Below are positions 1 to 64,000 of a stretch of DNA of 64,000 nucleotides, one piece after another. The stretch's first letter is position 1; the number at the start of each line of letters is the position of its first letter. The notes beneath the pieces were generated by a model, which worked only from the letters and a program-made list of their open reading frames with translations, was not told the DNA's origin and made no database searches. Source of the DNA: Bacteroidia bacterium (GTDB lineage: Bacteria; Bacteroidota; Bacteroidia; UKL13-3); contig JAIBAK010000002.1 in the NCBI GenBank assembly GCA_019695215.1, forward strand, positions 62,001-126,000, in the 5' to 3' direction. A program made the translations under genes and the position numbers.

Positions 1-528
1 AAGCAGGTGCAAATAGTGGCGCAAATGTTAAACTCGCCCGAATCGGCTATTTGTTTTGCGGCATCGCAAGTATTGGTTTGCACCAACGCATTTACCCAAA
101 AACTGCTCTCCGATGTGCAGGTTTGCCCCGCTCGCGGGCAGGTGCTCATCACATCCCCCATTCCCGATTTGCCCTTTAAAGGCACTTTTAATTTTGATGA
201 AGGATATTACTATTTCCGAAACCTCAATAACCGCATCTTATTTGGTGGCGGACGCAATTTAAATTTTGAAGCAGAAAACACCACCGAACTCAAACTTACC
301 GAAACAGTTCAGCATAAATTAGAATGGTACCTGCGCGAAATGATAGTTCCCGGTAAACCTTTTTCCATCACCGAGCGCTGGGCCGGTATCATGGGATTTG
401 GCAAGGATAAAGCACCTGAAGTAAGACGTTACTCCGAACGTATATGCCTCGGGGTAAAATTAAACGGAATGGGCGTAGCTTTGGGAAGTAAAATAGGAGA
501 AGAACTTGCCCTTTTATCAATAGCTTAA
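1..528 (+). CDS. FAD-dependent oxidoreductase (DAO family), C-terminal part, cut by window edge
   Basis: The reading frame is open from base 1, so the true start lies outside the window; only the last ~175 residues are seen. The tail has features of the D-amino-acid-oxidase-like FAD family: a substrate-domain strand region followed by RWAGIMGFGKDKAPEV and a final GMGVALGSKIGEELA, which in this family lies against the FAD. The N-terminal Rossmann GxGxxG motif expected for the family is not in view. Substrate cannot be told from this part; oxidation of an amine or amino acid is the family norm. It is followed after 47 bases by a VOC gene on the same strand, which may be co-transcribed. Confidence 0.8.
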   Translation, partial: KQVQIVAQMLNSPESAICFAASQVLVCTNAFTQKLLSDVQVCPARGQVLITSPIPDLPFKGTFNFDEGYYYFRNLNNRILFGGGRNLNFEAENTTELKLTETVQHKLEWYLREMIVPGKPFSITERWAGIMGFGKDKAPEVRRYSERICLGVKLNGMGVALGSKIGEELALLSIA

Positions 529-575
529 TAAGAGGTAAATATATTTGAGAATAATTCAAAATAAACGTAAACAAT

Positions 576-959
576 ATGGAAAGAGTAATTGGTTTGGGAG
601 GCATTTTCTTCAAGTCCTCCGACAAAAAATCGTTAGCCGAATGGTACAAAAAACATTTAGGCCTTCCTGTTGATGACTGGGGCGGTGCAGTTTTTCCGTG
701 GGCAACACTGGCACAGAAAAACGAGAAAGCCTATACCGTTTGGAGTGCCTTTTCAAATGACTCTACTTATTTTGAACCCTCCGGTAAATCTTTTATACTG
801 AATTTTGTGGTGAAAGATTTAACTACGCTTTTAGAAACATTACGTAAAGAAGGCGTGCAGGTAATGGATAAAACCGATGAAAGCGAATACGGAAAATTTG
901 GATGGATAGTAGACCCCGAAGGAAACAAAATTGAACTTTGGGAACCTCCGGCTGTTTAA
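576..959 (+). CDS. VOC (glyoxalase/bleomycin resistance) family protein
   Basis: A 127-residue protein with the paired beta-alpha-beta-beta-beta modules of the vicinal oxygen chelate superfamily. It opens with GLGGIFFKSSDKKSLAEWY (first strand and helix with the conserved W-Y) and ends with FGWIVDPEGNKIELWEPP, the standard DPEGN-x-IELWEP end of glyoxalase-like proteins, where E serves as a metal ligand in many members. Length is typical for a single-domain VOC protein. No signal peptide, so cytoplasmic. Substrate is unknown; the family includes lyases, dioxygenases and resistance proteins. The start ATG follows an A-rich leader, and no competing start exists nearby. Confidence 0.85.
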   Translation: MERVIGLGGIFFKSSDKKSLAEWYKKHLGLPVDDWGGAVFPWATLAQKNEKAYTVWSAFSNDSTYFEPSGKSFILNFVVKDLTTLLETLRKEGVQVMDKTDESEYGKFGWIVDPEGNKIELWEPPAV

Positions 960-977
960 TTACTTTTATTCCTTTAT

Positions 978-2708
978 TCAATTTATCCGATACACCGGAT
1001 ACAGATTCACCGTGCCTTCATAATACACCGAATGTTTATACACCCAGTCTAATTGTGCCTGAGGGCTGGCAGCAAAAGCGGCATCCTTTTTCTTCTTCTC
1101 TAAAAACTCTTCGCGCAACGCAGGCTGCTTTTTCAAAATGTCGGCCGCGGCATCTTCAAAAACGTAATCACTGTATCCCTCCTTTTGCTGCAAAATTCCG
1201 TCAAAAAAATTCCAGTTGAAATAACTGTCGGGGGCCGATGGCTCAAGTGTGTTCACCAGAAATTTTTTATGAAGAGGATTCTCTGCATTTATTACTATAT
1301 AAGTACCTCCGGGAATAAAAACACTTCGGGTTTCGCTGCTTACTACAGTATGGTAATGCAGGTAATGGCCTTCATAAGGTTTAGTAACCGTTTTAAACGA
1401 ATCGATACGATATACCTGTACTTTAATCATAGTATCGTTTTCAATAATCAGCGTCCTGAGCGAATCGGGCAACACACGGTTGCGCTGCAATTCTTCAATA
1501 AGCCGTTGATAAGCCAACGGCACCAGATACAGTCGGGGTGCCCGTATGGTTTCAATGGGTTTATAACAATCGTAATACTTTACCTTGCGCATGTAGGGCT
1601 TACTCCTATCGTAATAAAGACGAGGTGCGCCTGAAATATTACTAGGACGCTTACCCGCCTGATACCCGTTAAAAGTTACTGTAGTTGCAAAAAATGAGTC
1701 GGTTTCCCACGCAACCCCTATGGGCTGCATTGAAATCATATCATTGAGAAACTGTTTTTGAATGGCATACCTCATTTCTCTTTTATGAAGATAACAATAA
1801 TCGAGCATTACTTCAAGGAATGCCTGAGTGTGCTCTACGCGTTGTTTAAACGGTTTGAGCATATGTGTTTCCGAGAGCACGGCCATGCAATTATTGATGG
1901 ATGCGTATCCCGATGAAAAACGGGGAGAATCAAAAAACGCTACCCATCCGCTATCAGGGGTAGTGCTGAAATGATTGACATAGGGGCAAGCTTCAATTTT
2001 TCGTTCATGCAGCATGTTGTAAATAGCCGGCATTAAACTGTCGTGCTGATATGCTCCCAATGCCATTCCCAATTGATTATGTTGCGTTGGCAATATGGTT
2101 AACGTATGCTGATAATCGGCTCCGTTGCTAACATGAGTCTCAAGAAATAAGTCTGCAGGAATTTTATTGTACCAAAACACCTCCTTAAACCATCTCGTTT
2201 CAATGGCATCTCCCTTTATCAAGTCGCGGTTAAGGTCAAGGTTTTGCCCATTACCTCTGAAACCGTATTCCTCAGGACCGTTTTGATTGGCTCTGGAGTA
2301 TTTGCCTCTGCGCAACCCGCCAGAAACATTGTAAAATGGAATAATACGCAACTCAATATCCTGATGCAATTTAAATTTCCCTGTACATATATCACGTACC
2401 AGCATCATAGTGGCATCTACTCCGTCAGGCTCACCCGGATGAATTCCGTTGTTAATCATAATCACAAATCCATCTTCCTGTTTTGGTTTCATTTTTACCA
2501 ATACCATAGGGAAAGGCTGCCCTTCCGGTTGTATACACTGCACCCAATCGGGGAATCGCCCTGCCAGCATCCGGTAGTACGCGAAACATTGTGCTACTGT
2601 TGCCGTTTGTGTACCTTTACTTTTTTCGAAAGGCGTGATTAACGAATCGTTTGCCGCATGAGCAAACACTGCAATTAAAAGAAACCAAAACAATACATAC
2701 TTTTTCAT
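978..2708 (-). CDS. Secreted M14-family zinc carboxypeptidase-like metallopeptidase
   Basis: About 576 residues. The chosen ATG gives the signal peptide MKKYVLFWFLLIAVFAHAA; an ATG nine codons upstream would put charged and polar residues before it. The zinc site of M14 carboxypeptidases is visible: H-P-G-E in NNGIHPGEPDG (H90/E93) and the third ligand in FLETHVSNGAD (about H192). DLNRD matches the substrate-binding Asn-Arg and the catalytic Glu is probably in SETHMLKP (about E280). The remaining ~280 residues form an extra C-terminal region found in Bacteroidota members. It probably trims peptides in the periplasm or outside the cell. It converges with the VOC gene and its start is close to ogt on the same strand. 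Confidence 0.85.
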   Translation of the reverse strand: MKKYVLFWFLLIAVFAHAANDSLITPFEKSKGTQTATVAQCFAYYRMLAGRFPDWVQCIQPEGQPFPMVLVKMKPKQEDGFVIMINNGIHPGEPDGVDATMMLVRDICTGKFKLHQDIELRIIPFYNVSGGLRRGKYSRANQNGPEEYGFRGNGQNLDLNRDLIKGDAIETRWFKEVFWYNKIPADLFLETHVSNGADYQHTLTILPTQHNQLGMALGAYQHDSLMPAIYNMLHERKIEACPYVNHFSTTPDSGWVAFFDSPRFSSGYASINNCMAVLSETHMLKPFKQRVEHTQAFLEVMLDYCYLHKREMRYAIQKQFLNDMISMQPIGVAWETDSFFATTVTFNGYQAGKRPSNISGAPRLYYDRSKPYMRKVKYYDCYKPIETIRAPRLYLVPLAYQRLIEELQRNRVLPDSLRTLIIENDTMIKVQVYRIDSFKTVTKPYEGHYLHYHTVVSSETRSVFIPGGTYIVINAENPLHKKFLVNTLEPSAPDSYFNWNFFDGILQQKEGYSDYVFEDAAADILKKQPALREEFLEKKKKDAAFAASPQAQLDWVYKHSVYYEGTVNLYPVYRIN

Positions 2709-2764
2709 ACGTAGTTGAACCTGCTGAGAAAACAAAAGTAGAGGAGAAACAGGAGAACAGAAAA

Positions 2765-3253
2765 CTAAAACAACCGGCTGAATGTTCCGCTTACCCTTGC
2801 CTCATGATCGAGCAGCCATTTTTTACGCGGCAATCCTCCGGCATATCCGGTAAGTTCGCCATGCGTCCCGATAACCCGGTGACAGGGAATAATCACGGCT
2901 ATCGGATTTCTGCCATTGGCGGTACCGGCCGCTCTGATGCATTTGGGGTCGCCCAAAGCCACTGCGAGTTCATGGTAAGTACATGTTTTGCCAAATGGTA
3001 TGGTGAGCAATTTGTCCCATACCCGCTGCTGAAAAGGGGTACCCTGCACCTGAAGGGGAAGTTCAAATAATTTGCGGCTGCCTTCCATGTATTCCAGCAG
3101 CTGATGTGCACACTGTTTGGTTAAAAAAGAAGGAGATTCATTTTCGGTGATATGCTCACAAAACGAAACAGCAGTAATCCCGGTTTCGCCTGCGGTAATT
3201 TTTAATAACCCCGCAGGAGAGTCCATATACTGAATGGCTGTAACGAATTGCAT
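2765..3253 (-). CDS. ogt: Methylated-DNA--protein-cysteine S-methyltransferase (Ogt/MGMT)
   Basis: A suicide repair protein that moves the alkyl group from O6-alkylguanine or O4-alkylthymine in DNA to its own cysteine. The active site IPCHRVIG is intact, followed by the hallmark GELTGYAGGLPRKKWLLDHE; the HTH region TCTYHELAVALGDPKCIRAAGTANGRNP precedes it in two recognisable blocks (arginine finger R, then the A-x-G-x-A-N-x-x-NP segment). About 162 residues from the MQFVTAI start, the normal length for Ogt without an Ada domain. An ATG nine codons further upstream is possible but adds residues not typical of the family. Cytoplasmic; probably transcribed with the peptidase gene that follows it. 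Confidence 0.93.
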   Translation of the reverse strand: MQFVTAIQYMDSPAGLLKITAGETGITAVSFCEHITENESPSFLTKQCAHQLLEYMEGSRKLFELPLQVQGTPFQQRVWDKLLTIPFGKTCTYHELAVALGDPKCIRAAGTANGRNPIAVIIPCHRVIGTHGELTGYAGGLPRKKWLLDHEARVSGTFSRLF

Positions 3254-3318
3254 AGGGTGGCGAAGATACGGGGTTAACACAACTAATCATTTATCCGTTA
3301 TTCTTTGTAGGTTTGCTT

Positions 3319-3699
3319 ATGCAAACAGTTGAGTTTATTTTGTATGTGAAAGACCAGCAGCGCAGCTGCGATTTTTATGCGGCAGTACTTCAACAGGAAC
3401 CCGAACTTCATGTTCCGGGAATGACGGAGTTCAGGCTAAGCAATACCTGCAAACTGGGGCTTATGCCCGAAAACGGTATTGCCCGCATTATTACCCCGGC
3501 TATGCCTCATCCTGCGCAGGGAAACGGTATTCCGCGCTGCGAATTGTATTTACTCACTTCGGATGCCGAAGAGGCCCTGACCAAATGCCTGAATGCCGGT
3601 GCTTCGCTGATAAGTGCCGTGCAGGCCCGCGACTGGGGACATAAAGTAGGGTATTGCAGCGACCCTGACGGACATATACTGGCATGGGCCGAGGAATAA
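3319..3699 (+). CDS. VOC family glyoxalase-like protein
   Basis: A 126-residue VOC-fold protein. It starts MQTVEFILYVKDQQRSCDFY, a typical first strand-helix of the fold, and ends WGHKVGYCSDPDGHILAWAEE, where DPDGH-x-LAWAE replaces the usual DPxGN-x-xExxE and keeps the final glutamate-type metal-ligand position. A TTG two codons earlier is in frame, but the ATG at 3319 is the better start. It is divergent from ogt, with 65 bases between the starts that must hold both promoters. Cytoplasmic; substrate unknown. It is only distantly similar to the VOC protein at 576. Confidence 0.82.
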   Translation: MQTVEFILYVKDQQRSCDFYAAVLQQEPELHVPGMTEFRLSNTCKLGLMPENGIARIITPAMPHPAQGNGIPRCELYLLTSDAEEALTKCLNAGASLISAVQARDWGHKVGYCSDPDGHILAWAEE

Positions 3700-3715
3700 T
3701 CGTATTTTCGCCTGC

Positions 3716-4318
3716 TTGAAACAGTATTACCTCCCTTTTTTATTGAGTTTTTTTCTCCTCGGGTTTACTTCTTTCATCCCGCATCAGGATGATGAACCGC
3801 TAAAAGATTATTTAAAAGTTCCGGGCCCCATCCAATTTAATCAAACCGGGTTTCAGCTTGTATGGACCACCCGCACCGGACATAATTACTACCGGCAACA
3901 ATACCTGCCGCCATTGCAAAGCATGAAAAACTACGACCGTTTTGTGATGATAGAAGTAGTGAAAGGAAAAAATACGCAGCGCGAACAAATTGCCATTCAA
4001 ACTAAGCAAATACGTGAACGGAAACTATATGACGAGCTGGCCAAATACGAATTGTTTGAAAAACTGAAACCCGATGAATTTGTTCTGGAATTCAGCAGCA
4101 GCGAAACGATAAAAGGCGAAACAACGTATATGGAATGGAATATTTACCGCTATATCAATCTCAAAAATGTAATTAACAAATCGGGTGTGATGATTATCGG
4201 TTACCATACCCATGCCAGGGGAAAATACATTGACGGATTTAACAGCACCATTCAACGCGAGCGGGAAAACCTCATTAAGAAGCTTAATGAGATGAAGGTA
4301 CCCCAAATTAATTTATGA
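3716..4318 (+). CDS. Secreted protein of unknown function (intact paralogue of the fragment at 9185)
   Basis: I do not recognise the family. The ~200-residue product begins at a TTG codon with K-Q-Y-Y and a hydrophobic stretch LPFLLSFFLLGFTSFI, a good signal peptide ending near residue 22; the absence of a Cys argues against a lipoprotein. The body is hydrophilic and rich in charged residues, with helices such as REQIAIQTKQIRERKLYDEL and a conserved-looking C-terminal block with GVMIIGYHTHARGKYIDGFN. That C-terminal block recurs, about three-quarters identical at DNA level, at 9185-9391, so this is a duplicated family in this genome. The gene follows the VOC gene by 16 bases. Confidence 0.6.
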   Translation: MKQYYLPFLLSFFLLGFTSFIPHQDDEPLKDYLKVPGPIQFNQTGFQLVWTTRTGHNYYRQQYLPPLQSMKNYDRFVMIEVVKGKNTQREQIAIQTKQIRERKLYDELAKYELFEKLKPDEFVLEFSSSETIKGETTYMEWNIYRYINLKNVINKSGVMIIGYHTHARGKYIDGFNSTIQRERENLIKKLNEMKVPQINL

Positions 4319-4390
4319 ATCAAAACCATGCTTGTATGGAGCCATTTTGTAATATTTTTCACTTCTGTAAAAATTTATATGGTAAATTCA

Positions 4391-4420
4391 AATTTTAGGC
4401 TAATTTTGTTAGCCAAAATT
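4391..4420 (+). promoter_or_regulatory. Strong hairpin overlapping a TAnnTTTG promoter box upstream of the T9SS protein
   Basis: The 13 bases AATTTTAGGCTAA are followed after TTTTG by TTAGCCAAAATT, an almost perfect inverted repeat with a single bulge. The loop side contains TAATTTTG (4401-4408), a good match to the Bacteroidota -7 element TAnnTTTG. The site lies 34 bases before the ATG at 4454. A palindrome centred on the -7 box would suit a repressor operator or a 5' UTR hairpin. No clear -33 TTTG is visible at the right distance, so the promoter assignment is tentative. Confidence 0.4.
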
Positions 4421-4453
4421 CTAAATACCTTAATTTTTAACCCTCCCAAAATT

Positions 4454-7400
4454 ATGATGAGACTAAAAACTATCCAAACAACATACAAATCCGTTGTTGT
4501 TCTAATTGCAGTATTAATTACACTCATTTTGCCTTCTAAATTGCTGGCACAAAATTACCCTGTAAAATGGTATTCCGTTGGTGGCGGATTAAATACAAAT
4601 GGTGTTATTTATGCCATGACTACTTTTAATGGAGACCTGTATGTAGCCGGCAGTTTCAGCAGTGCGGGTGGGGTCACTGCAAGCAATATTGCCAAGTGGA
4701 ATGGAACCACATGGAGTTCTTTGGGTTCAGGTTTTAATAAAATTGTCACCGGGCTCACTGTATTCAATAACGAGTTATACGCTGTGGGTGTATTTGATTC
4801 GTCAGGCAGTACGCCAGTTAGCTACGTGGCCAAATGGAATGGATCGGCATGGGTGGCATTTGGTTCAGGATTAAACTCCGGAGTTAGTAAAATTATCGGC
4901 TACAATAATCAACTATACATTGCCGGAGGATTTAACTCCTCAAACGGATCAGTTCCAAACTATGTAGCAAAATGGAGTGGAACTGGATGGGTGGCACTGG
5001 GAACAGGTATAAGCCAAACAGGCACGGGAGGGCAAGCTACATCTTTGGCAATATTTAACAATGAATTATACATAGGTGGTTACTTTACGGTAGCAGGTGG
5101 TGTGACTGTAAACCATATAGCCCGATGGGACGGAACAATCTGGAAAAGTGCCGGCACAGGAGTAACTGGTACTGGTGCAACCGTTACATGTATGGAAGCG
5201 TTTAATTCCTATTTATATGTAGGTGGTGATTTTACATCAGCCGGACCATCTGCCACATCTTATATTGCCAAATGGAGTGGTACTTCTTGGAGCACAACTA
5301 GTCTAAATTTACCAGCAAAACCAGGCTCATTATGTGTGTACAAATCATACCTATATGTAACGGGAGGAACAAGTGGTACTACAATTTATAGAGGAAATGG
5401 TTCAGGGTCTTGGCAAGGTGCCACCAATGGAGTAAATGGGTCGATAAACTCAATGACTGTTCATAATTCAAGTCTAATTTTAGGAGGACCGTTTAATCAA
5501 TTATATCCAAATCCGCCTTATAGCAATTTTTATGGCCTAGTAAACATGGTTGTTTTACCCGATGAACCAACTATTCAATCAGATTCTATTTGGTTTAATA
5601 ACCGAACAGAAAATTCCATGTCTGTTCACTGGAAACGCGGAAACGGGAATAAATGCTTGGTTGCTGCACGATCATATACTCCAATAAATAAAGTACCGAT
5701 TGATACACAAACATACCTAGCTAATGATTCATTTTATATGGGTTCAAACCTTGGGAATAATACATATGTAGTTTATAATGGAACTGGCAACTCGGTTACA
5801 GTAAAAAACCTGAAATCAGATAGCATGTATCAATTTGCTGTTTTTGAATATAATGACGATAATCTTGCAGGTATGGAAAATTACTTTACAAATGCATTTC
5901 AATACCCAACTTCTTATAGACTTACTATGGCCACTGAACCTACCCAAAGTACAATGGGCATCACATTTTCAAATATCACGCTAACAAGTATGAAGGTTAA
6001 CATTACCCAAGGAAATGGCTTTGGAAGACTAATTGTGGCAAAACAAGGCTCGTCCGTTAATCAAACACCCGTTGATACAGTTATTTCTTATTCCCCTAAT
6101 AATACATTTGGGTCAGGTACCGATTTGGGGGGAGGGAATTATGTAGTTGATGGAGGCTCAACAAGTTTTACATTAACTGGATTAACTGCCAATACCATGT
6201 ATTACTTTGCTTCATATGAATACAATGGGCAGGCTTATGCCCGTAATTATAAAACAACTTCGCCTTATCTTGCAAATCAATCATCCCTGACTATTGAGCC
6301 GACAAACCAACCATCCAACATTCAGTTCACAAACGTTAAAGACAGCAGCATGACCTTGAGCTGGACCGGAGGTAACGGACAAAGAAGATTTGTTGTAGCC
6401 GGCACTACGGTTTTAACTACCAACCCTGTTGATGGAATAAATTACTTAACCAATGATACATTCGGGCTTGGGGCCGACCTTGGATTAAATCATTATGTTG
6501 TGTACTCCGGAACGGCAAACACATTCAATTTAAAAGGCCTTACTCCAAATACCACTTATTATTACACTATTTATGAATACAACGGCACCAATACATCCAA
6601 TAATTATTTACTTCCAAATCCTGCCACCGCATCGAAAAGCACATTAATAGGTGAACCAACAAGTGCCGCAAGTAATTTAACTCTTACTCCAATTACAAAT
6701 GGGATAACAACAGTAAACTGGACAAACGGAAACGGTGATAGCCGCATTGTTATAGCACGGCAAGGTGTACCAATTAGTATTTTGCCTGTAGATGGAAACG
6801 GATACAACGCAAATGCTGTTTTTGGCTCCGGAGATGATTTAGGTCAGGGAAACTTTGTGTGTTATGTAGGCAATAGCAATTCTTTCGATCTTCAGGGACT
6901 TGACCCTTCAAAAGTTTACTACGTTGCTGTAATTGAATACAACGGATCTGGGGTTGGTGCAAATTATAAACTTAATAGTTTTCCGATAGTAAACAACCTA
7001 CCTGCACAACCTACAACACTGGCTTCAAATCTCAACTTTAGCAACCTCACTTCTTCAAGTGTAAAAGTCAGTTGGGCAAATGGGAACGGTTCGTTTCGTA
7101 TGCTAATAATAAAAGAAGGGGCTGCTGTATCAAAAAGCCCAATAGATGGAAACGTGTATGTTGCCAATCCAGTTTTTGGTACAGGGGATGATTTAGGACT
7201 TGCCAATTTTATAGTGTATAATGGAGTAGGAAATAATGTTACCGTAACAGGTTTAAATTCCGGTTCCATTTACCACTTTTCCCTTTTTGAATTTAATAAA
7301 GATGCCTCTGGCCCGCCAAACTACATGGATGCCGGATTAACTGGTTCTGTTAATTTATTTCCGCAAAGCGCACCAAATTTAACTAATTCAGTCTCTGTTT

Positions 7401-7627
7401 CGGTTTATCCTAATCCTAGCAATGGTTTGTTTAACCTTAATAACTCAGGTGATAAAAAAATCATTATTATTTTGACTGACTTAACCGGTAGAGAGCTGGC
7501 AAAAATGGCCCTTATGCCAAAACAAAATATTCAGTCAGATTTTTCCACTCTCAGGTCAGGTTCATATATACTAAGTTTTTGTGATGGAGTTAACACCCGC
7601 TATGAGCGCATTACTCTAATAAGATAA
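4454..7627 (+). CDS. Large T9SS-secreted protein: beta-propeller-like N-terminus, five Fn3-like repeats, Por sorting domain
   Basis: About 1057 residues from the double ATG at 4454. A signal peptide (SVVVLIAVLITLILPSKLLAQ) is followed by six or so repeats of the form LYVGGxFxxAGGxxxxxIAKWNGTxW, typical of kelch/propeller-like Bacteroidota surface proteins. Next come five ~120-residue fibronectin-type-III-like units, beginning near bases 5563, 5934, 6292, 6652 and 7003, each with EPT/QPT, W-x-x-GNG, PVDG and YYxAxxEYNG landmarks. The final ~80 residues contain VSVYPNPSNGLFNL and end ERITLIR, a type A T9SS sorting domain. It is therefore predicted to be exported by Sec, then T9SS, and attached to or released from the surface; an adhesion or binding role is inference. 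An ATG 42 codons upstream gives an unlikely N-terminus. Confidence 0.85.
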   Translation: MMRLKTIQTTYKSVVVLIAVLITLILPSKLLAQNYPVKWYSVGGGLNTNGVIYAMTTFNGDLYVAGSFSSAGGVTASNIAKWNGTTWSSLGSGFNKIVTGLTVFNNELYAVGVFDSSGSTPVSYVAKWNGSAWVAFGSGLNSGVSKIIGYNNQLYIAGGFNSSNGSVPNYVAKWSGTGWVALGTGISQTGTGGQATSLAIFNNELYIGGYFTVAGGVTVNHIARWDGTIWKSAGTGVTGTGATVTCMEAFNSYLYVGGDFTSAGPSATSYIAKWSGTSWSTTSLNLPAKPGSLCVYKSYLYVTGGTSGTTIYRGNGSGSWQGATNGVNGSINSMTVHNSSLILGGPFNQLYPNPPYSNFYGLVNMVVLPDEPTIQSDSIWFNNRTENSMSVHWKRGNGNKCLVAARSYTPINKVPIDTQTYLANDSFYMGSNLGNNTYVVYNGTGNSVTVKNLKSDSMYQFAVFEYNDDNLAGMENYFTNAFQYPTSYRLTMATEPTQSTMGITFSNITLTSMKVNITQGNGFGRLIVAKQGSSVNQTPVDTVISYSPNNTFGSGTDLGGGNYVVDGGSTSFTLTGLTANTMYYFASYEYNGQAYARNYKTTSPYLANQSSLTIEPTNQPSNIQFTNVKDSSMTLSWTGGNGQRRFVVAGTTVLTTNPVDGINYLTNDTFGLGADLGLNHYVVYSGTANTFNLKGLTPNTTYYYTIYEYNGTNTSNNYLLPNPATASKSTLIGEPTSAASNLTLTPITNGITTVNWTNGNGDSRIVIARQGVPISILPVDGNGYNANAVFGSGDDLGQGNFVCYVGNSNSFDLQGLDPSKVYYVAVIEYNGSGVGANYKLNSFPIVNNLPAQPTTLASNLNFSNLTSSSVKVSWANGNGSFRMLIIKEGAAVSKSPIDGNVYVANPVFGTGDDLGLANFIVYNGVGNNVTVTGLNSGSIYHFSLFEFNKDASGPPNYMDAGLTGSVNLFPQSAPNLTNSVSVSVYPNPSNGLFNLNNSGDKKIIIILTDLTGRELAKMALMPKQNIQSDFSTLRSGSYILSFCDGVNTRYERITLIR

Positions 7628-7705
7628 TTGAATAAGTATAAAACGGGTGCCATTGATTAACTTGTCATCCATTTTTACGCTTAATAGAATGAAAACTTTC
7701 ACCCA

Positions 7706-7736
7706 ACTGGTCTCATTTGCAACCAGTACCTTTTTT
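7706..7736 (+). terminator. Probable intrinsic terminator after the T9SS gene
   Basis: ACTGGT and ACCAGT form a 6-bp stem around a 10-base loop and are followed by ACC and a run of six T. It lies ~80 bases after the stop at 7627 with no gene between. The stem is short, so this is moderate evidence only. Confidence 0.45.
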
Positions 7737-7772
7737 GCGTTTATTCCCTTTATTCATGAGATCGCTTCTCCC

Positions 7773-7947
7773 CCGCCTTCGCTCGCGTGTCGCGAGTGAA
7801 GTTTATCCCTCTCACATCCCGCTGCGGGTACGTGTTCAAACTTATTATTCAACTTTTCACTCATCAACCGCTAAATTAATCAAAGTTTTTGTGGCTGGCA
7901 ATATGCCAGTGCAATGGCTTACACTCGCGGCACGCGAGCGAAGGCGG
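7773..7947. mobile_element. 175-bp MITE-like element with ~26-bp terminal inverted repeats
   Basis: The left end CCGCCTTCGCTCGCGTGTCG (continuing CGAGTG) and the reverse complement of the right end (7919-7947) agree over 26 bases with one mismatch. Each end also contains its own small palindrome (CTCGCG-x3-CGCGAG). The interior (7801-7918) is A+T-rich and carries no gene. A left-end-plus-interior copy lies at 10200-10331 and a right-end copy at 9025-9064, so this is a dispersed family. No transposase is present; a non-autonomous element is inferred. The rest of the 7628-8108 gap holds the terminator above and a possible promoter box TAAATTTG at 8043 for the YitT gene. Confidence 0.7.
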
Positions 7948-8108
7948 AGGTTGCATTAGAAGTGCCCAAAGTAAGTTTGTAAATCACCACAAATTTGCAG
8001 TGCACCAACTTCAGCAACTGCGCACAGGCATATTTTTTTGTGTAAATTTGCAATAGCAAGTCCGCACACTTAAAAAGAGACACGCACCCAATCACAAAAA
8101 CGCGAGGC

Positions 8109-8516
8109 ATGAAAAAAGATAAACCGGATTTTGACACAGCAAAAGAGCCTAACACACTTTTGATTACTGCTAAAAGATATATCAAAGATTTTATCCTTAT
8201 CACCATAGGTATTTTTTCGGCTTCGTTTGGCTTCAAAGGTTTTTTATTAACCAATCATTTTATTGATGGCGGGGCCACCGGCATTTCGCTGCTTATTTCG
8301 GCCTTAACCGATATTCCGTTGTATATGCTCATTATCGGGGTAAATATCCCTTTTATTTTGCTTGGATATAAAATCATGGGAAGTCAGTTTGCTATAAAAA
8401 CGGCCTTAGCCATTTCCGGACTATCTCTTTGCTTAGCCACCGTATCTTTTCCTAATGTTACAAACGATAACTTATTGGTTGCCCTTTTTGGCGGTTTTTT
8501 CTGGGTGCCGGAATAG
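8109..8516 (+). pseudogene. YitT family membrane protein, N-terminal part (frame broken at 8495-8500)
   Basis: The first 135 residues match the YitT/DUF161 membrane family: a short cytoplasmic N-terminus, then hydrophobic helices including FILITIGIFSASFGFKGFLL, with the family signature HFIDGGATGISLL. The frame stops at WVPE immediately after LFGGFF. One extra T in the six-T run at 8495-8500 would join it to the downstream frame as GGFFLGAGIGFAVRGG, the normal family sequence. The heptamer T-TTT-TTC lies in the zero frame at this point, so a -1 slip would restore the full protein. Real mutation, recoding and a sequencing deletion are all possible. Function of the family is not firmly known. 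Confidence 0.85.
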
Positions 8517-8524
8517 GATTTGCC

Positions 8525-9019
8525 GTGCGTGGCGGAGCAGTGATTGACGGGACGGAGGTGCTTGCCATTTTTCTGAGTAAAAAATTCGGCACCACCATGG
8601 GCGATATCGTCATTGTAATTAATATCTTCATTTTTGGAACCGCTGCATATTTTCTCGGAATTGAAATCGCTCTTTATTCCATGATTACCTATATGGCCGC
8701 TTCCAAATCGCTCGACTTTATTGTGGAAGGAATTGAAGAATATATTGGGGTTACCATTGTGGCCAGTCACAGTGAAGAGATAAGGCAAATGATTATTTCA
8801 AAAATGGGACGGGGTGTAACCGTTTATAGTGGGAAACGCGGCTACGGAAAACGGGGCGAAACGCAGGGCGTTGAAATTATTTACACTGTTATCACCCGCC
8901 TTGAACTAAATCGCCTCACTATGGAAATAGAAAAAATAGAACCCGGAGCCTTTGTGGTGATGAATAATGTAAAAGATACCAAAGGCGGCATGATTAAAAA
9001 AAGACCGCTGGTGCATTAA
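8525..9019 (+). pseudogene. YitT family membrane protein, C-terminal part (continuation after frameshift)
   Basis: Continues the gene above in the -1 frame. It begins with VRGGAVIDGTEVLAIFL, the second DGxE repeat of YitT proteins, then has two more transmembrane helices (VIVINIFIFGTAAYFLGI and the following helix) and a cytosolic DUF2179 domain of ~85 residues with VTVYSGKRGYGKRG and a terminal FVVMNNVKDTKGG. All expected parts of a ~300-residue YitT protein are present between the two pieces, with no other damage, which suggests that the frameshift is recent, read through, or an error in the sequence. A GTG at 8525 could start a separate product, but this is unlikely. Confidence 0.85.
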
Positions 9020-9024
9020 TAAAT

Positions 9025-9064
9025 GGCAATGGCTTACACTCGTGGCACGCAAGCGAAGGCAGAG
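9025..9064. repeat. Solo right end of the MITE-like element
   Basis: The 40 bases GGCAATGGCTTACACTCGTG... to 9064 match 7911-7950 closely (a few substitutions), i.e. the interior border and right inverted repeat of the 175-bp element, just after the stop of the YitT gene. The left half is absent. It marks the start of a repeat-dense 160-base stretch that ends in a truncated gene. Confidence 0.65.
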
Positions 9065-9080
9065 TAAAATTAGTTCCCCA

Positions 9081-9177
9081 CGCGAAAGGATTCGCGCGGC
9101 AGCGGGGGCTCGTTGCAAACGAGCGGAAAATTTAGTCCCAATCAAGCATTCTCAAGTATCCGCGTTGCAAACGCGGA
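9081..9177. repeat. Cluster of three short palindromes, two with core CGTTGCAAACG
   Basis: Three perfect hairpins: CGCGAAAGGATTCGCG (9081-9096), CTCGTTGCAAACGAG (9109-9123) and TCCGCGTTGCAAACGCGGA (9159-9177). The last two share the core CGTTGCAAACG but have different outer pairs that still match each other. The same design in the other orientation occurs at 54318-54336. These behave like REP-type intergenic palindromes of Bacteroidota; the mobilising enzyme is not in the window. Confidence 0.6.
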
Positions 9178-9184
9178 CAAGTGA

Positions 9185-9391
9185 GGGGGAGAGACCACCT
9201 ACATGGAATGGAATATTTACAGGTATATTAATTTGAAAGAGGTAAACAACAAATCTGGTGTGATGATAATAGGTTACCACACCCATGCCAGTGGGAAATA
9301 TATTGATGGTTTTAACAGCACCATTCAGCGGGAACGGATGAATCTTATTCAACAACTCAACCAGATAGAAATACCTAAAATAAACTTATAA
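9185..9391 (+). pseudogene. C-terminal fragment of a duplicate of the 3716 secreted protein
   Basis: The frame after the TGA at 9182 reads GGETTYMEWNIYRYINL and continues to NQIEIPKINL with the same stop position as the gene at 3716-4318, matching its last ~66 residues at roughly three-quarters identity. The first two-thirds, including the signal peptide, are missing and replaced directly by the palindrome cluster. An ATG at 9203 could in principle start a 62-residue peptide, but it has no signal peptide and is probably not a functional gene. The divergence shows that the duplication is old, while the truncation junction lies exactly at the repeats. Confidence 0.7.
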
Positions 9392-9499
9392 TGACTTTTA
9401 GCCAAACAACTATACCCTCTATAGGTAGATTTATTTTCGTTTCTTCCTTATGTGTACTAAAAAAATATTTATCCCGTTATTAACGATATTTATAAAAAT

Positions 9500-10183
9500 A
9501 TGAAACGGACAAGGAAGGTAATTTTCGGCTTGTTATTTCTTGCAGCCACAAGTGTCCAGGCTCAAAAAACTTCCTATTTGATAGGCATTAATGGAAGTGC
9601 CACTCTTGAGAAATTATACGGCAACTCCATTTTGAAAAAACACCAATACACCCCCGGATATTCGGGTGGGCTCACCCTTCAGGTTAGTCTGAAAAAGAAT
9701 TTTTCATTTTGCACGGCCATCAATTTTGAGCAAAAAGGTTCTTTTGTTGAAACAAGTGCCAGCGGATTAATTGGAAACTCTACAGGGAATGATAAAATTC
9801 ACTTACGATTAAGCTATATCACCGTACCCCTTATGTTTCGCAGAACTTTTGGAGACAACACAAAATTCTTTTTTAATTCCGGCCCGTTTGCCGCCTGCTT
9901 GCTTCGTTACACCCTGATAGCCGAAAATAACCTTGGCCGAACTAAAACAATAGCATCCGGACTGAAACCATTTGATATAGGTATCTGTGCTGGTGTCGGC
10001 ATGCAATTTACCTTTAAAAAGAATTTCATTGTTTCTCTTGAAACCAGAGAAAGCCTTGGCCTGCAGAACATCAGTAGCCTTCCGGTAATCAACAATGGTT
10101 CAATAAAAACACAATTCATTCAACTAATTGTTGGAGTGAGTAAATTCAAAAAAACGGCATCAGTCACCCCGAGGGATTTCTGA
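9500..10183 (+). CDS. Outer-membrane beta-barrel protein (PorT/OMP_b-brl_2-like)
   Basis: A 227-residue protein with the signal peptide MKRTRKVIFGLLFLAATSVQ followed by AQK. The body has the alternating pattern of amphipathic strands seen in 8-stranded porin-family/PorT-like barrels: YLIGINGSATLEKL, GLTLQVSLKKNFSFCTAINFEQKG, LRLSYITVPLMFRRTFG, IGICAGVGMQFTFKKNFIVSLETR. The short YITVPL motif is characteristic of Bacteroidota outer membrane barrels of this type. It is predicted to sit in the outer membrane; whether it transports anything cannot be said. It stands alone between repeat-rich gaps. Confidence 0.8.
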   Translation: MKRTRKVIFGLLFLAATSVQAQKTSYLIGINGSATLEKLYGNSILKKHQYTPGYSGGLTLQVSLKKNFSFCTAINFEQKGSFVETSASGLIGNSTGNDKIHLRLSYITVPLMFRRTFGDNTKFFFNSGPFAACLLRYTLIAENNLGRTKTIASGLKPFDIGICAGVGMQFTFKKNFIVSLETRESLGLQNISSLPVINNGSIKTQFIQLIVGVSKFKKTASVTPRDF

Positions 10184-10199
10184 TGATTCACTCCTGCCC

Positions 10200-10331
10200 C
10201 CGGCCTTCGCTCGTGTGCCGCGAGTGAAGGTTATCTCTCTCACATCCCGCTGCGGGTACGTGTTCAAACTTATTATTCAACTTTGCACTCATCAACCGCT
10301 AAATTAATCAAAGTTTTTGTGGCTGGCAATA
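10200..10331. repeat. Truncated copy of the MITE-like element (left end and interior)
   Basis: From CCGGCCTTCGCTCGTGTGCC to GGCTGGCAATA this is nearly identical to 7773-7902; the right inverted repeat is missing. The remainder of the 10184-10528 gap holds a GC-rich hairpin GGCCCC...GGGGGCC at 10389-10415, possibly a terminator or repeat remnant, and the promoter described next. Confidence 0.7.
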
Positions 10332-10473
10332 GTCCTCTGCATTTGGTTTACCCCTGCGTGTCCGGGCAAACGCGGGCAGCATCTATCCGGCCCCTTCGGC
10401 TACGCTCAGGGGGCCTGTTAACGCTTGTGTGAGGATATCCCCGTTAGCATTGAACATAAAGTGTATTTCGTGC

Positions 10474-10503
10474 TTGACAAGCAGTTTTTTTCACCTAAGT
10501 TTG
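10474..10503 (+). promoter_or_regulatory. Bacteroidota-type promoter for the 10529-14042 operon
   Basis: TTGACA at 10474 and TAAGTTTG at 10496-10503 fit the -33 TTG / -7 TAnnTTTG pattern, with 19 bases between the TTG and TA. It lies 25 bases before the ATG at 10529. Three genes with gaps of 4 and 6 bases follow. Confidence 0.6.
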
Positions 10504-10528
10504 AGTGACCAAATTAAACAGGCATCTA

Positions 10529-10999
10529 ATGAAACGATTTTACGCTTTTATATCCGTACTTCTGCCCTTTTGGAGTATGGCCCAGTCAGGCACAGTAACC
10601 TCCGGAGGAAATGCTACCGGTACGGGGGGCAATATCAGTTTCTCGGTAGGGCAAGCGGTTACGGCACCAATAAGCGGCACCAATGGCAAAATAACACAGG
10701 GACTGCAACAGCCTTATGAAATTTTTGTACTTACCGGCATGAAGGAAACTTCCTTTCAGTTGCAGGCAAGCGTGTACCCCAATCCGGCAACCGGATTTGT
10801 TACGTTATCGGTTGACCAGAAAGTGTCCGTTCAGTTTTCGTATGTACTTACCGATATGCAGGGAAAAACCATCAGCACACAGCCAATAAAAAATGCTGTT
10901 ACCACCATTGATTTCTCGCAACTGGCAAAAGGCGCTTACCTTATTCAGGTACTTCAAAGCAATCAAATTGTAAAAACATTTAACGTGATAAAAAATTAA
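10529..10999 (+). CDS. Small secreted protein with T9SS type A sorting domain
   Basis: About 156 residues, starting at MKRFYAF with signal peptide YAFISVLLPFWSMAQ. A short Gly/Thr/Ser-rich region (SGTVTSGGNATGTGGNISF and ITQGLQQPYEI) is of the kind that precedes T9SS domains in many Bacteroidota proteins. It is followed by SVYPNPATGFVTLSV and a terminal KGAYLIQVLQSNQIVKTFNV, a complete type A sorting domain. There is almost no other globular domain, so this is a minimal T9SS cargo. First gene of a three-gene operon; the next start is only 4 bases after the stop. Confidence 0.85.
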   Translation: MKRFYAFISVLLPFWSMAQSGTVTSGGNATGTGGNISFSVGQAVTAPISGTNGKITQGLQQPYEIFVLTGMKETSFQLQASVYPNPATGFVTLSVDQKVSVQFSYVLTDMQGKTISTQPIKNAVTTIDFSQLAKGAYLIQVLQSNQIVKTFNVIKN

Positions 11000-11003
11000 T
11001 CCC

Positions 11004-12650
11004 ATGAAAAAAATAATACTTCTTTCATTTGTTCTACTCGGCCTAAGGTCTTTTGCCCAATCGCCCGATAAAATGAGTTATCAGGCGGTGATACGGAACA
11101 ATAGCAACGCTCTTGTAACCAATACCACAGTAGGAATGCGCATCAGCATCATACAGGGTTCGCTGTTCGGAGCTTCGGTATATGTGGAAACACAAACACC
11201 TGCAACCAATGCCAACGGGTTAATCTCCATTGAAATTGGCAGCGGCACTCCCGTTAACGGCACCATGGCAGCTATTAACTGGGCAAACGGGCCTTATTTT
11301 ATCAAAACCGAAACCGACCCTACAGGAGGAACCAATTACACCATTACCGGAACTTCACAACTGCTCTCTGTTCCCTATGCATTGTATGCAAAAAAAACCG
11401 GGTTTGATGGCGACAGCAGTGCCACCAACGAATTGCAAACATTAAGCAAAACCGGAAATACCATTACCCTTTCAAATGGCGGAGGTTCGGTTTCAGTTAC
11501 ACCGGGCTCGGATGGCGATACCAGTGCCACCAACGAATTACAAACTATTTCAAAAACAGGAAATACGGTTACCCTATCTAATGGCGGAGGAAGTTTTAGC
11601 GTAGATGATGCCGATGCCAATCCAAACAACGAATTGCAGGTAATTTCACAAAGCGGTCTTAGTCTTACGCTTTCAAATGGAGGCGGAACTGTTTCAATAG
11701 CTGATGGAGATACTTCATTCTGGAAAAAGAATTCCTCTAATATTTATTTCAATCAGGGACATGTGGGCATTGGCAATACCAATCCGCTTCACCGCCTTCA
11801 TTTAAACGGAGCCGGCACCTACTCTTCTGCCCTTGGCTCGTACACCGGAGCACTGATGGAAGTAACAGGCGGCAATGTAAGCACCAATTTTTATCACGGA
11901 TTGCGTGTAGATTTAACCTCGGCCGGAGACGGCATTTACCGGGGTATTGCCGGAATTATACACGGAACAAGTACGCAGTCGTGCGCGGGAATTTTTGGTC
12001 GCTCGGATAGTTCTTCGCTCATTAATCGCGGGGTAAACGGATTGAGCAGTGGAAGCGGATTATACAATCAGGGAGTTTTTGGCCGCAGTGACGGTAACGG
12101 AGACAACTCGGGCAATTCTCAAAACATGGGCTGTTTTGGATATGCCACCAATAATTACAATACCAATTACGGGGTAGCCGGTCAGGCCGATGGTTCAAAC
12201 GGAGTAAATTACGGTGTGTGGGGATATGCTACCGGTGGCAGCGCAAACTACGCGGGGTATTTTAACGGAAATGTTACTGTAACCGGAACTTTCTCCAACC
12301 CATCGGATATAAAACTCAAAAAAAATATTGCTGATTTAGAAAGTCCGCTTGCCAAAATCATGAAGCTGAAAGTAAAATCATACGAATACGTGATTGACTC
12401 AACCATTCAATTACCCAAAGGAAAACAATTTGGTTTCATTGCGCAGGATATGGAAACCCTTTTCCCTGAACTGGTGCATGTGCAAAAACAGGCAAATGTG
12501 AGTGTGAACGGAGAAGCCACTTCGATGTTTGAATACAAAGCCATCAACTATATGGGGATGATACCGGTGCTTACCCGCGCTTTGCAGGAACAGCAACTCC
12601 TTATTGAGCAATTGCAGCAACGCATTGCCGCATTAGAAATGAAAAAATAA
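11004..12650 (+). CDS. Secreted tail-fibre-like protein with C-terminal S74 intramolecular chaperone domain
   Basis: A 548-residue protein. After the signal peptide KIILLSFVLLGLRSFAQ comes SYQAVIRNNSNALV, the standard opening of a Bacteroidota family. Then come three tandem ~30-residue beta units (DGDxSATNELQTxSKTGNTxTLSNGGG, bases ~11400-11710), a Gly-rich collar with GHVGIGNTNPLHRLHL, and a C-terminal peptidase S74 domain: DIKLKKNIADLESPL, KSYEYV, FGFIAQDMETLFPELV and a final coiled coil LQEQQLLIEQLQQRIAALE. S74 domains trimerise beta-helical fibres and often cleave themselves off. It is probably a trimeric surface or extracellular fibre; the binding target is unknown. It is co-transcribed with its neighbours on both sides. 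Confidence 0.85.
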   Translation: MKKIILLSFVLLGLRSFAQSPDKMSYQAVIRNNSNALVTNTTVGMRISIIQGSLFGASVYVETQTPATNANGLISIEIGSGTPVNGTMAAINWANGPYFIKTETDPTGGTNYTITGTSQLLSVPYALYAKKTGFDGDSSATNELQTLSKTGNTITLSNGGGSVSVTPGSDGDTSATNELQTISKTGNTVTLSNGGGSFSVDDADANPNNELQVISQSGLSLTLSNGGGTVSIADGDTSFWKKNSSNIYFNQGHVGIGNTNPLHRLHLNGAGTYSSALGSYTGALMEVTGGNVSTNFYHGLRVDLTSAGDGIYRGIAGIIHGTSTQSCAGIFGRSDSSSLINRGVNGLSSGSGLYNQGVFGRSDGNGDNSGNSQNMGCFGYATNNYNTNYGVAGQADGSNGVNYGVWGYATGGSANYAGYFNGNVTVTGTFSNPSDIKLKKNIADLESPLAKIMKLKVKSYEYVIDSTIQLPKGKQFGFIAQDMETLFPELVHVQKQANVSVNGEATSMFEYKAINYMGMIPVLTRALQEQQLLIEQLQQRIAALEMKK

Positions 12651-12656
12651 TTTAAG

Positions 12657-14042
12657 ATGAAACGGTTTTTGCTTGTTTTCATGTGCTTTTATTTTGTCAG
12701 CGGCTCACAGGTAATTTACGCACAAAAAATAAAACGATGGAACGGCAAAGGACCCGAATGGCAGAACGATACGCTTAAGCTCACAACCGAACATCACTTT
12801 TTAAAAAAATTCGGCTGGTCATTTCCTGATATTAAAAGCAAACCCATAGGATTTAATGAACAGGGAAACGCAACTTTTTTCTGGAACAATCTGCCCGTCT
12901 TCCTACATCAGTCAGGCGAATCCCTTTCACTTGAATATAACGGGACGAAATATTTCTCGGAGAAAAAAACATCAGCTAATGAACTTTATATTGACCGCGA
13001 AAAGTTGCCCAAAATAACGGTAACCTCCGATGTGCTTACACCTTACAGCACCTGGGTAACACAATCGGTTCCGGTAACTCAGTACCGCGAAGAGTGGTAC
13101 TATGTGTACGATGCTCAGTTTAAAACCACCTACCGGGTTTGCAAGCATATACCCTACACCACCTACGAATACAGAAATGTACTGGTAAATGTTATTAAGA
13201 AAGAAAAACAGACTTATCAGCAACCCTATATCCCGGCCTATAGTTATTACGAATTTGTTCTCCCTACAGGTACCCTATTGGTATATCAAACCGCACCCGA
13301 CACCTACTTTATTCAGAACGGTTCGTTTCTTAGTGCCGAGAACAAAGGCGGGCTTCAATACATTTTGATGGACAAAGATGCCGATGGAATTTACAACGGA
13401 TCCGAAGACATGATAATGCTGCACAAAAACGGGAATGATAAGAGAGAAAACAGCCCGGCAGATATACCCGGATTCAGCACCAATCAATGGTATTTGCTTG
13501 AGGAAATAGAAAAAGAATTTCTCACTTCTGTTACGGTAAGTTCTCATCAATTGCTGGTGGTCAATCAAAATAGTAAGTACCATCACAGCCATGAAACAGG
13601 AAGTATTTGCTTTAACAACCTGTTGCGCGGGTCGCTTGTTTACGTTAACGGAAAAGCGGGTCACTTTAAACCGGGCAAAAAATACACTTGTCCCTTTGGA
13701 TTTTACAGGCTAAGCATTACCAGGCCGGGGAGCAGACCTTTGGTTTTAAATATGGAAGTGAATGCGCAGCACCCTCAATTGGAAATAGACTGCCGTATAA
13801 AAAAGAACGAAGCGGGAGTGGTTATAAAAAATATTTGCTGTGATTATTCGGTATGGTTGGAAAATGAAGCTGCCGCTTTCCAAAAAGGTTTTGTTAATGA
13901 GCCTACCATGCGCGTTCCTGCCGGAAAAATTAAAGTAACTATGAAAGCTGGCGGAAAAAATATTATCCGGTTTTATGAAGTGAAAGAAGGCGAGGTACTG
14001 CTTATTGATTTTACGGAGGAACTGGGAAAAGAAGCGGAGTGA
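12657..14042 (+). CDS. Secreted protein of unknown function, third gene of the T9SS/S74 operon
   Basis: I do not recognise a family. The 461-residue product has the signal peptide RFLLVFMCFYFVSGSQVIYAQ. A mid-region rich in Tyr and Thr (YREEWYYVYDAQFKTTYRV, YTTYEYRNVLV) is followed by a calcium-loop-like DKDADGIYNGSEDMI, with the D-x-D-x-DG spacing of EF-hand/dockerin loops, about residues 239-250. The last third contains beta-sandwich-like strands and a short Cys-Cys pair (NICCDYSVWL). It lacks a T9SS tail, so it may be periplasmic. The 6-base gap to the S74 gene suggests one transcript and a related role. Confidence 0.6.
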   Translation: MKRFLLVFMCFYFVSGSQVIYAQKIKRWNGKGPEWQNDTLKLTTEHHFLKKFGWSFPDIKSKPIGFNEQGNATFFWNNLPVFLHQSGESLSLEYNGTKYFSEKKTSANELYIDREKLPKITVTSDVLTPYSTWVTQSVPVTQYREEWYYVYDAQFKTTYRVCKHIPYTTYEYRNVLVNVIKKEKQTYQQPYIPAYSYYEFVLPTGTLLVYQTAPDTYFIQNGSFLSAENKGGLQYILMDKDADGIYNGSEDMIMLHKNGNDKRENSPADIPGFSTNQWYLLEEIEKEFLTSVTVSSHQLLVVNQNSKYHHSHETGSICFNNLLRGSLVYVNGKAGHFKPGKKYTCPFGFYRLSITRPGSRPLVLNMEVNAQHPQLEIDCRIKKNEAGVVIKNICCDYSVWLENEAAAFQKGFVNEPTMRVPAGKIKVTMKAGGKNIIRFYEVKEGEVLLIDFTEELGKEAE

Positions 14043-14095
14043 AAATGATTTATAAGGGTAGTAAGGCTTCAGTTGAATATCCGGTGAAAAACTAC

Positions 14096-14482
14096 CTAAT
14101 TCTTTTTATCGTCCTGCAAATAAAACGTAGTAACTTTTAAATGCGGACTTATCTGCCGCGAAAAACTACAGGCTGTAACCAGAATGGCTCTCCCCGACCT
14201 GCGCTGGGCATACACAATATACCTGGCTCCTTTTTTAAAAAGAAAGCCGCATTTGTTTAGTGAAGGAGTTTTTATTACCAGATTTTTTTTCACTACCCCT
14301 TTAAAAATACTATCTGCGGCAAAACGCACCTGATACCCGTTTTTAAATTTACGCACAGCCGTTACCTGCCCTGTTGCAATTACCCCGGCACTTTGCTTAC
14401 CCATTACCAACTCGCAATCGCAGGCCCAAACATGCTCACCCGCCCCAAGCAAAACAAAAAACAGTAAATAAATTAAACGCAT
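14096..14482 (-). CDS. Small secreted TIMP/NTR-like (netrin-fold) protein
   Basis: A 128-residue protein whose signal peptide LIYLLFFVLLGAGEHVWA is followed at once by CDCELV, the C-x-C start typical of TIMP/NTR-like OB-fold proteins. The rest fits the fold: ATGQVTAV and YQVRFAADSIFKGV strands, VIKTPSLNKCGFLFKKGARYIVYA and ILVTACSFSRQ, giving four cysteines able to form two disulfides. Bacterial members are widespread but poorly understood; metalloprotease inhibition is proven only for animal TIMPs and should not be assumed. Transcribed alone, convergent with the preceding operon. Family assignment rests on motif pattern, so it is moderately certain. Confidence 0.65.
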   Translation of the reverse strand: MRLIYLLFFVLLGAGEHVWACDCELVMGKQSAGVIATGQVTAVRKFKNGYQVRFAADSIFKGVVKKNLVIKTPSLNKCGFLFKKGARYIVYAQRRSGRAILVTACSFSRQISPHLKVTTFYLQDDKKN

Positions 14483-14664
14483 GCTGCAAGGTAATTAACC
14501 CGCTTCAATTTCTGCTCATTTTCTCTTTGTTCGTTTAAAACAACTGCACCCATCATTATTTTTTAACCTTGATTTTCAAAAGAAAATAAAAAAATTACTC
14601 CCCAAAGCAACACTGCCCAAATGGTTCTTGTCTTGACCGCGAACCCCGAATACGTTACTGCATC

Positions 14665-16929
14665 ATGAATTTTTTAGCCCTGAGGTGTCTGCTTTTACTA
14701 AGTGTACCTGCTTTTGTTTTTGCCCAAAACCATGAACTCAAAGGAGTTATTATCGACCAAAAAACCGGAGAAACCCTTACGGGGGTTGTACTTGTATTAA
14801 ACGGAACATCCTTTCATGCGGTGACGGATTTAGACGGAAAATTTTCCATCAAAGCCCCCGCAGGTTCCTATTCATTAATTATTAAATACACGGGATACCA
14901 TCAAATTACCCTGCCTGTAAAAGTACCCGGCCAGCCTCTTTCGGTAAAAATGGTATCGGCAAAAACGCAACTGAAAGAAGTAGTGGTTAAGGCCAATGCC
15001 GCCAATCAGGATTTTACACAGAACAAGGGGTTACAGGCCGGAGTGATTCAATTATCGGCACAGCAAATTAAAGCGCTCCCATCACTGGCCGGAGAACAGG
15101 ATGTTATCAAAGCCATTCAGTTAATGCCGGGTGTAAAAAAAGGGACCGATGGTGGAAGTACCATGCTGGTGCGAGGAGGAAATAATGACCAAAACCTGTT
15201 TTTATTAGATGAAGCCGTAATTTATAATCCGGCACATGCCCTTTCGTTATTCTCCGTTTTTAACACAGATGCCCTGCAGGAAGTAAAGCTGATTAAAGGG
15301 CCGTTTGGTGCACCATACCATGGCCGACTTTCATCAGTAATGGAACTAAAAACCAAACAGGGCAATGCACAAAAACAACGCATTGAAGGAACATTAAGCA
15401 GTTTATCGGCACGGATTACAGCCGATGGCCCTTTAGTCAAAGGCAAACTTACCTATATGATATCGGCCAGACGCTCGTACCTTGATCAAACACTCAAACT
15501 GGCCAACCTCCATATTCCCTATCATTTTACTGATGTAAACAGCAAGTTGTGCTGGAATATAAATGAACAGAATAAACTAACCATGAGTGTGTATGCAGGG
15601 GATGATGTATTGTCGCCCGACAAATGGACCGCTGCCAAAAGCAATGAATTACTTACCAGTGCCCAAACACATTTTACCAACCGGGCCCTTTCCCTTCAAT
15701 GGATTGCTTCGCGCAAATCGCTTATGCAAACCATCAGTCTGGTTCATTCGGCCTATGCCTATTCCATCGGAGGTTCATTTTCGGGGAACACCGTTGATGC
15801 TTCATCGGGCATACAGGACTGGGGATTAAAAGCACGCTGGCACAAAACAGTCAACACACGACTGGGGTGGCAATGGGGAATTTCGGCCAACCGTCATTAC
15901 TTTCAGCAAACCGAACTAACTACCCGGGGAGAATTAATTACACCGGGCACTTCGCTTATACCGGCACAAACCAATTATGAAGCTGCTGCCTATACCGAAC
16001 TTTTTATTCGATTAAACAGTAAATGGGAATTAAATCCGGGAATCACCTTAAGCAGTGCTGCCACCGGAAACACCGTGTACCGCAATCCTGAACCCCGGCT
16101 TATGGTTTGTTACACACCCAATGAGCACACTACCCTTAAAGGCGGTTACTCGCGCATGGTGCAATACATGCATATGATTGCCTACTCATCATTTGCATTG
16201 CCCACCGATATCTGGTATCCGGCAAACAACTTTCTGAAACCTTCCACCTCCGATCAGTTATCGCTGGGATGGTTTCGCACCCATAAAAACTGGAACCTGA
16301 GTGTAGAGACTTATTACAAGCGCATGCAGCATGTATGCGAATTTGCCGAAGGAAAAGGCATTCAGTTTAAAATTCCTCTTCCAAAGGAAATTTCACAGGG
16401 AAAAGGCACTTCGTGGGGTGGAGAATGGATGGTACAGACCCATCAGAAAAAATGGAGCGCATGGATGGCCTATACGCTTGCATGGTCAACCCGGCAGTTT
16501 GATTCGGTAAACAATGGCAAAGTATATTACGCCCGTTACGACCGCAGGCACGATGTGTCAACAAGTGTTTCGTATAAACTGAAAAAAAACTGGAATGTAT
16601 GTGCCGTGTGGATCTTTGCCACAGGCGCCCGCTTTACACCGCAAACAGGAAGCTATTACGTACTTAAACCGGGAGGTGGCGGATTGCAGCAGGTACCGGT
16701 GTACGGTGGTACCAACTCGGCTAAATTTAAAAGTTCGCACCGGCTTGACATTAACTTTACCTATCAAAAAAATAAAAAAAGCGAATGGCAGATTGGTGCC
16801 TACAATACCTACAACCGAGCACAACCTTATAAAGTATCGGTGCATACCAATGCTGACGGAAGGTACACCTATCGCCAAAGCGGACTTTTAGGCTTTACTC
16901 CTTATATCAGTTATCATTTTACATTCTGA
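14665..16929 (+). CDS. TonB-dependent outer membrane receptor with carboxypeptidase-like N-terminal domain
   Basis: A 754-residue receptor. Signal peptide LRCLLLLSVPAFVFAQ; a CarboxypepD_reg-like domain (LKGVIIDQKTGETLTGVVLV ... VTDLDGKFSI, residues ~24-100); the plug domain with KAIQLMPGVKKGTDGGSTML, VRGG and FLLDEAVIYNPAHALSLFSVF; then a ~500-residue beta-barrel ending PYISYHFTF with the terminal Phe needed for BAM recognition. The plug variant (LMPGV, LDE-x-xIYN) is the one common in Bacteroidota receptors paired with DUF4249 lipoproteins, and such a lipoprotein begins 5 bases downstream. Ligand unknown; no iron box or sugar genes are adjacent. Confidence 0.9.
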   Translation: MNFLALRCLLLLSVPAFVFAQNHELKGVIIDQKTGETLTGVVLVLNGTSFHAVTDLDGKFSIKAPAGSYSLIIKYTGYHQITLPVKVPGQPLSVKMVSAKTQLKEVVVKANAANQDFTQNKGLQAGVIQLSAQQIKALPSLAGEQDVIKAIQLMPGVKKGTDGGSTMLVRGGNNDQNLFLLDEAVIYNPAHALSLFSVFNTDALQEVKLIKGPFGAPYHGRLSSVMELKTKQGNAQKQRIEGTLSSLSARITADGPLVKGKLTYMISARRSYLDQTLKLANLHIPYHFTDVNSKLCWNINEQNKLTMSVYAGDDVLSPDKWTAAKSNELLTSAQTHFTNRALSLQWIASRKSLMQTISLVHSAYAYSIGGSFSGNTVDASSGIQDWGLKARWHKTVNTRLGWQWGISANRHYFQQTELTTRGELITPGTSLIPAQTNYEAAAYTELFIRLNSKWELNPGITLSSAATGNTVYRNPEPRLMVCYTPNEHTTLKGGYSRMVQYMHMIAYSSFALPTDIWYPANNFLKPSTSDQLSLGWFRTHKNWNLSVETYYKRMQHVCEFAEGKGIQFKIPLPKEISQGKGTSWGGEWMVQTHQKKWSAWMAYTLAWSTRQFDSVNNGKVYYARYDRRHDVSTSVSYKLKKNWNVCAVWIFATGARFTPQTGSYYVLKPGGGGLQQVPVYGGTNSAKFKSSHRLDINFTYQKNKKSEWQIGAYNTYNRAQPYKVSVHTNADGRYTYRQSGLLGFTPYISYHFTF

Positions 16930-16934
16930 CATCC

Positions 16935-17825
16935 ATGAAAAAAATATATCCGTTTCAGTTTCTGCTTTTCATTCTCCTTATGGCGGCATCGTGCAAACCC
17001 GATGCATTGGAAACAACTGTTGAACCCGTGAATCAAAAATTAGTAATCAACTCCATGATTACCCCCGATACTTCCCTATGGATTTCGGTAACCCGAAGCA
17101 ATATTGCTTTTCCTTCCTTCAGTAACCTCACCCCCTCTTCCATCATATCTTTTATAGAAGGGATTGCTGTAAACGATGCATTGGTAACGCTTTCCTGCAA
17201 CGGATATACCGATACATTAACTGCACAGTCATGGGGGACTTATAAACTGGAGCAAATTCCGGTACACCCCGGTAAAATTTATCAGCTCACTGTGTTTAGG
17301 CCTTCAACAGGCGAAACCGCTTTTGCCTATGCAACCATCCCTTCAAAAAGTAAAATAAGGCAGGCATCGGTAACGGTGAACTACCGTACCGAACATCCGG
17401 CCATGGAACTGAATGCTTCTTTTGAAGACAACAGCACCACCCGCGATTTTTACATTGCCTCGTATTATGCGGTTGATATAGGTGACCTGAAAAAACATCC
17501 CGAAATGCTCTACCATTTTATGAATAAAAAACGGGTTGATTTTGATTTAATCAATGATTTGAAACAAACAAACGGCACCATAAGCCTTCACAAAAATTTT
17601 CCTGAAGAGTGCATAAGCGACACCTTAACTTTTATGGTTTCTCCGGTAGAGGAAGGTTATTACCGGTTTTTGGAACAACATAAACTATCGGGAGGTTTAC
17701 TCAGTCAGCTTGCCGGAGAAGTAGTAAGATACAAAACCAATATTCAGGGCGGTTACGGATATTTCAGTCTGCGACTTCCGGCTATTGTGCGCATTGCACC
17801 AACCGAATTTGAAATACTTAAATAA
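16935..17825 (+). CDS. DUF4249 domain lipoprotein, partner of the TonB receptor
   Basis: A 296-residue lipoprotein: signal FQFLLFILLMAASC with the lipobox AASC, then a hydrophilic Bacteroidota domain matching DUF4249: KLVINSMITPDTSLWISVTRS, VNDALVTLSCNGYTDTL and a C-terminal GGYGYFSLR. Such proteins are nearly always encoded beside TonB receptors of the type at 14665 and presumably help ligand capture at the cell surface. The 5-base gap means co-transcription with the receptor. Precise role unknown. Confidence 0.85.
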   Translation: MKKIYPFQFLLFILLMAASCKPDALETTVEPVNQKLVINSMITPDTSLWISVTRSNIAFPSFSNLTPSSIISFIEGIAVNDALVTLSCNGYTDTLTAQSWGTYKLEQIPVHPGKIYQLTVFRPSTGETAFAYATIPSKSKIRQASVTVNYRTEHPAMELNASFEDNSTTRDFYIASYYAVDIGDLKKHPEMLYHFMNKKRVDFDLINDLKQTNGTISLHKNFPEECISDTLTFMVSPVEEGYYRFLEQHKLSGGLLSQLAGEVVRYKTNIQGGYGYFSLRLPAIVRIAPTEFEILK

Positions 17826-17899
17826 CCGTTTATAAAATACTGATAAGTTAAACAGCCTCCCCTGAAACCGCTCGTTTAAATCCACCATACCATACCCCG

Positions 17900-17966
17900 T
17901 TTTCAGGGGTTTTCTTTTTTCACCATATCGGGTGATGTTTGGCCATACCTGTTCGCACAACTTTGT
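17900..17966 (+). promoter_or_regulatory. Shared promoter module, copy A (upstream of the VapA-like gene)
   Basis: TTTTCAGG (17900), then GGTGAT-GTTTGGC (17931), then CAACTTTGT (CTTTGT at 17961). The same three blocks with identical spacing (31 and 30 bases between block starts) occur at 18584-18650 and 22348-22414. CAnnTTTGT resembles the -7 box TAnnTTTG. In this copy the first block also pairs with CCCTGAAAC at ~17858, so it may double as the terminator of the preceding operon, being followed by TTTTCTTTTTT. Confidence 0.55.
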
Positions 17967-18060
17967 TTCGTTGAATCATACATGGTGTGTGCACCAACAA
18001 GGAGGAAGCCGAAAATCCTTTCTGAGAGTAGGCGAAAATTTCTTTTAATACCCTATTAAT

Positions 18061-18513
18061 ATGTCCACCAAAACACAACAAATTGACAAAGAAGCAATCG
18101 CTTCAAATTACCGCGCAGCCATGAAAGATCGCCTCAGTGCTGACCTGATTGAAAAAAATGTAAAAAAATTAACCGCAGACGGACTCACTTCTTACCCCGC
18201 AGTTGGAAACGTAGTGAGCGGGATTATTTACGACAAACTGCAATGCACCATCTCGGCATCAGGTGAGCAGTTCAATGGCCATGCATGGGGTGTGGGTACT
18301 CCGGGTGCCGGCTTTCTTACCGGTGATGTATGGACTTCCGATTTGTCGGGGTTATTGGCCAACACGGCCAATGTAAAACTGGTAGCTTTGGCAGGTGCCA
18401 TGTACAGCTTTTTTTACTTTTCTGACGAAGACGGAAATGCGTTGGGAACCTTTCAGGCATTAGCAATTTCAACCGTTGTTGGAGTTGGGAGTGGGTCGGG
18501 AAGCTGGTCATAA
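18061..18513 (+). CDS. VapA/VapB-like (Rhodococcus virulence-associated) domain protein
   Basis: A 150-residue protein without signal peptide. Residues ~55-150 resemble the VapA/VapB beta-barrel domain (Pfam R_equi_Vir): ISASGEQFNGHAWGVGTPGAG, then a TGDVWTSD strand and Y-x-F-F-Y-F-SDEDGNALGTFQA, and the ending STVVGVGSGSGSWS, the typical G-x-G-x-GSGSW tail. The N-terminal ~50 residues are helical and charged. In Rhodococcus equi VapA is secreted and disturbs phagolysosomes; the role of free-living homologues is not known. The gene stands alone with its own promoter module and a downstream hairpin. The match is from motif memory, not a search. Confidence 0.6.
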   Translation: MSTKTQQIDKEAIASNYRAAMKDRLSADLIEKNVKKLTADGLTSYPAVGNVVSGIIYDKLQCTISASGEQFNGHAWGVGTPGAGFLTGDVWTSDLSGLLANTANVKLVALAGAMYSFFYFSDEDGNALGTFQALAISTVVGVGSGSGSWS

Positions 18514-18539
18514 CAATAATTGGATTTTAAGTTTTAAAT

Positions 18540-18575
18540 GCCCGCAAAGCCAAATTGGCTTTAGCGGGCGTTTTG
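18540..18575 (+). terminator. Hairpin after the VapA-like gene
   Basis: GCCCGCAAAGCCAA and TTGGCTTTAGCGGGC pair as a long stem with one bulge, followed by GTTTTGG. It lies 27 bases after the stop at 18513 and before the next promoter module. The T-tract is short but the stem is strong. Confidence 0.6.
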
Positions 18576-18583
18576 GCTCCCTG

Positions 18584-18650
18584 TTTTCAGGGATATGTGA
18601 TTTTGGCGGTTTATGGTGATTTACGGCAAGCGGGGACTTCGCACCTTTGT
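18584..18650 (+). promoter_or_regulatory. Shared promoter module, copy B (upstream of small secreted paralogue 1)
   Basis: CCCTGTTTTCAGGG palindrome (TTTTCAGG at 18584), GGTGATTTACGGC (18615) and GCACCTTTGT (CTTTGT at 18645). Block order and spacing are identical to copies A and C. The GGTGATTT block lies where a -33 element would be, 30 bases before CTTTGT. The ATG is at 18691. Confidence 0.6.
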
Positions 18651-18690
18651 CTTGTTCAAAAACGAAATAAAAAATTAAAATTATAAAGTC

Positions 18691-19089
18691 ATGAAAACAG
18701 TAACCACCACCCTCAGCCTTTTAATCGCTTTGTTCATCTCTTTTTCTTCATCTGCTCAAACCACCGGCAGCAAAACCAATCAGGTAGCTGTTGAAATAAC
18801 ACATGAAGATGGTCAGGTAGTTTTAAACTGGAACACGGTAAAAGAAATTAACTCGAGCTATTTTCTGGTTGAAAAATCGACTGACGGAATCCATTTTACT
18901 CAGGTAAAAATGATAACCGCTGCAGGCAACTCCAATTTTGCCCGTAATTACACCTTTACCGACCCTGACACAAACAACGGCAACGTATTTTACCGGGTAA
19001 TGCTGGTTACCATGAACGGCCAGCAGATTGTTTCGGCATCGGTTCCTGCTCTTAATACCTCTCTTACCAATAACCTGGCTGTTAAATAA
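18691..19089 (+). CDS. Small secreted protein with Fn3-like strand pattern, paralogue 1
   Basis: A 132-residue protein with the signal peptide TTTLSLLIALFISFSSSAQ. The mature part is a single beta domain: VEITHEDGQVVLNWNTVKEIN, SSYFLVEKSTDGIHFTQVK, AGNSNFARNYTFTD, VFYRVMLVTMNGQQIVSAS. This is the pattern preceding T9SS tails in many Bacteroidota proteins (the VEKSxDGxxF block), but here the sorting tail is absent and the protein ends shortly after. It is about 55-60% similar to the protein at 22440 along its whole length and shares its promoter module. Function unknown. Confidence 0.7.
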   Translation: MKTVTTTLSLLIALFISFSSSAQTTGSKTNQVAVEITHEDGQVVLNWNTVKEINSSYFLVEKSTDGIHFTQVKMITAAGNSNFARNYTFTDPDTNNGNVFYRVMLVTMNGQQIVSASVPALNTSLTNNLAVK

Positions 19090-19090
19090 G

Positions 19091-19121
19091 TTTGGTTAAT
19101 TGAAATATTTCTTTAAGTTTG
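19091..19121 (+). promoter_or_regulatory. Bacteroidota consensus promoter for the 19164 gene
   Basis: TTTG at 19091-19094 and TAAGTTTG at 19114-19121 are separated by 19 bases, an exact fit to the -33 TTTG / -7 TAnnTTTG consensus. It lies 42 bases before the ATG at 19164. Confidence 0.7.
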
Positions 19122-19163
19122 GTTTTTAATCACCTTAATTCATTCTACTAAATCCACAACCAC

Positions 19164-19991
19164 ATGAGCACACCATTTGATCCCAACAATCCATTCAACG
19201 TTCGGGGCGTAAACATCAGCCCCGGGATGCCCGATGGCACCGAACCCAAAAACAATATCTACTACTACCTTATTTTTATTGATGTAGTAAAAAATCAGGA
19301 AGCCGGAGGTGGTGTAAATGCTACCCTGTTTACCCCGCTCAACTTTCAGGAAACTGGCAGTACACTTACCTATGGGTATAACAGCCCGTTGCAAATACCT
19401 GTCGACCCCTCCATCGACCCTAACCAGGTAATTGAAACCATTGCCCTGCCGCTTTACACTAATCAAAAAATTGATAAGCCGGACCCCAATCAAAACGGAA
19501 ATAACCTCACCATTACCATTTCCACCTTCGATCAAAACGGAAATCCGCTGCTTATTTCAGGTAACCCTAATAAACAAAAACCTCCCGTTTTTCCGGTAAT
19601 TAACGGCCCCAACGACCTCGTGGGCGTAGAGGTTACCAGTTTAACAGATGGAAGCCCCTTTTGCGTGTATATGGCTAACCCGGGCCCGAGCAATGATATT
19701 AACTGTGCAAATGTGTTTTCGAATGCAAACACCAGTACCGGGGAGAAACTATACTACTTGTATTTCCAGTATCAGTTACCGGGTACTTCACCCTTTGCCT
19801 GGCAAAACCTGTTACCCGGACGAAATGATGAAGGGGTTGCTGTGGTGGGCGGAGTAGCCAGCACCGCCACCTCCTGGCCGTATATTATCATTCTTGCTCC
19901 GGGGGTTCAGGTAGACCCAACCCTGCCGGCTGGCGAGCAGGGATATGCTGCCGAAACTCCCATTGAGAATATGCAATACATAAGCATGTAG
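19164..19991 (+). CDS. Protein of unknown function, no signal peptide
   Basis: I do not recognise the 275-residue product. It begins MSTPFDPNNPFNVRGVNI with no export signal and is rich in Asn, Pro, Gly and Thr. Recognisable stretches are NNIYYYLIFIDVVKNQ, a low-charge middle with DPSIDPNQVIETIALPLYTN, and WPYIIILAPGVQVDP near the end. The composition suggests an all-beta or fibre-associated protein, but no domain is evident. It has its own consensus promoter and a strong terminator, so it is a monocistronic gene. It lies between a small secreted protein and a T9SS subtilase. Confidence 0.6.
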   Translation: MSTPFDPNNPFNVRGVNISPGMPDGTEPKNNIYYYLIFIDVVKNQEAGGGVNATLFTPLNFQETGSTLTYGYNSPLQIPVDPSIDPNQVIETIALPLYTNQKIDKPDPNQNGNNLTITISTFDQNGNPLLISGNPNKQKPPVFPVINGPNDLVGVEVTSLTDGSPFCVYMANPGPSNDINCANVFSNANTSTGEKLYYLYFQYQLPGTSPFAWQNLLPGRNDEGVAVVGGVASTATSWPYIIILAPGVQVDPTLPAGEQGYAAETPIENMQYISM

Positions 19992-19998
19992 TTTACAA

Positions 19999-20030
19999 AA
20001 AGGGTTGCATGGCTAAATCTGCAACCCTTT
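19999..20030 (+). terminator. Intrinsic terminator after the 19164 gene
   Basis: AAAGGGTTGCA (19999-20009) and TGCAACCCTTT (20020-20030) form a perfect 11-bp stem with a 10-base loop, 8 bases after the stop, followed by a pyrimidine-rich tract. The A-flanked stem would work on either strand. Confidence 0.75.
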
Positions 20031-20127
20031 CCTACTTCTTTTCAAGTGCCTCTTTCACTACGGCATTTGCCTGCGAGGCCAACAGCATACTACTAAAACA
20101 AACAGTTTCTCCTTTATTTTTCGAATC

Positions 20128-22311
20128 ATGAAATCAATTACGTTCCAATTTATATTATTTCTTTACATAACTGTCACCCCGGTGCAGGCACAAACCGGTA
20201 ATGCACGGTTTTCTACCAACCTGCTGCACTGGATGCACTCCAATGCAAATGCCGGGCATGTAGTTAAATTTAAAATAGCTAACACCACTTATATGAGTGC
20301 CCTGATGAAAGTGAATGCCGCCATTGATGAAAATCAATTGCAGCAAATGGGGGTAATTGTTGGCACCAAAGCCGGTGATATCTGGACGGTAAGAGTTCCG
20401 GAAACACAAATGATGGCCTTTACCAAAATGACAGGCATTGATTTTATTGAACTCGACCGGAAAGCAAGGCCCCTGATGGATTCTGTTCGGTATTTTACAG
20501 GTATTGATTCCGTTCACCAGGGAATTGACGTACCACTCCTGTCGGGAAAAGGTACAATTGTGGGCGTTCTTGATCATGGTTTTGATTATACACACCCTGC
20601 CTTTTATGATACCAGTTATTCCAAATTACGTATACAGCGCGTGTGGGATCAACGAATTTCAGGAACCCCTCCGGCAGGATTCAGCTATGGCACCGAATTC
20701 AAAGACACGGTGAGTATGTTGCAAAAAAAATTCTCAGTAACTACATTCGACCATGGCATGTCTACAAGTTCAATAGCAGTCGGTTCAGGATATGGAAGTG
20801 CCAATAACACGCAGTTTAGAGGGGTAGCTTATGATTGTGATATTGCTTTAGTGGAATCGAATGCCGATACCACCGAATTTGGGGTATTTACCTACGCCAC
20901 CATAATTGATGGCTTTAAGTATATTTTTAATTATGCCGATTCGGTGGGAAAACCGGCTGTTATCAACGTCAGCCTCGGAGGCCAAGACGGGCCGCATGAT
21001 GGCACCTCTTTATTTGGCCGAGCCTGTGATAATATAACAGGTCCGGGAAAAATTATTGTTTTCGCAGCAGGCAATGATGGAATTACAACCAGTCACCTGC
21101 AAAAAACATTTACCCCAGCCGATACCAGCATTAGTACCATTGTAAACCTTTCAGCCAATTGGGATGATCTTGAATTGTGGGGCGACACCGGCAAATCCTA
21201 TTGTCTGGAAATTGGTTTGTTTTCAAACGGAGTGAAAGGTGCAAAAACGCAAACCATATGCCTCGATAATATTTATAGAAATCTGGTATTGATTGGTACT
21301 GACAATGACACCAGCTTCATTTCCATTGGTTCTGAAATTAATGTATTAAACAACAAACCGCATTTTGCCATCAGAATTGACCACAGAACAAAAGATTCCA
21401 TTTATTTAACTGCGAAGGGAACAGACGGGACAGCCCATCTTTGGATTTCCGGAGAGTTTAAAGGGAATGGAACCTGGGCTACCGAAGGAGATTCGCGTCA
21501 CTCTGTTTGCGAATATGCCAGCTCGAAATCGTGCATCACCGTAGGAGCCTACTCCACCAGAACTTCCTGGAAAAATATTCAAAACCAGGTGGTACCTGTA
21601 CCTACCAACATTGTAAAAACCAGAGGCGACATTGCCCTGTTCTCGAGTCACGGACCAACTATGGATGGCAGGATGAAACCGGAAATAACGGCTCCCGGTT
21701 CCATGATTGGCTCTGCCACCAACTCGTTCTCTCCTGCTTTCAGACCAGGTGGCGGATTTTATTTCTGTACCGTAACAAAATATCTTTCTCCCCGCAATAA
21801 CAGAAACTATTATTACTCCATGACACAGGGTACATCCGTAGCCGCTCCTGTAGTTACAGGTGCCATTGCTTTGTTACTTCAGGTAAATCCCAACTTAACC
21901 GTAGATCATATTCGAAAAATACTTACCGCTACTGCCATCAGAGACAGTTTTACCACGCAAAATCCTGATCCTGCCAAATGGGGTGCCGGCAAAATAAATG
22001 CGTATGCCGCCATTAAAGAAACCATCTGGTGGGTAGGCACTGTTCCCGTTCCCAAAAACGAAATAGAAATTAAAGTATATCCTAATCCGAATAACGGACC
22101 ATTCACTATAACATACAATACCGAAAATTCAGGCTATTTTCTGGTTGAAATCAGTACCCTCACCGGGCAAACGGTTCATCAGCAATCATGGGAACTGAAA
22201 AAAGGTGAAAATGCATTACCCGTTGATTTAACTGCATTAGGAAAAGGAATTTATTTTCTAACCATTACCGGACAAGGCGGGCAGGTGGTAAAAAGAATTG
22301 CCATTAACTAA
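20128..22311 (+). CDS. S8 family subtilisin-like serine protease with T9SS sorting domain
   Basis: A 727-residue secreted protease. Signal peptide to VQAQ (~residue 22); a short propeptide-like region (residues ~25-120); the catalytic domain with Asp149 in GVLDHGFDYTHP, His209 in FDHGMSTSS, the oxyanion Asn316 in FAAGNDG and the nucleophile Ser570 in MTQGTSVAAPVVTGAIALLL. The long spacing between Asn and Ser contains an inserted beta domain (residues ~330-450), common in Bacteroidota subtilases. The C-terminal ~80 residues hold KVYPNPNNGPFTITY and end VVKRIAIN, a type A sorting domain. The triad is intact, so it should be an active extracellular endopeptidase; substrate unknown. Confidence 0.93.
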   Translation: MKSITFQFILFLYITVTPVQAQTGNARFSTNLLHWMHSNANAGHVVKFKIANTTYMSALMKVNAAIDENQLQQMGVIVGTKAGDIWTVRVPETQMMAFTKMTGIDFIELDRKARPLMDSVRYFTGIDSVHQGIDVPLLSGKGTIVGVLDHGFDYTHPAFYDTSYSKLRIQRVWDQRISGTPPAGFSYGTEFKDTVSMLQKKFSVTTFDHGMSTSSIAVGSGYGSANNTQFRGVAYDCDIALVESNADTTEFGVFTYATIIDGFKYIFNYADSVGKPAVINVSLGGQDGPHDGTSLFGRACDNITGPGKIIVFAAGNDGITTSHLQKTFTPADTSISTIVNLSANWDDLELWGDTGKSYCLEIGLFSNGVKGAKTQTICLDNIYRNLVLIGTDNDTSFISIGSEINVLNNKPHFAIRIDHRTKDSIYLTAKGTDGTAHLWISGEFKGNGTWATEGDSRHSVCEYASSKSCITVGAYSTRTSWKNIQNQVVPVPTNIVKTRGDIALFSSHGPTMDGRMKPEITAPGSMIGSATNSFSPAFRPGGGFYFCTVTKYLSPRNNRNYYYSMTQGTSVAAPVVTGAIALLLQVNPNLTVDHIRKILTATAIRDSFTTQNPDPAKWGAGKINAYAAIKETIWWVGTVPVPKNEIEIKVYPNPNNGPFTITYNTENSGYFLVEISTLTGQTVHQQSWELKKGENALPVDLTALGKGIYFLTITGQGGQVVKRIAIN

Positions 22312-22347
22312 GCCCGTGATGTGAGCCGGAGAAACGCCTCTTCCCTG

Positions 22348-22414
22348 TTTTCAGGTATATTCTTTTTTACCCGATTGCGGTGATTTGCGGCCCGTGTTTG
22401 CTTTGCATCTTTGT
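22348..22414 (+). promoter_or_regulatory. Shared promoter module, copy C (upstream of small secreted paralogue 2)
   Basis: CCTGTTTTCAGG palindrome (TTTTCAGG at 22348), GCGGTGATTTGCGGC (GGTGAT at 22379) and GCATCTTTGT (CTTTGT at 22409). Spacings are identical to copies A and B. The ATG at 22440 is 25 bases after the CTTTGT block. Confidence 0.6.
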
Positions 22415-22439
22415 ATGGTACAAACAAACACCTTATATC

Positions 22440-22832
22440 ATGAGCGCAATTAAAATTACTCTACTCCTTTTATCGCTGCTAATTACCTTTACAGCCTTTG
22501 CACAAACAACCTCGTTGCGGGCAAATGAAATACATATGGAAATTATGCTCGAAGACGGACAGGTTACCATTTTGTGGAACACCATGAAGGAAGTAAACAC
22601 CAGCTACTTTGTGATAGAAAAATCGGAAGACAGCCTGCATTATACTGCCTTAAAAATGGTTTCGGCAGCAGGGAATTCCGTTTTTGCACGCCACTACCAG
22701 ATTACCGAAACTGAACCCGCTGCCGGAAAAGTATATTACCGCGTGCGTTTAGTTACCATGAACGGGCAGCAAATTGCCTCGGCCCCGGTTATCACAAATA
22801 CAGGAAGCATGGCAAATATGGTAAGTAAATAA
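22440..22832 (+). CDS. Small secreted protein with Fn3-like strand pattern, paralogue 2
   Basis: A 130-residue paralogue of the protein at 18691. Signal peptide IKITLLLLSLLITFTAFAQ, then DGQVTILWNTMKEVNTSYFVIEKSEDSLHYTALKMV in two recognisable strands, AAGNSVFARHYQIT and VYYRVRLVTMNGQQIASAP. It also stops without a T9SS tail. The start chosen is the ATG after the promoter module; a longer frame from 22380 would translate the promoter itself. It sits immediately upstream of the histidine kinase gene (78-base gap), but that gene has its own TACATTTG box at 22856. Confidence 0.7.
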   Translation: MSAIKITLLLLSLLITFTAFAQTTSLRANEIHMEIMLEDGQVTILWNTMKEVNTSYFVIEKSEDSLHYTALKMVSAAGNSVFARHYQITETEPAAGKVYYRVRLVTMNGQQIASAPVITNTGSMANMVSK

Positions 22833-22910
22833 ATTTAACAATCCTGTTTATTTAGTACATTTGGTCAATTATCACCTAAATCCTTTATCCTGAAGTATAC
22901 GTTAACTCCC

Positions 22911-24854
22911 ATGCGAAAAATCCGGTCTGTTATAAACTTACTCCTCTGGTACATTTTTCTACCGGCAGGATTTGCTTTACCCTCCCTGGCTGCTTCACCA
23001 TCTGATACCATAAAAATTAATCAACTGCTCAAGCAGTCGTTATCACTGCAACGGGTTAATGAAGATTCCTGTTACACGCTGGCAGCCGAAGCGTACAAAT
23101 TAGCTCAGCAAATTAATTATCCCAAAGGAATACGGGGAGCATTTATTCGGATGGGATCGGTACTGATGACCCGCGGGTATAACGATTCTGCACTTGCGTT
23201 TATAAACCAAGCCATCGTGATAAGCCAATCGTTAAAAGATTACCGCTCGGTGGCACAAGGCTACATACTAAAAAGTTATATAGTGCAGGCCAAAGGACAA
23301 AAAGACTCGGCCTTTGCCAGCCTGTACCAAAGCCTGCAGTACAGCGAAAAAATATACGATACCGCTACCATCATTTCGACCCATACCGCTATGGGTGATA
23401 TGAATTTTGACTACAAAGAATACGGCCGGGCGCTGCAACAATACGAAACAGCTCTTGCACTGGCCCAATCGAACAGGCTCATCAAAGAACGTAAGAATGC
23501 CTTAGCAGGTAAGGGTAATGTACTGTACAAACAGAACCAATATGCCGAAGCTTTGCGGTGTTACCTGCAAATTGATTCCGTAAGCAAATTTATTCATGAC
23601 GATATAGGAAATGCGCAAAACCTCAACAATATTGCCCTGTGCTATGCCGGATTAAAACAGGAAAAGAAAGCACTGGTTTATTACACCCTCGCCCTTGATG
23701 CCTATAAAAAATTCGGGATGAAAAGTGAAGAAGCGAATTTGTATTACAATATCGCCATCCTGTATAAAGACATCAACCTCCCCGACAGTGCCATTTACTT
23801 CCTTACCCTTTCAAACACACTGGCTACGGAAATTCAGGAGCCGGAACAATTGATGGAAGGATATAAACTGCTGGCCGAAATATGGGCCGGCAAAGGAGAT
23901 TATTTGAAAGCCTACCGGTACCATGTGCAGTACAACCAACTCAACGATTCGATGCTCACCGTAGAAAAAATTGCCAGCATCAGCGAGATGCAAACCAAAT
24001 ACGATACGGAAAAAAAAGAACAGCAGATTGTTTTACTCGACCAGCAAAATAAAACAAAGGCTGCCCAGCGAAATGCATTGATTGCCGGCAGTGCCGTGCT
24101 GTTACTTGCACTGTTTGTACTTGGATTTTACTACATACAGCGAAATAAAATTGCCCGAAAAAATCAGGAAATCGCAGAACAAAAAATAGTATCCCTGCTG
24201 AACGAAACCGAACTGAAAACCTACAATGCCATGATAGAAGGACAGGAAGAAGAACGCAAACGCATTGCCACCGATTTACACGACCGCCTGGGAAGTATGC
24301 TGGCAACCGTTAAACTGCTTTTTAGCTCATTAGATTCCAAAATTGACCGGATGCAAAAAGAAAATAACGAGCAATTTGCAACAGCAAAATCTTTGCTTGA
24401 CGAAGCCTGCGGTGAGGTAAGGCGTATTTCGCACAATTTAAGCTCGGGCATTGTAATGAGTTTTGGGTTAGTCCCCGCTTTAGAGGAACTATGTCACAGT
24501 GTTGATCAAAGTAAATTGATTAAATGCAAATTGATGGCCTACGGAATGGATGAACGCCTTGACCAAACTATTGAACTGGGTGTGTACCGCATGGTGCAGG
24601 AACTATTCAGCAATATATTAAAACACGCCAAAGCCCACAAAGTTACCGTACAGCTTAACCACATTGAAGGCTCCTTAAACGTAACCGTAGAAGATGACGG
24701 AGTAGGATTTGATGTGGAAGAAAAAAGAAAAAGCGGAGGAATGGGTCTGCACAATTTGGAAAAACGGGCCGCTCAGCTAAACGGAATCTATACGGTGGAT
24801 TCTCGTCCCGGTAAAGGAACAATCTCTATTATTGAAATTCCAACAACAATATAA
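22911..24854 (+). CDS. TPR-containing sensor histidine kinase (HisKA_3 family)
   Basis: A 647-residue membrane kinase. Signal peptide or first helix to ~residue 28, then ~300 periplasmic residues of tetratricopeptide repeats (e.g. YGRALQQYETALALAQ, YAEALRCYLQIDSV, KALVYYTLALDAYKKFG), one transmembrane helix at ~390-409, a coiled linker, and a NarL/DesK-type dimerisation domain with the phospho-acceptor His457 in RIATDLHDRLGSML. The HATPase_c domain follows, with the N box (QELFSNILKHAKA), the G1 box (VEDDGVGFD) and G2 (GGMGLHNLEKR). It is typical of Bacteroidota TPR-kinases paired with LuxR-type regulators; the partner begins 4 bases downstream. Signal unknown. Confidence 0.92.
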   Translation: MRKIRSVINLLLWYIFLPAGFALPSLAASPSDTIKINQLLKQSLSLQRVNEDSCYTLAAEAYKLAQQINYPKGIRGAFIRMGSVLMTRGYNDSALAFINQAIVISQSLKDYRSVAQGYILKSYIVQAKGQKDSAFASLYQSLQYSEKIYDTATIISTHTAMGDMNFDYKEYGRALQQYETALALAQSNRLIKERKNALAGKGNVLYKQNQYAEALRCYLQIDSVSKFIHDDIGNAQNLNNIALCYAGLKQEKKALVYYTLALDAYKKFGMKSEEANLYYNIAILYKDINLPDSAIYFLTLSNTLATEIQEPEQLMEGYKLLAEIWAGKGDYLKAYRYHVQYNQLNDSMLTVEKIASISEMQTKYDTEKKEQQIVLLDQQNKTKAAQRNALIAGSAVLLLALFVLGFYYIQRNKIARKNQEIAEQKIVSLLNETELKTYNAMIEGQEEERKRIATDLHDRLGSMLATVKLLFSSLDSKIDRMQKENNEQFATAKSLLDEACGEVRRISHNLSSGIVMSFGLVPALEELCHSVDQSKLIKCKLMAYGMDERLDQTIELGVYRMVQELFSNILKHAKAHKVTVQLNHIEGSLNVTVEDDGVGFDVEEKRKSGGMGLHNLEKRAAQLNGIYTVDSRPGKGTISIIEIPTTI

Positions 24855-24858
24855 TTGT

Positions 24859-25500
24859 ATGATAAAAGTAGCTATAGCAGACGATCATCAAATGTTTATT
24901 GACGGCATTAAATCGCTGATTAAAGGTAACAAAACGATACAGGTAGTAGCCGAAGCCAACAACGGTGAAGCCCTGCTGGAAACATTAACCAAAACTCCGG
25001 TAAATTTAATTCTGATGGACGTAAATATGCCGGTGATGGACGGCATTGAAACCACCAAAAAAGTGAAAGAACTGTTTCCGGATATTAAAGTAATTATGCT
25101 TACTATGTTTGGCACCCGCGACTATATTGAAAAATTGCTGCGGGCCGGTGCCAACGGATACATTTTGAAGAACACAGGAAAAGAAGAGCTCACTACTGCC
25201 ATTGAAAAAGTGATGCAGGGCGAATCGTATTTCAGCAAAGAAGTAACCGAGCGCATTATGGAAGGTTTGCAGGGGAAAAAAAACGAAACCAACCCCATGA
25301 TGGTAGAACTTACCGAACGAGAAAAAGATGTACTGCGTTTAATTGCTCAGGAACTCACCTCGCACGAAATTGCCGATAAACTGTTTATCAGTTTTCACAC
25401 GGTAGAAACCCACCGCAAAAATTTAATCAGCAAATTGCAGGTAAAAAATATTGCCGGGTTAGTGAAATACGCAGTTCAAAACGGACTTGCCACTGACTAA
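24859..25500 (+). CDS. LuxR/NarL family response regulator, cognate to the TPR kinase
   Basis: A 213-residue two-domain regulator. The receiver domain has the acidic pair in IADDHQMF (D8, D9), the phospho-acceptor Asp54 in LILMDVNMPVMDG, Thr in MLTMFGT and Lys in ILKNTGKEEL. A LuxR-type HTH (residues ~148-210) follows: LTEREKDVLRLIAQELTSHE, then FISFHTVETHRKNLISKLQVKN. The start MIKVAIADDH at 24859 is 4 bases after the kinase stop; a start further upstream would overlap the kinase. It probably activates transcription when phosphorylated. The three shared promoter modules nearby are candidate targets, by inference only. Confidence 0.94.
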   Translation: MIKVAIADDHQMFIDGIKSLIKGNKTIQVVAEANNGEALLETLTKTPVNLILMDVNMPVMDGIETTKKVKELFPDIKVIMLTMFGTRDYIEKLLRAGANGYILKNTGKEELTTAIEKVMQGESYFSKEVTERIMEGLQGKKNETNPMMVELTEREKDVLRLIAQELTSHEIADKLFISFHTVETHRKNLISKLQVKNIAGLVKYAVQNGLATD

Positions 25501-25517
25501 AAGGATAAAATTAAAAA

Positions 25518-25590
25518 GTGTCATGCTGAATTTATTTCAGCATCTCCAAAATCGCAAACAGATACTGAAACAAGTTCAGCAAGACGAAGG
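25518..25590. repeat. Intergenic palindromic repeat (GTCATGCTGAA type)
   Basis: Contains TGCTGAA-TTTAT-TTCAGCA (25524-25542) and CTGAA-ACAAG-TTCAG (25565-25579), two hairpins flanked by GTGTCATG and AAGACGAAGG. This resembles the widespread Bacteroidota intergenic sequence with GTCATGCTGAACTTGTTTCA-type arms. It sits between the convergent response regulator and SMC-operon genes and may act as a bidirectional terminator. Confidence 0.55.
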
Positions 25591-25662
25591 TGATGAAGAA
25601 GATAAATGTTCCAACCTACAATGTTGGTTAAAACTCGTTAGACAGAACAGCAACTGTTTTAA

Positions 25663-26235
25663 CTACACTTCCTCAATTATCCTTGCTCCGTTATCGCTGT
25701 CGGCCATGGGTTCATCGCTTTCGCCCAATTTCCCTTTGGCAAAGTCGTTGGCAAAATCAACAAATACCTTATAGGCCTGGGTAAACGTAAATTTTTTCTC
25801 CGAAGACTTTTCTATTATATTTCTTCTGCCCAGTGTATTTAAAAACTGCTTACGCGACTCTGAATCCTGCAACTGTTTATTGCTTTTAATTAAATCGCTG
25901 TAAGGCGAATTATCAAAATAATTATCTAATTGCTCCAGTTCAAACTCGGCATACTGCAATTCTTCCAGGAAATTTTTTCCGTCTTTATCCAGTTCATAAC
26001 ACAGGATGGCAAAGAAAATACAGATATCGCGCGATAACTGTTCGTTGGTTTCGTACGAGAGAATATACCCGTAATCCGATTTTAGTTCCAGTTCATATTT
26101 AAAACTCTCTTTGAAAAAGCGTTCGTAAAACTGCTGGTTGTTTTTTAATTCAATAAATTTAGGGTCGCTGGCCAGAATAAATTTTCCGTCCATCAAATCG
26201 CCTACTATGTCACGGTGGTATCTAGGAAATTCCAT
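25663..26235 (-). CDS. MukE/MksE/JetB-like condensin accessory subunit
   Basis: A 190-residue acidic protein, third gene of the SMC operon, overlapping the end of the kleisin-like gene by 14 bases. Small winged-helix partners of MukB-like SMC proteins have this size and position. Visible features are DIVGDLMDGKFILASDP near the N-terminus, the helical DICIFFAILCYELDKDGKNF, and a C-terminal wHTH-like QFLNTLGRRNIIEKSSEKKF. By analogy to MukE/MksE it would bind the kleisin and modulate ATPase and DNA loading. Identification depends mostly on the operon context and size; sequence similarity in this family is always low. Confidence 0.6.
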   Translation of the reverse strand: MEFPRYHRDIVGDLMDGKFILASDPKFIELKNNQQFYERFFKESFKYELELKSDYGYILSYETNEQLSRDICIFFAILCYELDKDGKNFLEELQYAEFELEQLDNYFDNSPYSDLIKSNKQLQDSESRKQFLNTLGRRNIIEKSSEKKFTFTQAYKVFVDFANDFAKGKLGESDEPMADSDNGARIIEEV

Positions 26236-27415
26236 ATTTTAAAACTTTAATGGGTGGTACTCTTAAGGTCATTTGGGTGGTGCGCACTACTTTTTTGTCG
26301 GCCTCGGGATCAAATTCAAGCATAATCCCTTCTTCAAACAACAAAGTGGTTAAGGCAAAAAACTTGTCGGTATCTACTGTTTTGTATTCCGATTTGAGCG
26401 TGCTGCCGGCCCAGTCAAAGAAATTATTCATTGGCAGTTTACTCATCATCAGTTCGCGGTAGCGCTCTTTATTAAACAGCCACATATTGGCCTGCACATC
26501 CTGCTCATCAATTATCACTACTTCGTCACCGGCAAATTGTTCCATGTACTCTTTAGCATTGTAGTACATATCGTTGCTGTAAGGGTAATCGCGGAATAGT
26601 TTGAATACGCGCGGCACCTGAACTTTGTGCGGCTTTTTCAAAAACTCAATCCATCCGGTAAGAATCATGTTTTCGGTGCGGATACGCTCAATCAGCGGCA
26701 ACAACTCATTGGTCAGAATTTTTGACTGACGCAGCAAATCATCATTGGTTTGCACCAGAAAATTATACGTTTTTTCAAACTGCTGCCTCACCATTTCATC
26801 ATCAAAATTAAGCCTGCGGATATTTACGTAATTCGAAATATCAAACAGGCGGTTGGTGATGGACTGGCTATGGTTTACATCCAGAATCTGATTGAGCGGG
26901 CTGATGTAATAATCAATCCAGAAACTTGCTTTGCGCACTTTTTCCTGATAATCTATTTTATCTACATTCGATTTCAGTTCGCGGGTTTCTACCAGCAACC
27001 GCAGTGTATTTTTCTCCACCGACTCCGAGAAATCTTTTATTTCACCATATAAATCACTGATGCGCTGCATCAGAATATTACGGTCTTTATTGATGCCTTC
27101 GCGTATTTTCTTAAACAATTCACCAATGGAGTGCGCATACTTCTCGATGGTTTCGGGCAATAGCGGCCTGAATTCATTAAATACAAATTCAAAGAAATTA
27201 AAATACACCCCGCGTATCTCGTAATCATCTCCTACCTTCTTCAGAATTTTGTATTCGTTGAGTTGCTGCTCTATCGCCTGCTGATGGGTTTTCAGAATTT
27301 CCTGCAGCCGTTCTTTCTTAATAAAACCTTCCCGGGTTTGCGTGTCAAACAAATCCTTGATGGGCTCAAAGTAATTATGCAGAAAATTGAGAATGGTTTT
27401 TGGTTCTGCTTTCAT
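26222..27415 (-). CDS. MukF/MksF/JetA-like kleisin subunit
   Basis: About 397 residues. The ATG at 27415 is preferred to a TTG two codons upstream. The N-terminus (ILNFLHNYFEPIKDLFDTQT, ERLQEILKTHQQAIEQQLNE) looks like the winged-helix/helical start of MukF-type proteins. Long helices follow (residues ~90-260) and there is a mixed C-terminal domain with VVIIDEQDVQANMWLFNKER and a last beta segment MTLRVPPIKVLKYG. Kleisins bridge the two SMC heads. It lies between the SMC ATPase and the MukE-like gene; a 102-base gap containing a palindromic repeat separates it from the SMC gene. Assignment is by context, length and fold pattern. Confidence 0.6.
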   Translation of the reverse strand: MKAEPKTILNFLHNYFEPIKDLFDTQTREGFIKKERLQEILKTHQQAIEQQLNEYKILKKVGDDYEIRGVYFNFFEFVFNEFRPLLPETIEKYAHSIGELFKKIREGINKDRNILMQRISDLYGEIKDFSESVEKNTLRLLVETRELKSNVDKIDYQEKVRKASFWIDYYISPLNQILDVNHSQSITNRLFDISNYVNIRRLNFDDEMVRQQFEKTYNFLVQTNDDLLRQSKILTNELLPLIERIRTENMILTGWIEFLKKPHKVQVPRVFKLFRDYPYSNDMYYNAKEYMEQFAGDEVVIIDEQDVQANMWLFNKERYRELMMSKLPMNNFFDWAGSTLKSEYKTVDTDKFFALTTLLFEEGIMLEFDPEADKKVVRTTQMTLRVPPIKVLKYGIS

Positions 27416-27437
27416 TGGCAACCTCCTGTATTTGTTT

Positions 27438-27494
27438 CACGCAAAGGCGCAAAGCACACAAAGAAAATCTTAGCGGCCTTTGCGCCTTCGCGTG
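27438..27494. repeat. REP-like inverted repeat inside the SMC operon
   Basis: CACGCAAAGGCGCAAAG (27438-27454) and CTTTGCGCCTTCGCGTG (27478-27494) are 17-base inverted repeats with one mismatch and a 23-base loop. This CACGCAAAGGCGCAAAG palindrome is common between Bacteroidota genes. Its position between two operon genes could attenuate or stabilise parts of the transcript. Confidence 0.7.
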
Positions 27495-27523
27495 ACATCT
27501 TCTTTATTTCTTTTCTCATCGCC

Positions 27524-30175
27524 TTATGCTTTTGCATTTTGAACCACTTCTCCGTATGCGGCATTTACCTTTTCGCTGATATTGATTTTACCGGCTGAAG
27601 GGAAAATGAAATAATATTTACCAAATCCGGGAACCGCATCGGGGGCCGCGAAAATGGGTATGAAATGATGCTCCTGGCAAAAACGCACCAGCTCCGGACG
27701 GTTCTGCTTGTCGATGGTAGCCACCTCATCAATAAACAGCGAAATGCGGTTTTCATTATCGTTAATGGCCAACCGGTTGATGATGCTCATAATGATTACG
27801 AGACGAATCATTTTATCTGTTCCGTCCGATTCTATCTGCTCGCCCAGGTCAACGGTTTTGTTCTGTCCCTTTTTACTGAGCGAAAGCTGAATATCGAACA
27901 GATCATCAAAATCAATTTTTTTACCGGTATCTAAATAATTGTTTAGAATTTTAAGATTTTCCGAATGGTCAAATTCAAAAATCAACTGCCCTTTAATTTG
28001 CTGTATCTGGCTTATTTTTCTTACCTCATCTACCAATCGTTTATTATCTATTAATTCAATACGCAGGTTTTCGATATCGGAAATGCGCGCCTGCGAAAGT
28101 TTGGTATTGAATTTATTCACCACAAACTCACGAAACTCTTCGTATCGTTTAAGAATGGTATAAGCCGGATTGGCAAACTGAGTACTGATACTTTCCAGCA
28201 ATGCCGAAATACTGTTTTCCTTGTCTTCAATAAGGGCCACCTCTTCCTCTACATACTGTATAAACTCTTCTTCGCTGGCAAAAGTGCTTTGCAAACGCTC
28301 GCGCAGCTTATCAAATAGTTTGTCTTTATTATTTTTAAGCAACACGCGGTCGGCCTGATTCAGTTTAATTTTGTTGTACAACTGATCGAGACTCTCACTT
28401 GTTTCGTATTCTTCACCGGCAATACTCATTTCTATGAGTTCGCGGTAGTACTCGGCAATTTGTTTTATACGGTCTTCGCGTTTTTTCTTGTCCTCTACCA
28501 GTTCTTGTAAATCATTCGAAGTTTGAGCGAGTTTTTTCTCTAATTTCTTTTGCTCGGTTTCAAAATGGTCGCGCTCCATTTTTAACTCATTAATTTCCTT
28601 GGCAAGTTTATCAATGGCCTTGGTGAGCGCAGGTTTTAATTTTATACGCTGCAGTTTAAATTTAATGGTTTCAATTTGTGCGTTAATATCCTGCAAATCG
28701 GCCTGTGCTTTTTCTACATCCTTTAAAATGCCGAGCAAACTTTCCAGATTTGTTTTTTCCAGTTTCAGTGCATCCAGTTCTTCTTTAATTTCATCGGCAC
28801 TGCGAAAATTTTTCAGGGTAATGTTTTCCGAAATATCAATCTCCCCGTCAAAAAGATTCAGTTTCCCGGTAATCTTTTTAATTTTTTTCATCACCTGCTC
28901 GCTTGGCAAACTCAATACCTGCTCCGATAAAATGGAGTTCATGGTTTTGCGCACTTCAGCCGAATCCGAAATATTATTCACCAGCAGGTTTCGGTAATTG
29001 CTCACCTGATTTTCTTCGCGTTTTATCTGCTCGGTAATGGATTGCAACCTCGACTCTACCTGCTTGCTGTTAAGTTTTTGCAACTCGGCCATGGTGATGC
29101 GGCTCTCCAGATCCTTCCGTTTTTTATCTAAATTGGAGAGCGACTCGGAAAGAATATTCTGAGGCTCATAGCTGTTTATCTCTTTTACCTCTGTTTCTTT
29201 CTCGTTTAACTGAGTTGCCTTGCTGCTTATTTCGGCTTCCTTCCCTCCTATTTTACGGTCGAGGTCGGCTTTTTGCGGAATTAATTCCTCGTTAATTTCG
29301 GTTTTAAGTTTGGCAATGCTTTTATCCTTATCCAATAATTGATTTTGCAATTGCGGCAAAGTGTCCTGATACGATTTCATAAACCCGTAGTACAGGTTAC
29401 TGATGATGCGCGCCTTGGCATTGTACTGGCTCACTGCCTCGCGAAACTCATCGAACTCGCCTTTCACTGCTTTGATATTCCGGATATCGGTATTTATCTT
29501 CATCAAATCCTGAATATCCTTTTTGTTTTTTTGTGAAAAATTGAGCACCTCATTCTCGCGGTTGTCGGCCACAATCAGGGCTTCTTTCAGGTTTTTGTTG
29601 GTGATAAGTTTGGTATTGATAAGGTAACGGTAGATGCGTGAAAAATTATTGCTTAATCCGTCAGTCTTCACGGTGTCTTCCAGCCACACCACTCCGTTGT
29701 TTCTGCGCCCGCGCTGGTACACAAACTGAAACACTTCGCGTTTGTCTTTAAACATGCTCAGTTCCATCCCGTCTTTAGCCAAACGCTCTTTTACCTGATC
29801 AAAATTGCGCAGACGTTTTTCCTCGTCAACAAAAAAATCCTCGCGGTATTCGCTGTCGAATTTATAATATTCGAGGTTGCTGTCGGTATCCCGTTTTACC
29901 AGAATGGTGTAATACGATTTTTTGAAAACCTCAAACAGAATAAAACTCTGATTGTGGTTGGGGAAATAGTGGTGAATGGTTTCTTTATCACCTTTACGCT
30001 GACCACTGAAGGTCATTTTATTTCCGTCAATAATGAAGAGGAAATTCAGTGCGTAAATCAGGGTACTTTTACCAATATTGTTTGGCCCGACTAATTGCAG
30101 AGAGTCGCAATCATCCAGCCTCAATTCAGCTTTTCCGTACACCTTTGAATTTAGTACAATTACTCTTGTAAGCAT
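27524..30175 (-). CDS. MukB/MksB/JetC-like SMC-family ATPase
   Basis: About 883 residues starting at MLTRVIVLNSKVYG. The Walker A motif is VGPNNIGKSTL (K36). Next comes the MukB-type N-head region (FLFIIDGNKMTFSGQRKG), then ~450 residues of coiled coil in two arms, and a C-head with a signature-like ESDGTDKMIRLV (~782-793) and Walker B RISLFIDEVATID (D816, E817). The ESDGTDKM signature replaces LSGGQ, as in MukB/Wadjet-type ATPases. It is far shorter than MukB (~1480 residues) and nearer MksB/JetC. It would bind and translocate DNA with the two downstream proteins. No JetD nuclease gene is beside the operon, so chromosome organisation or plasmid silencing cannot be decided. Confidence 0.8.
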   Translation of the reverse strand: MLTRVIVLNSKVYGKAELRLDDCDSLQLVGPNNIGKSTLIYALNFLFIIDGNKMTFSGQRKGDKETIHHYFPNHNQSFILFEVFKKSYYTILVKRDTDSNLEYYKFDSEYREDFFVDEEKRLRNFDQVKERLAKDGMELSMFKDKREVFQFVYQRGRRNNGVVWLEDTVKTDGLSNNFSRIYRYLINTKLITNKNLKEALIVADNRENEVLNFSQKNKKDIQDLMKINTDIRNIKAVKGEFDEFREAVSQYNAKARIISNLYYGFMKSYQDTLPQLQNQLLDKDKSIAKLKTEINEELIPQKADLDRKIGGKEAEISSKATQLNEKETEVKEINSYEPQNILSESLSNLDKKRKDLESRITMAELQKLNSKQVESRLQSITEQIKREENQVSNYRNLLVNNISDSAEVRKTMNSILSEQVLSLPSEQVMKKIKKITGKLNLFDGEIDISENITLKNFRSADEIKEELDALKLEKTNLESLLGILKDVEKAQADLQDINAQIETIKFKLQRIKLKPALTKAIDKLAKEINELKMERDHFETEQKKLEKKLAQTSNDLQELVEDKKKREDRIKQIAEYYRELIEMSIAGEEYETSESLDQLYNKIKLNQADRVLLKNNKDKLFDKLRERLQSTFASEEEFIQYVEEEVALIEDKENSISALLESISTQFANPAYTILKRYEEFREFVVNKFNTKLSQARISDIENLRIELIDNKRLVDEVRKISQIQQIKGQLIFEFDHSENLKILNNYLDTGKKIDFDDLFDIQLSLSKKGQNKTVDLGEQIESDGTDKMIRLVIIMSIINRLAINDNENRISLFIDEVATIDKQNRPELVRFCQEHHFIPIFAAPDAVPGFGKYYFIFPSAGKINISEKVNAAYGEVVQNAKA

Positions 30176-30314
30176 GTTGTTATTCGTTCTGTAGTAGTAG
30201 TGCAAGTTACCAAATGCACAGACGCAGTTATTCCCCAATTATGCACAGAATCGAATCAGAATATCAATTATTTAGAAGTGGTAAAGTTTACCTGCTCTCT
30301 GTAGCGGTAAAATT

Positions 30315-31553
30315 TTATACCAATGTGAGCACGGTAATCTCGGGTAAAATCCCCACACGGCCCTGATACCCGATAAATCCAAATCCACGGTTTACATACA
30401 ATTTCTGCTTTCCCGCTTCGTATAATCCGGCCCATTGTTTATACACCCATTGCACCGGACTGAATCGGAAAAAAGAATTTTCGAACCCGAACTGCATGCC
30501 ATGCGTATGTCCGCTAAGGGTTAAATCAATATCGGAATAGTGTGGCACCACCTGCGCTTCCCAATGGCTGGGGTCGTGGCTTAGCAGAATTTTAAACGCA
30601 TATTTTTCTGAACCCTCATACGCTTTTTTCAAATCTCCGTATTGAGTAAATCCTCTGGCACCCCAGTTTTCTACCCCCAGCAAAGCCAGTTGTTCTCCGT
30701 TGCGTTCAATTACACGATGTTCATTGAGGAGCAGTTGCCAGCCCATATCGGTATGAATTTGTTTAAGGTGCTCAAGATTGTGGTGCTTATGCTGGGCACT
30801 CTCCCAGCTTACGTAATCTCCGTAATCGTGGTTTCCTAATATCGAATATACGCCCAAAGGTGCTTTTAGCTGCGCAAATACATCCACGTAGTCGTGCATT
30901 TCCTGAGCGCGGTCATTTACTAAATCTCCGGTAAATAAAATTAAATCGGGTTCTTCCTGCATCACGAGCTTAATTCCCTCCAGCACTGCCTTGCGATTAG
31001 CCAGACTGCCCGAATGAATATCGCTGAGCTGAACAATTTTTAATCCGCGAAATGCTGCGGGAAGATTAGGAAAACGTAACGTGTGGCGATGAAGTTTGTA
31101 ACGGTATTTATTTCCGAAACCCGAAAGCATCACTACATAGAGTAATGAGCCCGAAACAAGTCCCGCAAGCGACATAAAAGAAGAACGGCTTATATGTACC
31201 CTATCGGCTGCTGTTGACCTTACCGATTCAAATACCCACTGAACCACGCGTCTGATATCATCGGTGAGCAGAAAAGTTCCGGCTATTACTTTGGCAATGT
31301 ACAAACCCACCACCACCGCAAATACATGAAGTGCCAAACTACCGGGTTTGGCCGTACGAAACATATTGGCCTGCATTAAAGCGATAAATAATAACAAACC
31401 GGCAATGGAAATGCTCCAGTACGAAAAAATGATTCCGGATTGTGTGATGGCCGGCAAAGATTGGATAGCAGTTGTTACCCCCTGAAAAATATAAAAATCA
31501 AGCAGCACAAATAAAGCTGCCGGAAAAAAGAAAGAACGTACCTTTTTGCTCAT
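30315..31553 (-). CDS. Membrane-anchored metallophosphoesterase (YkuE-like)
   Basis: A 412-residue protein beginning MSKKVRSFFF. Four N-terminal transmembrane helices (residues ~5-150) are followed by a calcineurin-like phosphoesterase domain containing all metal-binding blocks: LSDIHSG, TGDLVND, LGNHDYGD, LSHDP and SGHTHGMQFG. Members act on phospholipids, nucleotides or cell-envelope phosphate esters; YkuE-like enzymes with membrane anchors are thought to act at the envelope. Two metal ions (Mn/Fe/Zn) are expected. Transcribed alone on the minus strand; the 30176-30314 gap upstream of the SMC operon shows nothing recognisable. Confidence 0.85.
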   Translation of the reverse strand: MSKKVRSFFFPAALFVLLDFYIFQGVTTAIQSLPAITQSGIIFSYWSISIAGLLLFIALMQANMFRTAKPGSLALHVFAVVVGLYIAKVIAGTFLLTDDIRRVVQWVFESVRSTAADRVHISRSSFMSLAGLVSGSLLYVVMLSGFGNKYRYKLHRHTLRFPNLPAAFRGLKIVQLSDIHSGSLANRKAVLEGIKLVMQEEPDLILFTGDLVNDRAQEMHDYVDVFAQLKAPLGVYSILGNHDYGDYVSWESAQHKHHNLEHLKQIHTDMGWQLLLNEHRVIERNGEQLALLGVENWGARGFTQYGDLKKAYEGSEKYAFKILLSHDPSHWEAQVVPHYSDIDLTLSGHTHGMQFGFENSFFRFSPVQWVYKQWAGLYEAGKQKLYVNRGFGFIGYQGRVGILPEITVLTLV

Positions 31554-31742
31554 GATTAATTTTAGTACCGGCAAAGGTAGTAATGAACACAGGCCGCTAA
31601 GGGTTTATCCCAATAAACTTCCCCAGCCTGTCGGTAAACGAACAAAAATAGCGTGTGGTTTATCTGTAAAAACAGACCGGCAATTACCTTAAGTTAACAA
31701 AAAACAACTTACTTGCACATTCAATTTTAAAAACCCCATGAT

Positions 31743-32390
31743 ATGAAAAAAGTAGGAGTAATAGGATCGGGCATTGTTGGACAAGTGCTAGCCAATGGTT
31801 TTGTAAAGCATGGTTACCGGGTAATGATTGGTACCAACGATGCCGCCAAACACCAGCTGTTAAAAGAAAAAGTGAGTGGTGCCGAAGTGGGCAGTTTTGA
31901 ACAAACAGCACAGCATGGCGATATAGTGGTACTGGCCGTAAAAGGACATGCTGCCAAAGAGGCTTTGCAAAAAGCAGGAATAACTAACCTCAGCGGCAAA
32001 ATCGTAATTGATGCCACCAATCCAATTGACGAAAAAACCGCTCCCGATAACGGAGTGCTGCATTTTTTCACCGACCTCAATCAGTCGCTGATGGAACAAC
32101 TGCAGACAGCAGCACCCATGGCGCACTTTGTAAAATCGTTCAGCTGCGTTGGAAATGTGTTTATGGTGAATCCCGATTTTGGCGGAGTAAAACCCACCAT
32201 GTTTATCTGCGGAAACAACGAAGACGCGAAAGCGGAAGTAACTCAAATACTCGATCGGTTTGGATGGGAAACAGAAGACATGGGAAAAGCTGAAGCCGCC
32301 CGCGCCATTGAGCCGCTTTGTATTTTATGGTGCATCCCTGGTTTTATTCGCAACCAATGGATGCATGCCTTTAAATTATTGAAGAAATAA
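31743..32390 (+). CDS. NADP-dependent F420-reductase-like Rossmann protein
   Basis: A 215-residue protein with the nucleotide-binding motif GVIGSGIVGQVLANGF at the very N-terminus and the family features MIGTNDAAKHQLL, VLAVKGHAAKEAL, VIDATNPIDEK and KSFSCVGN, as in coenzyme F420-dependent NADP oxidoreductase-like proteins (NADP_oxidoreductase_coenzyme_F420 domain). In bacteria without F420 these probably use flavin or another cofactor, so the reaction is unknown. First gene of a probable operon with OsmC (26-base gap), a damaged SDR and an NTF2-like protein; the set suggests a redox or detoxification role. Confidence 0.8.
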   Translation: MKKVGVIGSGIVGQVLANGFVKHGYRVMIGTNDAAKHQLLKEKVSGAEVGSFEQTAQHGDIVVLAVKGHAAKEALQKAGITNLSGKIVIDATNPIDEKTAPDNGVLHFFTDLNQSLMEQLQTAAPMAHFVKSFSCVGNVFMVNPDFGGVKPTMFICGNNEDAKAEVTQILDRFGWETEDMGKAEAARAIEPLCILWCIPGFIRNQWMHAFKLLKK

Positions 32391-32416
32391 AAATTAATCA
32401 GCATAAAAAAACAGAT

Positions 32417-32845
32417 ATGAAAAGAAAAGCCACCGCCATTTGGAATGGCACCGGTGCCGAGGGAAGCGGAAAACTTTCTTCCACCAGCGGAGTATTGAAC
32501 AATACACCCTACAATTTTGCCGCCCGTTTTAAAGACGAGAACGGAACCGCAGGAACCAACCCCGAAGAATTGATTGCAGCCGCTCATGCCGGATGTTTCA
32601 GCATGGCTCTCAGTTTTCGCTTAGCCAATAACGGATTTCCGGCTACCGAGTTAAAAACCGAAGCCGTTTTATCAATGGAAAATGAAGGCGGATGGGTGAT
32701 TAAACAAATTGCACTAAATCTTACTGCTATTGTACCCGGTATTGGTAAAGAAAAGTTTGATGAACTGGTAGCAGATGCGAAAGCCAACTGCCCCGTTTCC
32801 AAATTGCTCAATTGCGAAATTACAGTGGATGCTCAATTGAGCTAA
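32417..32845 (+). CDS. osmC: OsmC family peroxiredoxin
   Basis: A 142-residue hydroperoxide reductase. The two redox cysteines are in the expected contexts: [17 protein letters not shown] and [13 protein letters not shown], and the first strand has [17 protein letters not shown] OsmC sequence. OsmC reduces organic hydroperoxides in the cytoplasm, with lipoylated proteins as reductants in characterised members. Length and domain coverage are complete. It lies between an F420-reductase-like gene and a frameshifted SDR whose ATG starts 1 base after its stop. Confidence 0.9.
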
Positions 32846-32846
32846 G

Positions 32847-33525
32847 ATGAAAATTGCTGTTGTTACCGGTGCCAATCGCGGCATTGGAAAAGAAATTTCG
32901 CGGCAATTAGCCGAAAAAGGATTTCAGGTGATTGCCACAGGGCGTGACTTACATTAAAATACAAAAAGCGGCTGAGGAGATTGGACATGGAACAGTTGCC
33001 TGTCAGCTGAACGTGTCCGATCCTTCCTCCTGCGACAGATTTTACAACCTGCTTGCCGAAAAATTTACCTCGGTGGATGTGCTGGTAAACAATGCCGGCA
33101 TTATAGGCAATAAACCGGCCACCGCTTTTGATATGGGCCAGATGCAGGCTGTATTAAACGTCAACCTGCTTGGCGCTATGTATGTCACCAAAGCCTTGTG
33201 GCCCCTTCTTGAAAAAAGTAAGGACGCCCGCATCATCAATATAAGCAGTGGTATGGGTTCATTGCAAGAGGTGCAGAGCGGAGGCTACACCGCCTACCGA
33301 TTATCAAAATGGAGTTTGAATGGCTACACCATGTTGCTGGCAGCCGATGCTCCGGCACATATCAAAGTAAATTGCATCTGCCCGGGATGGGTACAAACCG
33401 ATATGGGCGGACCCAATGCTCCGCGCACGGTGCAGCAGGGTGCCGATACAGCCGTGTGGCTGGCCAGCGAAAAAAACATTCCCACCGGAAAATTTTTCAG
33501 AGACCGGAAAGAAATCAATTGGTAG
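32847..33525 (+). pseudogene. Short-chain dehydrogenase/reductase, frameshifted at 32952-32956
   Basis: Starting at 32847 the frame reads [20 protein letters not shown], a perfect SDR cofactor motif (TGAxRGIG), and runs to GRDLH before TAA at 32955. The next frame continues KIQKAAEEIG. Removing one T at 32954-32955 would give an uninterrupted protein. The remainder has LNVSDPSSC, VLVNNAGII, the catalytic Ser in INISSGMGS and the YRLSK tetrad (YxxxK), then [10 protein letters not shown], all typical of carbonyl-reductase-like SDRs. With one base corrected the protein would be ~226 residues. Real inactivation or a sequence error cannot be told apart here. An alternative start at 32932 lacks the cofactor site. 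Confidence 0.85.
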
Positions 33526-33562
33526 CCTAAAGAAATTTAATCACCTCGAAAAAAACATACAT

Positions 33563-33973
33563 ATGAGTACACCGATTAAACCACCATTTACCTTAGAAAC
33601 GGCTTTACAAAAAATTCAGATGGCCGAAAATGCCTGGAATACCAAAGATCCTGAAAAAGTATGCCTCGCATATACCGAAGATACCGAGTGGCGCAACCGC
33701 TCGGAGTTTATCAATGGTCGGGAAGAAGTAAAAGCATTTTTAAAACGCAAATGGGCCAAAGAACTCGATTATAAACTAAAAAAAGAGTTGTGGGCTTTTG
33801 CCGATAACCGCATTGCCGTAAGGTTTGAGTACGAATGGCACGATGACAGCGGAAACTGGTTTCGCAGTTATGGAAACGAAAACTGGGAGTTTGACGAAAA
33901 CGGCCTTATGCGCAAACGGTTTGCCAGCATCAATGATGTGCCTATTAAGGAGAGTGAACGCAAATTCAGATAA
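33563..33973 (+). CDS. NTF2-like family protein (DUF1348)
   Basis: A 136-residue protein beginning [19 protein letters not shown]. The motifs [60 protein letters not shown] and [21 protein letters not shown] are those of the DUF1348/nuclear transport factor 2-like proteins, cone-shaped folds that hold small substrates. Function is not established. It ends the F420-reductase-OsmC-SDR run with a 37-base gap. A longer frame reaching to 33416 would overlap the SDR and is rejected. Confidence 0.85.
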
Positions 33974-34089
33974 CGTCACGGATACGGGAACACATTACTA
34001 ATATATACCTAACAAGCCAACTGATACATGTTTTATTACTCTAATTGCAGATAATGCTCCATTTTAAAACAGAACAACACTTAATACAA

Positions 34090-35661
34090 ATGAAACTGCC
34101 CAATTTTAAAATCCTAAGAATTAATTTTCCTTTCCTCACAGGTATGCTGATAACTTTTACTTCATTTTCACAACAAACCGGTGATATTACCCCAGGCGGA
34201 TCCGGAAAGTTTGAAAAATTAAAAGCCGATACAAAGGGAAATGTGTATGTATACCAGAATATGTATCCGGCAGACTACGGTTACTTACTGAAGTTTGACG
34301 GGACTACATGGAAAAAAGCAGGAATCGACTCACTTAGCTGGTATGCAGTATATAATTATGTGATTGATAACAACGCAAACCTCTACCTGTTCGCAGCTAA
34401 AACAAAGGAAGAAAAAGCAGGCATCTATTTTGGAACAAATGGAAATTTCACAAAACTTCCACCGGTAGCATCAGAATCGCGCATACAGGGAATATTTATG
34501 AATGCCGCCAGCGAGCTGATGGCATACGGACAGTTTAAAGAAGGTAAAAAAGAATACTTCATGGCTGTATGGAAAAATGACGTATGGATTCCCTATCATG
34601 AAAAAATAAAAAATAAATTTATTGCCAATCAACTGGAACAGCGAAATGTTTCAAAAGTAAAGACAGATAAAAACGGTAACCTGTATATACACTTCAGTAA
34701 GTATAACTTCGAAACGAAAAACACCAATAACTATTTCGCGGTTACCAATGGCACCGACTGGAATATACTGGACACTGTATCGCATAATTTCCCGAATACT
34801 GTACGCGATTTTGATGTGGATGCCAAGGGCAATCTTTACGTTGCAGGATTTGCCGATGCCAAGACCTACTGCCTTGCCAAATATGAAGACAACGGCTGGC
34901 ATATCCTCTTAAAAAAGGGCAGCCGAATTGAATGTGTAGAGGTAACAGAATCGGACGAAGTTCTTTTTGCCGGGGAATTTGGAGAGGGAAGCATCAACAG
35001 CTGGACACAAAATACCGAATCAACTTTTGCGGCAACTGATGGATATATTAACGAAATGACACTTTCAGGCAACACGGTATATGTGATTGCAGGGATAGGA
35101 AATAAATACATTTACCGTATTCATAAAGGAGAGAAAGTATCAAAATATATTACCAAAACAGAACCTCAGGCAACGGTACAAAAACCGGCTGCCGAAATAA
35201 AAGATGAAAAAGCTGAGGAAGTTTTAAGCATCACAAAATCATTAATAGCCTCCTATCATCAAAACAGCGATCTGTTTTTCAAATCACTGAAAAGTTTTTT
35301 CGAACAAGATGAAAACGGTAACTTTATAAATAAAAATACATGGAAAGGTCAAAGCTATTTTCTAAAACAGGAAGCAGCGAAATTAAGTGAATATTTGAGC
35401 GGTTATCAGAAACAGTTTAATGCGTTGCGACTTACACCTGAACAAAATGAATTGAATAAAAAAATGATAAGCTACCTGAATTCGTTACAACAATGGCTTT
35501 CGGGGCTTAATAACTTTCTTGACCTGACCCAATACGAAATAATCACGGATGAATTGAAAGAAGCGTATAACAGCATGAAAAAACTTGAAGGTGAGTTTGG
35601 CGTAAAAGAAGATGCCATTAATGCATTTATACCCGCTTACAGAAAAAGAAACGGACTTTAA
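34090..35661 (+). CDS. Secreted protein of unknown function: propeller-like N-terminus, helical C-terminus
   Basis: About 523 residues from MKLPNFKILR, with the signal peptide FPFLTGMLITFTSFSQ. Residues ~30-345 contain repeats resembling a beta-propeller: GNVYVYQNMYPADYGYLLKF, WYAVYNYVIDNNANLYLFAA, DAKGNLYVAGFADAKT (the G-N-L-Y-V-A-G style of Bacteroidota kelch/SBBP-like repeats). After a linker with KTEPQATVQKPAAEIKDEKA comes a charged helical domain of ~160 residues. No T9SS tail, so it may be periplasmic or outer-membrane-associated. I do not recognise a named family. A start 15 codons upstream is possible but gives a poorer signal. Confidence 0.6.
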   Translation: MKLPNFKILRINFPFLTGMLITFTSFSQQTGDITPGGSGKFEKLKADTKGNVYVYQNMYPADYGYLLKFDGTTWKKAGIDSLSWYAVYNYVIDNNANLYLFAAKTKEEKAGIYFGTNGNFTKLPPVASESRIQGIFMNAASELMAYGQFKEGKKEYFMAVWKNDVWIPYHEKIKNKFIANQLEQRNVSKVKTDKNGNLYIHFSKYNFETKNTNNYFAVTNGTDWNILDTVSHNFPNTVRDFDVDAKGNLYVAGFADAKTYCLAKYEDNGWHILLKKGSRIECVEVTESDEVLFAGEFGEGSINSWTQNTESTFAATDGYINEMTLSGNTVYVIAGIGNKYIYRIHKGEKVSKYITKTEPQATVQKPAAEIKDEKAEEVLSITKSLIASYHQNSDLFFKSLKSFFEQDENGNFINKNTWKGQSYFLKQEAAKLSEYLSGYQKQFNALRLTPEQNELNKKMISYLNSLQQWLSGLNNFLDLTQYEIITDELKEAYNSMKKLEGEFGVKEDAINAFIPAYRKRNGL

Positions 35662-35667
35662 AACTTA

Positions 35668-35695
35668 TAGCCAATTTGTAACTATACAATGGCTA
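35668..35695 (+). terminator. Probable terminator after the 34090 gene
   Basis: TAGCCAATTTGTA (35668-35680) pairs with TACAATGGCTA (35684-35694/5) apart from a two-base bulge, 6 bases after the stop, followed by an A/T-rich tract. A good hairpin, but without a clean U-run. Confidence 0.5.
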
Positions 35696-35726
35696 CAAAT
35701 TAAATTTTAAAACGGAGAAAAGGTTC

Positions 35727-35876
35727 AATAAATTAATCTTAATAAAAAACACAGCCTTACCGATTTTACTTTCTACCGTCACTCTTAGCGCATGCGAAGA
35801 GTCTGCCCATTCGTACCCCGTCATGTTGAGCGAAGTCGAAACATTTGCTCATTTGTATCCCGAAACCCAACGCTGA
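35727..35876 (+). pseudogene. Relic of a lipoprotein gene: signal peptide only, body replaced by repeats
   Basis: Read from 35727, the frame gives NKLILIKNTALPILLSTVTL then SACEES, a classical lipoprotein signal with lipobox LSAC, but no start codon precedes it (TTC where ATG is expected, 3 bases upstream), and after ~32 residues it runs into the dispersed repeat at 35819. A purine-rich GGAGAAAAGG lies just before it. This looks like the beginning of a lipoprotein gene destroyed at both the start codon and the body. Could be a chance frame; the lipobox makes that less likely. Confidence 0.4.
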
Positions 35877-36060
35877 CCGTCATCGCGATCCTGATAGTTA
35901 TCGGGAGAAGCGATCTCCTGAATGGAACACGTGCTTCTTAACAGGGGGACTGCTTCGTCATGGGTACACGCCTCGCAGTGACGTTTTCTTTTGCTTCCCT
36001 TGCAGCCAAGGGATGTTGAGCGAAGTCGTGGCACATCCCCCACCTTCGCGCGCGTTTGTA
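35819..36060. repeat. Dispersed intergenic repeat cluster (CGTCATxxxGAG type)
   Basis: The gap 35662-36063 is mostly repeat. ATGTTGAGCGAAGTCG occurs twice (35823 and ~36012). Between them lie CGTCATCGCGA...AAGCGATCTCCTG and, inverted, GACTGCTTCGTCATG...CCTCGCAGTGACG, i.e. decayed arms of the widespread element with CGTCATTGCGAGG ... CGAAGCAATCTC. A few bases before the next gene is CGCGCGTTTGTAATCC, similar to the CGTTTGCAACG palindromes. No coding sequence seen. Confidence 0.55.
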
Positions 36061-36063
36061 ATC

Positions 36064-36693
36064 CTAACTCAACGTAAAAAACTCGGTTTTCTCGGTGGTG
36101 TGCGAGCGGATTACACCCACGCTTACTAAATTCACCAGCATTTTTTGGGCACGCCAGCGAGAGATATTAAGCAGCTTGCACACTTCTTTGAGGGTTACCT
36201 TTCCTTTTGTTTCGATAAATTTCAGCAGGTCTTTTTCCTTATCGGTGTATTGAATTACGGTGCCGCGCAGGCTGTGCTGCCGTTTGAGCACATCCACCAC
36301 TACTTTGCTGGCCAGTAAACTTTGGTCTTTTACACGGATATGTGCCCACCATTTGCCTGTATCATCTTTGGCATAATAGGGTTTGTGTTCGCCTTCGGGA
36401 ATAAATGCCTCGAGCACCACCTTGTTTCCTATCTCCCATTCTTTAATTTCAATGGCTATTTCGGGCTTGCAGTAAAAACGGGCAGCCATATCGAGCATGT
36501 ATTTTTCATCTTCCGACTGTATGCCGCATATCATTTTTTTATCGGTAACGCCTACCAGCAGCGTGCCTCCTTTGTGATTGGCAAAGGCCGACATGGTTTT
36601 GGCTATTTTGGCAGCCGATGAAATGGTTTGTTTAAAATCGAGGGTTTCGCTTTCACCCGCCAGCAGCAACTGCTGAATATGCGTGAGGCTCAT
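36064..36693 (-). CDS. AlbA_2 (Schlafen-like) DNA-binding domain protein with C-terminal winged helix
   Basis: About 209 residues from MSLTHIQQLLLAGESETLDF. The N-terminal AlbA_2/divergent AAA-4 domain has the usual sequence: ESETLDFKQTISSAAKIAKT, SAFANHKGGTLLVGVTD, then RFYCKPEIAIEIKEWEIG and VLEAFIPEGEHKPYYAK. A C-terminal winged HTH (residues ~145-205) follows: YTDKEKDLLKFIETKGKVTL, KEVCKLLNISRWRAQKMLVNL. Such proteins are presumed transcriptional regulators or nucleic-acid-binding factors. A start 26 codons upstream would extend into the divergent promoter region of icd. Targets unknown. Confidence 0.8.
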   Translation of the reverse strand: MSLTHIQQLLLAGESETLDFKQTISSAAKIAKTMSAFANHKGGTLLVGVTDKKMICGIQSEDEKYMLDMAARFYCKPEIAIEIKEWEIGNKVVLEAFIPEGEHKPYYAKDDTGKWWAHIRVKDQSLLASKVVVDVLKRQHSLRGTVIQYTDKEKDLLKFIETKGKVTLKEVCKLLNISRWRAQKMLVNLVSVGVIRSHTTEKTEFFTLS

Positions 36694-36822
36694 ACGGGCA
36701 AATATAAAGTAAAATAATGTAGGAGACCGGACAGTGAGCATCACGCACATCCATTTAATTTTACCTACCATTTAACCGCTTACTTTAGTACTTTTGCGCC
36801 CTGAAAAAAAAGATCAACTAAA

Positions 36823-38289
36823 ATGAGCGATTCAATAAAAATAGCCGTGGCCAAAGGCGATGGGATTGGTCCCGAAATAATGGATGCGGTACTTACCATA
36901 TTTAAAGCAGCAGAGGTAAAGCTGAGTTATGAATTTATTGAGATGGGCAAAACCTATTTTATGGAAGGCCACGGAACCGGCATGACTCCTAAAGCCAAAC
37001 AAGTGGTGGAAGACCTGGGTATTTTATTCAAAGGCCCAATGGAAACACCCAAGGGCAAAGGAATGAAAAGCATTAACGTAACAGCCCGTAAAACCTGGAG
37101 CACTTATGCCAACCGCAGGCACTTTCAGTCGCTGCCGGGGGTAGATACCGTGTTTTCGCGTGCAGGCATTCCTATTGATATTACCATTGTGCGCGAAAAC
37201 ATCGAAGGTACGTATGGTGGTGTGGAGCACATGAACACCCACGATGTAACCATATGCCGCAGAATTATTTCTCGGCCCGGAAGCGAGCAGGTAATCCGTT
37301 TTGCATTTGCAATGGCCCGCAAAGAAGGATTTACCAAAGTAACCTGCGCCCACAAAGCCAATATAATGAAAATTACGGATGGTCTTTTTCTGGAAGCCTT
37401 TCAGGATATTGCCAAAGAGTACCCCGAAATTCACAGCAACGATATTATTGTAGATGACCTTGCCATGAAATTAGTGGCACGTCCGCACGAGTTTCAGGTG
37501 GTGGTGCTTACCAACCTGCAGGGTGATATTATGAGTGATTTATGTGCGGGCCTGGTAGGCGGACTTGGTTTTGCTCCTTCGGCCAATATTGGCGACCATA
37601 TAGCCATTTTTGAAGCGGTGCACGGCACTGCCCCCGATATTGCCGGAAAACTGATGGCCAACCCTACTTCTTTACTTCTTAGCGGACTGATGATGCTGCG
37701 GCATTTAGGTTTTGTGAAACAGGCTGCACAAATTGAAAATGCCCTGCGCTACACCTTAGAGCAGGGAGTGCACACAGCCGATTTTGGAGATAGAGCCATT
37801 CCGTTTTCCAATACCAATGAATTTGCACAGGCCATTATCAATAATCTGGGAAAAGAACCTGAATTTTCTAAACCACGTACAGCCAAAGAGGGAGTAAAAT
37901 TATTTGAAAAACCCGCAGCACCGGCCCGGCAGAAAATGATGGAGAGCACCAAGGATAAAGCAAACACCGTAATAAAAGGAGTAGATTTATTTATAGAAAG
38001 CAGCGAGCTGGGCGAAGCTATTGCGGCCACCATTCAGCCTCTGCTCTCCACCGGACAAAAATTAGTAACCATTTCCAACCGCGGTACCATGATATGGCCT
38101 TCGGGTTCGGTATTTACCGAGTTTGTAGATCACAGCTGTGTGCGCATTGAAAAAGAACAGGGAGAGATGACGCAGGAAGAGGTGTTTGAACTGCTGCAAA
38201 AAATAGGAAAACAATACATGATTCCCTCGTACGAGTTGCTTCGGAATTTTGGAGCTAAAACCGGCTATAGCTTAGCACAGGGACAATAG
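36823..38289 (+). CDS. icd: NADP-dependent isocitrate dehydrogenase
   Basis: A 488-residue citric-acid-cycle enzyme that converts isocitrate to 2-oxoglutarate. It starts IAVAKGDGIGPEIMDAVL and has the substrate and metal sites VRENIEGTYGGVEH, VTCAHKANIMKITDGLF, DIIVDDLAMKLV, NLQGDIMSDLCAGLVGGLG and the adenine-site EAVHGTAPDIAGK. The ~140-residue C-terminal extension (from ~residue 350, with FIESSELGEAIAATIQPLL and LVTISNRGTMIWPSG) is that of the longer Thermus-type/Bacteroidota enzymes. A possible -7 box TACTTTTG lies at 36789. Monocistronic, divergent from the AlbA_2 gene. Confidence 0.94.
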   Translation: MSDSIKIAVAKGDGIGPEIMDAVLTIFKAAEVKLSYEFIEMGKTYFMEGHGTGMTPKAKQVVEDLGILFKGPMETPKGKGMKSINVTARKTWSTYANRRHFQSLPGVDTVFSRAGIPIDITIVRENIEGTYGGVEHMNTHDVTICRRIISRPGSEQVIRFAFAMARKEGFTKVTCAHKANIMKITDGLFLEAFQDIAKEYPEIHSNDIIVDDLAMKLVARPHEFQVVVLTNLQGDIMSDLCAGLVGGLGFAPSANIGDHIAIFEAVHGTAPDIAGKLMANPTSLLLSGLMMLRHLGFVKQAAQIENALRYTLEQGVHTADFGDRAIPFSNTNEFAQAIINNLGKEPEFSKPRTAKEGVKLFEKPAAPARQKMMESTKDKANTVIKGVDLFIESSELGEAIAATIQPLLSTGQKLVTISNRGTMIWPSGSVFTEFVDHSCVRIEKEQGEMTQEEVFELLQKIGKQYMIPSYELLRNFGAKTGYSLAQGQ

Positions 38290-38293
38290 TTTT

Positions 38294-38782
38294 TCAGGCC
38301 TCTGTTTTAAGGTAGCGGGTAAGCCACGTATTTTTTAGCGGAACAAGCCACAGGTTGTCAAACTGCTCTTTGGTTTGCACCGTATTATTAAACACCGGTG
38401 TATTTTCATTGATATCACCCTGCAAAAGCAGGTTGGGAATAAAATGCTGGTTCACCACGCGTATCTGTTCGTCTTTTTGATAGGCTACCAGCAGGCGGTT
38501 AAAAAAGTCAACCTTATATTCTTCGGCCAGTGTTTTGAGAAAATTAACGGATTTATCAATGCCGCATCCGCTCACTCCGTTAACTGATTCGTCTACCATC
38601 ACCACCACAAAACGCTGATGCACCAAATCCATGGAAGCTTTCAGCTGATTGTTGTGAGCCGTCCATTGCTGCGTAAATGTTTCAAAACGTTCATTCAGTT
38701 TTTGTACCTCGGCACCGGAAAAAATACGGTCGGCCATATAAACCCACACCCGTGAATGAGCCGGCATTGTATCAAATTTCAT
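38294..38782 (-). CDS. Conserved Bacteroidota hypothetical protein (often mis-named ABC transporter ATPase)
   Basis: A 162-residue cytoplasmic protein: SRVWVYMADRIFSGAEVQKL, FTQQWTAHNNQLKASM, FVVVMVDESVNGVSGCGIDK, VDFFNRLLVAY. This block order is that of a small family widespread in Bacteroidota, annotated by propagation as an ABC transporter ATPase although no Walker motif is present. Function unknown. The conserved CGIDKS patch with its Cys is the most likely functional site. Convergent with icd; ends 5 bases after it. Confidence 0.7.
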   Translation of the reverse strand: MKFDTMPAHSRVWVYMADRIFSGAEVQKLNERFETFTQQWTAHNNQLKASMDLVHQRFVVVMVDESVNGVSGCGIDKSVNFLKTLAEEYKVDFFNRLLVAYQKDEQIRVVNQHFIPNLLLQGDINENTPVFNNTVQTKEQFDNLWLVPLKNTWLTRYLKTEA

Positions 38783-38801
38783 AAGGCAAAGTTACAAAAA
38801 A

Positions 38802-40349
38802 TTAGTGGTCTCCGGCTTCCTGTGCGGCTTTGTGCTGTGCCCGTATTTTTTTGGCGTTGGTGTATCCGTAAGAGATGTAAATCACCAGCCCTACCACCAT
38901 CCAGCCAATAGCGGTATTGCGTGTTTCGGCAGGCAACCCAACAATCATCATGGAGCATACTAAAATACCCAGGATGGGAACTAATGGAACTAACGGAGTT
39001 TTAAATTGTCGCGGAACATGAGGATCGGTTTTACGCATAATCCAAACTCCGGCACTCACCAATACAAAAGCAAACAGGGTACCTATGCTGGTTAAATCAC
39101 CTGCCACCTCTCCGGGAACAAATGCGGCAAATGCCCCAACAAAAATGAACAGAATGATGTTTGATTTATAAGGGGTATGAAATGTTTTGTGCAAATCGGA
39201 AAATACTTTTGGCAGCAATCCGTCTTTCGACATGGAGTAAAACACACGCGACTGCCCCATGAGCATCACCAGAATTACCGAGGAGAACCCGGCCAGAATG
39301 GCAACGGTAACTGCCGTACCAAGCCAGTTGTATCCGTGCATGTAATGCTGAATAGCGTAGGCGACTGATGCTTCTTTACCGGCTTTTACAAAATCGGTGT
39401 AAGGAGCTACACCGGTAAGCACGTGAGAAAATAAAATATACAAAATGGTACAAATAACCAGCGACCCTAAAATACCTACAGGCATATCCTTCTCCGGATT
39501 TTTCGCTTCCTGTGCCGCTGTTGATACAGCATCGAAACCTATGAAAGCAAAAAACACAATTCCCGCACCGGTTACAATTCCCGGCCATCCGTGTTTCCAG
39601 AAACCTTCATATCCGGGTGTATTTTCAGGAATGATGTAGGGAGTATGGTTAGCCGGATTTATAAATTGCCATCCCACTACAATAAACACTAACACAATCG
39701 CTACTTTGATAAACACAATAATGGCATTTACCACAGCCGACTCCTGAGTGCCCTTAATGAGCAAAGCCGAAATACCAAAAAGCACCAGCAGGGCAGGCAG
39801 GTTCATTACTCCGTGATTCATGATTACATCCGAAGGCATAACTTTTGAAACCGAGACCATCAATTCAGTACCGCCTTCGCCCATCCGTTTTACGTAGTGC
39901 TCAAAAGGCGAATGACACCACTCGTAAGGGATTACTCCTCCCAATAAATTATTTAGATACTCGCTCCAGGCAATAGCTACGGTGGCTGCACCCAATGCAT
40001 ATTCAAGCACCAATGCCCAGCCCATTATCCAGGCCACCAGTTCACCCATGGTAGCATAAGCGTAGGTATAGGCACTTCCGGCAATTGGAATCATAGACGC
40101 GAATTCGGCATAGCACAAACCGGCAAATGCACAACCTAAGGCGGCAACAATAAACGAAATGGTAACTGCCGGTCCGGCATGACCTCCGGCTGCAGCAGCA
40201 GTGCGCACAAATAACCCGGCACCTATAATGGCACCAATACCAAGCATAATAAGGTTGGTTCGGCCAAGTGTACGTTTAAGGGTATGCCCTTCGGCATGTT
40301 TCATTAATTCTTTAAGCGGTTTGCGGTAAAAGAAACTTTGTAATGGCAT
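38802..40349 (-). CDS. APC-superfamily amino acid permease (cationic amino acid transporter type)
   Basis: A 515-residue inner membrane transporter with about 12-14 hydrophobic helices. The N-terminus has the APC signature LGRTNLIMLGIGAIIGAGLF (helix 1, GAIIGAGLF substrate site), then GPAVTISFIVAALGCAFAGL and YAEFASMIPIAGSAYTYAYA, the CAT-family consensus. FFAFIGFDAVSTAAQEAKNP (helix 6 and loop) is also typical. By family it imports amino acids with protons; the exact substrate is unknown. Monocistronic. Confidence 0.9.
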   Translation of the reverse strand: MPLQSFFYRKPLKELMKHAEGHTLKRTLGRTNLIMLGIGAIIGAGLFVRTAAAAGGHAGPAVTISFIVAALGCAFAGLCYAEFASMIPIAGSAYTYAYATMGELVAWIMGWALVLEYALGAATVAIAWSEYLNNLLGGVIPYEWCHSPFEHYVKRMGEGGTELMVSVSKVMPSDVIMNHGVMNLPALLVLFGISALLIKGTQESAVVNAIIVFIKVAIVLVFIVVGWQFINPANHTPYIIPENTPGYEGFWKHGWPGIVTGAGIVFFAFIGFDAVSTAAQEAKNPEKDMPVGILGSLVICTILYILFSHVLTGVAPYTDFVKAGKEASVAYAIQHYMHGYNWLGTAVTVAILAGFSSVILVMLMGQSRVFYSMSKDGLLPKVFSDLHKTFHTPYKSNIILFIFVGAFAAFVPGEVAGDLTSIGTLFAFVLVSAGVWIMRKTDPHVPRQFKTPLVPLVPILGILVCSMMIVGLPAETRNTAIGWMVVGLVIYISYGYTNAKKIRAQHKAAQEAGDH

Positions 40350-40454
40350 AGCTTGCTTTGTTTATTGAAAATCAAATATCCGTTTTTATTCCGAAAATCA
40401 AACAGGCAGGGTAAGATTACCTGTAACCGCTTGTTTAAGAAGAATGGAGAATTT

Positions 40455-40856
40455 TTACAGGGCGCCTTTATCTACGGCAATTACTACGGGCACTTTCATC
40501 CGGTGAAGTATATCCATAATCTTCATCATTTCGTTTACCTCAATACTTTTATCCATTCGCAGCACTACGGATGGCTTGTCCTTACCGCGAATTTTAAGCG
40601 ACAACGTATTTTCGAATGAGGTGATATTCACTTCTTCATTTTCGATGTAATAACGTAAATCGGCTGTGATGGAAACCGAAACCGGAGTGGACGGATTATC
40701 GCGACCCGAGGTGGCATGAGGCAATAACAACTTAATAGCATTGGGACTGGCCAGCGTAGAAATAATCAGAAAGAACAGCATCAGAAAGAACAGGATGTCC
40801 GATAGCGCCCCGGCCTGCACTTCGGCATGAACATATTTTTTACGCCTGAAATTCAT
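40455..40856 (-). CDS. exbD: ExbD/TolR family biopolymer transport protein
   Basis: A 133-residue single-pass inner membrane protein. The helix SDILFFLMLFFLIISTLA carries the essential membrane Asp (D20), followed by the periplasmic domain with FENTLSLKIRGKDKPSVVLR, RMDKSIEVNEMMKIMDIL and the end VPVVIAVDKGAL. With ExbB it uses proton flow to power TonB- or Tol-like energy transfer to the outer membrane. It overlaps the upstream exbB-like gene by 4 bases (ATGA), indicating translational coupling. Only one exbD is present here, whereas Bacteroidota TonB clusters often have two. Confidence 0.9.
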   Translation of the reverse strand: MNFRRKKYVHAEVQAGALSDILFFLMLFFLIISTLASPNAIKLLLPHATSGRDNPSTPVSVSITADLRYYIENEEVNITSFENTLSLKIRGKDKPSVVLRMDKSIEVNEMMKIMDILHRMKVPVVIAVDKGAL

Positions 40857-41554
40857 GACTCAATGGGTTTATAGAGAATGTCCACAAACTCAATAGCGGT
40901 TACTTCCATTTTATTTACCGTACGCTCAATTTTTGAATTAAGATAGGTATAAAAAATATAGGCCAGTACACCTACAATCAACCCCGAGGCCGAGGTAATC
41001 ATTTTTACATAAATACCGCTCGAGATAACTCCGATGCTGATATTATCCGTTACCGAAATATCGTAGAAGGCTTTTATCATTCCCACTACGGTACCAAGGA
41101 ATCCGAACATAGGCGCAATGGCAGCAATGGCGGCCAGCAGGCTTACATTTTTTTCCATTTTATAAACCTCTACACGGGCCGTATTTTCAATGGCATTTTC
41201 AATATCGCGAATAGGCGCTCCCACTCTGGAAATCCCTTTCAGAATCAAATTTGAAAACGGAGACGGAGTGCGGTTGCAGTAGGCAATGCACGCTTTCACA
41301 TCATTTTTTACCAGCATATCGCGGATATTATTAATCAGGTTACTGTCCATTTTACTGGCTTTATTTACGTAAAGCAGCCTTTCAATAAACAAATAAACCG
41401 AAGTAAGTGAAAGCACAAGAATGGGAATCATCACCACTCCTCCCTTCATAATTAAACTAAAAACGGATAATCCTTCGGCTGCAGCGGGTGCAGCGGGTGT
41501 CGGCTGACTGGCAACCGTGGTGGTAATCTGGGCTAAAATATTCAGTAGTGCCAT
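40853..41554 (-). CDS. exbB: MotA/TolQ/ExbB proton channel family protein
   Basis: A 233-residue inner membrane protein. A first hydrophobic helix (GGVVMIPILVLSLTSVYLFI) is followed by a long cytoplasmic loop (IENAIENTARVEVYKMEKNV) and two C-terminal helices in the ExbB signature: LLAAIAAIAPMFGFLGTVVG and GLIVGVLAYIFYTYL. The GFLGTVVGMI motif is diagnostic. It forms the pentameric stator around ExbD. An N-terminal Ala/Pro linker (TPAAPAAAEG) is common in Bacteroidota members. First gene of the two-gene unit. Confidence 0.9.
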   Translation of the reverse strand: MALLNILAQITTTVASQPTPAAPAAAEGLSVFSLIMKGGVVMIPILVLSLTSVYLFIERLLYVNKASKMDSNLINNIRDMLVKNDVKACIAYCNRTPSPFSNLILKGISRVGAPIRDIENAIENTARVEVYKMEKNVSLLAAIAAIAPMFGFLGTVVGMIKAFYDISVTDNISIGVISSGIYVKMITSASGLIVGVLAYIFYTYLNSKIERTVNKMEVTAIEFVDILYKPIES

Positions 41555-41629
41555 AGCATGAATTAAATATGTTCGATATTAGAAAAAAATGTCGGGCAGG
41601 CTTTATTTAGTTTCCCACATGTGTGCACT

Positions 41630-41662
41630 AAAAAAGGGGAACCTTGCGGGTCCCCCTTTTTC
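41630..41662 (-). terminator. Intrinsic terminator of secDF
   Basis: On the minus strand: AAAAAGGGGGACC, loop CGCAAG, GTTCCCCTTTTTT, a strong GC stem with a U-run, 20 bases after the secDF stop. The A/T flanks could also let it act in the other direction. Confidence 0.8.
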
Positions 41663-41681
41663 ATCCGTTGGAATAAACGGG

Positions 41682-44600
41682 TTATTTGGTTTCTTTCTTT
41701 TCCAAATCAACAACTACCGGTGTAGCTACACAGATAGAAGAATAAGTTCCTACCACAATACCTATTAACAGGGCAAATGAAAATCCGCGAATGGTTTCGC
41801 CACCGAAAATAAAGATGGCCACCAACACGAAGAATATGGTTAATGAAGTATTGATGGTACGGCTAAGCGTACTGTTCAGCGCGTAGTTAATTACCGTGTT
41901 GCGTTCGTTGGTATCCAAATCCGATTTGTTACGGATGGTGAGGTATTCACGAATACGGTCAAACACCACCACCGTATCGGTCATGGAATAACCCATTACG
42001 GTAAGGATAGCTGCAATAAAATGCTGGTCAATTTCGAGGGAGAACGGAAGCACTCCGTCAAAAGCAAGGAAAATAGCAAGTACAATGAGCACATCGTGCA
42101 AAAGCGCCACTACCGCACCCAAACCATACTGCCATTTTTTGAATCGCAAAATGATGTACAGGAACATAATGAAGCAGGAAACAAGCACTGCCCACACTGC
42201 TTTTGATTTAATATCGCCCGAAATGGTTTCGCCCACTTTTTCCGAACTTACAATCTCATATTTCGGATTTATTTTCTTTAACCCTTCGTTTAGTTTAGCG
42301 GCAACTTTAGCCTCTGCATCTGCCGAGTTATCCTGAATCAGGTAAGCTGTGGTAATTTTAACCTGCTCACTTCCGCCATAAGTTTTTACCTCAGGCTCTT
42401 TGCCATCAAAAAACGGCCCCAGTTCCTGACGAACTTCAGTGGTAGGAATGGTTTTGTCAAAACGAACCACATAGGTACGACCTCCTTTAAAGTCGACCCC
42501 AAAATTAAATCCGCCACGGATAACGAAGAAAACAACCCCAATAAGAATAATGATGGTAGAGAAGGTATAATACAACTTACGTTTTCCTACGAAATCAATT
42601 TTAAAGTGGTCGTACACATGCTGAGTGGACTTGCGGTAAAAAGTTACATCGCGGCCTTTTTCCAGCATATTATCAAAAATAATACGGGTGATAAAAATGG
42701 CACAGAATAACGAAGTAAGAATACCGATGATAAGCGTGGTGGCAAAACCCTGAATAGGACCTGTACCAAACACATATAACACAATACCCAAAAGTAAGGT
42801 AGTAATGTTGGAGTCGAGAATGGATGACATGGCATGGGCATACCCTTCGGAAACTGCATTTTTAAGCGACTTTCCATGATGTCCCATTTCTTCCCTTACG
42901 CGTTCAAAGATGAGGATGTTTGCATCAACCGACATACCTATGGTAAGCACTACTCCCGCTATACCGGGCAGGGTTAATACCGCCCCGAGGGAAGCAAGCA
43001 CGCCTATCACAAAAAACACGTTGACGAAGAGGGCAATGTCGGCCACCCATCCGGCTTTGTTATAGTAAAAGCCCATAAACACCAGTACTAAAACGAGTGC
43101 AATGGCAAATGAAGAAAATCCTGAACTGATAGCTTCCTGTCCTAATGTTGGTCCTACTACCGCTTCAGCCACAATACGGGTTGGAGCAGGCAGTTTACCC
43201 GACTTAAGAATGTTTGCCAAGTCATCTGCTTCTTTGGTAGTAAAGTTTCCTGAAATGCTTGAATGTCCGTTTGGAATTTCGCTTTGTACGGTAGGAGCCG
43301 AATACACACGGTCGTCAAGCACAATAGCCACACATTTGCCAATATTGCCACCGGTCACTTTTTTCCACTGACGGGCACCACTGGTGTTCATGGTCATGGA
43401 AATTTCTACGTTTCCTGACTGAGAAATGTCTTTACGGGCATCGGTAACCACATCCCCTTCTAATGCAGCTCCACCGGTTTTGCTGAACTTGATCGCATGC
43501 AGGCGAAGTACTTCTTCGTTTTTACCTAATCCTTTAGCTTCCCACAGGAATTTAATGGTTGAAGGCAATGCATTTAATACTTCAGGTGTGTTAAGGTATG
43601 CATTAATTTTTGCGGTATCTTTAATTAGAGCCGAGCCAACAATGGAACCTTTTACCAGTTCTGTACGATTTTCGTTGGTAGCCGGAATAAGCAATGTATA
43701 AAGCAACGGGTTCTCTTTGATTAACTGCTCCTGCGATTTTTTATCGGTCGAGTCTTTTCCGGCTTTGCTGGTATCATTTGCCGCAGCAGTTAAATCAGTT
43801 GATTTTTTACTGGTATCAGAAGCTGTTTTATTGGTTTGCAACAACTCCAAACCTTCGGTAGATGATTTGCTGCTGTCGGCCGCATCGGTAGCAGTTTCTT
43901 TTTTATCATCCATATCCTTTGCCGCATTAAGTTTGGCAATGGTGGTATTGGCCGTTTGTAAATAAGCAAAAGCTTCGGTGTTATCGTAAGTTTCCCAAAA
44001 CTGCAAACGGGCCGAACCCTGTAACAGTTTACGCACCCGCTCCGGATTATCTACACCCGGCAATTCAACCAGAATACGCCCCGAGTTACCCAGCTTTTGA
44101 ATATTAGGCTGTGTTACCCCAAACTTGTCGATACGTGCACGCAATATCTGAAACGAGCGGTCAATAGCCTGATCGGCCTCGCCCGAAATAAACTTGAGCA
44201 CTTCGGCATTGGTTGATGTGTAGCTTACTTTATCCTTATTTTCTTTAGTAGCAAAAATGGTAGCGAGTTTACCGCTCGGGCTCAACTCGGCATACGCTTC
44301 ACCAAATAAGGTTACGTAATCTTTTTGACTTGTTTTTAATTTTTCACTGGCATTAGCCAACGCCTTGTTAAAAATGGGATCCTGATTGTTGTTAGACAAC
44401 GCCAGCACTAAATCCGACAACGACACTTCAAGGGTTACGTTCATTCCACCTTGTAAGTCGAGGCCCAGGTTAAGTTCGCGCTCTTTACAATCCAGGTAGG
44501 TAAAGCTCATCAGCACGGGTTCGCGGGCTATGGAGTCAATGTATGCTCTTTCTTTAGCCTTGTCTCCTTTGGCGTACGCCTTGGCTTTACCTTCAATCTG

Positions 44601-44687
44601 GTTTGTTTTCCAGGTAAAGATCAACTGGTACGCGCAAACGAGTGCGAGTGCGATGGCAAATACCTTTACTACTCCTGTACTTTTCAT
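41682..44687 (-). CDS. secDF: Protein translocase subunit SecDF (fused)
   Basis: A 1001-residue fusion of SecD and SecF, the normal Bacteroidota form. SecD part: one N-terminal helix, the periplasmic P1 domain with LNLGLDLQGGMNVTLEV, RIDKFGVTQPNIQKLG, RILVELPGVDNPERVRKLL and VLDDRVYSAP, and five helices with GMSVDANILIFERVREE. SecF part from about residue 690: GVDFKGGRTYVVRF, GYSMTDTVVVFDRIREY and FGGETIRGFSFALLIGIVVGTYSS. It uses the proton motive force to aid protein release after Sec export. An odd low-complexity Ser/Thr/Lys/Asp insertion occupies residues ~255-325 in P1. Monocistronic with a terminator. Confidence 0.96.
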   Translation of the reverse strand: MKSTGVVKVFAIALALVCAYQLIFTWKTNQIEGKAKAYAKGDKAKERAYIDSIAREPVLMSFTYLDCKERELNLGLDLQGGMNVTLEVSLSDLVLALSNNNQDPIFNKALANASEKLKTSQKDYVTLFGEAYAELSPSGKLATIFATKENKDKVSYTSTNAEVLKFISGEADQAIDRSFQILRARIDKFGVTQPNIQKLGNSGRILVELPGVDNPERVRKLLQGSARLQFWETYDNTEAFAYLQTANTTIAKLNAAKDMDDKKETATDAADSSKSSTEGLELLQTNKTASDTSKKSTDLTAAANDTSKAGKDSTDKKSQEQLIKENPLLYTLLIPATNENRTELVKGSIVGSALIKDTAKINAYLNTPEVLNALPSTIKFLWEAKGLGKNEEVLRLHAIKFSKTGGAALEGDVVTDARKDISQSGNVEISMTMNTSGARQWKKVTGGNIGKCVAIVLDDRVYSAPTVQSEIPNGHSSISGNFTTKEADDLANILKSGKLPAPTRIVAEAVVGPTLGQEAISSGFSSFAIALVLVLVFMGFYYNKAGWVADIALFVNVFFVIGVLASLGAVLTLPGIAGVVLTIGMSVDANILIFERVREEMGHHGKSLKNAVSEGYAHAMSSILDSNITTLLLGIVLYVFGTGPIQGFATTLIIGILTSLFCAIFITRIIFDNMLEKGRDVTFYRKSTQHVYDHFKIDFVGKRKLYYTFSTIIILIGVVFFVIRGGFNFGVDFKGGRTYVVRFDKTIPTTEVRQELGPFFDGKEPEVKTYGGSEQVKITTAYLIQDNSADAEAKVAAKLNEGLKKINPKYEIVSSEKVGETISGDIKSKAVWAVLVSCFIMFLYIILRFKKWQYGLGAVVALLHDVLIVLAIFLAFDGVLPFSLEIDQHFIAAILTVMGYSMTDTVVVFDRIREYLTIRNKSDLDTNERNTVINYALNSTLSRTINTSLTIFFVLVAIFIFGGETIRGFSFALLIGIVVGTYSSICVATPVVVDLEKKETK

Positions 44688-44802
44688 TGTATCGCTTTGA
44701 TTTTATTTATTTCTTATTGTATGGTCAGTTTTACGAAGCGGCAAATATATACGCTGAGTGTGACTTTTCAAAAAGAGGAAATTTACCTTGAAAACAGACG
44801 CT

Positions 44803-45216
44803 TCAGGCTTTAGGATTTAAACTCACCAGAAATACGGTAGTTTTATTCCGGTCGCGGCCATACCTGAATTTTTCTAATACTTCTTCAATGCTTCGCCCGT
44901 GGAAATACGAGGTACGTACTTCTTTTTCGCCTGCCGATGTCCATTGAATGGTGTAGGAATCAGACTGATCGCGGTAATGCCGGGTGTATTCAAGTGCCTT
45001 GGTCAATACATCTAATTTAGAAACACCCACCCCGGTAAAAAACAAAAACATCTGGTTGTAACGCGGGTTTATGGTTTCAATATTCAATTGTACATTTCCC
45101 AAATGGTCATGGTAATTAAAATTAATCCGGTGGTTAGAGTCCTGCCCAAGTATCTCCGTTATTTCTTTTTCAATGGCCAGTGCCCTAAGGGTTTCTTCTG
45201 CATTTAATTCTTTCAT
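44803..45216 (-). CDS. Conserved hypothetical protein, translationally coupled to uridine kinase
   Basis: A 137-residue cytoplasmic protein with mixed alpha/beta pattern: ALAIEKEITEILGQDSNHRI, NFNYHDHLGNVQLNIETINP, NQMFLFFTGVGVSKLDVLTK and the end RDRNKTTVFLVSLNPKA. I do not recognise a domain. It overlaps the uridine kinase gene by 4 bases, so the two are made from one message, but this does not prove a role in nucleotide metabolism. Confidence 0.6.
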   Translation of the reverse strand: MKELNAEETLRALAIEKEITEILGQDSNHRINFNYHDHLGNVQLNIETINPRYNQMFLFFTGVGVSKLDVLTKALEYTRHYRDQSDSYTIQWTSAGEKEVRTSYFHGRSIEEVLEKFRYGRDRNKTTVFLVSLNPKA

Positions 45217-45848
45217 AAGGTTTGCTTTGCATCGGATTGAATGAGTGAAGTAAAGTGATTTTTAATAACCTGCAGGCTGTTTTGAAAATGTTCGTTATTG
45301 TTGATTATCATATCGGCTGCATTCTTAAACGGAAGCAGGTATTTTTCATAAGCTGGTAAAACATGATTGTGCCATTGATACAAGACAAGGTCGTACGAAA
45401 TGCCCCGCTCGGTGGTATCGCGCCTGATGCGTCTTTCCAATTTTACATCATCTGCTGCATCTATAAACACCTTCAAATCGAGGAGTTTAAAAATTTCTTC
45501 GAACCAAAAAATAAACAGCCCTTCAATAACAATAATGCGGGCCGGTTCAAAACGCAACAGCTTTGGTTCCACATCTTCTTTCTGATATAAATATTCTTTA
45601 CGCTCCACCGTTTTTCCGGCTTTTAACAATTGTAAATCATGAATGAACCTGTGGTAATCAATACTGTCGGGTAAGTCGAAATTTACTTTTCCGTTGGCAT
45701 CATATATATGTTTTGAAGGCGGATGGTAATAATGATCCTGAGAAATAATACATAAGTCGCTTGCCGGAAATGCCCCCTTCAACGAAATAAGAAAACTTGT
45801 TTTGCCTGAGGCACTTCCGCCTGTAATCCCAACTAAATACGATTGCAC
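45213..45848 (-). CDS. udk: Uridine kinase
   Basis: A 211-residue P-loop kinase that phosphorylates uridine and cytidine in pyrimidine salvage. The Walker A motif GITGGSASGKTSFL is at residues ~7-20. DHYYHP and the substrate segment NFDLPDSIDYHRFIHDLQLL follow, then VIEGLFIFWFEEI (Walker B-like) and the lid RRIRRDTTERG. All are typical of the uridine kinase/PRK family. Cytoplasmic. The downstream small gene overlaps by 4 bases. Confidence 0.92.
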   Translation of the reverse strand: MQSYLVGITGGSASGKTSFLISLKGAFPASDLCIISQDHYYHPPSKHIYDANGKVNFDLPDSIDYHRFIHDLQLLKAGKTVERKEYLYQKEDVEPKLLRFEPARIIVIEGLFIFWFEEIFKLLDLKVFIDAADDVKLERRIRRDTTERGISYDLVLYQWHNHVLPAYEKYLLPFKNAADMIINNNEHFQNSLQVIKNHFTSLIQSDAKQTL

Positions 45849-46015
45849 TTTGATAAACTTTTTGGTAAAGGGAACAAATTTAGCTTTTCAAACCACCATT
45901 CCCAATCCTGCCCTCCTCCTTTCATCTTTGCCCCATTGTCAACTGCCGTTCGTCCCCGTTTTTTGTCATTTGGGTTTACTTATCAGGTCTTTTGTCGGCT
46001 AAAAAAGTAAACTCA

Positions 46016-46067
46016 GGAAACTTTTGAAATATTTTTTGTTTCCAAAGTATTATTTCTTTTACCTTTG
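46016..46067 (+). promoter_or_regulatory. Promoter and possible TetR operator of the RND efflux operon
   Basis: TTTG at 46035 and TACCTTTG at 46060-46067 are separated by 21 bases, within the Bacteroidota promoter range, 18 bases before the TetR ATG at 46086. GGAAAC (46016-46021) and GTTTCC (46038-46043) form an inverted repeat that overlaps the -33 element, a reasonable place for an autoregulatory TetR site. Binding is inference. Confidence 0.5.
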
Positions 46068-46085
46068 CCCCCGATTTTAGAACAC

Positions 46086-46703
46086 ATGAACCCCACAGAA
46101 GAAAAAATTATAATTAGTTCAAAAGCTCTTTTTATGCGATATGGTATAAAAAGCATCACCATGGATGATGTAGCCCGCGAACTGGCCATTTCCAAAAAAA
46201 CACTGTATCAGTATTTCAGCGATAAAAATGATTTGGTAAAAAAAGTTTTGACTCATCACCTGGAAATAGCGAGTAACGCCTGTAAAAAAACATTTGAAGA
46301 GATAACCAACCCTATTGACCAGATGCTGGTGATGAGCCGCGAGCGGGCCGAGGACATGAGCAATATGAACCCCGCCCTGTTTTACGACTTAAAAAAGTAT
46401 TACCCCGAAAGCTGGATTGAACTGGAAAAATACAAAACCGAATTTATATACAGCCATATCATAAAAAACATGCAAAATGGCATTGAAGGCGGCTGGTATC
46501 ACAGCAATATTAAAACCGATATAGTAGCCCACATTTATGTGCATTTGGTAGACATGATGATAGGCGGTGGCGATAATTTGAAAAAACAGTACAACCAAAA
46601 AGAACTTCACCTGAGCGTAATCAATTACCACCTGCATGCGGTATGCACCAAAAAAGGGCTTGACCATTTAAACAAACGTTTAACCGAAATGAATCACCAA
46701 TGA
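46086..46703 (+). CDS. TetR/AcrR family transcriptional regulator of the RND operon
   Basis: A 205-residue regulator from MNPTEEKIIISS. The N-terminal HTH (residues ~20-60) reads SITMDDVARELAISKKTLYQ, YFSDKNDLVKKVL, the TetR consensus. The ~150-residue C-terminal ligand domain is divergent and similar to those of other Bacteroidota regulators found before RND pumps. It overlaps the TolC-like gene by 4 bases (ATGA), so it is the first gene of a four-gene operon and probably represses it. Ligand unknown. Confidence 0.88.
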   Translation: MNPTEEKIIISSKALFMRYGIKSITMDDVARELAISKKTLYQYFSDKNDLVKKVLTHHLEIASNACKKTFEEITNPIDQMLVMSRERAEDMSNMNPALFYDLKKYYPESWIELEKYKTEFIYSHIIKNMQNGIEGGWYHSNIKTDIVAHIYVHLVDMMIGGGDNLKKQYNQKELHLSVINYHLHAVCTKKGLDHLNKRLTEMNHQ

Positions 46704-48058
46704 AAAAACATATGCATAAATTCCTCCTCCCCGTTTTGTTTTGTGCCCTGTTTTGGCAACAGGCAATTGCACAAAAAGACACAAGTATGAACTTTAGCCT
46801 GAAGCAGGCAGTTGAATACGCCAAAAGCAACAGTTACCAAATTAAAAATGCCCGCCTTGATGAAGTAAACGCCAAATCAAAAGTAAAAGAAACACTGGCA
46901 GGCGGATTACCTCAGGTAAACGGAAGTTTATCGTTCAACAACAACTTTCAGCTTACACCCTTTTATTTTAATATGAATATTCCCGGATTCCCGGTGAGTA
47001 AGGACCCAACACGTGCAGGTGCAAAAATTACGGGCAACGGAAATATTAATGCCAGTCAGCTTCTTTTTGACGGTTCGTATCTGGTAGGACTGCAAGCCTC
47101 AAAAGAGTTTGTAAAACTGTCGCAGCAAATTTCTCAGAAAACCGAACAGGAAATTGAAATCAATGTATCGAAATCATATTACATGAGCCTTACCGTTGAA
47201 GAAAACATTCAATTGCTTAAAGGCAACCTTACACAATTAGAAAAAACATTAAGTGATACACGGGCATTATTTAAAAACGGCTTTGTTGAAAAAACAGATC
47301 TTGACCGTTTGGAACTGGCCGTATCCGAATTAAATCTGCAAATAGAAAAGTTATTTAATACACACGAAACAGCCATCCGTATGTTAAAAATGCAAATGGG
47401 CATTCCCATGTCGCAAACCATTTACCTTACCGATAAACTGGAAGATTTATACAGCAGTTTTGCTTCGCTAACGGAGAAGAATACTCCCAACCCCTCAAAC
47501 CGCATCGAGTACCAGCTCATCAATCAGCAAATTCGTTTAAACGAATTAAACATGAAACGTTACCGGGTTGGATTTTTACCTACTTTTTCGGCCGTATATA
47601 ATTTCTCGGAAAACTCTTTCAGAGGAAGCAATTTTAAACCGCTTACCAATGACGGGTGGTACTCTTCCTCGTTTTTGGGTGTAAGCATGAGCCTTCCGCT
47701 GTTTGATGGTTTTCGCAAGCAGGCATGGATGCAGCAAACAAGGGTAGAATTAGATAAATTAGATAACAACAAAAAGAATTTTGAAAATGCCGTAGCGCTC
47801 GAAACATACCAGGCACAAGCCAATTACGAAACAGCCCTTAAACAGGTAACCATTCGTAAAAATAACCTGCAACTGGCCAAAAATATTCATAGCACCGTAA
47901 GCACTAAATTTAAAAACGGAGTAGGTTCATCTTTTGAACTGGGACAGGCCGAAAGCGATTTAAAAACCGCCCAAAGCAATTACCTCAACTCCATTTACGA
48001 TTTAATGGTGGCACGCATTGAACTGAATAAAGCATTAGGAAAACCTGTTTTAAATTAA
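46700..48058 (+). CDS. TolC-family outer membrane efflux protein (RND operon)
   Basis: A 452-residue outer membrane factor with the signal peptide KFLLPVLFCALFWQQAIAQ. Two OEP repeats follow: the first with LKQAVEYAKSNSYQIKNARL and ETLAGGLPQVNGSLSFNNNF; the second with RIEYQLINQQIRLNELNMKR, RVGFLPTFSAVYNFSENSF and SLPLFDGFRKQAWMQQTRVE. The long coiled helices and PLFDG turn are typical. It trimerises to form the exit channel for the adaptor and pump encoded next. Translationally coupled to the TetR gene. Confidence 0.92.
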   Translation: MKKHMHKFLLPVLFCALFWQQAIAQKDTSMNFSLKQAVEYAKSNSYQIKNARLDEVNAKSKVKETLAGGLPQVNGSLSFNNNFQLTPFYFNMNIPGFPVSKDPTRAGAKITGNGNINASQLLFDGSYLVGLQASKEFVKLSQQISQKTEQEIEINVSKSYYMSLTVEENIQLLKGNLTQLEKTLSDTRALFKNGFVEKTDLDRLELAVSELNLQIEKLFNTHETAIRMLKMQMGIPMSQTIYLTDKLEDLYSSFASLTEKNTPNPSNRIEYQLINQQIRLNELNMKRYRVGFLPTFSAVYNFSENSFRGSNFKPLTNDGWYSSSFLGVSMSLPLFDGFRKQAWMQQTRVELDKLDNNKKNFENAVALETYQAQANYETALKQVTIRKNNLQLAKNIHSTVSTKFKNGVGSSFELGQAESDLKTAQSNYLNSIYDLMVARIELNKALGKPVLN

Positions 48059-48098
48059 TAAAAAAATAATCATGACTTACAACAATAATATTACCTCT

Positions 48099-49241
48099 AT
48101 GAAATCAAATATAAACTACATACTCTCGGGTTTTGCCCTTATAGGTATGTTTGCCCTCGTGTCATGCGGAAGTAACAGTACACTTGACCAGAAGAAAAAA
48201 GAATTAGATAAACTAAAAAGCGAGCAGGCATCAATCAATGAAAAAATTAAAAAACTGGCCGAAGAAATTTCAGTTCTCGACACAGCTGCCATTAAAGGGA
48301 ACAAAGAAAAAACTGTTGCGGTAACCAAAATTGTGCCCGGCTATTTTCAGCACAGCATTGATGTGCAGGGCCGTGTTGACGGTGACGAAAATATTGCCAT
48401 CAGTGCCAAAATGGGCGGGCCCGTTACCCGGTTAAATGTAAGCGTGGGCGATATAGTTCATAAAGATCAGATACTGGCAGAAATTGACAACAAATTAGTG
48501 CGCACACAAATTGCCGATATAAAAGCAAAACTGGCCATAGCTACCGATTTATACTACAAACAAAAAACCCTGTGGGATCAGAAAATAGGATCAGAGGTAC
48601 AATACCTTCAGGCAAAAAATCAGAAGGAAAGTTTAGAAAACGGACTGGCCACACTGAACGAAAATCTTGACATGTACCTGATAAAATCCCCAATAAGCGG
48701 CACCGTAGATAACCTGAATATTAAACTGGGACAATCCGTTGCACCGGGTATGCCCTGCGTACAGGTGGTAAATTTTGGCAGTCTTAAAATAAAAGCCGAT
48801 TTATCCGAATCTTATTCGGCCAATGTAGATAATGGAGATGACGCGGAAGTAGTATTCCCTGATATTAACCGCACCCTTAAATCAAAAGTTGATTACGTAG
48901 CCAAAGCCATCAACCCAATGACCCGTACGTTTGGTGTGGAAATAAAACTTCCTTCAGATAATAATTTTCGCCCCAATATGGTGGCCGTAGTACGCATTGT
49001 GGATTACAAAAAAACAAATGCATTAGTAGTACCGGTTAATGCCATTCAAACAGCCGATGGTAAACAATACGTGTTTGTAGCCGTACAAAAAGGCAAAACA
49101 ATGATTGCTCAAAAACGTGATGTTAAAACAGGTCCTATGTACAATGGGAAAGCCGAAATAATTGAAGGATTAAATCCCGGAGACCAATTGATAAGTACCG
49201 GTTTTCAGGATTTGAATGACAACGAAATAATTCGTTTTTAA
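48099..49241 (+). CDS. Membrane fusion protein (AcrA/HlyD-like lipoprotein) of the RND pump
   Basis: About 380 residues. The start at MKSNINYILSGFALIG is preferred because it gives a clean lipoprotein signal with lipobox LVSC; an ATG nine codons earlier (48072) is also possible. An N-terminal coiled coil of ~45 residues (LDQKKKELDKLKSEQASINE) precedes the barrel-sandwich halves: GPVTRLNVSVGDIVHKDQIL and MYLIKSPISGTVDNLNIKLG. The alpha-hairpin lies between them, then the beta-barrel domain with VEIKLPSDNNFRPNMVAVV and a membrane-proximal end. It links the pump to TolC. Confidence 0.92.
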   Translation: MKSNINYILSGFALIGMFALVSCGSNSTLDQKKKELDKLKSEQASINEKIKKLAEEISVLDTAAIKGNKEKTVAVTKIVPGYFQHSIDVQGRVDGDENIAISAKMGGPVTRLNVSVGDIVHKDQILAEIDNKLVRTQIADIKAKLAIATDLYYKQKTLWDQKIGSEVQYLQAKNQKESLENGLATLNENLDMYLIKSPISGTVDNLNIKLGQSVAPGMPCVQVVNFGSLKIKADLSESYSANVDNGDDAEVVFPDINRTLKSKVDYVAKAINPMTRTFGVEIKLPSDNNFRPNMVAVVRIVDYKKTNALVVPVNAIQTADGKQYVFVAVQKGKTMIAQKRDVKTGPMYNGKAEIIEGLNPGDQLISTGFQDLNDNEIIRF

Positions 49242-49275
49242 AAAAGGCTTTCACCTTATAAAAAAATAAAAAGCC

Positions 49276-52200
49276 ATGCACGATATTCAAAAAGAATTTA
49301 AGGCCTCAAGCTGGTCAATTGACAATAAAACCAGCGTATACATTCTCACCCTCATCATTACCCTTGCCGGAATTTTTTCTTACAACAGTTTGCCTAAAGA
49401 ACAATTTCCCGAGGTAAAATTCCCGAGCATTTTGGTTACAACGGTTTATCCGGGAACCACTCCTACCGATATGGAAAACTTAGTGACCAAACAAATCGAA
49501 AAACAACTGAAAGTGCTTTCAGGCGTAAAAAAAGTAACCAGCAACTCGGTTCAGGATTTTTCGGTAATCAATATTGAATTTAATACCGACCAGAATGTTG
49601 ACCTCTCGCTGCAACGGGTAAAAGATGCGGTGGATAAGGCCAAAACCGATTTACCCAATAATCTTCCCTCTCCGCCTCAGGTGCGCGATATTGACGTGTC
49701 ACAAATGCCTATTATGAATGTGCACGTGTACGGAAATTTTCCGCTCGATAAAATGAAAGATTATGCCGATGACCTGAAAGATGAAATTGAAGGGCTGCGC
49801 GAAATTACCCGCGTGGATATGGTAGGTGCACTTGACCGCGAGATACAGGTAAACGTGGATATGTACAAAGCCGAAGTAAGCGATATTACACTCGATGATG
49901 TGATTCGCGCCATTGGGTCGGAGAACGTAAACATATCGGGCGGATTGGTAAATATGGACGGACTTAAACGCTCCATTAGTGTAAAAGGACAATATGTTGA
50001 TCCGCTTCAAATAGGAGATATTGTAATTCGCGGACAAGCCGGAGCCACCGTTTACCTGAAAGACATTGCTGAAATAAAAGATGCATTTAAAGAAAAGGAA
50101 AGTTATGCCCGATTAGATCACGCCAATGTAATTTCGTTAAACGTCATTAAGAAAAGCGGAGAAAACCTGATTGAAGCTTCCGATAAAATTCGTGAAATAT
50201 GCCAGCGCAAGCAAAGTGGCGAATTTCCGGCAGCTCTAAAAGTAACTATCACAGGTGACCAGTCGGATAAAACGCGCGTTACCCTGCACGATTTGATAAA
50301 TACTATTGTTATCGGGTTTGTGCTGGTAACTATTATCCTCATGTTTTTTATGGGAACCACCAATGCCATTTTCGTTGCTATGTCGGTTCCGCTCTCGTGC
50401 TTTGTGGCCTTTCTGGTATTCCCTGCCATCGGGTTTAAGCTTAACTTTATTGTGTTGTTTTCCTTTTTGCTTGCTTTGGGTATTGTGGTAGACGATGCCA
50501 TTGTGGTAATTGAAAACACGCACCGCATTTTTGCCAACGGAAAAGTACCTATTAAAAAAGCAGCCAAGATGGCCGCAGGCGAAGTATTTCTTCCCGTACT
50601 ATCGGGTACCATGACCACGCTGGCTCCGTTTATTCCATTAGCCTTTTGGCAGGGTGTAATCGGTAAGTTTATGTTCTTCCTTCCCGTTACACTTATTGTA
50701 ACCCTGCTTGCTTCGTTACTGGTGGCTTATATCATTAATCCTGTATTTGCCGTTGATTTTATGAAAACCAAAGCCGAAGAAGCCAAAGCACGTAAAAACA
50801 GCAAGGGCTATCGCAAAACTGCCATCGTGTTTGCGGCCATTGCTTTGCTTTCATACATAGCCGGTAATTTTGGGCTTGGTAATTTTGTATTGGTATTGTT
50901 TGTTCTTTACAGCCTCAACCGGTTTGTATTCTGGAAATGGATAGAGAAATTTCAGGATAAAATATGGCCAACTGTACAAAACACCTATGCCAATATAATG
51001 ACATGGGCCCTGCAGGGAAAACGACCCTCCATGCTTATGCTCTCTACCGTGGGTTTATTTATTTTCAGTATTGTGTTTACCGCTATTCGTAAACCTGATG
51101 TAGTATTTTTCCCTCAGGCCGACCCGAATTTTGTGTACACCTACATTACCATGCCTATTGGTACCGACCAGGTCTACACCGATTCTATTACCCATATAGT
51201 AGAGGACCGCGTGTACAAAGTGGTGGGTGAAGATAATCCGCTGGTAGAATCCATTATTGCCAACGTATCGGTGGGTGCCGGTGACCCAAGCCAGTTTGAG
51301 CAGAATTTTAATGCCAATCCAAATCTGGGTAAGGTTACTGTAGCTTTTGTAGAGTTTGCAAAACGAAACGGAAAATCAACACGTGAGTATTTAGATAAAA
51401 TACGTGAAGCCGTGAAAGGAATTCCGGGTGCCGAAATTTCAGTTGATCAGGAAAAAGGCGGCCCTCCTACCGGCAAACCGGTGGCCATTGAAATTGTGGC
51501 CGATGATTTCACTCAACTGATTGCCGTATCAAAAGATATTAAAAGATACCTCGACTCATTGCAGATTGCGGGTATAGAAGAACTGAAAAGCGATTTGCAG
51601 ACCAATAAACCTGAAATAGTGGTGGAAGTTGACCGCGAACGCGCCAACCGTGAAGGCATCAGCTCGGCCATTGTGGGAATGGAACTGCGTAAAGCCATTT
51701 TCGGGCAGGATCAGGCATCTAAATTCCGTGATGCCAATGACGAACATAATATTCAGGTGCGCTACCGCGAAGACCAGCGCAATAACCTGAATGCACTCAT
51801 GAATTTAAAAATTACCTACCGCGATATGAATATGGGCGGACAAATACGCCAGATTCCTCTCTCATCGGTAGCCAAAATATCGTATGGAAATACCTATGGT
51901 GGTATTAAACGCAAAAATGAAAAACGAATGGTAACTATTTCATCAAATGTGTTGGGCGGATACACCCCGAATGAAGTAGTACCGCAGGTGCAGGAAGCAT
52001 TAAACAAATACAATGTGCCCACAGGGGTAACCATGAAAATGGGCGGAGAACAGGAAGAACAAAAGGAAACCGGAGCCTTTTTAGGAACTGCCCTGCTGGT
52101 ATCCCTCGGACTAATTTTCCTCATTCTTGTAACGCAGTTTAATTCCATCAGCAAGCCATTAATTATTCTGAGTGAAATTGTACTGAGTTTAATCGGGGTG

Positions 52201-52668
52201 CTTATCGGATTCTCGCTGTTTAAAATGCAAATCTCCATTATTATGACCGGTGTGGGCATAGTGGCACTTGCAGGTATTGTGGTGCGAAACGGAATTTTGC
52301 TGGTAGAGTTTACCGAAATTTTGCTCCACCAGGGAATGCCGCTTAAAGAAGCCATTATTGAAGCAGGCCGCACCCGTATGACTCCGGTACTGCTCACCGC
52401 ATCGGCCACCATACTTGGGTTAATCCCATTGGCAGTAGGTTTAAATATTGACTTCGTTACGTTGTTTACCGAATTCAATCCGCATATTTTCTTTGGTGGC
52501 GATAGTGTAGCCTTCTGGGGCCCGCTCTCGTGGACCATGATTTTCGGGTTAGGTTTTGCCACCTTCCTCACACTTATTTTGGTTCCTGCCATGCTATACA
52601 TAAGCGAAGGCATGAAGCTTAGGATAAAAGCAAAAAAAGCGGCTGCACTCCAAATTGAACATGAATAG
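49276..52668 (+). CDS. RND-family multidrug efflux pump (AcrB/MMPL type)
   Basis: An 1130-residue inner membrane pump with two repeats of one-plus-five helices and large periplasmic loops. Visible signatures are FPEVKFPSILVTTVYPGTTP, VTKQIEKQLKVLSGVKKVTS, helix 4 with LLALGIVVDDAIVVIENTHR (the conserved DD proton-relay pair), GTMTTLAPFIPLAF, and the second-half GIVALAGIVVRNGILLVEFT. A ~70-residue extra hydrophobic segment between helices 6 and 7 (RKTAIVFAAIALLSYIAGNF...) is an addition compared with AcrB. Proton-driven export of amphiphilic compounds is inferred from family. Last gene of the operon. Confidence 0.94.
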   Translation: MHDIQKEFKASSWSIDNKTSVYILTLIITLAGIFSYNSLPKEQFPEVKFPSILVTTVYPGTTPTDMENLVTKQIEKQLKVLSGVKKVTSNSVQDFSVINIEFNTDQNVDLSLQRVKDAVDKAKTDLPNNLPSPPQVRDIDVSQMPIMNVHVYGNFPLDKMKDYADDLKDEIEGLREITRVDMVGALDREIQVNVDMYKAEVSDITLDDVIRAIGSENVNISGGLVNMDGLKRSISVKGQYVDPLQIGDIVIRGQAGATVYLKDIAEIKDAFKEKESYARLDHANVISLNVIKKSGENLIEASDKIREICQRKQSGEFPAALKVTITGDQSDKTRVTLHDLINTIVIGFVLVTIILMFFMGTTNAIFVAMSVPLSCFVAFLVFPAIGFKLNFIVLFSFLLALGIVVDDAIVVIENTHRIFANGKVPIKKAAKMAAGEVFLPVLSGTMTTLAPFIPLAFWQGVIGKFMFFLPVTLIVTLLASLLVAYIINPVFAVDFMKTKAEEAKARKNSKGYRKTAIVFAAIALLSYIAGNFGLGNFVLVLFVLYSLNRFVFWKWIEKFQDKIWPTVQNTYANIMTWALQGKRPSMLMLSTVGLFIFSIVFTAIRKPDVVFFPQADPNFVYTYITMPIGTDQVYTDSITHIVEDRVYKVVGEDNPLVESIIANVSVGAGDPSQFEQNFNANPNLGKVTVAFVEFAKRNGKSTREYLDKIREAVKGIPGAEISVDQEKGGPPTGKPVAIEIVADDFTQLIAVSKDIKRYLDSLQIAGIEELKSDLQTNKPEIVVEVDRERANREGISSAIVGMELRKAIFGQDQASKFRDANDEHNIQVRYREDQRNNLNALMNLKITYRDMNMGGQIRQIPLSSVAKISYGNTYGGIKRKNEKRMVTISSNVLGGYTPNEVVPQVQEALNKYNVPTGVTMKMGGEQEEQKETGAFLGTALLVSLGLIFLILVTQFNSISKPLIILSEIVLSLIGVLIGFSLFKMQISIIMTGVGIVALAGIVVRNGILLVEFTEILLHQGMPLKEAIIEAGRTRMTPVLLTASATILGLIPLAVGLNIDFVTLFTEFNPHIFFGGDSVAFWGPLSWTMIFGLGFATFLTLILVPAMLYISEGMKLRIKAKKAAALQIEHE

Positions 52669-52734
52669 AACACAGGGGTAAGTTGGCCCTGTTGTTTATG
52701 TTGTTTCTCATATAATAGGTTTAGGTTCCGAAAA

Positions 52735-52766
52735 GTCCCTCCTTGAGTTATCAAGGGGGGCTTTTT
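52735..52766 (+). terminator. Terminator of the RND operon
   Basis: GTCCCTCCTTGA-GTTA-TCAAGGGGGGC followed by TTTTT: a ~10-bp stem with one G-T pair, tetraloop and T-run, 66 bases after the pump's stop. The rest of the 52669-52896 gap shows no other feature. Confidence 0.75.
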
Positions 52767-52896
52767 GGTTTGAAGCAAACCCTAAGGACAATCCCGAAAA
52801 ACATCATTGCGCCCCCCTCAAAATTTATTTGCATCCCTCCCAATAACTTTTTACCTTGCTTCATGCAAATTATCTGAACCATTTCCGTTTAACCAA

Positions 52897-53079
52897 GTAA
52901 TGCACCACCATATCCACCTATTGCCTCTACCGTACAGCAACGCTTTGCCGCAAACAGGTACCTTTTTGTCCGGTATTAAGGAGTTGCAGGATGAGAAAAG
53001 GAGCAAAACAACCGAAATTTACACACATGTAAGTACCCATAGTATTCAAAAAACAGTATCTCCATTTGATGATTTATGA
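52897..53079 (+). pseudogene. Decayed C-terminus of a tyrosine recombinase (XerC/D-IntI superfamily)
   Basis: The last ~27 codons read RSKTTEIYTHVSTHSIQKTV then SPFDDL, an almost exact copy of the end of Bacteroidota tyrosine recombinases (SSKTTEIYTHVS...KSPxDDL). Upstream, TGTFLSGIKELQDEK aligns with the usual xGTDLRYIQELLGHK, but the catalytic Gly-His of LLGH is replaced by Asp-Glu. Before that, HLLPLPYSNALPQ corresponds weakly to HTLRHSFATHLLE with the HxxR catalytic pair lost. The N-terminal domains are absent. It cannot be an active enzyme. It lies directly before the repeat region and gene cassettes that follow and suggests which enzyme once acted there. Confidence 0.75.
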
Positions 53080-53110
53080 GTAGATTATTAATTTTACAAA
53101 ACGAACAAAA

Positions 53111-53179
53111 CCTTCGTATACTTTCCCGTATTGGCGATATATACGAAGGTTTATATCGCATATATACGAGTTATAGGGC
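53111..53179 (+). other. attI-like recombination region: nested direct and inverted repeats before the first cassette
   Basis: Within 60 bases: CCTTCGTATA (53111) inverted as TATACGAAGG (53140); GCGATAT (53134) inverted as ATATCGC (53153); ATATATACGA directly repeated at 53137 and 53160. The second direct repeat runs straight into GTTATAGGGC (53170-53179), a GTTRRRY-like boundary at which the first cassette begins. Tyrosine recombinases bind such paired core sites, and integron attI sites have accessory direct repeats next to a GTT core. Assignment is inferred from position and structure. Confidence 0.5.
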
Positions 53180-53204
53180 ATTTTAAAAGACGACCGAGAA
53201 ACAA

Positions 53205-54290
53205 ATGAAAGTAACCTTATCAACAATATTTTTTTTGCTATTGACCATTTGTGTAAGTGGGCAAGTAAATGGGTTACGGACAAAACATATTGACGAAAAT
53301 TATTCTTGGAGAAACAAAACAGCCGAACAAATTGACAGTTTCTATTTTGACCTTCAACCAATTCAAACCACAAAATTCAAAGCTCATTTTCGCATTTCTT
53401 TGACAGGTCAAACAATTGACTTTTTTAGCTCAGACAATGTAAAATTTCAGGGAATACTAACAAACTACATAACTGAATATATAACTGTAAAAAGCAAGGG
53501 CAGCGATTATGACCAAAGCAAAGAACATCAATATGTTATTGAACAAATAGATTTGGAGCAAACAAAAGTTGACAAATTTGTAGAAGGACTTATAAAAACA
53601 GGACAGCTTGAAATTCCAACAGACACTTTAATTTCTTCTTGGCAACGTAATTTTTTACATTGTAATAGCTTAGCCTTTCAGTTCAATATTGACGGAAAAT
53701 ATACAAAGCAAATTTTCCATTGCCCTTGGGGACAGAAAGACAGTATAGAATTTAAAAGCATTATTTTGAACAATTCCGAAAACTTGAAATCAACTTTTCA
53801 GCTTGACTCTATTTATGACAGCTTTGAAGGTAAATTACCCAAAGGAAAAACATACTCTCGTGACGGATACAGAATGGTGTACAAAATGACTGACCAACAA
53901 TCAGAAAATTGGAAGAAAAGTCAACCTCAAAGAGACTATATGAAATCAGTAAAAGACACGGTTGATAGTTATTTAAATTCTGAACTTAAAAAACAAAAAA
54001 ATCAATTGAATGGAATTGACTGTTTTGAAGATTATCGTTTGACATTTGGAAAGAATGGGAAATTGAAATCGGTAACTCTTTCTGATTACGACAAGCCTAC
54101 TCTTAAAAAATCACTTGGACTTGGCGACTATCTTGCCGACAAGAAAGAAATCAGAAAATGTAAAAGGAAAATAAAACAAATATTCAGTAGTATTGACTTG
54201 AGTTTTCTGAATTTGGAAACAGAAATTTATCGGACTTTAAGTATTGGACTTGACAATGAAATTCAACTACGAGACGACACAATATATTGA
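53205..54290 (+). CDS. Cassette gene 1: secreted protein of unknown function
   Basis: A 361-residue protein with the signal peptide KVTLSTIFFLLLTICVSGQ. No family recognised. The body is rich in Lys, Asp and Thr (DYDQSKEHQYVIEQIDLEQT, NFLHCNSLAFQFNIDGKYTK, CPWGQKDSIEF) and ends LGLDNEIQLRDDTIY. Codon and base use is visibly A+T-richer than that of the RND operon before it, a sign of separate origin. The leader from the GTTATAGGGCA boundary through AAAGACGACCGAGAAACA resembles the leader of the gene at 56168 (GTTATAGCCAATG...AAGACGACAACGGAGAAACA), supporting a common cassette design. Confidence 0.6.
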   Translation: MKVTLSTIFFLLLTICVSGQVNGLRTKHIDENYSWRNKTAEQIDSFYFDLQPIQTTKFKAHFRISLTGQTIDFFSSDNVKFQGILTNYITEYITVKSKGSDYDQSKEHQYVIEQIDLEQTKVDKFVEGLIKTGQLEIPTDTLISSWQRNFLHCNSLAFQFNIDGKYTKQIFHCPWGQKDSIEFKSIILNNSENLKSTFQLDSIYDSFEGKLPKGKTYSRDGYRMVYKMTDQQSENWKKSQPQRDYMKSVKDTVDSYLNSELKKQKNQLNGIDCFEDYRLTFGKNGKLKSVTLSDYDKPTLKKSLGLGDYLADKKEIRKCKRKIKQIFSSIDLSFLNLETEIYRTLSIGLDNEIQLRDDTIY

Positions 54291-54317
54291 CAATGGAAAG
54301 AAAAACCCCCCAACTCG

Positions 54318-54407
54318 TCCTCGTTTGCAACGAGGATGCAAGAGATTGTTTGTTTAGAATCAAATTTTACCGCTCGTTTCTACCAAAGGTAGACAAGTGC
54401 AACGAGC
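54318..54407. repeat. Palindromes inserted at the 3' side of cassette 1
   Basis: TCCTCGTTTGCAACGAGGA (54318-54336) is a perfect hairpin of the same CGTTTGCAACG family as 9109-9177, in the other orientation. GCTCGTT (54372) pairs with AACGAGC (54401) around an inner CTACC-AAA-GGTAG hairpin. They occupy the place where the 5' half of the cassette-1 recombination site would be expected; no AAC half-site complementary to GTTATAGGGC is found there. Confidence 0.6.
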
Positions 54408-54435
54408 AACAGCAATCTTTCCACTAGCTTTTGCC

Positions 54436-54499
54436 AATTTTTATCACCAATTTTACCTTGCAGTGTGGATGTGTTTTTTCACACGCTGTCGTTAGCGGT
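54436..54499 (+). other. attC-like 3' half-site and boundary of cassette 2 (Fic)
   Basis: The segment with TTTTTATCACCAATTTTACC, CAGTGTGGATGTG and TTTTTTCACAC is shared with the two later sites and carries an AGTGTG/CACAC hairpin. It is followed by GCTGTC and the boundary GTTAGCGGT (54491-54499). The reverse complement of that boundary, ACCGCTAAC, occurs right after the Fic stop. The 5' half of this site is lost among palindromes. Confidence 0.6.
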
Positions 54500-54568
54500 A
54501 ATGTTTTTACAGCACTTCGTATTAAACAAGCCACCCAAGTAAAACGACTTAAAACTAGCTAGTTTGAC

Positions 54569-54631
54569 TTGCGGAGAATAATTTTAGCATTCACCGCATT
54601 TTTGCGGAGAATAATGCTTATATTTGCCGCA
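54569..54631 (+). promoter_or_regulatory. Tandem 30-bp operator-like repeats overlapping the Fic promoter
   Basis: Two copies of TTGCGGAGAATAATnn...CCGCA (54569-54598 and 54602-54631), 33 bases apart, each with TGCGG/CCGCA inverted ends. The second copy contains TATATTTG (54619-54626), a perfect TAnnTTTG -7 box, with TTTG at 54601 as a possible -33. The ATG is 16 bases further. A factor binding both repeats would cover the promoter; the C-terminal winged helix of the Fic protein itself is a candidate autorepressor (inference). Confidence 0.6.
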
Positions 54632-54647
54632 ACAACTGTTTTAAAAA

Positions 54648-55751
54648 ATGGCTAAATACATTTACGAATACAAAAACTGGACAGACTTCACTTGGCGGGA
54701 AACCGCCATCAATGCAATATTTGGTGAAGTCCGCAACCTGCAAGGCAAGATTATAGGACAGATGAATACACTTGGATTTGCTACAAAAGAAGAGGCAACA
54801 CTTACTACACTGACACTTGACGTCATTAAATCATCTGAAATAGAAGGAGAAAAACTCGACTATGACCAAGTTCGTTCGTCAATTGCAAGAAGACTTGGTA
54901 TTAATATAGCCGGGCTTGTTCAAGCAAATAGAAACGTGGAAGGAGTTGTAGAGATGATGCTTGATGCAACTCAAAACTATCAAAAGCCATTGACAAATAA
55001 ACGGCTGTTTGGATGGCATTCTGCTCTTTTTCCGACAGGACACAGCGGAATGCACAAAATTGAAGTTGGACGCTATCGAAAGGGTGAAATGCAAATAGTT
55101 TCAGGTGCTATGGGAAAAGAAAAAGTCCATTACGAAGCGGTTCCTGCATACAGAGTAAAAGAAGAAATGGACAAGTTTTTAAAATGGTTTAATGACAACT
55201 CCCCTATTGACCCTGTTCTAAAATCTGCAATTGCTCATTTCTGGTTTATTATCATACACCCATTTGACGATGGAAACGGAAGAATTGCAAGAGCAATTTC
55301 AGATTTAATGCTTGCCCGTGCAGACAAGACAACTGAACGATATTATAGTATGTCAAGCCAAATTTTGATTGAACGAAAACAGTATTACGAGACTTTACAA
55401 AAGGTTCAACACAGCAGTGGCGACATTACAGATTGGTTAGACTGGTTTTTGCATTGCCTGAAGAATTCGTTACTGACAACAGAGACTACTCTGCAAAAAA
55501 TATTACGTAAAACTGAATTTTGGAAAATTCACGAAAACACTGAATTTAACGAACGACAGAGATTGGTTTTAAACAGACTCTTTGATGGATTTGAGGGGAA
55601 ACTAAAATCATCTAAGTGGGCAAAAATTGCCAAATGTTCACCCGACACAGCATTGCGTGACATTAAGGATTTAATTGACAAGGGAATATTACGCCATGAG
55701 CAACAAGGTGGACGAAGCACAAACTACGAACTTGCAGACTTCTTAAAGTAA
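54648..55751 (+). CDS. Cassette gene 2: Fic family AMPylase with N-terminal DUF4172 and C-terminal winged helix
   Basis: A 367-residue protein. The N-terminal DUF4172 region (YIYEYKNWTDFTWRETAINA) contains SSEIEG, which fits the class II inhibitory motif (S/T)xxxE(G/N). The Fic core motif is complete: HPFDDGNGRIAR near residues 204-215, with the flap region before it (GRYRKGEMQIVSGAM). The last ~65 residues look like a winged helix (NERQRLVLNRLFDGFEGKLK, SKWAKIAKCSPDTALRDIKD). Fic enzymes transfer AMP to target hydroxyls and are often self-inhibited. Targets unknown. The gene has its own operator/promoter, is A+T-rich and lies between matching cassette boundaries GTTAGCGGT and ACCGCTAAC. Confidence 0.9.
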   Translation: MAKYIYEYKNWTDFTWRETAINAIFGEVRNLQGKIIGQMNTLGFATKEEATLTTLTLDVIKSSEIEGEKLDYDQVRSSIARRLGINIAGLVQANRNVEGVVEMMLDATQNYQKPLTNKRLFGWHSALFPTGHSGMHKIEVGRYRKGEMQIVSGAMGKEKVHYEAVPAYRVKEEMDKFLKWFNDNSPIDPVLKSAIAHFWFIIIHPFDDGNGRIARAISDLMLARADKTTERYYSMSSQILIERKQYYETLQKVQHSSGDITDWLDWFLHCLKNSLLTTETTLQKILRKTEFWKIHENTEFNERQRLVLNRLFDGFEGKLKSSKWAKIAKCSPDTALRDIKDLIDKGILRHEQQGGRSTNYELADFLK

Positions 55752-55755
55752 CACT

Positions 55756-56124
55756 ACCGCTAACAGCGGTAGCTATTGACAACTCTGTTCTTTTTGATTT
55801 ATTGAGGCGAATAGCGGGCTTATGGGCCCTTTCAATTTTTAGCTCAGTGTTTTTAGATGAAGGTTTTGGTGAGCAGTAATGGAAGCAGAATTTGTTGTAT
55901 GATGTGGTTTTCTAATTGAAACAGGTTTTCAGTAAGGGTTATCAGGCTCCACCTAGTCATCTATGCAGTTAAACGATACCAGTAACCGGTTGTGCGATTG
56001 AATATGATCCGTGCGCGCATCCTCAGCAAAAAATCAACCACAAGAATTTGCTATTCCCGGTTTTTATCACCAATTTTACCTTGCAAAGTGTGGATGAGTT
56101 TTTTCACACTCTGCCGTTATAGCC
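55756..56124 (+). other. attC-like site between cassette 2 and cassette 3
   Basis: Begins 4 bases after the Fic stop with ACCGCTAAC-AGCGG (55756-55769) and ends with CACACTCTGCC-GTTATAGCC (to 56124). The 3' 163 bases (55957-56119) are nearly identical to 56802-56963 and include an AGTGTG-x12-CACACT hairpin right before the boundary. The 5' part is unique. No gene is seen in it. At ~370 bases it is longer than classical integron attC sites. Confidence 0.6.
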
Positions 56125-56167
56125 AATGTTAAGACGACAACGGAGAAACAGCAAATCAATAGACGAC

Positions 56168-56662
56168 ATGACAAAATACCTAATCATAATTCTTATTTCC
56201 TCCTTGACAATTTTCTCCTGCAACGACAGCGAGAAAAGTACTTCTAATATTGACAAACCACAACCCAAATGGGACAAAATAACTCTCAGGACAGACTTTC
56301 AATCAATAGACATCTATGCTGACAGAGACACGATAATCAACAATACTTGGGGACTTAAAGACAGTTTAGTAAAACCTGGTGAAGTTTGGCACATACCGAC
56401 CAACAAAAAGCAAGAAAGAATTTATTTGGAACCTGCGAATAAAGACACAATTCATTCTTTAGTTATGGACATTATAACTAAACCAGTATTTACCGACCAA
56501 TCGGTGACATGTTATGCAGGAAATATTAGAATTTGTGTTCAGTCAAACAACACAGAACTTTGTTGTAGGTATTCTTCCGTTGGCGACTGGACTACTGTAT
56601 CTGCAAACACGAGAAAATTATATACTATTTTAAGTGGCAAGACAAGAATAAGCACGCAATAA
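56168..56662 (+). CDS. Cassette gene 3: small lipoprotein of unknown function
   Basis: A 164-residue lipoprotein from MTKYLIIILISSLTIFSC, with a short hydrophobic signal and lipobox-like TIFSC. An ATG 14 codons upstream lies within the cassette leader and would destroy the signal peptide. The mature part is polar (WDKITLRTDFQSIDIYADRD, VWHIPTNKKQERIYLEPANK) and has four cysteines in its second half (SVTCYAGNIRICVQ, ELCCRYSS). No family recognised. Bounded by GTTATAGCC before and GGCTATAAC after, which are perfect reverse complements. Confidence 0.65.
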   Translation: MTKYLIIILISSLTIFSCNDSEKSTSNIDKPQPKWDKITLRTDFQSIDIYADRDTIINNTWGLKDSLVKPGEVWHIPTNKKQERIYLEPANKDTIHSLVMDIITKPVFTDQSVTCYAGNIRICVQSNNTELCCRYSSVGDWTTVSANTRKLYTILSGKTRISTQ

Positions 56663-56690
56663 CATGAAGCGAAACGGACAAGGAAACACT

Positions 56691-56969
56691 GGCTATAACA
56701 GCAGCTACCCAAAAGGCGGGGTTTCGTGTTCCAAAGACAGTTTTATTGTTAATCAAACATTAGTTTTTCAAATCAAGTTTTGTTGTAAACTTCTCACCTG
56801 TTCATCCATGCTGACAAATGTTACCTGTAACCGATTGTGCGATTGAATATGATTCATGCACGCATCCTCAGCAAAAAATCAACCACAAGAATTTGCTATT
56901 CCCGGTTTTTATCACCAATTTTACCTTGCAAAGTGTGGATGCGTTTTTCACACTCTGCCGTTAGGTGTA
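56691..56969 (+). other. attC-like site between cassette 3 and cassette 4
   Basis: Starts with GGCTATAAC-AGCAG (56691-56704) and ends with CTGCC-GTTAGGTGTA (to 56969). The outer arms pair: GGCTATAAC with the GTTATAGCC that opened cassette 3, and AGCAG with the CTGCC preceding each boundary. The 3' ~162 bases (56802-56963) repeat the block at 55957-56119 almost exactly. A small reading frame at 56664 crosses the site and is not a gene. Confidence 0.6.
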
Positions 56970-57003
56970 ATTTTGCAATGCGTAATTTGACAAATTAAGA
57001 ATC

Positions 57004-57591
57004 ATGGACAATTTCATTGTAGGCTTACTTTTATTCTTAGTAGAAATTTTTGTAATAAGCATTATTGGTGGACTTATTTACTTGATTTATTTACCAATCA
57101 AAAAAAAATTATTAAAATCGGGTAAGTTGACTTTAAGCCTTAGTCAAAAAATTAATAGAATATATATATCCTCTTTTTTTATTTGTTTTTTAATCCTATT
57201 CTCCTTCTCATATATTGGTGTTTTCCCGCGTGACAGCTTTTATATTGAGGAGTTCAAATATAATACTGGACTTGAACTTCCAGACTCTGCGGAAATCATA
57301 ACAAAAGATGCTTCCTATCCAGACTTTTTTGGGGACTTTTGGGCTGCTGCAATTATCGAACTTAGCACAGAGGACTACGAAAAATTGAAAAATAATATTT
57401 CACATTTAAAGAACTTTAAAATTGACACGACTTCACAAAAAATAGGAATAACAGAAGCATACAACGTCTTGACAAAAGAAATTAAAGAAAGTGATTTAGA
57501 CATTGTATTCTTTAATAACAAGCAACATTGGTTTAAAGTCGCATTTCTCAAAGACAAACGGACAATAATATTTGAAAGAAGCAGCTCATAA
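57004..57591 (+). CDS. Cassette gene 4: small membrane protein of unknown function
   Basis: A 195-residue protein. Two transmembrane helices: VGLLLFLVEIFVISIIGGLI near the start and ISSFFICFLILFSFSYIGVF at ~50-70, joined by a Lys-rich cytoplasmic loop. They are followed by a ~120-residue soluble domain outside the membrane: GLELPDSAEIITKDASYPDF, FFGDFWAAAIIELSTEDYEK, VFFNNKQHWFKVAFLKDKRT. No named family recognised. A+T-rich like the other cassette genes. Its boundary GTTAGGTGTA matches TACAGCTAAC after the gene with one difference in ten. Confidence 0.65.
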   Translation: MDNFIVGLLLFLVEIFVISIIGGLIYLIYLPIKKKLLKSGKLTLSLSQKINRIYISSFFICFLILFSFSYIGVFPRDSFYIEEFKYNTGLELPDSAEIITKDASYPDFFGDFWAAAIIELSTEDYEKLKNNISHLKNFKIDTTSQKIGITEAYNVLTKEIKESDLDIVFFNNKQHWFKVAFLKDKRTIIFERSSS

Positions 57592-57604
57592 CAGAAAGAA
57601 AAAC

Positions 57605-57712
57605 TACAGCTAACAGCACCCTTGTGTGATGCTGGGGTTCGTGCAAGTTGCAAGCGCATTTTTTTAGCGGTATAAATTTATGTTGGCGCTTGCTGTGTAA
57701 GCATCCCCGAAA
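57605..57712 (+). other. Last cassette's 3' half-site and end of the array
   Basis: TACAGCTAAC-AGCACCC starts 13 bases after the stop of cassette gene 4 and has the same AACAGC core as the other two sites. Beyond it is a CAAGCGC (57650) / GCGCTTG (57695) inverted pair around an A/T-rich loop, then GCTGTGTAAGCATCC. No GTT boundary and no copy of the conserved 160-base block follows, so the array appears to end or to be truncated here, next to the convergent ABC exporter operon. Confidence 0.5.
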
Positions 57713-57758
57713 ATAGTACATTTTAAAAGTAGAAAATAAATTTATAATTTTAACGTAC

Positions 57759-58880
57759 TCAACTCCTCTTTTTATAATTAAGTATTGCCCAGGTATTCAA
57801 TACCACGGCAAAAGAGGCAATGGCTGCAAAGTGAATTTTTAAATCGGTAAAGGTGCTTCCTTTTAACACAATCATACGCACTACCTCAATAAAATAGGTT
57901 ACCGGGCTTAAGTAAGCAATTCCTTTTGCCCATATCGGCATACTGTCAATAGAAGTAAAGAGTCCGCTCATAAGCATAAAAATCATCATAAAGAAAAAGG
58001 TAACCGACATGGCCTGCTGCTGCGTATCGCAATAGGTAGAAATGAGCAACCCCAACCCCAGTATGGCTAACAGATAAACGGCCAGAAAACCATAGAGCAG
58101 GGCTATGCCCCCAAGCGGTACAATGCCATAAATAAGCCGGGCAATGATAAACAGCCCCACACTGAATACAAACATGCCAAGTACCCAAAACGGAATAAGT
58201 TTGCCTAATACAAAATGATGCTTGCGAATGGGAGTAACATTTAATTGTTCAATGGTGCCAATTTCTTTTTCCTTCACAATATTTAAAGCAGTCATATAAC
58301 TTCCCATCATGGTGACCAGAATTGCCAGAATGCCCGGTACCATAAAAAAATTATAATTCATATGAGGATTAAACCAAACCGAAGAAGTTACCTCCACCAC
58401 CGGCATAGGGTTGTAGCGCGGCAGTTGCATCCATTTAAGGCGTATATCCTGATTAAAATCGTTTAGAATACGATTGAGATAGGAACCGCCCAGCCCGGCT
58501 TTTACTCCGTTGATGGCATTTACGGCAATAAACACTTTGTCTTCGTTTTCGCGCACCACAGTGCGTTCAAATCCGGCAGGTATTTCCAGTACCAGATCGG
58601 CCTTATCGGTTTCAATCAGTTCAAAAGCCGTTTTGAAATCACTTCCGTAGTTTACCAAACGGAAATAACCCGAACCCGAAATTTTTGCACATAACTGAGC
58701 AGAATAAGGTGAGTGATCATGATCGACTACCGCGAGGTTAATATTTTTCACTTCGTAGTCGGCTGCAAGAGGCAATACAATTAATTGCATAAGCGGCATC
58801 ACAAAAATGATGGGCAGTATGGAGCGGTTGCGAAAAATCTGCCTGAATTCTTTCTGCAGTAAAAATAAGATAGTTCTCAT
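57759..58880 (-). CDS. ABC-2 type exporter permease 2 (YbhR-like)
   Basis: A 373-residue inner membrane protein: one N-terminal helix (RSILPIIFVMPLMQLIVLPL), a ~150-residue extracytoplasmic domain (AVVDHDHSPYSAQLCAKISG, DFNQDIRLKWMQLPRYNPMP) and five C-terminal helices with KEKEIGTIEQLNVTPIRKHH, the conserved coupling loop E-x-GTIEQL of ABC2_membrane_3 permeases. It forms a heterodimer with the permease encoded just upstream, whose stop overlaps its start by 4 bases (ATGA). Last gene of the operon. Similar in architecture to E. coli YbhR/YbhS. Confidence 0.9.
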   Translation of the reverse strand: MRTILFLLQKEFRQIFRNRSILPIIFVMPLMQLIVLPLAADYEVKNINLAVVDHDHSPYSAQLCAKISGSGYFRLVNYGSDFKTAFELIETDKADLVLEIPAGFERTVVRENEDKVFIAVNAINGVKAGLGGSYLNRILNDFNQDIRLKWMQLPRYNPMPVVEVTSSVWFNPHMNYNFFMVPGILAILVTMMGSYMTALNIVKEKEIGTIEQLNVTPIRKHHFVLGKLIPFWVLGMFVFSVGLFIIARLIYGIVPLGGIALLYGFLAVYLLAILGLGLLISTYCDTQQQAMSVTFFFMMIFMLMSGLFTSIDSMPIWAKGIAYLSPVTYFIEVVRMIVLKGSTFTDLKIHFAAIASFAVVLNTWAILNYKKRS

Positions 58881-59983
58881 GCCAGCCGTATTTTAAATTT
58901 CTTTAAACTGATACCAAGCAACAGCATGGTCATTACAAATAAAATAGTTACCTCTTTCCACACCGAAGCAAACCCAAGTCCTTTAATCATTACCCTTTTC
59001 ACAATAATATAATACCACTTGGCAGGAACAATATTTGAAATTACCTGCAGAGGCAAAGGCATATTCTCAATTGGAAACATAAAGCCTGCAAATAACATGG
59101 TGGGCAGCAACATGCCCATTAGTGATAATAGCATGGCTGTTTGCTGCGAAGCCGTAGTGGTGGAAATAAGCAGGCCCATTGATAAAGCGGTGATGATGTA
59201 CAGCGTACTCACACTTACCAGCAGCACCACACTCCCGTTTACCGGAAGGCCAAGAGCAAACACACTCAACAATAAAATAACAGCCAGATTTACCAATGAA
59301 ACGATAAGGTACGGAACCGCCTTGGATAAAATAACCAAAAGCGGTTTAAACGGAGATACCAATAAAATTTCCATGGTGCCCAATTCTTTTTCGCGCACTA
59401 TGGAGATGGAAGTCATCATCACACATACCAGCATCAGCACTAAAGCCATTACACCCGGAACATAGTTGTATGCTCCCTTCAGCTCGGGATTGTACAGCAT
59501 GCGCAGTTCAGGCACAATGCGGTAGGGCAATTTGGTTTGTCCCATTACCTGCTGCTGATATTGGGCGGTGATGGTTTGTATGTAATTTACCAGAGTGGTT
59601 GCCGTATTCGGGTCGGTTCCATCGGCAATTACCTGAAGCTGCGTTTTATTGGTGTGCATTAAATCATGGTAAAAGTTTGGAGGGAAAATAACTGCCGTTT
59701 TAATTTTTCCCTCTCTGAAAGCGGCTTCCAATTGTTTATCGGACAGCAGATTTTTTTCAATCTCAAAATACCTGCTCGATTCTAATTTGGCAATGAGTTC
59801 CTGCGAACCTTTATCACGTGCATAATCCAGCACTACCATTTTTGAATTATTAATTTCATTGGTGAGTGCAAAACCAAACAATACAATTTGTACAATAGGT
59901 AACCCAAATAACATGAGCAGGGTTTTCCGGTCGCGAAAAACGTGTTTGAATTCTTTACGTATAAATATAATAAACTGCTTCAT
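58877..59983 (-). CDS. ABC-2 type exporter permease 1 (YbhS-like)
   Basis: A 368-residue permease with the same plan as its neighbour: FIRKEFKHVFRDRKTLLMLF then a helix, an extracytoplasmic domain (VVLDYARDKGSQELIAKLES, AVIFPPNFYHDLMHTNKTQL), and C-terminal helices with REKELGTMEILLVSPFKPLL. The two permeases are recognisably homologous to each other. Begins 2 bases after the upstream ATPase stop and overlaps the next gene by 4 bases. Export substrate unknown; YbhFSR-like systems are linked to drug and cation efflux in E. coli. Confidence 0.9.
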   Translation of the reverse strand: MKQFIIFIRKEFKHVFRDRKTLLMLFGLPIVQIVLFGFALTNEINNSKMVVLDYARDKGSQELIAKLESSRYFEIEKNLLSDKQLEAAFREGKIKTAVIFPPNFYHDLMHTNKTQLQVIADGTDPNTATTLVNYIQTITAQYQQQVMGQTKLPYRIVPELRMLYNPELKGAYNYVPGVMALVLMLVCVMMTSISIVREKELGTMEILLVSPFKPLLVILSKAVPYLIVSLVNLAVILLLSVFALGLPVNGSVVLLVSVSTLYIITALSMGLLISTTTASQQTAMLLSLMGMLLPTMLFAGFMFPIENMPLPLQVISNIVPAKWYYIIVKRVMIKGLGFASVWKEVTILFVMTMLLLGISLKKFKIRLA

Positions 59984-59985
59984 CG

Positions 59986-60729
59986 TTAATCGGCTTGTCG
60001 TTTGGCTCCCCGTGCCAGCTGGTAAAAAACTTCGTCCATGGTGGCAGCTTTAAACTGTGTTTTTAATCCGCCCGGTGTATCTAAGGCCTCAATGCACCCG
60101 TCAACCATAATAGAAACACGGTTGCAGTATTCTGCTTCATCCATATAGTGTGTGGTTACAAAAATGGTAATCCCGTTTTCTGCCGCATCGTAAATTAAAT
60201 CCCAAAACTGCCTCCGTACCACGGGGTCAACTCCTCCGGTGGGTTCATCCAGAAATACTACCTGCGGCCGGTGAAGAATGGCAACCGAAAAGGAAAGTTT
60301 TTGTTTCCATCCAAGGGGCAGGGAACCAACTAATTTTTTCGACTGCTCCTGTAATCCTAATTTTTCCAGCAGCGATTCACTTTCCGCCTTTAGTTCCCTG
60401 GCCGGAAGTCCGTAAATACCTCCATAAAACCGAATATTTTCGAGTACAGTTAAATCTTCGTACAACGAAAACTTCTGACTCATGTATCCGATATTCCGTT
60501 TTATTTGCTCGGTTTGTTTGTACACATCAAACCCTGCCACCGTAGCCGCACCCGATGTGGGAGTAAGTAATCCGCACAACATGCGCATGGCTGTAGTTTT
60601 ACCGGCACCGTTTGCTCCCAGAAATCCGAAAATTTCTCCCTTGCTCACCTCAAACGAAATTTGATTGGTGGCTACAAAATCACCGAACTGCTTGGTAAGT
60701 TTATCTGCTTTTATTACGTAAGGAATCAT
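59986..60729 (-). CDS. ABC exporter ATPase 2 (second half of a YbhF-like ATPase)
   Basis: A 247-residue nucleotide-binding subunit. Walker A is GFLGANGAGKTTAMRML, the Q loop is YMSQKFSLYEDLTVLENIRF, Walker B is VVFLDEPTGGVDP and the H loop is FVTTHYMDEAEYC. The signature is SLPLGWKQKLSF, a variant of LSGGxxQ also found in the C-terminal ATPase domain of YbhF. The start at 60729 overlaps the preceding ATPase stop by 4 bases (ATGA); a start nine codons upstream is less likely. Together with ATPase 1 it replaces the single fused YbhF. Confidence 0.9.
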   Translation of the reverse strand: MIPYVIKADKLTKQFGDFVATNQISFEVSKGEIFGFLGANGAGKTTAMRMLCGLLTPTSGAATVAGFDVYKQTEQIKRNIGYMSQKFSLYEDLTVLENIRFYGGIYGLPARELKAESESLLEKLGLQEQSKKLVGSLPLGWKQKLSFSVAILHRPQVVFLDEPTGGVDPVVRRQFWDLIYDAAENGITIFVTTHYMDEAEYCNRVSIMVDGCIEALDTPGGLKTQFKAATMDEVFYQLARGAKRQAD

Positions 60730-61646
60730 GCTGTTTTCATTAACTGAATAAAACAATCTTCAACCGTTGGATTAATTTGCCTGCACTCCAATCCGGTGTG
60801 TCCTTCGTGTGTAAGATAATCCGTTACCGATGCTACTGCCTTTTCATGCGGTTGTTTAAAAGTAAGATGCAGGTACTCGCCAAAAGCAAAACAACTTCGC
60901 GTATTCTCATATGCTTTCAAATGCCTCAACAAATGTGTAATCCTTTCCGAGCGGATAGCATACAACGGAAACGGATAATTTCGTACAATCTGTTCAGGTG
61001 TATCAACGGTTAAAATTTCACCATTCTGAATTAAGGCTATTCGATCGCAAAGGGTAGCCTCGTCCATATACGGAGTAGATACCAGAATGGTGATGCCTTG
61101 TTGTTTAAGTCTTTTGAGCATTTCCCAGAATTCTTTTCGCGAAACGGCATCCACACCGGTAGTGGGCTCATCTAAAAACAATACTTCCGGTTTATGAATA
61201 AGTGCGCAGCAAAGAGCTAATTTTTGTTTCATTCCGCCTGATAATTTCCCGGCTCTCCGGTTTTTAAATGGCTCTATCTGCACGTAAATATCTTTTATCA
61301 ATTCATAGTTTTGCTGAATAGTGGTATTAAACAACGTAGCGAAAAAATTCAGGTTTTCTTCCACGCTTAAATCCTGATACAGCGAAAATTTTCCGGGCAT
61401 ATACCCTACCCTGTTTCTGATCGCTTTGTAATCCTTCACAATATCATATCCGGCTACGGTGGCATTCCCGCCATCGGGCAAAAGCAGGGTGGTAAGCATT
61501 CTGAAAATACTTGATTTACCTGCACCATCCGGACCGATAAGCCCAAAGAGCTCTCCTTCTTTTACCGAGAAAGAAACATCTTTTACAGCCGGAATTTTAT
61601 CCTTTCCGTAATGTTTCATTAACCCATGCAGTTCAACCGTAGCCAT
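60726..61646 (-). CDS. ABC exporter ATPase 1 (first half of a YbhF-like ATPase)
   Basis: A 306-residue subunit. Walker A GLIGPDGAGKSSIFRML (residues ~36-52, with Asp where many have Asn), Q loop YMPGKFSLYQDLSVEENLNF, canonical signature KLSGGMKQKLALCCAL, Walker B VLFLDEPTTGVD, and an H-loop region LVSTPYMDEATLCDR in which Pro replaces the usual His. The YMPGKFSLY motif and the missing H-loop His also occur in YbhF N-terminal domains, suggesting that the two ATPase sites are not equivalent. A ~80-residue C-terminal extension follows. Starts 2 bases after the HlyD stop. Confidence 0.9.
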   Translation of the reverse strand: MATVELHGLMKHYGKDKIPAVKDVSFSVKEGELFGLIGPDGAGKSSIFRMLTTLLLPDGGNATVAGYDIVKDYKAIRNRVGYMPGKFSLYQDLSVEENLNFFATLFNTTIQQNYELIKDIYVQIEPFKNRRAGKLSGGMKQKLALCCALIHKPEVLFLDEPTTGVDAVSRKEFWEMLKRLKQQGITILVSTPYMDEATLCDRIALIQNGEILTVDTPEQIVRNYPFPLYAIRSERITHLLRHLKAYENTRSCFAFGEYLHLTFKQPHEKAVASVTDYLTHEGHTGLECRQINPTVEDCFIQLMKTA

Positions 61647-61648
61647 AC

Positions 61649-62545
61649 TTAAAAACTTACCTCCCCGTACATTCCTATTTTAAGGTAGCCGTCATTTTTT
61701 ACCAGAATTTTTACAGCATAAACCAGATTAGCACGTTCATTTTTGGTTTGGATGGTTTTTGGAGTAAACTCGGCTTTATCACTAATCCATTGCACGGTTC
61801 CGTTGTACTCTTTGTATTTTCCGTCAGCACCATCGGTAAATATTTTTACCTGCTGATTTAATTTTAGCCTTGCCAGCTGATCTCCGGATATATAAGCCCG
61901 CAAAATCATTTTTGAGACATCCGCCATTTTATATAAGGGTTTCCCGGCATTCACCATTTCAGCAGCATTGGTATACCTGCTAAGTACTACTCCGCTCACA
62001 GGATTTACTACCCTGCATTTTGCGAGCTGATCATTCAGTTGCTCTATCTGCATCTGCAGCGGTTCGGTTTGCTCGTTAATGCTGCGGGTATTTATGCTCA
62101 ATACCGACTGCTGGGCATCAATTTGTTTTTTGATTAATTCCACCTGCGAGCGCATATCGTCTAATTGCTTGGTGGTGGCTGCATCGGCTTTTACCAGACG
62201 GGCAACCCGCAGGCTTTCGCGTTCTGCCGTTTGCAACTGAGTTTGTAACGCGGCTACCTGAGTTTGAATATCGGGTTTCTGACTAAGTAAAGCCTGAATT
62301 TGTGTTTGGAGTTGTTTCTTTTTTAAATACAGCTGAACGGTATCAATTAAACCCACCTGCTCCCCTTCTTTTACTTGCATACCTTCTTCAATCCTAAAAA
62401 ATTCAAGCACTCCGTTTGCCTCGGCCGACACAATGGTTTCATCGGCTTCAAAAGCACCCGAAGCATCAAAACTCTCCTTGTTCCCTTTACAGGCTCCCAG
62501 CAAAAGCAGGCCGAGGGCACTGATATATATTTTTATTGATTTCAT
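61649..62545 (-). CDS. HlyD/YbhG-like membrane fusion lipoprotein of the ABC exporter
   Basis: About 298 residues from MKSIKIYISALGLLLLGAC, with the lipobox LGAC. The barrel-sandwich halves are GAFEADETIVSAEANGVLEF, EGMQVKEGEQVGLIDTVQLY and CRVVNPVSGVVLSRYTNAAE, separated by a ~120-residue alpha-helical hairpin (LQTQLQTAERESLRVARLVK). The C-terminal part has LRAYISGDQLARLKLNQQVK and the end LKIGMYGEVSF. It connects the inner-membrane ABC transporter with the TolC protein encoded upstream. A longer frame extends into the TolC gene and is rejected. Confidence 0.9.
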   Translation of the reverse strand: MKSIKIYISALGLLLLGACKGNKESFDASGAFEADETIVSAEANGVLEFFRIEEGMQVKEGEQVGLIDTVQLYLKKKQLQTQIQALLSQKPDIQTQVAALQTQLQTAERESLRVARLVKADAATTKQLDDMRSQVELIKKQIDAQQSVLSINTRSINEQTEPLQMQIEQLNDQLAKCRVVNPVSGVVLSRYTNAAEMVNAGKPLYKMADVSKMILRAYISGDQLARLKLNQQVKIFTDGADGKYKEYNGTVQWISDKAEFTPKTIQTKNERANLVYAVKILVKNDGYLKIGMYGEVSF

Positions 62546-62558
62546 ACGTATTGATTTT

Positions 62559-63812
62559 TTAATTGCCCGATGTGGTTTTATAAGCATATTGTGCCATGAG
62601 TAACTGAATGCGGTGCAAAACAGCCGCCTGCCTTGCCAGATCCTCGGCATTCACTTCGCGCAGGTAATCGTTTACGGTAATTACTCCGTTTTCGAGTTGC
62701 ACGGTTGCTGTATTTTTTACGGATGTACGCAGTTGTATAATTTCATTGTCGGTAACTATCAGCTCCTGCAGTTTGCTTATTTCCGAATTTTGCTGTTTCA
62801 GTGCAAAGCGGGTATTAAACAGAAAAACTTCTTTCTGCACATCGAGCATGGTTTTATTAATATTTATCAGTTCGCGTTCTTTGCCTGAAGTATAATAATT
62901 ACTGAGCGACCAGTTGAGGCGTACACCGCCTAAGTAAAAACCTTTCATATCATTGCTCAGCATATTTACGGGTGTGGGTCGCCCTACACCGCCCTGCGCA
63001 AACACGAAAAATTTAGGCAGTGTTTTAGTGGTAATTAATTTCCCCTGCACATCAAGTACTTTTTTCTGCAAATCGAACGCGGCCAGTTCGGGGCGGTTAA
63101 TTTGTTCCTGCGTAAATACCTCCACCGGTTTTTCCAGCACTGTTTCAAACGGAAGTGTTTTGTTCAGAAAAAGTCCGAGCATTTCCAGATAAGCCCTGCG
63201 TGCATTGGTGAGTTCCGTATCCCGCTGTTTTGCCTTAAGCATTTCGGCCTTTAATTTATCCAGATTACTTTTTAACTCTGCCCCGTTATTAATGGCAGCC
63301 GATAATTTATTTATTCCGGTTTGAATATCTTTTTGCACCAGCGCATTTTGTTTGAGTTGCTCATCAATAAGCAGCGTACCAAAGTACAATTGATTTACCC
63401 GTTCCCTTAGCTTATAAAGTTCAGCTTCTATATTTTGTGTTTGAGCCTGCGCATTGGCCTGCTGCATTTCTTTTTGCTGACGCACGGTGAGCAAATCGGT
63501 GACGGGCTGATTTACCTCCCCGTATAACCTGTACTGGGTTTTACTTAACACCGGCACTCCCGGAACCGATATGGGTATTTTAGTTACATCCGATTGATAA
63601 GTTGCCTGCCCCATAAGTGCCAACTGAGGCCACGCATTTTTTGAAATATTATCAATGGTGTAATCACTGCTTTTGGCAATAAGCTGCTGCTGATTTACCA
63701 AAGGGTAATTTTTTTTAGCCAAATCATAACACTCATTCAGGCTTAGTTGTGCGTGCACGCTTTGTATTAGTAAAATAAACAGCAATGCCATACTTCCATT
63801 CTTTTGCTTCAT
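62559..63812 (-). CDS. TolC-family outer membrane protein of the ABC exporter
   Basis: A 417-residue outer membrane factor with the signal peptide GSMALLFILLIQSVHAQ and SLNECYDLAKKNYPLVNQQQ, the usual first OEP helix. WPQLALMGQATYQSDVT and VRLNWSLSNYYTSGKEREL (barrel strand and turn) and long coiled helices follow. Shorter than the TolC protein at 46700 and only distantly similar. Presence of a dedicated TolC gene in the operon differs from the E. coli ybhGFSR arrangement. Second gene after the TetR gene (13-base gap). Confidence 0.9.
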   Translation of the reverse strand: MKQKNGSMALLFILLIQSVHAQLSLNECYDLAKKNYPLVNQQQLIAKSSDYTIDNISKNAWPQLALMGQATYQSDVTKIPISVPGVPVLSKTQYRLYGEVNQPVTDLLTVRQQKEMQQANAQAQTQNIEAELYKLRERVNQLYFGTLLIDEQLKQNALVQKDIQTGINKLSAAINNGAELKSNLDKLKAEMLKAKQRDTELTNARRAYLEMLGLFLNKTLPFETVLEKPVEVFTQEQINRPELAAFDLQKKVLDVQGKLITTKTLPKFFVFAQGGVGRPTPVNMLSNDMKGFYLGGVRLNWSLSNYYTSGKERELININKTMLDVQKEVFLFNTRFALKQQNSEISKLQELIVTDNEIIQLRTSVKNTATVQLENGVITVNDYLREVNAEDLARQAAVLHRIQLLMAQYAYKTTSGN

Positions 63813-63825
63813 GATGTTTGTTTCA

Positions 63826-64000
63826 TTAATTTATTTTAAACATAGTCTTCATCCAAACGGGTATCAGTTTTCTTCGCTCTTCCATCAGTTGTAAAAATTC
63901 TTTATCCTTCATCCCCGACATCAGTTTTATCATTGGTTTACCAATAAAAGGAAACACGGTAAGCCCAATCATATTCATCACCACATGCATGGGTGAAAAA
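63826..64000 (-). CDS. TetR/AcrR-like regulator of the ABC exporter, C-terminal part, cut by window edge
   Basis: The last 57 codons of a minus-strand gene: FSPMHVVMNMIGLTVFPFIG, then KPMIKLMSGMKDKEFLQLME and the end WMKTMFKIN. The HVVMNMIGLTVFPF-IGKP segment resembles the C-terminal ligand-binding helices of Bacteroidota TetR regulators found at the head of TolC-HlyD-ABC operons. The DNA-binding domain lies beyond the window, so identification rests on this tail and on position. It would correspond to CecR (YbiH) in the E. coli system. Confidence 0.65.
   Translation of the reverse strand, partial: FSPMHVVMNMIGLTVFPFIGKPMIKLMSGMKDKEFLQLMEERRKLIPVWMKTMFKIN

Follow-up and report, generated by a model that had tools for sequence, protein, structure and literature searches.

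Evidence for an integron-like gene-cassette array and a XerA-like integrase in Bacteroidota

Integrons are a main bacterial route for stocking and shuffling genes. Does a row of genes in a 64,000-nucleotide stretch of Bacteroidota DNA (the window) belong to such a system, and which recombinase would have assembled it? The locus shares with integrons a tyrosine recombinase beside a single attI-like site and a series of unrelated same-strand genes that each end in a palindromic site; AAC and GTT are conserved, the boundary lies at G/TT, the start of each cassette is complementary to the 3' end of that cassette and an asymmetric unpaired spacer separates the R and L stems. The original prediction had proposed an integron-like array with a decayed integrase. 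Comparing sequences, we favor, at a probability of roughly 85%, the reading that the window carries a worn integron-like cassette array, whose units would have been inserted singly at G/TT by a XerA-like integrase without the IntI-specific domain. The array is composed of the following parts:

52993..53079, plus strand: C-terminal remnant of a tyrosine recombinase (..KTTEIYTHVSTHSIQKTVSPFDDL stop)
53080..53172, plus strand: attI-like site, 90 nt past the integrase stop (..CGCATATATACGA, then GTT at 53170)
53170..54290, plus strand: cassette 1 (361-aa gene at 53205-54290), 3' end with attC lost
54427..54490, plus strand: IS1182-type right-end remnant, assigned from its end similarity, within the site separating cassettes 1 and 2
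54491..55764, plus strand: cassette 2 core, Fic/DOC protein (367 aa), ends GTTAGCGGTAATGTT / AACACTACCGCTAAC
55765..55949, plus strand: cassette 2 attC, left part, starting AGCGGTAGC
55950..56115, plus strand: IS1182-type right-end remnant
56116..56699, plus strand: cassette 3 core, short lipoprotein-like ORF, ends GTTATAGCCAATGTT / AACACTGGCTATAAC
56700..56794, plus strand: cassette 3 attC, left half, resembling the left half of a complete site in locus L180
56795..56959, plus strand: IS1182-type right-end remnant; the minus strand reads MNHIQSHNRLQVTFVSMDEQV, resembling a transposase start
56960..57614, plus strand: cassette 4 core, small membrane protein (195 aa), ends GTTAGGTGTAATTTT / AAAACTACAGCTAAC

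In line with the predicted decay, just the C-terminal remnant at 52993..53079 is left of the window integrase. Complementarity between the two boundaries of the same gene, claimed for three of the genes, was confirmed in its described places and extends to 15 nt. In the Fic unit, 14 of 15 positions pair between GTTAGCGGTAATGTT at 54491 and AACACTACCGCTAAC ending at 55764; the lipoprotein unit likewise pairs at 14/15 (GTTATAGCCAATGTT at 56116, AACACTGGCTATAAC ending at 56699) and the membrane-protein unit at 13/15 (GTTAGGTGTAATTTT at 56960, AAAACTACAGCTAAC ending at 57614). Position 11, an A, is unpaired in all three. For cassette 1, the 5' key GTTATAGGGC at 53170 finds a downstream match of just 7/10, the 3' end having been replaced; a homologue in genome G075 (82%) retains both ends and lies at an attI-like site. 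A family search with the 361-aa product of cassette 1 returned none. An identity of the cassette 4 membrane protein as TMEM117 was rejected, the Pfam match lying below its cut-off.

The same rule was examined in other genomes. A unit starts with GTT, seven variable bases and A, and its final bases are the reverse complement of this start. Among first cassettes at attI-like sites, 53/68 matched their own 3' end at ≥9/10 as compared to 171/3946 with swapped keys, and 25/68 matched at 10/10 as compared to 11/3946, supporting the integron-like reading; 15/68 failed the own-end test, the window's first cassette among them. In total, 102 distinct cassettes were collected from 42 arrays, with a longest row of 11 and one array carried by a Chryseobacterium plasmid. 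Positions 12-15, which played no part in choosing these cassettes, pair at frequencies of 0.77-0.89 against 0.33-0.47 for swapped ends, and pairing stops sharply at position 16. The A at position 11 is unpaired in 102/102 cassettes and is also present in 83/86 first cassettes. Pairing of a cassette 3' end with the next cassette was no better than with swapped ones. When sites were called with a model of the site interior only, 44/57 consecutive site pairs were perfect at positions 4-9 in comparison to 90/3192 swapped pairs; the 13 imperfect pairs include several from genome G023.

To read the palindromic sites as terminators or REP-like repeats without any mobility, with the end pairing arising by chance or as a selection effect, is scarcely tenable. 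Even though the sites are intergenic and fold, the pairing links the start and the end of a single gene, over distances of 0.6 to several kb, and not the halves of one site; moreover, the Fic unit recurs with the same edges in other families. The reading as a cassette array is further supported by these copies. The Fic cassette was found in two other families, with identity figures of 91% and 87%, giving three families when the window is counted. In the other families its homology ends at the predicted boundaries with breakpoints at CG/TT, as the proposed G/TT boundaries would have it, and changes at one end are matched at the other end. A shared gene order without GTT breakpoints in relatives would have spoken against cassettes, and the opposite was found: in other families the Fic gene stands apart from its window neighbors.

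The constant 160-base 3' block with its CTG(C/T)CGTT core had been regarded as part of the cassette sites. The repeat is real but does not belong to the recombination site; its match is the right end of an IS1182-type insertion sequence, and it directly precedes cassettes 2, 3 and 4. A complete element of 1736 bp, with its own terminal repeats matching the block end, lies inside an otherwise normal site in locus L080, and the first 500 of the 512 amino acids of its transposase score 362.4 bits for the IS1182 family at a cut-off of 270. The IS1182-family element is inserted within the R' box AACGTT, where it is flanked by CG on either side. IS1111-attC insertion sequences and group IIC-attC introns likewise are mobile elements that target attC sites. 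As just the end is left of the window copies, their assignment to IS1182 is one of similarity; a search of the source genome for an IS1182 transposase found none. Copies of the block, which we sought as had been proposed, occur at 16 places in the source genome. The complementarity also reappears at other copies, a point named beforehand as decisive: of 32 starts following the block end motif, 10 score at least 10/11, 5 are the opposite insertion-sequence end and 17 score 6 to 9. The position of the block before cassettes 2, 3 and 4 could suggest that the genes are carried by a transposable element, with their resemblance to cassettes a by-product. We reject transposition by the block, to which we assign next to no chance, because arrays elsewhere that are free of the element follow the same pairing rule. 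Moreover, each gene has its own complementary ends, which fall outside the element, the complete copy has terminal repeats of its own within a normal site, and the source genome yielded no IS1182 transposase.

For the cassette-array reading, the insertion-sequence ends account for the unusual length of the window sites. These are long in the window as described, but in undisturbed sites elsewhere, which are palindromic with a covarying stem, AAC and GTT are about 118 nt apart. Stem covariation amounted to 0.670 compared to 0.194 in shuffles, while pairs changed on both sides and further pair types, two of the five measures, were no higher than in shuffles. In aligned sites of 112-123 nt, the L stem keeps a constant offset over 19 stem positions, with mismatches at 5 and 14 and no bulge, and no extrahelical base was found on the L'' arm. 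A covariance model of the site interior matched in 71/78 genomes, all of them within the phylum Bacteroidota, and matches the left half of the cassette 3 attC (56700..56794) at E 0.006. The right half of the cassette 2 attC was not found. Folding of the window intervals alone, where the sites are broken by insertion-sequence ends, was not significant (z -1.14 and -1.64). Rfam gave sub-threshold matches only for the window and none for the 11-cassette array.

An intact copy of the integrase with all catalytic residues is present on contig C5 of the source genome, which ends at attI; the attI-like site of the window has the same sequence end. The full tyrosine recombinase catalytic set (R215, K240, H305, R308, H331, Y340) is invariant in A1. 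The 41 IntI1 columns with the additional domain are missing in 10/10 integrases aligned to IntI1, and an extra N-terminal part is present. An IntI bearing this domain, originally proposed as the search target, was not the right one, as this integrase family is without it. The integrase scores 205.9 with the IntI model TIGR02249 (cut-off 265) and 236.7 bits with the XerA model NF040815 (cut-off 220), its best curated family. The best PDB sequence and fold matches are likewise XerA (4a8e, 5hxy), whereas a structure model (pLDDT 81.8, pTM 0.51) matches XerA (5hxy) and IntI4 (2a3v) with similar scores. XerA resolves chromosome dimers; the integrases described here differ by their attI-like site with cassettes and by the N-terminal extension. 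In a tree whose outgroup is a single long-branched Xer row, 35 Bacteroidota integrases form one group (94/84) and nine IntI1-like proteins another (100/99), an arrangement compatible both with loss of the domain and with a separate origin. A plasmid search with an IntI1 query returned only IntI1 at ≥99%.

According to the title of Messier and Roy (2001), the additional domain is reportedly necessary for IntI activity. It has also been used for selecting intI genes (PMC2426708). A canonical integron with a domain-bearing IntI and merely divergent sites is another reading to be weighed. It would agree with an attI adjoining the integrase, the G/TT boundary and palindromic attC sites within the published range of 57-142 nt; end pairing past the R boxes, over 9-11 nt, is reported for known cassettes (PMC2727003), and an integrase pointing towards attI, otherwise exceptional, is known from Treponema in the passages of PMC3607928. 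Nonetheless, we regard this as highly improbable, given the missing domain columns, the model scores, L stem mismatches without a bulged base and a GTTRRRY R' box in only 7/102 cassettes. The last is a weak criterion, as the Treponema passages name just AAC and GTT as conserved (PMC3607928). Compared with known integrons, R' here is GTTR followed by free bases instead of GTTRRRY, the ends pair over as much as 15 nt around an A at position 11 that is always unpaired, and mismatches replace the extrahelical bases.

The integrase is tied to the sites by position only. An attI-like pattern, called by sequence, follows 91/102 integrase C-termini, at a distance of 85-106 nt in 73/91; behind it, starting at its terminal GTT, lie cassettes on the same strand with differing genes. 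Real cassettes moved by another recombinase (XerC/XerD or an unseen IntI), with the XerA-like integrase as passenger or neighbor, would be compatible with a positional link and with the integrase being detected (E 1e-40) in 48/78 genomes against sites in 71/78. We consider this unlikely, though less so than the other alternatives: the regular attI-like site argues against it, no integrase of the source genome passes the IntI model cut-off, and in draft genomes sites without an integrase are expected for integrons too.

On these sequence data, the cassettes belong to what appears a real integron-like system, not to be filed as an IntI integron. Within the cassette-array reading, the cut made by the recombinase would fall at G/TT in the R' box. 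The substrate of this enzyme would be one folded attC strand, because the end sequences vary freely while pairing is kept, and the excised unit would be a circle with its two ends facing each other. Truncation of its integrase probably leaves the window copy without activity in cis; the intact integrase of contig C5 could act on it in trans.

The suspicion of a diverged or undescribed system was borne out, and the system is very likely undescribed. No description was found in a search of open-licence PMC papers. Surveys, in the parts consulted, list Bacteroidota integrons as integrases without sites plus one complete Salinibacter integron, as against site matches in 71/78 genomes here. PMC9024848 reports Salinibacter and Chlorobi-group integrons, likewise from the wider group, using IntegronFinder 2.0 with IntI and attC models; the systems described here fall under the IntI model cut-off.

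We consider it probable that Bacteroidota harbor a phylum-wide integron class of their own, built on a XerA-like recombinase that lacks the IntI domain. This enzyme would take up cassettes of one gene each at the attI that follows its coding sequence, and would read a folded attC strand via unpaired A positions at fixed distances instead of extrahelical bases; cassettes would be present in most genomes of this class and missed by IntI and attC searches. If the integrase works without the domain, either the IntI additional domain is dispensable or cassette exchange was rebuilt with another recombinase, and a folded site could be marked by features other than extrahelical bases. Both the end-pairing rule and the site model can be used to search for the system, plasmids included. 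If the units are captured and swapped like cassettes, a large gene-exchange system of the Bacteroidota would have been overlooked.

In the window, four genes stand on one strand behind what remains of a tyrosine recombinase gene. The genome (G000) is a 3.3-Mb draft in 82 contigs and is 90% complete. The features are as follows:

upstream of the recombinase remnant: a large gene resembling an RND-type efflux pump, judged from its translation
52993-53079: last part of a tyrosine recombinase, after the efflux-pump-like gene
53170: GTT starting the first cassette, 90 nt after the recombinase remnant
53170-57614: four genes on one strand, from this GTT onward

The boundary pairs of the original prediction, in which three of the four genes are each bounded by their own complementary ends, proved exact for the Fic, lipoprotein and membrane protein cassettes. 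The pairing reaches 15 nt, with 14/15, 14/15 and 13/15 positions paired, respectively, and position 11 is unpaired in all three. For the first gene, the best downstream match of its key (the cassette's 5' bases) was 7/10; its 3' end is lost. The sequence CTCGTCCTCGT occurs at window position 54314 and at 7744 on the minus strand of L017, a second stretch of this genome, in place of the expected cassette 3' end; the end is missing at both places. The two arrays also share a common end, AGCATCCCCGAAAA.AGTACATTTTAAAAG (window 57700-57729; L017 minus strand, 15682), a possible array-end feature. L017 additionally holds a 7.4-kb unit (minus strand, 8017-15425) with a 2283-aa helicase-like gene, the ends of which (GTTAGCGGT / ACCGCTAAC) are paired at positions 1-9 and not at 12-15.

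An intact 358-aa copy of the integrase is located on contig C5 of the same genome, and its nearest named relatives are from Bacteroidia. The contig stops 93 nt past the integrase stop codon at ...CATATATACGAGTTA, the same sequence that precedes the first window cassette. Counting the window's own, 48 of 78 genomes have integrase homologues at E 1e-40 or better. A scan of genome contigs gave at least 587 stretches that code for relatives; the best 80 of these were nearly all Bacteroidota by title and included single records of Ignavibacteria and Azoarcus, and their loci supplied 102 distinct integrase C-termini. An attI-like pattern ending in GTT follows within 150 nt in 91 of the 102, and at 85-106 nt in 73 of these 91 loci. 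Where at least 15 nt past this GTT were available (86 loci), 83 distinct 15-mers were seen, and 83 of the 86 first cassettes carried A at position 11. In 10/91 loci the sequence stops within 40 nt after the GTT (L062, L083, L092, L093, L096, L101, L106, L135, L173 and L209), as if these contig ends were assembly breaks where cassettes vary within a population.

Own-end pairing was assayed at the 68 loci where the sequence continues for 600 nt or more past attI, by searching up to 3 kb downstream for the reverse complement of the cassette's first 10 nt, ending in AAC. Own keys were recovered at 9 or 10 of 10 positions in 53/68 loci and at all 10 in 25/68, in comparison to 171/3946 and 11/3946 for swapped keys, each taken from a different locus and deviating at 3 or more positions. 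The 15 failures include the window's first cassette and loci with less than 1.5 kb remaining; in a few of them, the attI position was probably wrongly picked.

Chaining by end pairing and a closing palindrome yielded 103 cassettes. They are spread over 42 of the 91 loci, and 24 of these 42 hold a single cassette. The longest chain, of 11 cassettes, is found in Flavobacterium terrisoli (L141), followed by 8 in F. luteum (L153) and 7 in F. saccharophilum (L157), F. limicola (L169) and L185. For 102 distinct cassettes, own-end pairing was 0.95-1.00 at positions 1-9, 0.66 at position 10 and 0.77-0.89 at positions 12-15, and was gone from position 16 onward; swapped ends paired at 0.28-0.69 (positions 4-10) and 0.33-0.47 (positions 12-15). 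Position 11 was paired in none, with A opposite C in 86 cases, G in 13 and A in 3. As cassettes were selected on positions 1-10 and the L box, positions 11-15 are independent of selection. The 3' end pairs with the start of the next cassette about as often as with swapped starts, which argues that the unit is the cassette and not the site in place. Only 7 of the 102 match GTTRRRY. The array of L132, a plasmid of Chryseobacterium sp. SNU WT5 (NZ_CP041688.1, 15143-22882), contains a mini-cassette of ~170 nt without a gene (GTTGGGAAAAATCG..) at attI that recurs four times along the array, together with an IS110 transposase and a group II intron maturase.

The AAC-to-GTT distance is 116-121 nt in 77/103 cassettes. 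Over 40 sites, 83.4% of cells in a 19-pair L stem are paired, and its covariation score was 0.670 versus 0.194 (sd 0.016) for shuffled and at most 0.149 for slid alignments; two of five stem measures, those for pairs altered on both sides and for additional pair types, were not above shuffles. The stem keeps a constant offset over its 19 positions with no bulge, position 5 pairing weakly and 14 hardly at all, and the R-L spacer has 1 unpaired base on its left side and 5 on its right. A covariance model built on the site interior alone (AAC to GTT) found 5 sites in G000, among them the broken window site at 56697-56822 (E 0.006). With 45 candidates scored in each genome, 71 of 78 genomes (own included) had one or more sites at E 0.01; five of these genomes had supplied 5 of the model's 40 training sites. 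In 20 stretches picked for having matches, 87 sites formed 63 consecutive pairs no more than 6 kb apart, of which 57 remained after leaving out 6 whose end was not GTT or AAC. Perfect pairing at positions 4-9 was seen in 44/57, compared with 90/3192 swapped pairs, and position 11 paired in 0.07. The clear failures were mostly in one genome, G023 (L253, L255, L256), where CAGGTTTAGTTCAAC ends directly 5' of several matches and in no case pairs with the preceding start. These matches may represent a different type of site or repeat.

The window's long, constant sites were present as originally described, and their length is due to insertion-sequence ends that have broken the sites, since the end of the 160-base block corresponds to one end of the following element:

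L080 (in genome G007), 3014-4749, minus strand: complete IS1182-family element, CG on both sides

This element is 1736 bp long and is located in a site that is otherwise normal, between AAAACG and CGTT. It codes for a 512-aa IS1182-family transposase, and its termini are TCAGGTTGTGAAAAAAC and, taken from the opposite side, TCAGAGTGTGAAAAAAC. The window's block ends in the right end of this element, ...GTTTTTTCACACTCTGACGTT; on its minus strand the block also reads MNHIQSHNRLQVTF, resembling the transposase start MEYITPHNRSQVEF. The CTG(C/T)CGTT core, formerly read as a site feature, thus belongs to the insertion sequence. In G000, which is 90% complete, the block is matched at 16 places, and no IS1182 transposase was detected. 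Related elements in L069, L070 and L078, known from one or both ends, likewise abut attC at AACG and CGTT; together with that of L080, they apparently target attC. The IS1182 family is not known to have this habit.

At E 1e-30, 46 of 295 genomes in the class (own included) contain DNA resembling the Fic cassette, and in 17 of 19 fetched loci the match covers part of the unit only. The closest copies, in G263 (91%) and G180 (87%), belong to two other families. Homology runs from window position 54490 to 55770 in G263 and to 55777 in G180; the respective identities are 0.48 and 0.45 in the 100 nt upstream, 0.95 and 0.90 over the final 100 nt of the core, and 0.50 and 0.48 in the 100 nt past it. 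Their own ends are paired at 13/15 and 12/15 positions, and at position 4 both copies carry G-C in place of A-T, a change that involves the two ends, 1.27 kb from each other. The G263 cassette is preceded by a sequence resembling an ordinary site's right half. Cassette 1 occurs in 2/295 genomes, G000 and G075 (another family); in G075 it adjoins an attI-like site of different sequence.

The integrase retains R215, K240, H305, R308, H331 and Y340. The additional domain of IntI lies in 41 columns of the IntI1 catalytic domain. Unlike in IntI integrons, these columns are absent in 10/10 integrases aligned, and the integron model TIGR02249 scores below its cut-off, whereas the XerA model NF040815, worded by NCBI as 'site-specific tyrosine recombinase/integron integrase', scores above its own. 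In the integrase encoded at G000:C5:97-1170, residues 1-80 form a conserved N-terminal extension (..GARWSxTxKxWH..) ahead of the core-binding domain, for which no Pfam match was found.

The whole case rests on sequence comparison. From it we infer which attC strand would be the substrate, that folding of the site would be needed, and that the XerA-like integrase would carry out cassette movement. On present evidence, the cassette system appears to work like an integron; it is set apart from IntI integrons and is not classed as one.
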